Shown piece by piece: positions 1 through 26,858 of a DNA stretch of 26,858 nucleotides (the stretch's first letter is position 1; every line of letters starts with the position of its first letter). The stretch covers positions 1-26,858 of the IMG/VR virus record IMGVR_UViG_3300050025_000038; one strand, written 5' to 3'. The DNA is from a virus. The notes under the pieces are model-generated. The model did no database searches. It was not told where the DNA came from and saw only the letters and a list, made by a program, of their open reading frames with translations. Position numbers and translations under genes: made by a program.

Positions 1-2532
1 GTTTGCAATCAGGACGCCGGCGGTCGTGAACTGGTAGACGCTGCTCGTGGTGCTGGTGTCCCACAGGAGTTCCGCCACAAAACGGTTGCCATTGCCGTCG
101 CCGTCGTTGCACCAGATCACTCCGTAGAACTGAAGGACGCCCGCCCCGCCCGGTGCGGTGGGTAGGGTCATCGCGGTGGTGGAGACATAGGTCAGGGGCC
201 CGACGCTGAACTGGACAATGCGCGCGTTCAGGTTCGTTGTCGCCTGGCCGAAGCAGTAGAGGGCAGTGCCGTCAGTCGTCATTCGGATGGGGACGCCGTT
301 GGGAGCGAACCGCGAGGTGATAACGAGATTGGCGGTAGTGCCTCCAGTAGATCGTAAGAACTCAAAGATGTAGGAGTCGGTGCCATTAGAGGCAGTGAGA
401 TACCAGTGCGTGCCGATCCGCGTGATGCTGTAGACGACCGCCGGCGTCAGGTTCAGCACGGTGGTCCTGTTTACTGTGCCGTCCGAGAGTTGCCACTCGA
501 CCACCTGGTAATTGTTCAATGACGGGTTATATTGAACCCCCACATAGCAGGGCGTCGAGCCGCTGACTCCGCCTACGGGGTCGTAATAGCCCGTCGCACC
601 CATGAGCGACGAGTAGCCGCCGTTCTTCGCCAGTGCCAGCGACGCCGGCAGGCCCTGTGAAAGAGTCGGTGCGGCGTTCGGGGGTTGTACGCCCGCCTGA
701 AGCGTGGTGACGGAACTCTGATCCAGAGAGACGGTACTCATGAACTCGGCCGGGCCGGAGTCTACAAACGAAGTTGCGACGACTTGCCCGCCGGAGAGCT
801 GCTGCATCGTGAACGCGCCCCAGTTCCAGTAGTTCGCGGCGTTGTGGCCGGCGGTTTCCTGGACGGTGGCGTTCAGACGTGCGAAACAAGCGTTGGCGAC
901 TGATAGAACGGGTGCCCCAATCGTACCCGTCGTCATGGCAAGAGTAGTGTCCGAGCCCGAAGCCGCGAACGTGTCCTGCGCAATCTGTGAGTTGGCCAGT
1001 ACCGTCACGCCGTCGGCGGAGATCCAGTCCACCGTAAATGTTCGGACGATCGTCGAGCCGTTCTTGACGAGCGCCGCTTGCGTCACGTTGAGTTGTAGAA
1101 CCTGAAGCGCCGCGCACGGGAACGGATCGGTTGTCAGCGTCGGGCCATCATTCAGCGCGTTGAACGTGGCTTGCACGTAGTTGTCGCCCGGCCACGTCGC
1201 ATCCGCGACAACTGTCAGGTTCCCCGTCGCACTGGCGGTGTAATACGGCAAGGCGTCGTTTTGGCCCAACGGATCTACCGAAGTCCCGCCGAGTACCAGC
1301 ACTGCGGGAGCGGCAAGGACCATCTGCGGGTTGATAACGGCTGAGCCAGCCTGGCCGGCGTTGGCCGCGAGCGTTGCCGTTCCGGTGTTCACGGCAACCG
1401 GCGAGGGAGTCAGGACGGTGTTCTTGTGGCCCGGCCCCTGGTATCCGGTAAGGATCGGATTGGCACATTCAAGGATCAGATCGAACGTGTTGTACGTGAT
1501 CGGGGAGATCGTCTTGCGCTGGATGCACATATACCCGCCGCCAGCGTAGGACTCGACTTCGGTGAGGGTGATCGGAATGCACTGGCCCGCCATGAAGTAG
1601 TTCAGGCTCGCTTCTGGGACGTTGTGCAGATGGAAGGTGATCGAGTCCTCTTCAGTCGAGCTTTGCGACAGCATCGAGTTAGCCAGCCGAATCGCGCTTG
1701 ACGGCTTGCCAACCGTCATGTCAGTCGCGCGGACTTCGCGCTGGCGGTAGTTCGTCTTCGTCGTGGCGTTCTGGACGTACACGTGCCCGCCGGAGTATTC
1801 GTAGTAACAGCCCGAGTAGACTCTTTGCGGGTCGCGCTTGAGCTTGTCCCCCTGTCCGGGGTTGAACACTGTTATTCCGTCAGCCGCGCCGGGGACGTTT
1901 GAGATGCTGCCCGTCGAGGTGTTAGAAGCCCATATCGGCGCGTGGTACGCCAACCGGATTGCCAGCGGACTACCGGAGCCGCCAGCGCCGGGGCCGCAAT
2001 ACCGAAGGTAGAACGTCTTTCCGCTGGCGTTGGAGCAATCAGCCAGAACATCCTTCGGATACCGGCCGGTGTAGTCGGAGGCATCTACGCTCGCGGGCCC
2101 CACCGTGTCTATGAGGGCGGAGTTCGTGAACCACGTATACCCGACGTAGCTTGAGAGCCACGCCACGCGTTGGTAATCCGTCTCAGCGGGGCGCTTGCCG
2201 TGCTGGATGATGAGATCCTGAAGGCGTGTATTGAGATCGACAATTGAGATGTCATGGTGCCGATCCGCGCCGACTACCAATCCCGCGCCGCGGCCGATCT
2301 GTCGCTCCGCGAGATAGCCCGACCATATGCGCCCGACGACGCTTGAGTCGGCCACCAGGTCCTTGAGCCCGACGATCGACCACGCGGAAGACGGGTCCTC
2401 CAGGTCCAGCCCGCCGATACCCGCTTCGCCTTTGTTCGCGGCCTCCACCAGGGTGTACGGCGTCGGACCCCCACCGGGAAGGCGGACGCGATCGAACGCG
2501 AGGCTGCCGTTGTACGTGAAGACGACTGTCAT
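1..2532 (-). CDS. Tail/baseplate protein, 3' end cut by window edge
   Basis: An uninterrupted reading frame of 844 codons runs from an ATG at 2532 to the left edge with no stop, so the C-terminus is missing. I checked the frame triplet by triplet through most of its length. The start overlaps the tape measure stop by four bases (ATGA). The first ~130 residues carry a pattern (SSAWSIVGLKDL, RIWSGYLAER, DLNTRLQDLI, KRPAETDYQRV) that I associate with tail proteins encoded right after the tape measure in phages of high-GC hosts; the rest is rich in Ser/Thr/Gly/Asn and looks beta-structured. Position directly after the tape measure fits a distal tail, baseplate hub or tail-tip protein. No enzyme motif was recognised. 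Exact role (hub or receptor binding) is not decidable here. Confidence 0.8.
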   Translation of the reverse strand, partial: MTVVFTYNGSLAFDRVRLPGGGPTPYTLVEAANKGEAGIGGLDLEDPSSAWSIVGLKDLVADSSVVGRIWSGYLAERQIGRGAGLVVGADRHHDISIVDLNTRLQDLIIQHGKRPAETDYQRVAWLSSYVGYTWFTNSALIDTVGPASVDASDYTGRYPKDVLADCSNASGKTFYLRYCGPGAGGSGSPLAIRLAYHAPIWASNTSTGSISNVPGAADGITVFNPGQGDKLKRDPQRVYSGCYYEYSGGHVYVQNATTKTNYRQREVRATDMTVGKPSSAIRLANSMLSQSSTEEDSITFHLHNVPEASLNYFMAGQCIPITLTEVESYAGGGYMCIQRKTISPITYNTFDLILECANPILTGYQGPGHKNTVLTPSPVAVNTGTATLAANAGQAGSAVINPQMVLAAPAVLVLGGTSVDPLGQNDALPYYTASATGNLTVVADATWPGDNYVQATFNALNDGPTLTTDPFPCAALQVLQLNVTQAALVKNGSTIVRTFTVDWISADGVTVLANSQIAQDTFAASGSDTTLAMTTGTIGAPVLSVANACFARLNATVQETAGHNAANYWNWGAFTMQQLSGGQVVATSFVDSGPAEFMSTVSLDQSSVTTLQAGVQPPNAAPTLSQGLPASLALAKNGGYSSLMGATGYYDPVGGVSGSTPCYVGVQYNPSLNNYQVVEWQLSDGTVNRTTVLNLTPAVVYSITRIGTHWYLTASNGTDSYIFEFLRSTGGTTANLVITSRFAPNGVPIRMTTDGTALYCFGQATTNLNARIVQFSVGPLTYVSTTAMTLPTAPGGAGVLQFYGVIWCNDGDGNGNRFVAELLWDTSTTSSVYQFTTAGVLIAN

Positions 2533-4805
2533 TGCGGCTTACCGGCCCCCCAGGACGTAGAGGTTGTCTGGCCGTTGTTTATGTCCCGAACACTGACGCT
2601 TACGTTTATCTGAGCGGCGGCGAAGCCGGTACGCACGGCTTGAGAAAGTGACTGCGGCGTGAACGCGCCCGACGTTTCTGTTCCCCCTCCAGGGAGGTGC
2701 CACGTTGAGCCCATACCCGGCCCGGCAGTCTTCCCGGACGGGAGTGTCTTGCCGCTGAGCAAGTCTCGGAGGGTCTGGATGTTCGTTCCGAGGAGCGCCG
2801 CCGTCTTCGGGTCGCCGTGTTCCTTGGCGTCCTTCTGTAGGGATACGAGTGTGGCGATGTTCGCCGCTAGAGACGAGTTGTTGTATGCGGCGCCCGATGT
2901 GTAGTCGGTCGTGATCGCGGTAGAGTCGGCCTGCGCCCGTCCGGCGTTGTACTTGCCGTGCAGTTGCTTCAGAACGTCCTTGCGGCCCGCGCTGCCGGCC
3001 TTGTTCAGGCGTGTATGATCTGCCGCCGTCATCGCCCCCGGCACGGTCTCCGTTCCGCCGCCTGGGAGGTTCCACGACGATCCTTCAGTCGCCCCGGCAC
3101 CGCCCGTAGAGGGACCTGGAGTCGCGGGAGCGGCAGGGGTTTCGCCTCTGGGCAGCAGGGCGGCCTGTTTCATGTCTGCCTTGATAGCGTCCGCGAGCTT
3201 GAGGTTACCCATGTCATAGGCGACGCCCATCGCGTCGGCCATTGCCTGGAGATCCGCCGGCATGATGTGGGTACCCTTGGCGAGTTTGTCCGACGCCGCG
3301 AGAAGGGCGTCTGCAGTCTGCGTGCTGGCGAACGTCTTCGTCAGGAAGGAGGTGAGCGGGTTACTTGTGTTGGAACGGTAGGCCGCAACCTCAGCGGCGA
3401 GCGCCGAGGCGTTCTGGGCCTGGGACGTAGGCTGGGCCTTCCAACTGCTAATCTGCGAGTTCGTGCCCGCCTGCTGCTGGCCCGTCTGATCCGCGAACCA
3501 CTTAGCTGCGGCGGCCGTCGCCACGACGGAGACTGCAATGAGCGCCACTGGCAGCGCCACCGCGGCAACTCCGGCTCCGGCTCCAGCCGCTGCCCCTTCG
3601 CCCGCCCCTGCGCCAGCCGCCGCCTCGCCCGCCCCTGCGCCAGCCGCCGCCTCGCCCGCACCCGCTGCGGCTCCGCCACCGCCCATCATGGCCCAGTTCG
3701 TCACAAAGACGTTCTGCGGAACCAGCGCGTTCACGCCCTTCGATGCGACGGGCGAGAGTAGGCTACTCAGAGCCCCGAGGATGCCGCCGCCGCCGAAGAG
3801 CCACGAGCTCGCCTTCTGCGCGACAAAGGCCCCAATGAGCAGGTTCTTGAGATCGCCCGGCAGGCTGTCCCACCATCCGGCGATGGACTTGAATACCGGC
3901 AGCACGTCGTCTTGGATGGCCTTGCCCATGTCCTGCGCGAACTGCGCGCCCTTCTTGAACCAGTTGGCGATCTCCGTCGAGCCGCCGCCCGCGAGCCATT
4001 GAGTCGCAGTCGTGGCGAGGTTCGAGAGGATTGGGATTAGCGATTCGCCAATCTGAAGGTCCAGCCCGCCCACGGCTTCGTTCATGTTGAGCATCGAGTC
4101 GTGGTATCTCTGGAGCGCCCCGGCGTTTGTCGCGTCCAGAACGAGTCCGAGATCCTGTGCCGTCTGCGCGGCGTCTGCGATGCCCTTGGAGCCAAGAGCC
4201 AGTATCGGCACCATGTCCACGTAGCCCCTACCCAGCAGCTTCGCGGCGAGCGCAGCCTTAGTGGAGTCGGGGATCGTCTTGCTTGCGTAGACGTCCGCCA
4301 GGCGTTCCATCGCCGTGGTGACGCTGATGACGGTGCCGTTGGCGTTCTTGAGACTGAAGTGGAACTCCTTGACGAAATCGGAGTACGTCTTGCTCTTGAG
4401 CGTCAGGTTGCCCATCGTCTTCTCAAGGAAGGCGAAGCGCGTCGTCGCGGTGTCGGCGTCTACCCCGTAGCGGCTGAGAATAGCCAGCCACGTGGAGCTT
4501 TCGGTCGCGTTCATGCCGGTCAAGGCGGTCAGTTTCTGCACCGCCGTACCGAGGGCGCCTACTTTGGAGATGGAGCCCGACAGCAACTGCTCCAAACCGA
4601 ACAGTCCACCGCCCAAACCGATCAATCCGAGAGGCCCGGTGATGAGCCCGGAGAGCTGGCTGCCGGCGTGGCCGAGCGCGTTGCCCATCCTGCCGGCGGC
4701 CGACTCCACCCGAGACATCGCACCCTGAACGCCCGTGGCCGCGGAAGAGAGGGAGTCCTTGAGCGTCAGCTCAACTACCAGCTGCGCGGTGTCAGCGATA
4801 GCCAT
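2529..4805 (-). CDS. Tape measure protein
   Basis: The 758-residue protein sets tail length and occupies the tail tube lumen before DNA ejection. Evidence is its length, its position after the tail assembly chaperone pair, and its composition: a helical N-terminus (residues ~10-45), a hydrophobic glycine-rich segment (~45-70), a TP901-type tape measure region (~75-260) and an Ala/Gly-rich tandem repeat followed by a strongly hydrophobic stretch (roughly residues 385-435). The frame is open further upstream, but I chose the ATG at 4805 (MAIADTAQ) because the extra 33 residues are Arg/Cys-rich and are out-of-frame reading of the chaperone extension. The start overlaps the end of that extension. 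Using the usual ~0.15 nm per residue, the tail would be roughly 110 nm long (inference). Confidence 0.93.
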   Translation of the reverse strand: MAIADTAQLVVELTLKDSLSSAATGVQGAMSRVESAAGRMGNALGHAGSQLSGLITGPLGLIGLGGGLFGLEQLLSGSISKVGALGTAVQKLTALTGMNATESSTWLAILSRYGVDADTATTRFAFLEKTMGNLTLKSKTYSDFVKEFHFSLKNANGTVISVTTAMERLADVYASKTIPDSTKAALAAKLLGRGYVDMVPILALGSKGIADAAQTAQDLGLVLDATNAGALQRYHDSMLNMNEAVGGLDLQIGESLIPILSNLATTATQWLAGGGSTEIANWFKKGAQFAQDMGKAIQDDVLPVFKSIAGWWDSLPGDLKNLLIGAFVAQKASSWLFGGGGILGALSSLLSPVASKGVNALVPQNVFVTNWAMMGGGGAAAGAGEAAAGAGAGEAAAGAGAGEGAAAGAGAGVAAVALPVALIAVSVVATAAAAKWFADQTGQQQAGTNSQISSWKAQPTSQAQNASALAAEVAAYRSNTSNPLTSFLTKTFASTQTADALLAASDKLAKGTHIMPADLQAMADAMGVAYDMGNLKLADAIKADMKQAALLPRGETPAAPATPGPSTGGAGATEGSSWNLPGGGTETVPGAMTAADHTRLNKAGSAGRKDVLKQLHGKYNAGRAQADSTAITTDYTSGAAYNNSSLAANIATLVSLQKDAKEHGDPKTAALLGTNIQTLRDLLSGKTLPSGKTAGPGMGSTWHLPGGGTETSGAFTPQSLSQAVRTGFAAAQINVSVSVRDINNGQTTSTSWGAGKPQ
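3601..3654 (-). repeat. 27-bp perfect tandem duplication in tape measure gene
   Basis: Bases 3601-3627 are repeated exactly at 3628-3654, and degenerate partial copies flank both sides. Read on the minus strand each unit is nine codons giving a Gly/Glu/Ala block (GEAAAGAGA register), so copy-number change keeps the frame. It lies just before a hydrophobic segment of the tape measure. Confidence 0.9.
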
Positions 4806-5453
4806 CGGGCACCCCCGCGGCGAAGGCCGCATCTTCCGCCTGGCGTTCCGCTTGCGCGAGGGCGTTGCTGAGGCGCACGGCGTTGCCCGATCGCATCTCT
4901 GCAATCAGTTGCAAGCTCAGGCGCGCCTCGTAGAACGTCATTGTCCTGACTTCCTCCCAGCCGTAGCGGTCCGCGAGGATCGTCTGGAGGGCTTCGGGGG
5001 CTTCGGCCCAGAGGACGGGCTCGGAGATATCGATAGCTCGTTGTGCCCAGCCTGCGAGAGCAGTTGTCGTCTGCGGACTAAAGGGCGCGTCAGATCCTCC
5101 GAGTAGAGGCTGTCCGCGAACTCGATCGCCACGTCCCCGCCGTCATTCCACGGCAGGAGACGCTCGACGTTCTCCGCGGTAATCGGGACGGGCAGAACCG
5201 CGCCCGTCCCGTCGGGTTCAAGGAACGACCACGCGACGACATGGCGCAGCCACACCCCCGCGAGGATGCCTTCGACGGCCGACACGGCCTGAGCGGCGCC
5301 GCGGTATGACTCGTTCTGGAGCGTCTGCTGCAAAGCGAATGTTGCCTCGGCGCCCATCTCGACAGTAAGTGACGCGGGGAACTCGACCCAATCCTGAGGG
5401 TGGGGCGTGCCCGGACACGAGCACGCCTTCACCTCTACGCGCTTGGTTTCCAT
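4792..5453 (-). CDS. Tail assembly chaperone, -1 frameshift fusion product
   Basis: Predicted 220-residue fusion made when ribosomes slip back one base at 5085-5079. Residues 1-125 come from the upstream chaperone frame (5453 to 5079) and the next 95 residues from the -1 frame (5079 to 4792). The -1 frame is open and protein-like across the whole overlap: after the slip it reads SPQTTTALAGWAQRAIDIS, later ILADRYGWEEVRTMTFYEAR, then a helical region rich in Ala/Glu/Arg ending VPDGYR. In contrast the zero-frame tail is low-complexity Ser/Pro/Lys/Arg, as expected for an overlapping leftover frame. Lambda G/GT and many siphoviruses use this arrangement just before the tape measure gene. An ATG at 4941 overlapping the zero-frame stop (ATGA) could alternatively give a separate 49-aa protein. 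Confidence 0.75.
4938..5453 (-). CDS. Tail assembly chaperone, zero-frame product
   Basis: This 171-residue protein occupies the slot of lambda gpG between the tail tube gene and the tape measure. It starts with ATG at 5453 preceded by a near-perfect ribosome site (AGGAGG, five bases away). The N-terminus has a CSCPGTPHPQDW segment, and residues ~92-125 (ENVERLLPW, EFADSLYSEDLTRPL) look like the conserved core. From residue ~126 on, the sequence turns into Arg/Ser/Pro/Lys-rich low complexity, which fits a frame that is mainly the overlap with the -1 product. Family function (known for lambda-like phages): binds the tape measure and promotes tail tube polymerisation, and is absent from the virion. 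Confidence 0.8.
   Translation of the reverse strand: METKRVEVKACSCPGTPHPQDWVEFPASLTVEMGAEATFALQQTLQNESYRGAAQAVSAVEGILAGVWLRHVVAWSFLEPDGTGAVLPVPITAENVERLLPWNDGGDVAIEFADSLYSEDLTRPLVRRRQLLSQAGHNELSISPSPSSGPKPPKPSRRSSRTATAGRKSGQ
5079..5085 (-). promoter_or_regulatory. -1 ribosomal frameshift slippery site CCCTTTA
   Basis: On the minus strand bases 5085-5079 read C CCT TTA in the zero frame, an exact X XXY YYZ heptamer. CCT is codon 124 and TTA codon 125 of the chaperone. After slippage the tRNAs re-pair on CCC and TTT and decoding continues with AGT at 5079. I see only a weak 4-bp stem (CTGC/GCAG) some 20 bases downstream, so the strength of any stimulator is unknown. Confidence 0.7.
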
Positions 5454-5462
5454 GCGTTCCTC

Positions 5463-6479
5463 CTAGAGCGAAGCCAGAGCGTTGACCACTACCCACTTCT
5501 GGGCGTATGCGAGGGTGGGGTTGTAAACGTTGTTGCACGTCAGCTCGGCGGCGGTGTTGGCCGCGCCGTGCGTGGTGTCCGCGTGAACCGTCCAGTAACC
5601 GGCGAAGCGCAGGTCGCTGGAGTAGTTCGTGGCGCCCGATGCCATGATCGGGGATTGCGTCTTGATACCGAGGAACCGCTGCTGCGGGTTTGAGTTTAGG
5701 AAGTTCGCGATCTCCGTGAGGATGGCCGCGGACTTGGCGCCGGTGATCTTGAACTCCACCGTTCGCAAGCCGCGCCCGTAGCCGGAAGCCACCAGGCGAG
5801 TGTTCGAGCCGTTCTGGAACCGCTTGACATCGATCGTGTTCTTGATTGTCAGGACCCAGGAATGAATGGCGTTTGTGAGCGCGGTGCCTTCGATGCCGGC
5901 GGCGGTCGCGTCGAGATAGACCGTGGTGTCGGTGGACATCCACGGTGTTGGGGAGGGATCGACTGAGAGTGATCCTGTGGGGGCCTGCGGGTAATCCATC
6001 GCGGCGAAGCGCCAGGAACCCGTGTGCGTGACCGGTCCCTGATCGTCGGGGGCCGTGAGAACGAGCTGCTCAAGCAACCCACCCCGGAAGCGGAGTTGGT
6101 CGGTGGTTTCGTCGCCCCATTCGGCGGTGAACGTCTGGAAGTTGTCCTGCGTCACCGAGGCGGGCTGGCATGTCCAGGTTGTCGCCCCGGAAGTCACCGG
6201 GGTAACGGGCTTGTACAGCGCCGTCATGAGTGCCGGCAGGTCGTTGTAGTTCAGCGGCCCGTCTGAGCTTCCGGTGTAATCGTAGGCCGTGGGATACGGC
6301 GCGATCGGCCGGTCGATGTTGCCGCCGTCCACATCGGGGAACGTCCAGTGCGGCTCAACGGTTGGAGTGAACTTCCACGGGTATCTGCGGGTGGCGACGG
6401 CAGTCGTTGCGAACGTGACCTCCGCGCCCAGTTGAAAGTTTCGCAGCCTTACTGCGCCCGGAATGGCGGTAATCGGCAC
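5463..6479 (-). CDS. Major tail tube protein
   Basis: A 338-residue protein, Thr/Ser/Gly-rich with alternating hydrophobic pattern as expected of the beta-barrel subunits that stack into the tail tube. It sits immediately upstream of the chaperone pair, the standard position of the major tail protein. An ATG in frame at 6545 would overlap the previous gene by more than 30 bases; I prefer the GTG at 6479 because GGAG lies eight bases upstream (AAAGGAGACAACCCG) and the protein then begins VPITAIPGAVRLRNFQLG. No immunoglobulin-like extra domain was recognised, though the length exceeds the ~200-250 residues of many tube proteins. Assignment rests on position and composition, not on a sequence motif. 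Confidence 0.75.
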   Translation of the reverse strand: MPITAIPGAVRLRNFQLGAEVTFATTAVATRRYPWKFTPTVEPHWTFPDVDGGNIDRPIAPYPTAYDYTGSSDGPLNYNDLPALMTALYKPVTPVTSGATTWTCQPASVTQDNFQTFTAEWGDETTDQLRFRGGLLEQLVLTAPDDQGPVTHTGSWRFAAMDYPQAPTGSLSVDPSPTPWMSTDTTVYLDATAAGIEGTALTNAIHSWVLTIKNTIDVKRFQNGSNTRLVASGYGRGLRTVEFKITGAKSAAILTEIANFLNSNPQQRFLGIKTQSPIMASGATNYSSDLRFAGYWTVHADTTHGAANTAAELTCNNVYNPTLAYAQKWVVVNALASL

Positions 6480-6511
6480 CGGGTTGTCTCCTTTCTTGGC
6501 GGGTTTACCGC

Positions 6512-7003
6512 CTACCTGTAGCCTTCCTGTACAACGAACGACCATGCGATCTCAGCGTGACCCATGACGATCTGATCCTGTCGCAGCTCCTTCGGCCCCT
6601 TGTCCTCCGATGTGATGGCAAGGATGCCGGGAGCGAGAACGTTGATGTTCAGCGTGAACAGGTCGCGCATGAGATCCATGAAGGCGTTGATGCGATCGTC
6701 GAGCTGATCGCGGTTCGTGAGCCAGTCGATGTACCCAAGCGTCCCCGTAAACGTCGTGGTGCGCACCTGATTGGAGAACTGCTCGCTCGCTTGAAAGTCT
6801 CCGATGTAGGTATACGGAGACTCGCCCGTCAGGGAGTCCGGCAACGTGTGGTAGTCGGCGTGGATGATGCCCTGCGTGTTAGCCGCCGCGCGGAAGGCGT
6901 CGAGCATCGCCATGAGTGCGGCGTGTACGTCCTGGCGCCATGTGCCATACGTCGCGGGCACCACTACCGCCGGAGTGCGCAGCGTCGTAAACGGGCTCGT
7001 CAT
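6512..7003 (-). CDS. Tail terminator/completion-like protein
   Basis: A 163-residue protein located between the gp10-like gene and the tail tube gene, where lambda gpU-type tail terminators usually lie. It begins MTSPFTTLRTP at the ATG at 7003, which overlaps the preceding stop by four bases; an earlier in-frame ATG (7021) is less likely for that reason. The sequence has an N-terminal helical region (HAALMAMLDAFRAA), a segment with IGDFQASEQFSNQVRTTTFTG, and a strand-rich C-terminus, compatible with the small alpha/beta fold of terminators. No specific motif proves it; a minor structural protein is the alternative. A 32-base gap holding the next gene's ribosome site follows. Confidence 0.55.
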   Translation of the reverse strand: MTSPFTTLRTPAVVVPATYGTWRQDVHAALMAMLDAFRAAANTQGIIHADYHTLPDSLTGESPYTYIGDFQASEQFSNQVRTTTFTGTLGYIDWLTNRDQLDDRINAFMDLMRDLFTLNINVLAPGILAITSEDKGPKELRQDQIVMGHAEIAWSFVVQEGYR

Positions 7004-7512
7004 CGGCCGGCCCCATTCCACACGGCGACTACCCTGTCCGCGAGTCCGGCCTTGGAGATCGCCTGCTGCGCGCCAGCAACCATGAAGTTATGCGGCTTGG
7101 TTCCGGGATGATGCACGAACATCGCGAACACGGCGCCGGCTTTCGCTCGTGCGGCGGCCGAACCGCGGAAGGCGGACTTCACCGAACCTGAGAGCCGTGT
7201 GCCCGCCCCGGACGGAGAGAAGAACAGGGCTTTCTTGTTCTTCGGCCGGATCTCATGCGGGCGCGTGCCCGTCTCGATGTAGGCCGCCGTGCTTCTGGCT
7301 ATCGTCTGCGCCGACGTTGCCGTAACGGGCCCGAGGATGACGTTCTGGCCGGAGTGCCCAGTCTTGCGGTGGACTTCCTGGTACAGCAGTATCTTCTGCT
7401 CTCGCACGGCGGCAGCAGCCAGCGAGCCCATGATCGCCTTACCCAATGTCGGGCCTTTGAGTGCAGCGAGGCGGGCCTGGAGTTGCGCGTAACCCTGGAT
7501 GGTTTCAGCCAA
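7000..7512 (-). CDS. HK97 gp10-like head-tail/tail completion protein
   Basis: A 170-residue basic protein with the arrangement typical of the HK97 gp10 family: helical N-terminus (ETIQGYAQLQARLAAL), central region with AYIETGTRPHEIRPK and ALFF, and a later HHPGTKPHNFM block. The ETGTRPHxI and HPGTKPHxFM patterns are the features by which I recognise the family. Members act at the neck, joining head and tail. The start is a TTG at 7512, overlapping the connector stop by eight bases; no in-frame ATG gives a comparable N-terminus. Confidence 0.75.
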   Translation of the reverse strand: MAETIQGYAQLQARLAALKGPTLGKAIMGSLAAAAVREQKILLYQEVHRKTGHSGQNVILGPVTATSAQTIARSTAAYIETGTRPHEIRPKNKKALFFSPSGAGTRLSGSVKSAFRGSAAARAKAGAVFAMFVHHPGTKPHNFMVAGAQQAISKAGLADRVVAVWNGAGR

Positions 7513-8218
7513 CTTGCACCGCCTGCTGGCCCACGGTGTGAGAGGCGATGAAGTCTCTTACCTCGCCAGGGAGGTCGCCGTACTTCATTGTCGAGCCGCC
7601 GGGCGTCATTGCCACGGGCGCAAGAACCGAACCCGGACGCTCCACCTTGTAGGCCGAGAGGATGGTGAGCGCGTCGATATAGTCGTAAGGCTCCGAACCC
7701 AACGCATACCCCGCGTTGCCCCAGATGCACAGGTCGTTCGGCATCGAAGTCAGCCCAATCATGCCGCCCCGGTTGCCGGGGAACCACGGGCTGTCATAGA
7801 GCTGGTCGTACCAATCGGCGTGCGCGTACCACCAGTTCGGCGTGTCGGCCGTGATGAACGCGCGGAACTGGAGCGCGGTGTAGACGCCCGTCGCGAGATT
7901 GTCGGGCAGCGCCCAGCAGCCGCCGGACGCCGTACCGGGCAGCGCCACCGTCAGCGCGGACCCGCCCCACGTCACCGCGTCGAAGGTGCGGAAGCCGGGG
8001 ATGGGGACCTCGGGCGCGATCATCGTCGTGGCGGCCCACGGGATGCCGCCCACGGGGAACGCGCGATCCGCGAAGAACCGCCGGCACTCTTTCTCCAGGA
8101 ACCCGATGGCGCCCAGAATGGCGGAGTACATCACGGCGTCGGAGTACCGCGAGTCCGTCGACGCTCCGAGGTTGAGATAGGCCCGCACGGTGGCGGGCGT
8201 GATCGCCTGAGTCGTCAT
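7505..8218 (-). CDS. Head-tail connector protein (gp6-like)
   Basis: A 237-residue protein whose N-terminus (ATVRAYLNLGASTDSRYSDAVMYSAILGAIGFLEKECRR in two parts) is the pattern of gp6/gp15-type connectors, which form a ring under the portal. Typical connectors are ~100-200 residues; the extra length comes from a Trp/Tyr/Gly-rich middle section (about 110-180). In most HK97-like phages this gene follows the major capsid gene directly; here it is separated from it by the eleven-gene sugar/acyl cassette. ATG at 8218 overlaps the stop of the GT4 gene (ATGA), so its translation is coupled to the cassette. Confidence 0.65.
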   Translation of the reverse strand: MTTQAITPATVRAYLNLGASTDSRYSDAVMYSAILGAIGFLEKECRRFFADRAFPVGGIPWAATTMIAPEVPIPGFRTFDAVTWGGSALTVALPGTASGGCWALPDNLATGVYTALQFRAFITADTPNWWYAHADWYDQLYDSPWFPGNRGGMIGLTSMPNDLCIWGNAGYALGSEPYDYIDALTILSAYKVERPGSVLAPVAMTPGGSTMKYGDLPGEVRDFIASHTVGQQAVQVG

Positions 8219-9435
8219 GCTGCCACCTCGACCCGTTGCTCCAGGAGCGCGGCGAACTGCTGAGCCGCCAGCTTCCAGCTGAACTCGCGAACGTGCATCG
8301 AACCCAGCATCCCGGCCTCGCGGGCGCGAGCCGGGTGAGTGATGTAGAACTCGACCGCCTCAGTGAAGCGGCCCTCATCTGGGCGCGCCCACAGACAGGA
8401 GTAGATGCTGTCCACTAGGCCGCCCACCGGAACGCAGGTGCCGCCATTGCCGACCACCTCGGGCACACTCGAATAACCGAGTCCCACCACTGGCGTTCCG
8501 CAGGCTAGGGCCTCCGCTATTGTAAGCCCGAAGCCCTCCGCTGAGGAAGAGACATAAACGTCGGCCGCGTTGTACATCGCGTTGAGCAGCTTGCGGTCGC
8601 AGGGGTAGAGTCCGGTCGGGCTCATGCGGTTCTGGATGTCGATGGCGTACTTGGACACTTCGTCGGCCAAGTCGCCGCCCTGATCCTGCACGCGGCAGTG
8701 GAAGCGGAACTGCGCCTCGGGGTGATGGCTCAGGACGGGCGCCAGCGAGCGCAGCAGCGAGGCGTACATCTTGCGCGGCATGTTGGCGTCGGCCCGGAAG
8801 ATGAGCGGCCCTTCGACGCCAAAGAACCGCTTACACTCGACCTTGCTCGTGAGCTTGATAAGCGTCTTACCGTCGGTTAGGACGATAGGCTTGAACGGGC
8901 TCACGGGCCAGAACGACTCCGTGTCGATACCGTGGTACACGACCGGCGGCCGAGAACCCGTCACGCGCTCGATCTCATCCGCGCCAAACTCGCACATCGC
9001 CACGGGTGAGACGTGCTCCCAGATCGTCGCCCACTTCGGCGGCGAGTCCATGCCCTCGATGGGGACGTAGTGCCAGATCGGGAAGCCTTCAGGGATCATT
9101 TCGAGCAGGTGGCTCATCTTGAGACTGCCCACGTCGCCCACGACGAGAGCTTTCTCCGGCGTCCAGCCGTCCTCGAACACTCCGCCGCTGAACATCTCGC
9201 GCACGCGCTGCGAAGTCCGAACGACCCCCTCCGGCGTACCCAATGAGAGCCAGCCGTTCTTTTGCCCGAGCATCGCCACGCGGCCCTCGAAAGCCGGGGG
9301 GATGAGCTGGTCGGTGCCCTCATTGAGTGAGACGAAGCGCACATCGAGCCCGAGCTTGAGCAGCTCCGTGCCCAGCCCGAACGTCACGGTGCCGAACCCG
9401 GTGGCGGCGGTGTCTCCAATGAACAAGACTTTCAC
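8215..9435 (-). CDS. GT4-family (GT-B fold) glycosyltransferase
   Basis: A 406-residue retaining-type glycosyltransferase of the GT4 group, which transfers a sugar from a nucleotide donor in the cytoplasm. Visible features are the N-terminal Rossmann start (VKVLFIGDTAATGFGTV, a glycine-rich acceptor-side loop), HGID at 169-172, and the C-terminal donor site with E300-GFG and E308 in the E-x7-E arrangement followed by ACGTPVVG. Length is normal for the family. I chose the GTG at 9435 because it overlaps the previous stop (GTGA) and has AGG seven to nine bases upstream; an ATG at 9507 would add 24 residues inside the preceding gene. It is the last gene of the cassette and is coupled to the connector gene. 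Confidence 0.88.
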   Translation of the reverse strand: MKVLFIGDTAATGFGTVTFGLGTELLKLGLDVRFVSLNEGTDQLIPPAFEGRVAMLGQKNGWLSLGTPEGVVRTSQRVREMFSGGVFEDGWTPEKALVVGDVGSLKMSHLLEMIPEGFPIWHYVPIEGMDSPPKWATIWEHVSPVAMCEFGADEIERVTGSRPPVVYHGIDTESFWPVSPFKPIVLTDGKTLIKLTSKVECKRFFGVEGPLIFRADANMPRKMYASLLRSLAPVLSHHPEAQFRFHCRVQDQGGDLADEVSKYAIDIQNRMSPTGLYPCDRKLLNAMYNAADVYVSSSAEGFGLTIAEALACGTPVVGLGYSSVPEVVGNGGTCVPVGGLVDSIYSCLWARPDEGRFTEAVEFYITHPARAREAGMLGSMHVREFSWKLAAQQFAALLEQRVEVAA

Positions 9436-10037
9436 GGTGTTACCTCTGCATGACGTGCGTCCCATAGCGCCTGATCGGCAGCCACGATAGGCCCCTTCTC
9501 GTCCCACACCTTACGCGCTGAGCCGTCCACCTGATGAATGATCGGCAACCCCCGGATACGGCACACGAGCCGCCCGGCAGCGCGGACGCGCTCCTCGAAG
9601 TCGTCGTCGCCGAACCACCATCCGTAAGACTCGTCGAATACCGGCAGGTTGACGGGTGCGCGGAACATGAAGCAGAACCCCGCCATGCCGCCGCGGCCCC
9701 ATGATCCTTCGGTGGCCTGTAGGGTGAGCGGCTCGATTGGCAGACTGCCAAAGCCCACGCTTACGTCCGGGTATACGACGCCCACTAACGGGTCGGTATC
9801 CAGAGCGCGCGCCATGAGCGGCAGCGTTCCGGGGAGGATGGTTATATCGTCATTCAGGATGGCGATATGGTCCACGTTCCCCGCAAGCCGCACGCCCTCA
9901 TTCCACATTCGGTAGATGCGATGTTCGTAGTCGGCGGACTCCAGTAGATGCACCTCTACGCCGTCGGCCTCCAGCAGCGCAATCAGCGGGTCGAGCTGTG
10001 GCGGGTGAAACCGAGTCGGGATGACGGCGGCGATCAT
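9432..10037 (-). CDS. GT-A fold (GT2-like) glycosyltransferase
   Basis: A 201-residue short GT-A enzyme beginning MIAAVIPTRFHPPQL. It has an N-DD motif at 62-64 (HIAILNDDITILPG) in the position of the metal/nucleotide-binding aspartates, a GGMAGFCFMFR segment near 117-126, and a DDD at 144-146 (GWWFGDDDFEERV) in the position of the catalytic region of GT2 enzymes. It lacks any membrane segment, so it should act as a soluble or peripheral transferase. The ATG at 10037 overlaps the preceding stop by four bases. Donor and acceptor cannot be read from the sequence. Confidence 0.75.
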   Translation of the reverse strand: MIAAVIPTRFHPPQLDPLIALLEADGVEVHLLESADYEHRIYRMWNEGVRLAGNVDHIAILNDDITILPGTLPLMARALDTDPLVGVVYPDVSVGFGSLPIEPLTLQATEGSWGRGGMAGFCFMFRAPVNLPVFDESYGWWFGDDDFEERVRAAGRLVCRIRGLPIIHQVDGSARKVWDEKGPIVAADQALWDARHAEVTP

Positions 10038-10639
10038 GCGTCCACTCTCGGAACGTGCAGGTTGGGGAAGTAGCGATAGACGACATCTGGCACGAACCCG
10101 AACGTCACGCCGTCCGCGAGCATCTGCGCCACGAGCGCCCAGTCGGATGGGTAGTTCGATACCTTCAGGCGTTGCGGGAGTCCGGCTCGGCACATGAAAG
10201 ACTGGATCTGTCCTTCTCGGGGCGGGTAGGCTCCGATGAACCCGCATCCCACAACCTCGGCCCGTCCATAGACTGCATCCACGCCGTCCGTAGCCGCCAG
10301 GAGCACGGATAGGGCGTCGGGGGGAAGTTCGTCGTCATCCGCCAGGCCGGTGGTCCATTCGCCGTGTGCATGATCCATCCCCCAATTGGATGCGTTCACG
10401 GCAGTCTGCCGCCAAGCCGCTTCGGGATCGTTCTCCGGGTACGCCTGGCGGGGTAGGTTGACAAACGAGATACGGTGATCCGCGATGCCGGCCTCGATGG
10501 CGGCGACAGTCTCAGGTGCGCATCCGTCCCCGACAATGAGCATCTCCCAATCCGTGTGCGTCTGGGCCAGGACGGACGGGACGCACCGGCTGAACAACAG
10601 GCCCGGCCGGTTGTACGTGGGGGTGATGATGGTGATCAC
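10034..10639 (-). CDS. GT2-family glycosyltransferase
   Basis: A 201-residue GT2 enzyme with the classical opening VITIITPTYNRPGLL, a GDG near 37-39 and the DDDE block at 101-104 (GEWTTGLADDDELPPDAL) that binds the metal and nucleotide sugar. It is shorter than most GT2 proteins and has no transmembrane segments. The GTG at 10639 overlaps the KAS III stop (GTGA); the frame is open 64 codons further upstream, but that part is Arg-rich shadow of the KAS III gene. Family assignment is strong, specificity unknown. Confidence 0.85.
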   Translation of the reverse strand: MITIITPTYNRPGLLFSRCVPSVLAQTHTDWEMLIVGDGCAPETVAAIEAGIADHRISFVNLPRQAYPENDPEAAWRQTAVNASNWGMDHAHGEWTTGLADDDELPPDALSVLLAATDGVDAVYGRAEVVGCGFIGAYPPREGQIQSFMCRAGLPQRLKVSNYPSDWALVAQMLADGVTFGFVPDVVYRYFPNLHVPRVDA

Positions 10640-11574
10640 GGCATGATCCAACAGGACGCGCCGAACCCGAAGCCCGCGCCCACGGCGGCGAAGCACACCT
10701 TCGAACCCGACTTGATAGCGCCGGCCTCTACGGCGTCCGCGAGCGCAATCGGCACCGAAGCCGCGCCGGCATTGCCCACCGTTTCGACGTTGGTATACGT
10801 CTTGGTCATTTGCACATGAAGTATGCCGCACAAGAACTCAATGAGCCGCAGGTTGGCCTGGTGGAAGATGAAGCAATCCACGTCCGCCACGTCCCAATGC
10901 GCCTTATCGAGCGCACGTAAAACCGTACGCGGCAGGTGCGCGAGTGCTTGCTTGCCTGTGGCGAAGCCGTACTGCTCGATATGCGGGAACGCCGTCCCGC
11001 GCTTGCAGCGCACCGCCTCATATTCCGAAGAGTCGGCGTAGTAAGCGTTCGCCACGAACCCAACATCCGCGGGGCCCAAGACAACCGCGCCCGCGCCGTC
11101 AGAGAAGAACGGGGCCGTGTTCTCATCCGTCTTGTCAATGAAGTCCGCCACGACTTCCGAACCCACCACTAGCGCGTAGTGAACCGTGGGGTCTACCGTC
11201 ATCCGATCCGTCGCCACTCCGAGCGCCGCGACGAACCCAGAGCAGTTGGCTTGGAGGTCGAAGAACTGCCCGCCCTTCAGTCCTAGGTCGTGGTGGAGCT
11301 TCGCGCTCGCGGCCGGGAACAGATAGTCATGGCTGAACGTTGCGACGATAGTGAGCCCTATCTGCTCCGGGGAGACTTGCGCCGCGTCTAGGGCCTTCCT
11401 GGCGGCTTGTAGGGCCAAGGACGCGACAGTCTCGCCATCCACCGCCATGTAGCGTTGCTTGATACCAGTCTTTTCGACGATCCACTCCGGTGTAACGGGT
11501 AGCGTCTGGCAGAGTTCCTCGTTCGAGAGAAGCTTCGATCCCATCGCGCGGCCGGTTCCGAGTATGCCGATCAT
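10636..11574 (-). CDS. 3-oxoacyl-ACP synthase III (FabH-like, KAS III)
   Basis: A 312-residue thiolase-fold condensing enzyme, the same length as bacterial FabH. All three catalytic residues are present: Cys111 in ANCSGF, His238 in IFHQAN and Asn268 in VGNAGAASVP, with the C-terminal GFGFGASCW loop. KAS III enzymes condense an acyl-CoA starter with malonyl-ACP; relatives in secondary metabolism instead transfer acyl groups. In this operon it accompanies an acyl carrier protein and an SDR reductase, so a product such as a short 3-hydroxyacyl-ACP is a reasonable inference. Start ATG at 11574 overlaps the preceding stop (ATGA). A KAS III in a phage structural operon is unusual. Identification is near certain; the substrate is unknown. 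Confidence 0.95.
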   Translation of the reverse strand: MIGILGTGRAMGSKLLSNEELCQTLPVTPEWIVEKTGIKQRYMAVDGETVASLALQAARKALDAAQVSPEQIGLTIVATFSHDYLFPAASAKLHHDLGLKGGQFFDLQANCSGFVAALGVATDRMTVDPTVHYALVVGSEVVADFIDKTDENTAPFFSDGAGAVVLGPADVGFVANAYYADSSEYEAVRCKRGTAFPHIEQYGFATGKQALAHLPRTVLRALDKAHWDVADVDCFIFHQANLRLIEFLCGILHVQMTKTYTNVETVGNAGAASVPIALADAVEAGAIKSGSKVCFAAVGAGFGFGASCWIMP

Positions 11575-11777
11575 GTCGCCTCCAATACGAGCCAGTGCCT
11601 GTTCGGGTCTGCTACGGCGGGGTCTTTGGCGGGATCGTAGATAGGCTCGTCATCATTCGCGGCACGGTGTACCCACAACCCCCCGTTAGGCGGGACAGGC
11701 TCCTTGCTAGGTCCACACCAGCAAAACGGGTTAGGGGAATGGTTCTGCCAATCCGGGAGGACGTGCACTGTATTCAC
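11571..11777 (-). CDS. Small 68-aa protein of unknown function
   Basis: Starts with GTG at 11777 overlapping the SDR stop (GTGA), with GGAGGT five bases upstream, and ends overlapping the KAS III start (ATGA). The longer open frame up to 11978 is an antisense-like shadow of the SDR gene. The protein is acidic with many Pro, Asp and Trp residues, a FCWCG element near residues 18-22 and the segment GGLWVHRAANDDEPIYDPA. No signal peptide or membrane segment is visible. I do not recognise the family. Its tight coupling on both sides argues it is translated and belongs to the cassette. Confidence 0.65.
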   Translation of the reverse strand: MNTVHVLPDWQNHSPNPFCWCGPSKEPVPPNGGLWVHRAANDDEPIYDPAKDPAVADPNRHWLVLEAT

Positions 11778-12412
11778 CTTGCACCTCCGAGGTAGATCGT
11801 CTGTCCCGTGATGAATGGGCTGGAGCAGAAGAAGTCCACCACGGCGAACACGTCTTCGAACGTCGCCATGCCCAACGGCAGCCGCGACAGGATGGCTTTC
11901 TGAGTCGCTTCGGAATGCGCGGCCCACATCGCGGTAGGCAGCGCCGAGACGCCCACCGTGTTTACCGTGACGCCCCACGGTGCGAACTCCTTGGCGAGTA
12001 CGCCCGTCATGGCCTCACAACCGGCTTTCGTTGCGGTGTAGAGCGCGGTTCCGGCGTCCTCGAATGGCACGGCAATCGAGCCGATATTGATAATGCGTCC
12101 ACCCGTAGAGCGCATACGCTTGGCCGCTTCGACGGAGCAGTTGAACGTCCCGAGCAAGTTTGTGAGTACCGTCTCACGCGCGATACCGTCAGGCGTGGCA
12201 GCGGCATAGGACGCGGAGCCGACGGCGGCGTTGTTCACAAGGATGTCAACGTGCGGAGGCAGAGCCGCGCGCACCGCTGCGGGATCGCTCACGTCGCAAC
12301 CGTTCGTCCGGCTGAGATCAAACACGTTGGCGCCCTCGAAGTGACCCGCAAGTTCCAAGCCAAGCCCACGACTGGCCCCGGTGATGACAACGCCCAGTCC
12401 CTCGTATTTCAT
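11774..12412 (-). CDS. Short-chain dehydrogenase/reductase (FabG-like)
   Basis: A 212-residue classical SDR. It has the dinucleotide-binding TGASRGLG at 11-18, NNAA at 60-63, Ser112 in the IGS motif, and the active-site Tyr125-x3-Lys129 (YTATK). It is somewhat shorter than the ~245 residues usual for FabG. SDRs of this group reduce 3-oxoacyl-ACP or sugar keto groups with NAD(P)H. Its neighbours, an acyl carrier protein upstream and a KAS III downstream, favour a 3-oxoacyl-ACP reductase role; reduction of a keto-sugar is the main alternative because an FdtA-like isomerase is also encoded nearby. Start ATG 12412 overlaps the ACP stop. Confidence 0.9.
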   Translation of the reverse strand: MKYEGLGVVITGASRGLGLELAGHFEGANVFDLSRTNGCDVSDPAAVRAALPPHVDILVNNAAVGSASYAAATPDGIARETVLTNLLGTFNCSVEAAKRMRSTGGRIINIGSIAVPFEDAGTALYTATKAGCEAMTGVLAKEFAPWGVTVNTVGVSALPTAMWAAHSEATQKAILSRLPLGMATFEDVFAVVDFFCSSPFITGQTIYLGGAR

Positions 12413-12669
12413 GCGTTCTCCAGGTAGGCGGCGAACGTCGCCACGGTGGCGTAACGCTCTGCGGGATCGAACGTGCCGTCCGGGTTCAGGTTCAGCGTGA
12501 CGCCCTTGGCGCGCAGGCCGTCCTCCACCTCCAGGATGGCGGAGATAAACCCTAGCGAGTCCAGATCGGAGTCTGGGCCGTAGACAACGGTGGACGGCGT
12601 AACGTCCACGCTGCCGTCGCCCTGAAGCTGGAACGCCCGCTTGACTGCGGCGATGACAAGTGCTTCCAC
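12409..12669 (-). CDS. Acyl carrier protein
   Basis: An 86-residue acidic helical protein with the phosphopantetheine attachment motif DSLGF; the serine is residue 38 counting from the chosen start. The surrounding DLDSLGFISAILEVEDGL is the typical start of ACP helix II, and the length is normal. A host phosphopantetheinyl transferase would be needed, since none is seen here. I chose the GTG at 12669 because GGAG stands about seven bases upstream; a TTG at 12681 would add four residues. ACP presumably carries the acyl group made by the KAS III and SDR and delivers it to the GNAT-type transferase (inference). Confidence 0.9.
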   Translation of the reverse strand: MEALVIAAVKRAFQLQGDGSVDVTPSTVVYGPDSDLDSLGFISAILEVEDGLRAKGVTLNLNPDGTFDPAERYATVATFAAYLENA

Positions 12670-12670
12670 G

Positions 12671-13234
12671 TTAGTCTCCAATCAGCCCGCTGAGTCGCGG
12701 GCGCATGATGTTGCGATAGTCGTCTTGCGTGCAGCCCATCCACACCGCGTCCATGTAGTGTCCGTTCAGGAAGTAGAAGTCCTTGAGCCGTCCTTCTTCC
12801 TTGACGCCGATATACCTAGCCCATGCGAGCATGCCAGAGTTTTCGGAGGCGATGGGACCATGCTGGCTGTGGAGCTTCAGCACGTCGAAGGCGTAGTCGT
12901 ATAGCAAGCGCGACGCTTCGGCGGCAATCACGCCGTTTCCGTAGGGCTTCACGAGTTCGGGCTCGCCGATCAGGAAGTGGCCCATCTCGAACGTCTTGTG
13001 AGTGTGCGAGATTTCCACGAGAGACAGCATCCCCACGGGTTCGCCCGTCACGAGCTGCTGAATGAAGTTGTACTCAGTGTCAGGCCGCGAGGCGATCCAT
13101 GCGCGCTGCTCTTCGACGTTCCGCGCGCCGCGGTTCAGCAGGAACGCCCGCGGGGACTCGCGCCACTTATGCGTAATCTCGGCGTCGTCTGGTACGAGCG
13201 GCCGAAGACTGACATACCGTCCGGTGAGTATCAA
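12671..13234 (-). CDS. GNAT-family N-acyltransferase
   Basis: A 187-residue GNAT protein of the RimJ/RimL or sugar N-acetyltransferase type. It opens with LTGRYVSLRPLVPDDAE, has HKWRE near residue 22, and the acyl-CoA-binding region is seen as the EMGHFLIGEPELVKPYGNG stretch followed by an amphipathic helix and the typical ASENSGMLAWARYIG C-terminal element. The best start is a TTG at 13234 overlapping the previous stop (TTGA), with GGAGG seven bases upstream. In sugar pathways such enzymes acylate the amino group of a nucleotide-activated amino sugar (PseH is an example). Here the donor could be acyl-CoA or the cassette's own acyl-ACP. Protein N-terminal acetylation is a less likely alternative. 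Confidence 0.8.
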   Translation of the reverse strand: MILTGRYVSLRPLVPDDAEITHKWRESPRAFLLNRGARNVEEQRAWIASRPDTEYNFIQQLVTGEPVGMLSLVEISHTHKTFEMGHFLIGEPELVKPYGNGVIAAEASRLLYDYAFDVLKLHSQHGPIASENSGMLAWARYIGVKEEGRLKDFYFLNGHYMDAVWMGCTQDDYRNIMRPRLSGLIGD

Positions 13235-13929
13235 AGCGGGTCCTCCACGGTTGCGCCGGCCACAGCGGACGCCCACCACGCGGCGAAGTCATCGTCGTTC
13301 AGGGAGCCGAGATAGCGCCAGTGCGTCGCCACGCCTTGCGGTTGGTTGGACAGGGTTGCGAGCGCATGGCGCATCTTCGCCTTCGCGCCTTCGAGTGAGC
13401 GGTACGGCAGGTGGCGAATAACCACCGGAGCCGGCGCGAAGTCATAGGCCCCTGCCTCATGGCGGCTGTAGTCAACCTGTACGTCGGCGCGGAACGCTAC
13501 CTTATACGGTGAGAGCAGGGCCGGCCAACGGTTCGAGTGGACGCGGAACGGATCTCCGAGCGGATCGGTAGGCTGCGGGATGAACGTATACACGCCCGCC
13601 GTGAAACCCGCCGCGTCGGGCAGCATGTCGCGGATACGCCCGCCGGGCACGTACCACCACTCGTCCGAGTCGCAGGGGATCAACCAATCGGCGCCCTTTT
13701 CCCGTGCCAGATCAGCCATCTCAGCGTACATGCGCGGGACGCAGTACGTGAACTCGGGCTCGATCCTGACGGTGAGTCTGGGACTGTCGTCGGCGATCAG
13801 GATCTCCCGCGTGCGGTCGGTCGAATTATTGTCGGTGACTATCACAATATCGCATTCGGCGAGCATGTGACGCACGACGGAGGCGACTATATCCTCATCA
13901 TTCCAAGTGGCCATGAGCCCGGCGATCAT
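13231..13929 (-). CDS. GT-A fold (GT2-like) glycosyltransferase
   Basis: A 232-residue transferase starting MIAGLMATWNDEDIV, a GT2-type opening, with VTDNNSTDRT at 31-40 in the nucleotide-binding loop and D87-S-D89-E90-W-W as the metal-binding site (IPCDSDEWWY). The C-terminal part contains FRVHSNRWPALLSPYK and a conserved-looking HLPYRSLEGAKAKM helix, like the GT2 subgroup that has an acceptor-binding helix after the catalytic core. No membrane segments. ATG 13929 overlaps the stop of the isomerase gene. Specificity unknown. Confidence 0.8.
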   Translation of the reverse strand: MIAGLMATWNDEDIVASVVRHMLAECDIVIVTDNNSTDRTREILIADDSPRLTVRIEPEFTYCVPRMYAEMADLAREKGADWLIPCDSDEWWYVPGGRIRDMLPDAAGFTAGVYTFIPQPTDPLGDPFRVHSNRWPALLSPYKVAFRADVQVDYSRHEAGAYDFAPAPVVIRHLPYRSLEGAKAKMRHALATLSNQPQGVATHWRYLGSLNDDDFAAWWASAVAGATVEDPL

Positions 13930-14375
13930 CGGACGCCCTGGAGTTCTTCCAGTGAGTGCGTCTTTGCGCGGCGTTCGAAGTACGGCTCCTCCAGTACCTC
14001 CAACCCGGCCTTGAACAGCTCGAAGTCGCGGATGTAGTCGGCCTCGTCATATTGCGTGGACGCCAGAACTAGAGCAACGGAGTTCGAGCTGAAGTTGGAC
14101 AGGCTGCGCCATACGTTCGCCGGAACGTGCAGTCCAACCGTGGGACGGTTGAGCTGCCAGCGGTGCGGGCCATGTTCATCGTACGTGCTCACGTCGAACG
14201 AACCAGAGATAGCGATGATTACCTCTTGCATCGTGCGCTGTGCGTGCCCGCCGCGCGAAGCCCCAGCGGGAACGTCTGTGATGTAGAACACTCTCCGAAC
14301 AGGGAACGGGATGGCGTCGCCCTCGATGGCCGTGAGCCTGCCCGATGGATCGTCGATCGTGCGCAGTTGGATCAT
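13926..14375 (-). CDS. FdtA/QdtA-like sugar 3,4-ketoisomerase (cupin)
   Basis: A 149-residue cupin of the WxcM-C/FdtA family. Members convert dTDP-4-keto-6-deoxyglucose to a 3-keto isomer, the step before amination to 3-amino-3,6-dideoxy sugars. Recognition rests on RRVFYITDVPAGASRGGHA, the ISGSFDV turn, LHVPANVWRSL and the family signature YDEADYIRDF. In the family the first motif normally reads RGxHAH with two histidines; here H44 is kept but the second is Gln46, which may alter catalysis. No aminotransferase or dTDP-glucose dehydratase is encoded in the window, so the host or another phage region would have to supply substrate and amination. Start ATG 14375 overlaps the preceding stop. Confidence 0.82.
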   Translation of the reverse strand: MIQLRTIDDPSGRLTAIEGDAIPFPVRRVFYITDVPAGASRGGHAQRTMQEVIIAISGSFDVSTYDEHGPHRWQLNRPTVGLHVPANVWRSLSNFSSNSVALVLASTQYDEADYIRDFELFKAGLEVLEEPYFERRAKTHSLEELQGVR

Positions 14376-14989
14376 GGTGCCAGCCTCCCGTACAGCGCGT
14401 CATCGGCGGCGATGCGATCTTCGGGCTTGGAGTGGATGAGATACGCCGAGCGCGGTGCCTTCGGGAGCAGAGGTGTGTTGCGTGTCTGGCTCTCGGGCCG
14501 TCCATCGAGCAGTACGAGTTCGTGAACCGGGCGATACCAGGCGCCCAAACCCGAGCGGAACAGGCGGCAGTGCCATTGGTCCTCGCCGAACTCCCCACGG
14601 ACTCCGGCGAAGTAGTTGACGCGCCAGAACAAATAACCGCGCGGCGCGTAGTAAACGGCGCCGTACCACGGCACGTCGCCCCACTCGGAGGCGTCCACTT
14701 GTGCCAGGAAGGCCATCATCGAAGGGGTCGGTAGTTCGTCAGGGTCGAGCATGAGCGTCCAGTCGCCCTTGACGTGCGTCAAGGCCGCATTGCGCGCGGC
14801 TGAAAAGTCGTCGCACCATGTGAACGGCACGAGTTCCGCGCCCCATGACGCCATGAAGTCGCAGTCGCGCTGCGAGGTGCGGTCATCCACAACGATGACA
14901 ACCTGGCCCACGACGGGCTTGACGTACTCCAACAGGGCCGCCAGCCGATCTATCTGCGGGTCCCGGACCAGCATCGCGAGGGTTATCAC
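14372..14989 (-). CDS. GT2 glycosyltransferase, WaaE-like
   Basis: A 205-residue GT2 enzyme and first gene of the cassette. Visible elements are VVIVVDDRTS at 31-39, DFSAARNAAL at 61-70, the metal-binding D82-P-D84-E85, and a C-terminal DQWHCRLFRSG followed by WYRPVHELV. This order matches WaaE/KdtX-type GT2 enzymes that add a hexose or heptose to lipopolysaccharide cores. I chose GTG 14989 with GGAG seven bases upstream; the longer frame reaches back into the capsid gene through the terminator hairpin and is Pro/Arg-rich. The 73-base gap to the capsid gene is the only real gap inside this part of the operon. Confidence 0.85.
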   Translation of the reverse strand: MITLAMLVRDPQIDRLAALLEYVKPVVGQVVIVVDDRTSQRDCDFMASWGAELVPFTWCDDFSAARNAALTHVKGDWTLMLDPDELPTPSMMAFLAQVDASEWGDVPWYGAVYYAPRGYLFWRVNYFAGVRGEFGEDQWHCRLFRSGLGAWYRPVHELVLLDGRPESQTRNTPLLPKAPRSAYLIHSKPEDRIAADDALYGRLAP

Positions 14990-15021
14990 GTTTGCGCTCC
15001 ATGTGCGTTCCTGGAAGAGGT

Positions 15022-15054
15022 GTGGGGGGCCGGGGAACGCGACCGGCCCCCCAC
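15022..15054 (-). terminator. Strong GC hairpin after the capsid gene
   Basis: A perfect 12-bp inverted repeat (arms 15022-15033 and 15043-15054, 9-base loop) begins eight bases after the capsid stop. The arms are almost all G:C (GTGGGGGGCCGG). No run of T follows on the minus strand, so it is not a textbook intrinsic terminator; it may act as a partial terminator, a 3'-end stabiliser of the capsid message, or both. It would let capsid transcripts outnumber those of the cassette and tail genes. Confidence 0.65.
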
Positions 15055-15062
15055 GATACGGG

Positions 15063-16577
15063 TTATGCGATGACTGAAGAGCACCACTGGAAAGCGCCCG
15101 TGGCAATGGCGGGATAGGCGTTGAAGCCAATCTCCTCTTCGCCGCGGAAGCCGATCAGGTTCTGATCCCAACGCAAATAGGCAACGTCAGAGGTGTCAAT
15201 CCTGAACTCCATCCCACGGTACAGCTTTGCCTGCTTGAACTCGCCGGCGATGGCGCCCTTCGTGGTTCCGGTGTTCGTATTGAAGTTGGCGTCGTATTTC
15301 ACGTCGCGTCCCCAGAAGGTGAGTCCACCGCCTGAGGTCTGCTGAAGGCCGTAAACCCGGCCCTGGGGGGAGACATCGCTGGGGCCCATCGCCGGAGCGA
15401 GGAAGAAGCCAGCGGCGTCGGTACCTTGCGCCATGATCGTGAAGAAGGTCGTCGCGTCGGTGACGGCTGTCACCTCCGTGCGGCCCTTCGCGGCCAGGGT
15501 GCCCATCATCTTCGCCAGAGCGCCAGAGAACGAGCCCGCGAGGGTCGTGGCCGACGGTGTGAAGGTGGTGGTGTAGGTGCCGTCTGCGATGAGGCCGGTG
15601 TAGATGCCAACGGTCGGATCGCCCACACCCTGAGAACCTGTGCCGGCGCCAGCGATGACGTAATAGTCCTCGCCCAACGTGGCGGCGCGCGTCAGTTCGT
15701 CGAGTACGTCCTGTTCGGCCGAGCCGGCCGAGAAGCGCGCATACTGCTTGGAGATGTCGTAGACGCGGGCCATCGTGCCCAAGATCGCGGTGTACGAGAA
15801 GTACGCCTCGTTCACGTTTTCCTTGGTAGCGCCCCAGTTCTGGAACTGCATCCGGGCCGGAGCGCCGGTGCGGTACGGCATGTCCACTCCACGAACTGCC
15901 ACGCCGTTTATGACGGTGAGCAGTTGCGGGTAAACGGCCGCCTGGGTGCGCGGCTTGATAACCGTGTCAACCAGGTTGTTCGGCAGAACGTATCCACCGG
16001 TGGCGCCAGTGGCGCCGAGGGTCGCCTTCGTGCCGGGCGGCAGGTGGGCAAGATTGCCCTTGCTCGCGGCGGGAGTCTCGGCCCATTCGCCGAAGTCAGC
16101 CATCGCCTTACGTCCGGCGTTGATTGCCTCGACATCGAAGTAGCCCGAAGGCAGCTCGATCGCCTTGGCGTTCAGGAGCGCCGTAAACAGTTCGCCAGCC
16201 TGGTAGTTGCGGAAGGCGGCCTTGAGATACGGGTGGGGCTGGTTGAACGCGTTGGCCTTGCGGCGTCCGCCTTCGTCCTTGCCTTTGGGCCCGTCGCCCA
16301 GAAGCGCGGCCTTGCTCGCCGGGCGGAGGTTGGCGAGAGCCGCCTTGACGGCTTCGTCGATCTCTGCCTGACGCTCGGCCTTCGCGGCTTTCTTGTCGCG
16401 CTTGATTTGCGACTCGTCCTTTTCGACGAGTTCCTTGGCGATGGCTTTCTGGCCGTCAGTGGCACGATCCTGCGCACCATCAGCCTCGTATGCCTCGTTG
16501 GCCTTGCGCATCTCGGCGAGTAGCTCGTCCGCCTTTCGCGCCAGGTCCGAGTCGAGGTGCTCCGTGTTCTTTCCCAC
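15063..16577 (-). CDS. HK97-fold major capsid protein with scaffold domain
   Basis: A 504-residue protein. Residues 1 to ~105 are charged and helical (Lys/Glu/Ala-rich coiled coil), resembling the N-terminal delta scaffold domain that is cut off during maturation. From ~115 the HK97-type shell domain follows: a GATGGYVLPNNLVDTVI segment near 190, then VRGVDMPYRTG, the AYFSYTAILG spine region, and a C-terminal FRGEEEIGFNAYPAIATGAF. Start is a GTG at 16577 with AGGAG five bases upstream. It lies after the protease gene and ends at the hairpin. Assignment is very strong from both sequence style and order. Confidence 0.93.
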   Translation of the reverse strand: MGKNTEHLDSDLARKADELLAEMRKANEAYEADGAQDRATDGQKAIAKELVEKDESQIKRDKKAAKAERQAEIDEAVKAALANLRPASKAALLGDGPKGKDEGGRRKANAFNQPHPYLKAAFRNYQAGELFTALLNAKAIELPSGYFDVEAINAGRKAMADFGEWAETPAASKGNLAHLPPGTKATLGATGATGGYVLPNNLVDTVIKPRTQAAVYPQLLTVINGVAVRGVDMPYRTGAPARMQFQNWGATKENVNEAYFSYTAILGTMARVYDISKQYARFSAGSAEQDVLDELTRAATLGEDYYVIAGAGTGSQGVGDPTVGIYTGLIADGTYTTTFTPSATTLAGSFSGALAKMMGTLAAKGRTEVTAVTDATTFFTIMAQGTDAAGFFLAPAMGPSDVSPQGRVYGLQQTSGGGLTFWGRDVKYDANFNTNTGTTKGAIAGEFKQAKLYRGMEFRIDTSDVAYLRWDQNLIGFRGEEEIGFNAYPAIATGAFQWCSSVIA

Positions 16578-16591
16578 GTCGTCTCCTATTA

Positions 16592-17323
16592 CTAGAGGCC
16601 GCGTAGCCGCTTATAACGAGCGACTTCCGCTGCCAGTGCATCGATGGAGACGCGCCTTCCTTCGTCATCGGTTCGCCCTGCCGGGGTCACCTCCGAGTCG
16701 TCCGGGTTGCCTTCGAAACCGACCATGTACGCCTTTAGGGCGTCAGGGTCGATGTCCGCGAGATTGGTTTCCGGGTCCGCGAGCCACGCCTTGAGCGACG
16801 GGACCACCGCGTACCGGTTCTGTGGAGATGTAGTAATCGTGTGTCGGATGATGGGCCATACGTCAATATGGCCCTTCGTGCGTTTCGTGGCTCCGGCGAT
16901 TGCTTGAGACGAGCCGTACAGCGGAACGTGGCGGTGTTCCATGACCTCGAATATCCTGCGCCGCGCCTCGCCGACGTTGGCCCAGAAGTCAGCCCATAGG
17001 CCGAGCTTCTCGGGTGTGTCGTCCAGCATGACGCGCCCAAGCACGAGGCCCTTGCTTGACGGCACGCTCTTGGGTACGTCGTCAACGTCGTGGTGCCAGT
17101 CAACCAGACGGGCTTTGGTAGCGCGCAGCGTGGGGTATGGGCCGTACAGGTCCGTATCCGCGTCAAAGTATTCATTATCGAGATCCCGGCCGTGGCCGTC
17201 CTTCGATGGAATGGGACCGCCGAACGGGATCACGAGGACGCGCCGGGGGATCTTGCCCATAAGCCACTGCTCCAGGCGCGAGCCCTCCATCGGTTCCGCT
17301 TTCAGTTCGCCGTGGTCAAACAT
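16592..17323 (-). CDS. Prohead maturation protease (candidate)
   Basis: A 243-residue protein between portal and capsid genes, the usual place of the HK97-type prohead protease that trims the scaffold domain. The sequence has VLVIPFGGPIPS near 29-40, DWHHD at 75-79 and LYGSSQA at 135-141; a His followed ~60 residues later by a Ser in a YGSS context is compatible with the Ser-His catalytic pair of phage maturation proteases (S78-like). The C-terminus is charged. Start ATG 17323 has AGGTGAG upstream and lies seven bases after the portal stop. The presence of a cleavable scaffold in the capsid protein supports the call. Confidence 0.7.
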   Translation of the reverse strand: MFDHGELKAEPMEGSRLEQWLMGKIPRRVLVIPFGGPIPSKDGHGRDLDNEYFDADTDLYGPYPTLRATKARLVDWHHDVDDVPKSVPSSKGLVLGRVMLDDTPEKLGLWADFWANVGEARRRIFEVMEHRHVPLYGSSQAIAGATKRTKGHIDVWPIIRHTITTSPQNRYAVVPSLKAWLADPETNLADIDPDALKAYMVGFEGNPDDSEVTPAGRTDDEGRRVSIDALAAEVARYKRLRGL

Positions 17324-17330
17324 GTCTCAC

Positions 17331-19982
17331 CTACTCGATTACCGGGAGCCAGTCTAGCGTCCCGTTGGGGTGTTCCTCTTCGGCGTCGGCGTCGTCAAGT
17401 GAGAACGTCTGCCCGTCGCGTGCCGCGCACATATCGTCCTGGTCGCCGTCAACGGCCTCGACCATCTCAACGCCGACTTCGACGTATGAGCCAAGTTCGC
17501 CGTCCCGATAGGCTTCGTTGACTTCAGTGCGCGCGATCAGCTCGGCGCGGTACTCGTCGAAGATCGGCATCCCGTTATCCAAGACGCCAGCTTCGATCAG
17601 GTCCGCGATTGCGCCGGGCGGGAGTCCTTCGGTTACGCCGTCGGCGATGATCTTCTGCAACGCGACGCGGGTGCGCTCGTTGATTGCCTGCACGCGTGTA
17701 GCGCCACGCTCAAGGACACGACTCAGCGCGCCAGGCAGCGGCGGAGCTGAGGGGTTAGCCATGATGGTGGACTCAGCCTTGCCGGGTTGGAGCTCGGCCA
17801 TGATGTGCGTCCGAAGCTCGCCGGTCATGGTTTCGAGGTGCGGTCGGAGCGCGTTTGCGAGCGACTGGTCCCACTCGTTGCGCATGGCAGCCGGCCACAG
17901 GTGGGCCGGGTCCTTGAGTCGGTACGCCGGAAGCGTCCGCACGCGGGCGACGATGGAGCGTTGCTGCTCTTCTAGCACCCGTCGGATGGATGCGGCGATC
18001 TGCGGAGTTTCGGTTTCGAGGATGCGGGTGCGCAGTTCCTTGAGTCCATCGCGGAGCCCGGCCTTCTTGAACGGCGCGTCGTACTTCTTGGATTGCATCG
18101 CGTCGGCGGGGGCGTTTGCAGCGGCGGCGCCGGATGCGATGTAGGCGGGGATCGTCTTCTGGCCCGCTGCGCGATAGGCGGCAATATGGTGCCAGCCATC
18201 GGCTAGCGCCATGCCCTCAGGAACCTGTGGGGTGTCCACGAGGATAATGGGACGCGTCGGGGCACCCGTGGCGAGCATGGCCGTGAGTGAGTTCACCTTG
18301 GCCGGGTCAAGCCGTTGGTTGGAGCGCGGCGGAACCTCGATGTGCTTGATAAGGTGCGCGGGATCGAACTCCCACGTCGCCTCATCTACCCACTTCGTGA
18401 GCTTGCTCGGGTACTGCGGATCGAGGATGCCATGCACTGCCGTCCGAATATCAGACTGGCTGGCGGTTGCTTTCTTGGCAGCTACGGCGGGCGGTGTAAC
18501 GGCTGGCTTTACAACCGGTACCGGGGGCGCCACGGGAGTTCGGGAGCGCCAGTTCGCCACGGGACGATCCACGCCGGGCTCGTCCTCATCCGCAAGCGGT
18601 GGGACAAAGCCGGGCATCGAAGCGGGCGGCGGTGCCGAAGCGTACCCACCCATCAGGGCCAGCGGCGTCATGATGCTCTGAATGTATATCTCTTCGTCCA
18701 CGGGCTTGCCCGATGGGCCCAGGACTTCCGGGCCCAGCGGTTCGAGTCCTACCTGCTCGCGACGCTCCGCGCCCGTCAACGGCAGCCCGAGAGCCTGTAC
18801 GGCCATTGCGTAGCGCGGAGAGTCGTCGTCAAACTCGGGTTCGTCCACAATGAGCTTCGGCGTCCAGCCGCCGAGGAGCGTTTCGTACCTGTCGAGGAGT
18901 CCCGTCTGGATGGTTTCGACGAACGGCACGAGTCTCGGATGGATGGCGTTCTGCCAGAGCGCGGCTTCGTCGTACTTTCTGACATCCCCGGAGTTGAGTC
19001 CGGCGGGCGAGTAACCGCCCAACTGGGACAGCGGCACGCCCCAGATGTTGAGCAAGTCGTCGCGAACTTCCGTCATGAGCTTCGCTACCGCGGACTCGGC
19101 GGTTGTCTGGGCCGTCTTCGTGAACTCCACTGGTGCCTGAACGACTTGCAAGCGGCGTCCGGCGTTGGGCTGCTCGGCGATGCTGCGCCAGTCTCTTATC
19201 GCCTGTTCGTATGCGTTGCCTTCGAGTGAGCCCATCTTGGGCGAGATGATGCCGGCGATACGTCCACCCGTCGCCATGATGTCCTGGAGGTACTTGTCGA
19301 AGCTCTGGCTGAGCTGCGCCTTGTGCATCGCAGACTCAACCAGGCCGATGCCGAAGTACCCGTCGTCGGGCGGTTCGAGGTTGAACTGGAGCATCTGATC
19401 GAGATCCGCCGTCACGCCCTTGTTGCCGGGCTTACGGTCGATGATCCACTTTTCCAGATTGCCGTTCGCGTCCGCGCCGGCCTCGACTCGATCGGGGCGG
19501 ATGTAGACGATGTTCAGCGGGATGCCGTAGCCGTTAGGCTGATCGAAGAACCAGAACGCCGGCCCACAGAGTCCCATGTGACGCGAGGTGAGCGCCCACA
19601 GAACGGTGCGCGGCTTACGCTGCCCCACTTCCAGTTGACTCTGGGGTCGCGCGAGGAGTCGATACGCTTCCTTGGCGTAGGCGTTCGGATAGGCGTCGTC
19701 GATCGTCTCGCCGTCGGGGTCTTCGAGATGCCAGGGAACGGTGGCGAACTTGCCCGAGATGACGCGTTCGGCAGAGCGTATCCAGTCCACCGAGATGCCC
19801 ATCTGCCAGGCACGGCGCATACGCATCTGCGGGTTATCGCCGAGGATGGACGGCAGCAGGTATTCGGTCATGAGGACGCCGGCGCCCGCGCCTACGGGGC
19901 CGGCCTTGGTGGACTCTGCTGAGCGGTCAAGCAACGTTGGCCGCTCAACGGAAGCCCGCCGGGGCGGGACTAACACGCTCAT
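17331..19982 (-). CDS. Portal protein fused to ParB-like and MuF-like domains
   Basis: An 883-residue protein with three regions. Residues ~50-450 are an HK97-family portal (LGGYSPAGLNSGDVRKYDEA at about 321-340; the LNxG-D element is typical). After a Pro/Ala linker, residues ~544-616 show a ParB/sulfiredoxin-like fold pattern: IEVPPRSNQRLDPAKV, RPIILVDTP and DGWHHIAAYRAAG. Residues ~757-880 look like a MuF/gp7 head morphogenesis domain: LIARTEVNEAYRDGEL, then C852, RDG and EHPNGT, although the usual HPNCRC cysteines are lost. The portal is the DNA gate of the head; MuF proteins are minor head proteins near the portal. Start ATG 19982 overlaps the small membrane protein stop. The ParB insert is unusual. 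Confidence 0.88.
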   Translation of the reverse strand: MSVLVPPRRASVERPTLLDRSAESTKAGPVGAGAGVLMTEYLLPSILGDNPQMRMRRAWQMGISVDWIRSAERVISGKFATVPWHLEDPDGETIDDAYPNAYAKEAYRLLARPQSQLEVGQRKPRTVLWALTSRHMGLCGPAFWFFDQPNGYGIPLNIVYIRPDRVEAGADANGNLEKWIIDRKPGNKGVTADLDQMLQFNLEPPDDGYFGIGLVESAMHKAQLSQSFDKYLQDIMATGGRIAGIISPKMGSLEGNAYEQAIRDWRSIAEQPNAGRRLQVVQAPVEFTKTAQTTAESAVAKLMTEVRDDLLNIWGVPLSQLGGYSPAGLNSGDVRKYDEAALWQNAIHPRLVPFVETIQTGLLDRYETLLGGWTPKLIVDEPEFDDDSPRYAMAVQALGLPLTGAERREQVGLEPLGPEVLGPSGKPVDEEIYIQSIMTPLALMGGYASAPPPASMPGFVPPLADEDEPGVDRPVANWRSRTPVAPPVPVVKPAVTPPAVAAKKATASQSDIRTAVHGILDPQYPSKLTKWVDEATWEFDPAHLIKHIEVPPRSNQRLDPAKVNSLTAMLATGAPTRPIILVDTPQVPEGMALADGWHHIAAYRAAGQKTIPAYIASGAAAANAPADAMQSKKYDAPFKKAGLRDGLKELRTRILETETPQIAASIRRVLEEQQRSIVARVRTLPAYRLKDPAHLWPAAMRNEWDQSLANALRPHLETMTGELRTHIMAELQPGKAESTIMANPSAPPLPGALSRVLERGATRVQAINERTRVALQKIIADGVTEGLPPGAIADLIEAGVLDNGMPIFDEYRAELIARTEVNEAYRDGELGSYVEVGVEMVEAVDGDQDDMCAARDGQTFSLDDADAEEEHPNGTLDWLPVIE

Positions 19983-20131
19983 GGCGGCGCCTCACTACGT
20001 TGGTCTACAAGTGCCGCCAGGACGAACGCCACAGCGGCCAGGAACAGCGGCGCCAGCGGCGGCCAGACGAGATAGAACCCGCCCGCGCCAAGCGCGGCAC
20101 CCGCGATGCAGAGAACGTCGAAGCGGCTCAC
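19979..20131 (-). CDS. 50-aa two-helix membrane protein
   Basis: GTG at 20131 overlaps the preceding stop (GTGA) and the TGA at 19981-19979 overlaps the portal start (ATGA), so it fills exactly the space between two genes. The 50 residues contain two hydrophobic segments, about 6-22 and 25-42, separated by a WPPL turn, with a short polar tail. A hairpin-like integral membrane protein is predicted. I do not recognise the family. A holin-like or accessory lysis role is possible, but it sits in the packaging region between terminase and portal. Confidence 0.65.
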   Translation of the reverse strand: MSRFDVLCIAGAALGAGGFYLVWPPLAPLFLAAVAFVLAALVDQRSEAPP

Positions 20132-20403
20132 TCTTCCCACGTCCCGAATGAGTACGAGTCGCTGCCGATGTTGTGGAGCGCGGCCCGGACTTCGCGATTG
20201 AGTTGCGGGCCGAGCGGCTTATGGATGGGCGTAAACGTCCAGGCCAGCGGCGGCGCTCCGTGGGCATCCGGCGGTTCGCGCCGACTCATCTCCACCGTAA
20301 GCTCCGTGCGAACGGCATGGTGTATCTCACGCGGCAACTGCGCGCGCAGACGCGTCACGTCGCGTTCGAGCTTGGCGATACGCTTGGCGCACTTACAAGT
20401 CAC
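20128..20403 (-). CDS. 91-aa protein with N-terminal coiled coil
   Basis: Starts with GTG at 20403 overlapping the large terminase stop (GTGA), GGAGG six bases upstream; ends overlapping the next small gene. Residues ~2-40 begin with TCKCAKRIAKLERDV and form a charged amphipathic helix, while the C-terminal half (PPLAWTFTPIHKPLGPQLN and later SDSYSFGTWEE) is Pro-rich. The two cysteines (CKC) near the N-terminus may bind metal. Position between terminase and portal suggests a packaging or head accessory protein; no family was recognised. Confidence 0.65.
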   Translation of the reverse strand: MTCKCAKRIAKLERDVTRLRAQLPREIHHAVRTELTVEMSRREPPDAHGAPPLAWTFTPIHKPLGPQLNREVRAALHNIGSDSYSFGTWEE

Positions 20404-21680
20404 GCCACGCCTCCAAACGTCTGTCTGCCCGCCCACGGGTTCGCGGGGTCCGGCTCGAAACTCATCACGCCATACCGTAGCGCGTCGCAGGCGTCGTCAT
20501 TGATCTCGATCGGACGCTCCTGGAACCCGCCTGTTCGCGCTGGCATCCAAGTATAACCCGGCAGTTCGCCCAGTAGACCACTGCATTTGGGATCGATCGT
20601 CATGCCGTGCGCAAAGGCGTTGGACACCGCGTCGATGCCGGGTCGCACGTCGTTGCGTGCCTCGACCATCGGGAGCCCGGCCTGCTTGCACTCTGCGATG
20701 TAGGCGGGTTCGGACGGGTCGGCGTAGAACGTCTCGACGCCATAGACGCGCTGCATCTCTTTGAGAGTCGGGATGAGATCGTGAACGGTGGCACCGTGGG
20801 CGTACAGCTCGCCGATTACGCCGAGCCTGCCGCTGCCCGATTGTCCGAGCACCTCGCACGCGAAGGCGTGGACGAAGCCCCAGTCGACGCCGGCGTGAAC
20901 GTGGCGGAACGGCGGCTCGGCAGAACGGATGAGCAGATCGGGCACGGTCCAGATGACACCCTCAGCCGCTACCCATAGGCCCTTGCCCAACCGTTGCCCG
21001 GCGGCGCTGTCGCCCAACTGCGTCAGGCGCTCGAGGTAGTCGGCGGACAGGAAGCGGTTCTCCGTGATCGTGTACCACTCGCGGCTCGGCAGGGGTGGAG
21101 TGAAGCGGCGCTTGAGCCAGTGTGCAGGCGGGCCGGGGTTCGTGGCCGCGGCCAGCTGATGCCAGGGCATCCGTGGATCGCGGAGACGGCCCTGCAGCAT
21201 GATCCAGTCCGACTCGCTGCACTCCACCGCCTCGTCGACGAACGCACACGCCAGGTCGAGTGACCCCACCTTGGACGGAACGCCGGTGATGGGGTCCGGG
21301 TCGAGGCCGAGGAAGTAGATGCGCGAGCCGTTGTGGAGCTCCAGCCAGTTCTCGCTCTTGTTCCGCTTGGCGATCTTGTGGGGCTCTGCCACGTCGCGCC
21401 AGAACGTCCGCTCCGTGGTGGCAGGCAGGGACGCGGCGATCTTGCGGAAGATGCCGAACTGCGCGCCGGGGTACTTCTGGGCGAGATACCACGCCTTCTC
21501 GCAGAGGACACGCGACTTGCCGGCGCCCATCCACGCGCTCGCCACAGCCTCCGGGGCTTCGGAGTAGAAGAATGCCTCGTGATCTGGCGAGGCGAACGAC
21601 AGCGCGCGATCCTGGTCGGTCTTGCGGGTGCGCACGCGGGCCAGCGCGGCAACGGCGATCGTCTCGGAGTAGGAGCTCAT
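20400..21680 (-). CDS. terL: Terminase large subunit (TerL)
   Basis: A 426-residue packaging motor. The ATPase half shows Walker A GAGKS at 52-56 and Walker B ACAFVDEA (D149, E150), with an AAATNPG coupling motif near 177-183. The nuclease half has VHAGVDWGF (D266), FYADPSEP (D321) and INDDACDALRYG (about 393-404), the acidic residues of the RNase H-like site. Length is normal for a compact terminase. I chose ATG 21680 (MSSYSETIA), which overlaps the small terminase stop; the frame extends 101 codons further upstream as an Arg-rich shadow. It cuts concatemers and drives DNA through the portal. Confidence 0.95.
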   Translation of the reverse strand: MSSYSETIAVAALARVRTRKTDQDRALSFASPDHEAFFYSEAPEAVASAWMGAGKSRVLCEKAWYLAQKYPGAQFGIFRKIAASLPATTERTFWRDVAEPHKIAKRNKSENWLELHNGSRIYFLGLDPDPITGVPSKVGSLDLACAFVDEAVECSESDWIMLQGRLRDPRMPWHQLAAATNPGPPAHWLKRRFTPPLPSREWYTITENRFLSADYLERLTQLGDSAAGQRLGKGLWVAAEGVIWTVPDLLIRSAEPPFRHVHAGVDWGFVHAFACEVLGQSGSGRLGVIGELYAHGATVHDLIPTLKEMQRVYGVETFYADPSEPAYIAECKQAGLPMVEARNDVRPGIDAVSNAFAHGMTIDPKCSGLLGELPGYTWMPARTGGFQERPIEINDDACDALRYGVMSFEPDPANPWAGRQTFGGVA

Positions 21681-22105
21681 CGGTTGGTGCCCATGAGACG
21701 CTCGGCCACACGCACCGCGGCCTCCAACTCGTCGGGATCGTTCGTCAGCCCTTCGAGGATATGGCGCACATCGATGCGTACCTCGGTCTTCTCGCGCCAG
21801 TCGCCGCCGAACCGTCGAGCGAGGATGTCCAGCGCGTCGCGAGTGGTGCGGGCCTTGCGGATTGCGAGGTCTACCAGCGCCGACTCGGCTTGACGCTCTG
21901 CCTTCGCGACAGACTCGGCAAACTCCTGGTAGATCGGCTCCGCCAACCGCTGAGGATCGGTGCCCTCTCCGCGGGCGATCCACTCGAAGTACGTGGAGCG
22001 TGCGACACCGAAAGCCCCCGCGGCTGTAGCCGGGGGGACGCAGTGTCCAATCAGTTCCACGATGCCCGCTGCGAGTGCGGGAGTCAGCTTCGATGGTCTA
22101 GCCAT
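21677..22105 (-). CDS. terS: Terminase small subunit (TerS)
   Basis: A 142-residue protein. Its N-terminus is a helix-turn-helix (LTPALAAGIVELI, then PATAAGAFGVARSTYFEWI), followed by a helical oligomerisation region (FAESVAKAERQAESALVDLAI) and a section that ends with EAAVRVAERLMGTNR. This is the organisation of small terminases, which recognise the packaging site and stimulate TerL. It lies immediately before and overlaps TerL. Start ATG 22105 has GGTGGAG just upstream. Confidence 0.88.
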   Translation of the reverse strand: MARPSKLTPALAAGIVELIGHCVPPATAAGAFGVARSTYFEWIARGEGTDPQRLAEPIYQEFAESVAKAERQAESALVDLAIRKARTTRDALDILARRFGGDWREKTEVRIDVRHILEGLTNDPDELEAAVRVAERLMGTNR

Positions 22106-22187
22106 GCTCCACCGGGTTGGTGTCCACCAGTTGCCCGGACGGACGCGGGGGCGGTTGCGAAGTGCTCAGACGAGCGACCGCCTGCAT
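22098..22187 (-). CDS. Possible 29-aa peptide
   Basis: The 86 bases between the candidate holin and TerS hold one short frame, ATG 22187 to TAG 22098, overlapping the TerS start by eight bases. The peptide MQAVARLSTSQPPP... is polar and Pro-rich. The ribosome site is weak. It may be only a leader that couples translation to TerS, or not translated at all. Confidence 0.25.
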   Translation of the reverse strand: MQAVARLSTSQPPPRPSGQLVDTNPVEHG

Positions 22188-22191
22188 ATGG

Positions 22192-22569
22192 TCAGACCTT
22201 GGCCCACGTCTTGCAGGTGGGGCAGTGTTTCTGCGCGTGCCGAATGGCATCCGCCTCGTCCGCAGACGCTTCGATCGGCGCATAGCCGAACGTGCTCAGG
22301 AACCACGTCACGACGGCCGGCGCGACCTGCGAACGCACGAGCTGCGCCACGAGGACCGCGAGGATCGGCACGGCGTAGCTCAAGAACGCGATCGCCTCGC
22401 CCTTGACGGCATCGAGGCTCGTGGGGACGAGCCAGCCGTAACCCTGAACGAGTGCGATGGCCGAGGCCACGACGACGGCGACCGAGAAACTGATCGCCGT
22501 GCGGATGCCGAGGGGAATGGTGAGCCAGGCGTTGTGGATGGCCGCGATGATGGCAGCTAGTCTGTTCAT
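22192..22569 (-). CDS. Two-helix membrane protein, candidate holin
   Basis: A 125-residue protein with hydrophobic segments at about 23-42 and 60-79 and a polar C-terminus, the topology of many class II/III holins. It directly follows a candidate cell-wall peptidase, which supports a lysis role. The start (ATG 22569) has a strong ribosome site (GGGAGG, five bases away). Odd feature: the C-terminus contains H111, H115, and C116-P-T-C119, a possible metal-binding knuckle not usual in holins. A general membrane protein is the alternative. Confidence 0.55.
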   Translation of the reverse strand: MNRLAAIIAAIHNAWLTIPLGIRTAISFSVAVVVASAIALVQGYGWLVPTSLDAVKGEAIAFLSYAVPILAVLVAQLVRSQVAPAVVTWFLSTFGYAPIEASADEADAIRHAQKHCPTCKTWAKV

Positions 22570-22579
22570 GTGTGCCTCC

Positions 22580-23530
22580 CTATCGAAAGGTGAAGTTGCG
22601 GTCGAGAATGAATTGGCCGTTCGCCAACTGGTGCGCCGCGCCCGTGTACCGTCCGCCCAAGAAGCCCTTGCGTGTCGTCTGAACGACTACCATCGGAGTC
22701 GGCGAGCCGTCCGGGTTGATATAGCAGGCCAGGGACGTAGCGGTTTTGACATCGGCGCCTTTGTCGGCGAAGGGGACCTGAGTTGTTGGGTCCGTGGGGA
22801 ACTCCTTTCCCGTAAGCGCCTGGAAGTCGGCCGCGATCTGAGTCCGGCGCTCGGGTGTGAGGCTAGCCCAAACGTGCGGCCAGATGATGACGTGATGTTC
22901 GTTGAAGTCGCTGGGATTGCCCACAAAGGACTTTGTGAGCTGGCACTGATACGCCCACGTGTTCGCGTAGACGTAGGTCGGGTCGTATCGTCCGCCGCCG
23001 ATCTCGTGGCCGCCCTCGATCTGCCCTTGTCCGGCGCCGCCGTCCCAGACTTTCGCTGGGTACTCCTGCGCGGCGTGAACCACGACGCCGTAGATGCCGC
23101 CGCAGAACTCGGCGTCTACCTCTTCGATGCTCGTCCAGTCCTTGTGGATGGAACCCCACGCAAGCGGCTTGGTCCGTGGGTCGCTGGTCAGGCCGTGAAC
23201 GAGCAGCCAATCGAGGAACTGCTCCGTTACCAGTCCATCACCTGGAGGTGAGGCATAGTGTCCGGCCGCTTTGTAGTCCGCGATGCAGTCGGCCGCTGTG
23301 ACGGCAGGCATCGGCTCGGACGTAAGTGTCTTCCATGACACCTCGAACGACGTTCGGCAGGCGACGACTACACAATCGCCCCATGCGTCATTGCCGCCCA
23401 TGTCCAGCGGGTAGATCCGCGACAGGTTGTCTACCGCCGGAGGTGGGGTTGGGATGGCCCAGGTCGGCGCGCCGATCAGGAGTCGGCGCTTATTGGGGTC
23501 TGCGGGTAGTCGGCCGAGTTGCATCTTCAT
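22580..23530 (-). CDS. Papain-like cysteine peptidase, candidate endolysin
   Basis: A 316-residue protein with a papain-like arrangement: Cys53 in NDAWGDCVVVA (a helix following a Gly-Asp-Cys), His175 in IEGGHEIGG and Asn190 in VYANTWAYQ. These three residues in this order and context are the C1/C39-like catalytic triad. No signal peptide or cell-wall binding repeat is obvious. Its neighbours are three small membrane proteins, so the simplest reading is the phage endolysin that cuts peptide cross-links after holin opening. A virion-associated or processing peptidase is possible. ATG 23530 overlaps the stop of the 57-aa membrane gene (ATGA). Confidence 0.65.
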   Translation of the reverse strand: MKMQLGRLPADPNKRRLLIGAPTWAIPTPPPAVDNLSRIYPLDMGGNDAWGDCVVVACRTSFEVSWKTLTSEPMPAVTAADCIADYKAAGHYASPPGDGLVTEQFLDWLLVHGLTSDPRTKPLAWGSIHKDWTSIEEVDAEFCGGIYGVVVHAAQEYPAKVWDGGAGQGQIEGGHEIGGGRYDPTYVYANTWAYQCQLTKSFVGNPSDFNEHHVIIWPHVWASLTPERRTQIAADFQALTGKEFPTDPTTQVPFADKGADVKTATSLACYINPDGSPTPMVVVQTTRKGFLGGRYTGAAHQLANGQFILDRNFTFR

Positions 23531-23700
23531 CGTGCGTGTGTCCTCGTTTCGACGGTCTCAGGATCGTGTTCAGTGAGGTAGTAAATGTCTGACGTCATGC
23601 TCTGGCGTTCGTGGACCGCTACGCGGTGATCAAGCCACAGCGCCCAGACGAAGACGCCGATGTTGACGCCGACGAACAGCAGGGCGGCGAGCAAGATCAT
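23527..23700 (-). CDS. 57-aa single-pass membrane protein
   Basis: ATG at 23700 lies one base after the preceding stop, and its TGA overlaps the peptidase start. Residues ~2-23 (MILLAALLFVGVNIG... ALWL) form one strong transmembrane helix; the remaining 34 residues are charged and polar. Size, topology and place in the lysis region suggest a spanin-like, antiholin or holin-accessory role (inference). No lipobox cysteine is present. Confidence 0.65.
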   Translation of the reverse strand: MILLAALLFVGVNIGVFVWALWLDHRVAVHERQSMTSDIYYLTEHDPETVETRTHAR

Positions 23701-23701
23701 G

Positions 23702-24082
23702 TCAGTGCCCTATCAGGAGTCGGAAGACGCCGATGCATAGTCCGCCGAGCCCGCCCGCTGCGCCAATGGCGATACCGACTCGCCAACGATAGGCCAAGAC
23801 GTGCGACTCGGCCAGCCGGACGTTAGCGGCAGCAGTTGTCTTTGCTAAATCGGTCGCCTGCTTGGCCAGCGCTGCGTTGACTGCGGCGTCCGTCTTGAGC
23901 CGGTCCACGTCTGAGCAGACACCATCCACCTTCTCGTCAAGTTTGTCGAAGCGTTCCTTGAGATCTACCCGGAGTTGCGTGACGACGCCTTGAACGGTGG
24001 CGATGCCGGCCACGAAATCGGCCGCGCTCGGGATTGCGCTCCCGGTGGCGGCCGCGTCTGCGCGCGCTACTCGGGGTGTCAT
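23702..24082 (-). CDS. Coiled-coil protein with C-terminal membrane anchor (XhlA-like)
   Basis: A 126-residue protein: residues ~28-95 are a charged heptad-like helix (VTQLRVDLKERFDKLDEKV, later DRLKTDAAVNAALAKQ) and residues ~101-123 a transmembrane segment (VGIAIGAAGGLGGLCIGVF). This layout matches haemolysin XhlA-like proteins found beside phage holins. It starts at ATG 24082, overlapping the stop of a small ORF. Together with the next three genes it forms a plausible lysis cassette. Confidence 0.7.
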   Translation of the reverse strand: MTPRVARADAAATGSAIPSAADFVAGIATVQGVVTQLRVDLKERFDKLDEKVDGVCSDVDRLKTDAAVNAALAKQATDLAKTTAAANVRLAESHVLAYRWRVGIAIGAAGGLGGLCIGVFRLLIGH

Positions 24083-24234
24083 GCCGGTTTCCAGCCGTAG
24101 GGTGTGCGGACCCAGACGATGCGCGGCGGCGTGCTGCCCGGGCGTCCGGGGCTGTGACGGGGTTCAGGCGCGGCGATCTGGACGGGGTACCCGCGATCCG
24201 CGGCGCGTTGCAGGATCTGGGCGCCGGATCTCAT
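24079..24234 (-). CDS. Possible 51-aa basic protein
   Basis: ATG 24234 to TGA 24079, overlapping the next start (ATGA). The protein is basic with a short helix (GAQILQRAADRGY) and a Pro-rich end finishing IVWVRTPYGWKPA. It follows the promoter-like site and would be the first gene of the lysis/late operon. No good ribosome site is visible, and the frame stays open upstream without a start codon, which lowers confidence. Bases 24235-24359 contain only the promoter candidate and otherwise nothing I can support. Confidence 0.45.
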   Translation of the reverse strand: MRSGAQILQRAADRGYPVQIAAPEPRHSPGRPGSTPPRIVWVRTPYGWKPA

Positions 24235-24321
24235 CGGACTGCATACCCGGACCGGGCCGTCACTCCGAGCCCGGGTAGCAGCGGCCGAGGAGGGGAGCTT
24301 AGTCTCATAACCACGCCGGAC

Positions 24322-24349
24322 ATTGTAAGCACTCGGGGAAGGTTTGCAA
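24322..24349 (-). promoter_or_regulatory. Sigma70-like promoter candidate
   Basis: On the minus strand TTGCAA (24349-24344) and TACAAT (24327-24322) are separated by 16 bases, close to the bacterial housekeeping consensus. The site lies 10 bases past the phosphoesterase stop in the largest gap of this part of the map, in front of the lysis, packaging and head genes. It could drive the late operon. Confidence 0.45.
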
Positions 24350-24359
24350 GAGTCATCGG

Positions 24360-25418
24360 TCAGTCGAGCTCCAGGCAATACTCGGCCGTGACGCGGCCCT
24401 TGAGTGGATCGACGAACCGCAGCCATTGGGACGGCCGGCCGACGGCGGCGAGCTGCTGCTGCGCGTAGGTGTTGTTCGACTCGGTTGAGCCGTTGCAGCG
24501 GAACGTGACGCGGTTCAAGGTCAACCGAGTCGGCTGGTGCCAGTGTCCGCAGTCGATGTCGACGTCGCCGCCGATCTGGAACGCTTGCGCCCATTCCTCG
24601 ATCGCACCCATCGCCCAGCCGCCGGCGTGCTTCTGGATGCTATACCAGGGCATCCCGGCGGTGCCGCGGAACTCCTGGCCGTGGACCATGAGCGTCCTAT
24701 ATTTGCCGATCTCCGCGACGTGGTACCAGTTGGACTCGCCTTCGGGATCGGTCATCTTGTGAGTGATGCGCGGCTCGTTCTCCGTCAGCATCGCGCTAAA
24801 CGCGTAGAGGATGCGATCGGCGTTGGACTCCGGGTGCATCTCGCGCCGGTTCGATCCGCCAATGGCGCCGTGGTTGCCGTCCACCTCCCACGCCGTGACG
24901 TGATCCACCCGCGCCGCGAGCGTACGCAGCAGCTCGGTGTAAAGCCGGGTTCCGTTCGTCAGTTGGCGGTAGAGCGAGGCGTCGATCCGGTGCGCCTGGC
25001 CGGGAAAGATCAGTTCGCCTTCGAGGGTGTCCCCGAGTGCCAGAACATGTAGCTGGCGGACGGGCGACCATTTGCGGTGGATGTCGATGATGTGGCCTAC
25101 CTTCCTTCCGAGGTACGCGATACGCTGCTCGCAGACAGCACTGCTGTAAGTGGGGGTTTTCTTGCCGTATTGCCAGTCGCTCACGTCCAGCACCGCGATC
25201 TCTTCGGGGACGCGGCGTCTGTCCGGTTCGGGTTTGGGGACAGGTGGGATGACGAGCGCGTTGGCGGTGTCGCGCACGGCGCGGTAGACGGCGGCCACCA
25301 TCTGATCGGTGCGCTTCTTTTCCTTGTCGAGCGCCACGAGTGTGTTGTTCAGGGAGCGTCGGATTTCTTCGAGTTCGGGATTCGGGTCATTGGCCTCCAT
25401 CTCCTTCAGCGAGGGCAT
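24360..25418 (-). CDS. Calcineurin-like metallophosphoesterase
   Basis: A 352-residue protein. After a helical N-terminus (~10-55) come the metal-site motifs of the superfamily in order: LDVSDWQYG (D78, D81), LGDTLEG (G129-D130), DGNHG (N182, H183), MVHGQEF (H246) and the closing GHWH at 291-294. The first motif lacks the usual D-x-H histidine (D-x-S-D), a variant I associate with phage homologues. It could act on nucleic acid or nucleotide phosphodiesters; the target is not evident. I chose ATG 25418; the frame upstream of it is an overlap with the previous gene. Overlap with that gene is 13 bases. Confidence 0.85.
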   Translation of the reverse strand: MPSLKEMEANDPNPELEEIRRSLNNTLVALDKEKKRTDQMVAAVYRAVRDTANALVIPPVPKPEPDRRRVPEEIAVLDVSDWQYGKKTPTYSSAVCEQRIAYLGRKVGHIIDIHRKWSPVRQLHVLALGDTLEGELIFPGQAHRIDASLYRQLTNGTRLYTELLRTLAARVDHVTAWEVDGNHGAIGGSNRREMHPESNADRILYAFSAMLTENEPRITHKMTDPEGESNWYHVAEIGKYRTLMVHGQEFRGTAGMPWYSIQKHAGGWAMGAIEEWAQAFQIGGDVDIDCGHWHQPTRLTLNRVTFRCNGSTESNNTYAQQQLAAVGRPSQWLRFVDPLKGRVTAEYCLELD

Positions 25419-25681
25419 TTGCAGTCTCTTCGTCGGTGGTAGGTGATGACATCGCCATTCAGGGGCGGCATCTCCATACCTGTCGCGGCGACGTATTCGC
25501 TCATACGGCGAGCGATACGCGGGCCGCTCCATGCGTCGGAGTCGGCAAGGTAGCCGTCGAAGGTGGCTAAGTCGGCCGGTGGTAGTCGTCTGCGGTAGAT
25601 CTCCACGGCGCAGTGCCGGCCGCCGCGCTGGAATGGCGTGTCGGGCATGTCTGCCAAGACGGCTTCTCGGAGTCGTCCCAC
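25406..25681 (-). CDS. 91-aa protein, possibly DNA-binding
   Basis: Starts with GTG 25681 behind a strong ribosome site (GGAGG, five bases). The first part (GRLREAVLADMPDTPF) is helical; the middle (LATFDGYLADSDAW) leads to SGPRIARRMSEYVAATG, which could be the recognition part of a helix-turn-helix, and the protein ends in HRRRDCKCPR, a basic tail with C-x-C. Small proteins of this shape occur in the early regions of actinophages. I do not claim a family. It is preceded by the repeat-rich intergenic region, so it may be the first gene of a transcript with the phosphoesterase. Confidence 0.6.
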   Translation of the reverse strand: MGRLREAVLADMPDTPFQRGGRHCAVEIYRRRLPPADLATFDGYLADSDAWSGPRIARRMSEYVAATGMEMPPLNGDVITYHRRRDCKCPR

Positions 25682-25738
25682 GTCAGCCTCCTATCCTTGA
25701 ATATGGCGTCCCTTGTTCAGGGTTTATGTAAGCCGCCT

Positions 25739-25817
25739 TTGACATTCGGGGTGGTAGCGACGGAATGTGGACCGTCATTGACATTCCGATCCACATTTCG
25801 AGCCTGGTCTACATTTC
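25739..25817. promoter_or_regulatory. Cluster of ACATTYC boxes and inverted repeat (operator-like)
   Basis: In the 134-base non-coding gap 25682-25815 the motif ACATT(C/T)C or its start occurs at 25742, 25781, 25793 and 25811, plus one inverted copy (GAATGT, 25763-25768). TTGACATTC is repeated exactly at 25739-25747 and 25778-25786. AATGTGGA (25764-25771) and TCCACATT (25790-25797) form a perfect 8-bp inverted repeat with an 18-base spacer. This looks like a binding region for a regulator or replication protein in front of the 91-aa gene. I could not find a convincing -10 box. Confidence 0.5.
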
Positions 25818-26064
25818 ACGCCCCATCTATGGCACGAGCGGTAGGTTTGAGGCTACCGGCGCTGTCGAGGTCGTCGTCAATGGGCCGTAGTTCGACGCCG
25901 AGGTCCTGAAGGATCTCCAGCAGCCGCGCGCCCTGGTCCAAGTCGAAGGCCGTCAGCTCCTTTTCGAGGTTCGGCCGTACCAGAAGTCGCAGGCACGCCG
26001 TAGCGGCGATCACGGTTAGCGTGTCGTATGTGGCAACGTCGGTTTGGCCGTCAGGACTACACAT
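25816..26064 (-). CDS. 82-aa acidic protein of unknown function
   Basis: ATG 26064 overlaps the preceding stop by eight bases and has GGAGG eight bases upstream. The protein is acidic and mostly helical (DTLTVIAATACLRLLV, then LDQGARLLEILQDLGVEL). No motif recognised. It is the last gene before the repeat-rich gap. Confidence 0.6.
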   Translation of the reverse strand: MCSPDGQTDVATYDTLTVIAATACLRLLVRPNLEKELTAFDLDQGARLLEILQDLGVELRPIDDDLDSAGSLKPTARAIDGA

Positions 26065-26290
26065 CTGATACGCCTCCAGTACCAGTCACGTTGTCTCGGC
26101 GTGCCGCTCGCTTGGCGGCTACGCGCGCCAGGTACGCCTCGCGCGTCGGTGGTGCGATGCAGTTCGTGGCGTGCTGATATGCGCCATTGACAAAGCCGAT
26201 CGCCTGGCTCAGAAGGATCGGCTTGCCGCAAGTGGGGCAGGTGAGTGGGTCAGCGTGGTACTCGCGCATCGGCCGGTTCCACTTACTCAC
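26057..26290 (-). CDS. 77-aa zinc-finger-like protein
   Basis: GTG 26290 overlaps the endonuclease stop (GTGA). Cys18-x2-Cys21 (TCPTCGKPI) and His40-x3-Cys44 (QHATNC) form a probable C2HC metal site, followed by a basic helix (YLARVAAKRAARRD). Such small proteins in phage early regions often bind nucleic acid or accompany nucleases. Specific function unknown. Confidence 0.65.
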   Translation of the reverse strand: MSKWNRPMREYHADPLTCPTCGKPILLSQAIGFVNGAYQHATNCIAPPTREAYLARVAAKRAARRDNVTGTGGVSDV

Positions 26291-26643
26291 TTCAGCACCC
26301 TTTCGAGTTGAGCCAGCGCCTCGCCGTTGTCGATCATACGCGGCGAGTAGCGGAAAACGCGCCAGCCGAGTTCGGCCGCGCGATTGTATTTCACCATGTC
26401 TGCCTCCATGCCGGCGCCTCTTGAGTGTCTACCCGCAGAGTAGATACCGCCTTCCACCTCGACTGCAATCAGTCCGTGAGCCGGCCACGCTAGATCGAAC
26501 CGCCACTTTCTCTCGTCCATGAAGCGAAACTCCCGGACGGGTTCGGGAAGTCCTGAGACTTTGAGTTGCCAGACTAGGGTTATCTCGGGATCTGAGCCGG
26601 TGAGATCGGCTTTGTAGCGAGCAAGGTCATCTACCCCAGCCAT
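26287..26643 (-). CDS. PD-(D/E)XK-type endonuclease (DUF559/Vsr-like)
   Basis: A 118-residue protein with a restriction-fold core: KWRFDLAWP (D50), LIAVEVEGG (E62, E64), then SRGAGMEADMVKYNRAAELGW with K85, and WRVFRYS strand. The D ... E-x-E, GxH/R-G, D-x2-K-x-N-x-A-x3-GW pattern is the one seen in DUF559/Vsr-like proteins and phage junction-resolvase-like nucleases. Likely processes branched or nicked DNA during replication or recombination. ATG at 26643. Confidence 0.75.
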   Translation of the reverse strand: MAGVDDLARYKADLTGSDPEITLVWQLKVSGLPEPVREFRFMDERKWRFDLAWPAHGLIAVEVEGGIYSAGRHSRGAGMEADMVKYNRAAELGWRVFRYSPRMIDNGEALAQLERVLK

Positions 26644-26858
26644 TGCGCCACGCCCCTTCTAACTTGCTCGGCCGTAACCATCTCTGGCTCCGAAAGGCCA
26701 TCCCGCGTTACCCAGTACCGCTCGATGGCGTCGAGATCGCCAACTAGGACGCAGACGTTGACGTGTGGCAATCCCGCCAGGGCCCGCAACAGCCGCAACT
26801 GTCCGGCTTGTAGCGGCCACTCTTCGGGACGCTTTCACCAAGACGATGGCCTCTGAGA
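26631..26858 (-). pseudogene. Edge gene with apparent one-base frameshift
   Basis: From the right edge one frame reads SEAIVLVK (26856-26833) and then degenerates, while a second frame starting at 26831 reads RPEEWPLQAGQLRLLRALAG and continues plausibly (VCVLVGDLDAIERYWV) to a TAG at 26631. The second frame has a stop just before it and no ATG or GTG start at a sensible place. Skipping the G at 26832 joins them into one natural-looking protein. So this is either a sequencing error, a true frameshift mutation, or a programmed shift. The 5' part lies outside the window. Function not recognised; the E-x-V-x-V-K start recalls a nuclease core strand, which is weak evidence. Confidence 0.45.

Follow-up and report, generated by a model that had tools for sequence, protein, structure and literature searches.

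To our knowledge, few phages are known to bear glycans on the virion. Cluster J mycobacteriophages (Omega, Thibault and others) carry 8-10 genes between the capsid and head-tail connector genes, including glycosyltransferases, methyltransferases and a kinase, and the report on them raised the question of a viral or a host target (PMC3706429). Glycosylation of the virion has been reported for the mycobacteriophages Che8 and Corndog (Freeman 2023, as cited in PMC11600133, PMC11256854 and PMC12619734), and in Cluster O phages, where the transferases of the structural region lie between portal and protease, modification of capsid and tail tube has been reported (PMC11600133, PMC4351075 and PMC12619734, citing Freeman 2023). 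A bacterial system of a different kind, the wfpC-G genes for the R-group of the Flavobacterium psychrophilum O-polysaccharide, is predicted to make a 3,5-dihydroxyhexanoyl group and to attach it to an amino sugar (PMC6519341).

The DNA that we analysed (hereafter the window) is a 26,858-base IMG/VR virus record of a soil phage, linear and probably a fragment, in which every gene considered lies on the minus strand. From high to low coordinates the order is terminase small and large subunits, portal, a 243-aa gene, capsid, an eleven-gene cassette, connector, two head-tail genes, major tail protein, tail chaperone and tape measure, with several of the structural names given by position only and with capsid, portal (which has a Mu F-like end) and terminase confirmed as such. 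The 243-aa gene stands at the protease position, between portal and capsid. The cassette runs from 14989 to 8215 and is flanked upstream by the HK97-type major capsid gene (15063..16577; PF05065 1.2e-10, phrog_10 5e-19) and downstream by a head-tail connector-like gene (7505..8218), which has no family match and is named from its position and its conserved synteny with homologues in relatives. The first-pass annotation had placed eleven genes here, coupled by overlaps to each other and to the connector, and both statements hold: all the ORFs are found at that place on the minus strand, and when starts and overlaps were checked, all junctions overlapped by 4-16 nt (4 nt at eight internal junctions and at the last gene/connector junction, 11 nt between the genes for the GNAT acyltransferase and the putative acyl carrier protein, and 16 nt between the KAS III gene and the third glycosyltransferase gene). 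Between the capsid gene and the cassette lies a 12-bp perfect, G+C-rich stem-loop without a T-run (15022..15054, minus strand), for which folding of an 82-nt stretch gave −33.8 kcal/mol (z = −1.8).

Glycosyltransferases stand at both ends of the cassette. Its first gene, GT1 (14372..14989, GTG start; PF00535 4.9e-7), the gene GT2 (13231..13929; PF13704 4.2e-9) and GT3 (10034..10651, TTG start; PF00535 1.8e-15) encode GT2-family enzymes, and the last gene, GT5 (8215..9435; PF13692 1.5e-12), encodes a GT4-family (GT-B) enzyme. Four of the five glycosyltransferases originally proposed are thus family-supported, and the fifth, GT4 (9432..10037), is a probable GT2-like enzyme with a weak match below the cut-off (PF00535, E = 0.021). 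The 68-aa protein of the cassette (11571..11777), previously listed as of no known function, matches phrog_2864 (3.8e-5), an uncharacterised phage family.

In its slot, its several glycosyltransferases and its variation in content among relatives, the cassette resembles the Cluster J locus, which differs in having methyltransferases and a kinase and, in the excerpts of its description, carries no mention of KAS III, ACP, SDR or FdtA (PMC3706429). When the capsid and GT1 were compared with the phage collection by tblastn, there was no match to any phage, and GT5 matched six distant records, none of them a mycobacteriophage; the two loci are the same kind of arrangement, with no sequence kinship detected. 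Pontimonas phage phiPsal1 (MG835450) has a comparable order of capsid, GT4-family transferase, methyltransferase, GT2 and neck protein, and its GT4-family transferase is a distant match of GT5 (24%); however, its slot holds three genes and is without acyl or sugar-nucleotide genes. The reported glycosylation of mycobacteriophage virions is similar in that capsid and tail tube are modified by phage-coded glycosyltransferases, joined in Cluster O by an O-methyltransferase, but those genes lie in the portal-protease interval or near the genome end and come without an acyl pathway.

In order to obtain an unbiased look at the slot, terminase relatives were gathered irrespective of cassette content. 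Sugar genes follow the capsid gene in each of these with a recognised capsid and enough sequence beyond it (L003, L015, L021-L023, L025, L026, L032/L134 and L036), while L018 and L040, in which the capsid gene was not recognised, are uninformative on this point. The slot therefore looks old and its content variable, and the earlier description of the cassette as "inserted" in the structural operon is slightly off. Homologues of GT1 follow the capsid gene in L003, L015/L093, L021-L023/L094, L025/L095 and others, and GT4 has homologues in this slot in contigs that include L007 and L094. The further contents vary: L093 (and, by reading, L095) has genes for an epimerase, an asparagine-synthase-like protein, a GDSL protein and a hexapeptide transferase, L007 has a nucleotidyltransferase, and L096 (and, by reading, L097) has an FkbM methyltransferase. 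Terminase relatives in contigs of metagenome-assembled genomes came from Chloroflexota (two), Elusimicrobia (one) and Bacillota (one), and the best of these contigs (L100) was without other homologues of the structural genes.

A scan with GT5 returned 69 loci and 44 non-redundant contigs holding both capsid and GT5, a sample in which GT5 is present by construction but its neighbours are not. The capsid gene was upstream of GT5 in all 44 and a connector-side gene followed it in 37, with a capsid-GT5 interval of 1.0-6.6 kb and a GT1 homologue called in 14/44. GT5 itself forms the conserved end of the locus, with 47-51% identity in an alignment with its homologues. Pfam annotation of the 146 intervening genes gave 27 FkbM methyltransferases and 24 PF00535 glycosyltransferases, with smaller numbers of epimerase/dehydratase, nucleotidylyltransferase and UDP-sugar dehydrogenase types and many genes without a match. 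In the comparison of relatives with and without the cassette that had been recommended, these 44 relatives carry other sugar genes in the slot and are without the acyl set, with KAS III, FdtA and ACP found in 0/44. Across 41 phages, cassette similarity tracks capsid and tail-tube similarity weakly (the pairs are not independent).

Taken together, a broad group of environmental phages probably has a hypervariable virion-glycan locus in the capsid-connector slot, and the cassette would be one of its versions; most likely, the slot holds exchangeable gene sets whose role is to decorate the virus particle. The weak link between cassette similarity and capsid or tail-tube similarity counts against this reading. 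We infer the virion as the glycan target because of the position of the genes, the lack of membrane proteins and the precedents above. Hydropathy analysis found no transmembrane segment in any cassette protein, and the cassette therefore encodes neither a flippase nor a polymerase nor a membrane transferase of the Gtr type, in contrast to Gtr-type serotype conversion with its membrane flippase and membrane transferase. This bears directly on an alternative that we regard as unlikely, namely that the cassette remodels a host surface glycan in infection, for example to block superinfection, through the lipid carrier and flippase of the host. Such sugar-nucleotide and acyl genes are known from O-antigen and flagellin loci, and amination and membrane steps supplied by the host would account for the missing genes; yet the cassette is without a membrane protein, its genes sit inside the structural operon and are coupled to the connector, and transferases of the structural region in mycobacteriophages are reported to modify virions.

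What appears to be new here is the set of KAS III, SDR, carrier-like, GNAT and FdtA genes, as a slot with glycosyltransferases was already known. KAS III, SDR, GNAT and FdtA-like functions had been assigned before, and each now has family support (from Pfam, and from NCBIfam for KAS III). The FabH-like beta-ketoacyl-ACP synthase III (10636..11574; PF08541 5.8e-26, PF08545) matches NCBIfam PRK09352 above the cut-off (1.5e-83) and FabH structures in the PDB (4e-53), and has the Cys-His-Asn triad (C111-H238-N268). The FabG-like short-chain dehydrogenase (11774..12412; PF00106 2.5e-27) has the catalytic residues S112-Y125-K129, and its best NCBIfam model is a 3-oxoacyl-ACP reductase (1e-29, below the cut-off of that model). 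For the GNAT N-acyltransferase (SpeG/PseH-like; 12671..13234, TTG start; PF13302 5.4e-11), spermidine acetyltransferases are nearest in the PDB and the PseH model matches weakly (2.7e-8, below cut-off). The acyl carrier protein is the part of the earlier assignment that stands less firmly: the gene (12409..12681, TTG start) encodes a 90-aa protein that is a putative carrier by its DSL motif at residues 41-43 and its gene context, with no family match in Pfam, NCBIfam, PHROG or PDB and no PF00550 hit even at E 10. Its profile score was borderline, being reached by 2/150 shuffles and nearly equalled by an unrelated piece of the window, and the mean pLDDT of its predicted structure (51) is too low for a meaningful fold search.

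The fifth member of the set, an FdtA/QdtA-type cupin sugar 3,4-ketoisomerase homologue (13926..14375; PF05523 5.2e-41), matches the solved FdtA and QdtA structures in the PDB. In the H-x-H motif (His49 and His51 of FdtA) the first His is the proposed catalytic base and the second had been regarded as strictly conserved; the cassette protein has HAQ, with the first His kept and the second replaced by Gln, and the motif is intact in eight bacterial homologues (L109-L116) and in the phage homologue of L234. Because it is this second His that is changed, the activity or specificity of the cassette enzyme may differ. In Streptomyces phage Zuko, a remotely homologous protein reads HAT at the motif. 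Neither the eleven cassette genes nor those examined elsewhere in the 26.9-kb fragment included a recognisable aminotransferase, and a sugar aminotransferase could be supplied by the host. L234 (IMGVR 3300044823_000261) offers a partial likeness, since close to its P22-like portal gene it carries a GT4-family transferase, GNAT, FdtA and a DegT aminotransferase, and as it is an unrelated phage, amino-sugar genes stand near structural genes in at least two unrelated phages; it differs in its intact His motif, in having the aminotransferase and in that its fetched stretch gave no match to KAS III or ACP.

Only two phages are known so far to carry the acyl-making set, that of the window and L002, the one other contig with the set in the KAS III scan. 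The earlier remark that no described phage system with this set was known seems to hold for the acyl genes and not for the glycosyltransferase slot, for which Cluster J and phiPsal1 are precedents. Matches of KAS III in phage records (22, all <38% identity) were mostly to unannotated fragments or Helicobacter records, and besides L002, five other IMG/VR contigs had KAS III genes at 27-36% identity, with no structural homologue of the window's phage group in the fetched flanks. No source of KAS III and FdtA was found among Chloroflexota or plasmids, the best identities being 41% and 47%, respectively, in the former and 38% and 49% in the latter.

L002 holds 10/11 cassette genes in the same slot, lacking the gene GT2. 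DNA identity with the window is 97.5-99.5% for GT1, FdtA, GNAT, ACP, SDR, the 68-aa gene, KAS III and GT3 and 95% for GT4, and GT5 has diverged (47% in protein); the high similarity begins at the GT1 start codon (14989) and stops at 9444, just before GT5. L002 also has extra DNA at two places, ~260 bases long where SDR is followed by the 68-aa gene and ~1.4 kb long in front of GT5, after GT4. Capsid, portal and terminase of the two phages are only 31%, 41% and 54% identical, so the cassette occurs in divergent backgrounds, and similarity returns to ~97% in a tail-protein stretch that includes the major tail (tube) protein candidate, named by position (5463..6545). The cassette and the tail-tube gene are common to both phages and the capsid is not, which, in this one pair and on sequence comparison, hints at the tail tube as a possible acceptor; across the 41 phages no clear pattern of this kind emerged. 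The earlier note had named a chimeric join at 15000 or 8218 as a weak point of its reading; chimeric assembly is ruled out because L002 and 44 other contigs share the layout of capsid, sugar genes, GT5 and connector. L002 and L003, and perhaps the window, derive from the same metagenome, which leaves a small chance that assembly shaped the precise mosaic. The slot itself is present in many metagenomes other than that of L002 and L003.

The near-identical genes of the two phages differ by 69 synonymous changes over ~1,198 sites and 25 nonsynonymous changes over ~3,674 sites and are under purifying selection (pN/pS 0.12). FdtA has 0 amino acid and 6 synonymous changes, the ACP candidate 0 and 3, and no gene is broken. 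These figures weigh against a second alternative, which we consider improbable, that the acyl genes entered the slot recently as passengers and form no working pathway, so that only the flanking glycosyltransferases matter. The absence of KAS III, FdtA and ACP from the other relatives searched, the weak ACP, the changed FdtA motif and the missing aminotransferase would fit a passenger, but pN/pS is low in every gene with enough changes, the block is kept in two divergent phages, and the catalytic residues of KAS III and SDR are intact. More improbable still is that the cassette acts on phage DNA, a small molecule or a lipid: virus glycosyltransferases can take part in DNA hypermodification (reference 46 in PMC12619734) and secondary metabolism also uses KAS III enzymes, but the genes beside the cassette included no recognisable hydroxymethylase or base-modifying enzyme, the slot adjoins capsid genes in all relatives, and the family-matched content is of the glycan type.

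Returning to decoration of the particle, we tentatively suggest, as a possibility rather than an expectation, a "serotype locus" within the structural operon whose middle genes can be swapped while the last glycosyltransferase stays fixed, and which in this phage would supply a fatty-acid-synthesis-like route by which the particle itself is decorated with a hydroxyacylated amino sugar. In the virion-glycan reading that we find most probable, the cassette genes would be translated late, at the time of the structural proteins. An acyl-CoA and malonyl-ACP would be condensed by KAS III, and the resulting 3-oxoacyl group would be reduced by the SDR on the small carrier to a 3-hydroxyacyl group, a product suggested by the enzyme classes. 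The sugar would be a nucleotide-activated 6-deoxy amino sugar: FdtA would set up its keto precursor, an enzyme of the host (or an unseen one of the phage) would aminate this, and GNAT would move the 3-hydroxyacyl group to the amino group. From such units a short glycan would be assembled in the cytoplasm by the glycosyltransferases, on the capsid and/or tail-tube protein. The closest functional parallel is the F. psychrophilum R-group pathway, whose predicted ketosynthases, ketoreductase and N-acyltransferase have counterparts here and whose ACP has a putative one; it differs in being bacterial, in its PglD-type rather than GNAT acyltransferase, in its two ketosynthases and in having an aminotransferase (PMC6519341). 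With this precedent, the acylated amino-sugar analogy of the first-pass annotation is reasonable, while the unproven ACP, the lack of an aminotransferase and the altered FdtA motif count against it.

If true, the acyl branch would tie fatty-acid-synthesis-like chemistry to a phage structural operon, of which we found no other example, and it gives a clear prediction for mass spectrometry. More broadly, dozens of environmental phages share the constant end of the locus and differ in its exchangeable contents, which suggests that the surfaces of these particles are diversified much like bacterial O-antigens.

Between the two phages that carry the acyl cassette, the window's own and the second phage contig, L002, the major tail protein and its chaperone (window 4711-6512) are 97-98% identical, and the capsid is 31% identical; these values describe this one pair only. 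Short CCTTGCCCTG-type repeats mark the edge of the sugar genes in L002 (13272-13445) and in contig L099 (16530-16560), and possibly represent a landmark of recombination or assembly.

The gap between the capsid gene and GT1, the first gene of the cassette, holds in the window a G+C-rich hairpin with a perfect 12-bp stem and no T-run (15022-15054), which could act as a brake on readthrough from the capsid gene into the enzyme genes. Two relatives with other sugar genes in this slot (L007, 7801-8918; L032/L134, 17928-18673 and 12-611, respectively) have capsid and GT1 separated by a minus-strand gene pair oriented against the operon, one gene of which gave no match in a Pfam search. Amino-sugar genes also occur in a viral contig from an unrelated phage (L234, IMGVR 3300044823_000261), where 4818-12146 and 17232-19160 encompass a GroEL-like gene, a GT4-family transferase, GNAT, FdtA and a DegT aminotransferase, with a P22-like portal nearby.

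Elsewhere in the window, a single 883-aa fusion protein (17331-19982, minus strand) combines a portal domain with a Mu F-like domain, and several hundred inter-domain residues matched no Pfam family. The gene at 24360-25532 matches phrog_284, annotated as an exonuclease. Terminase relatives at 55% and 30% were found on the Chloroflexota MAG contigs L100 and L103, respectively, and this sequence similarity hints weakly that the window phage may have a Chloroflexota host.
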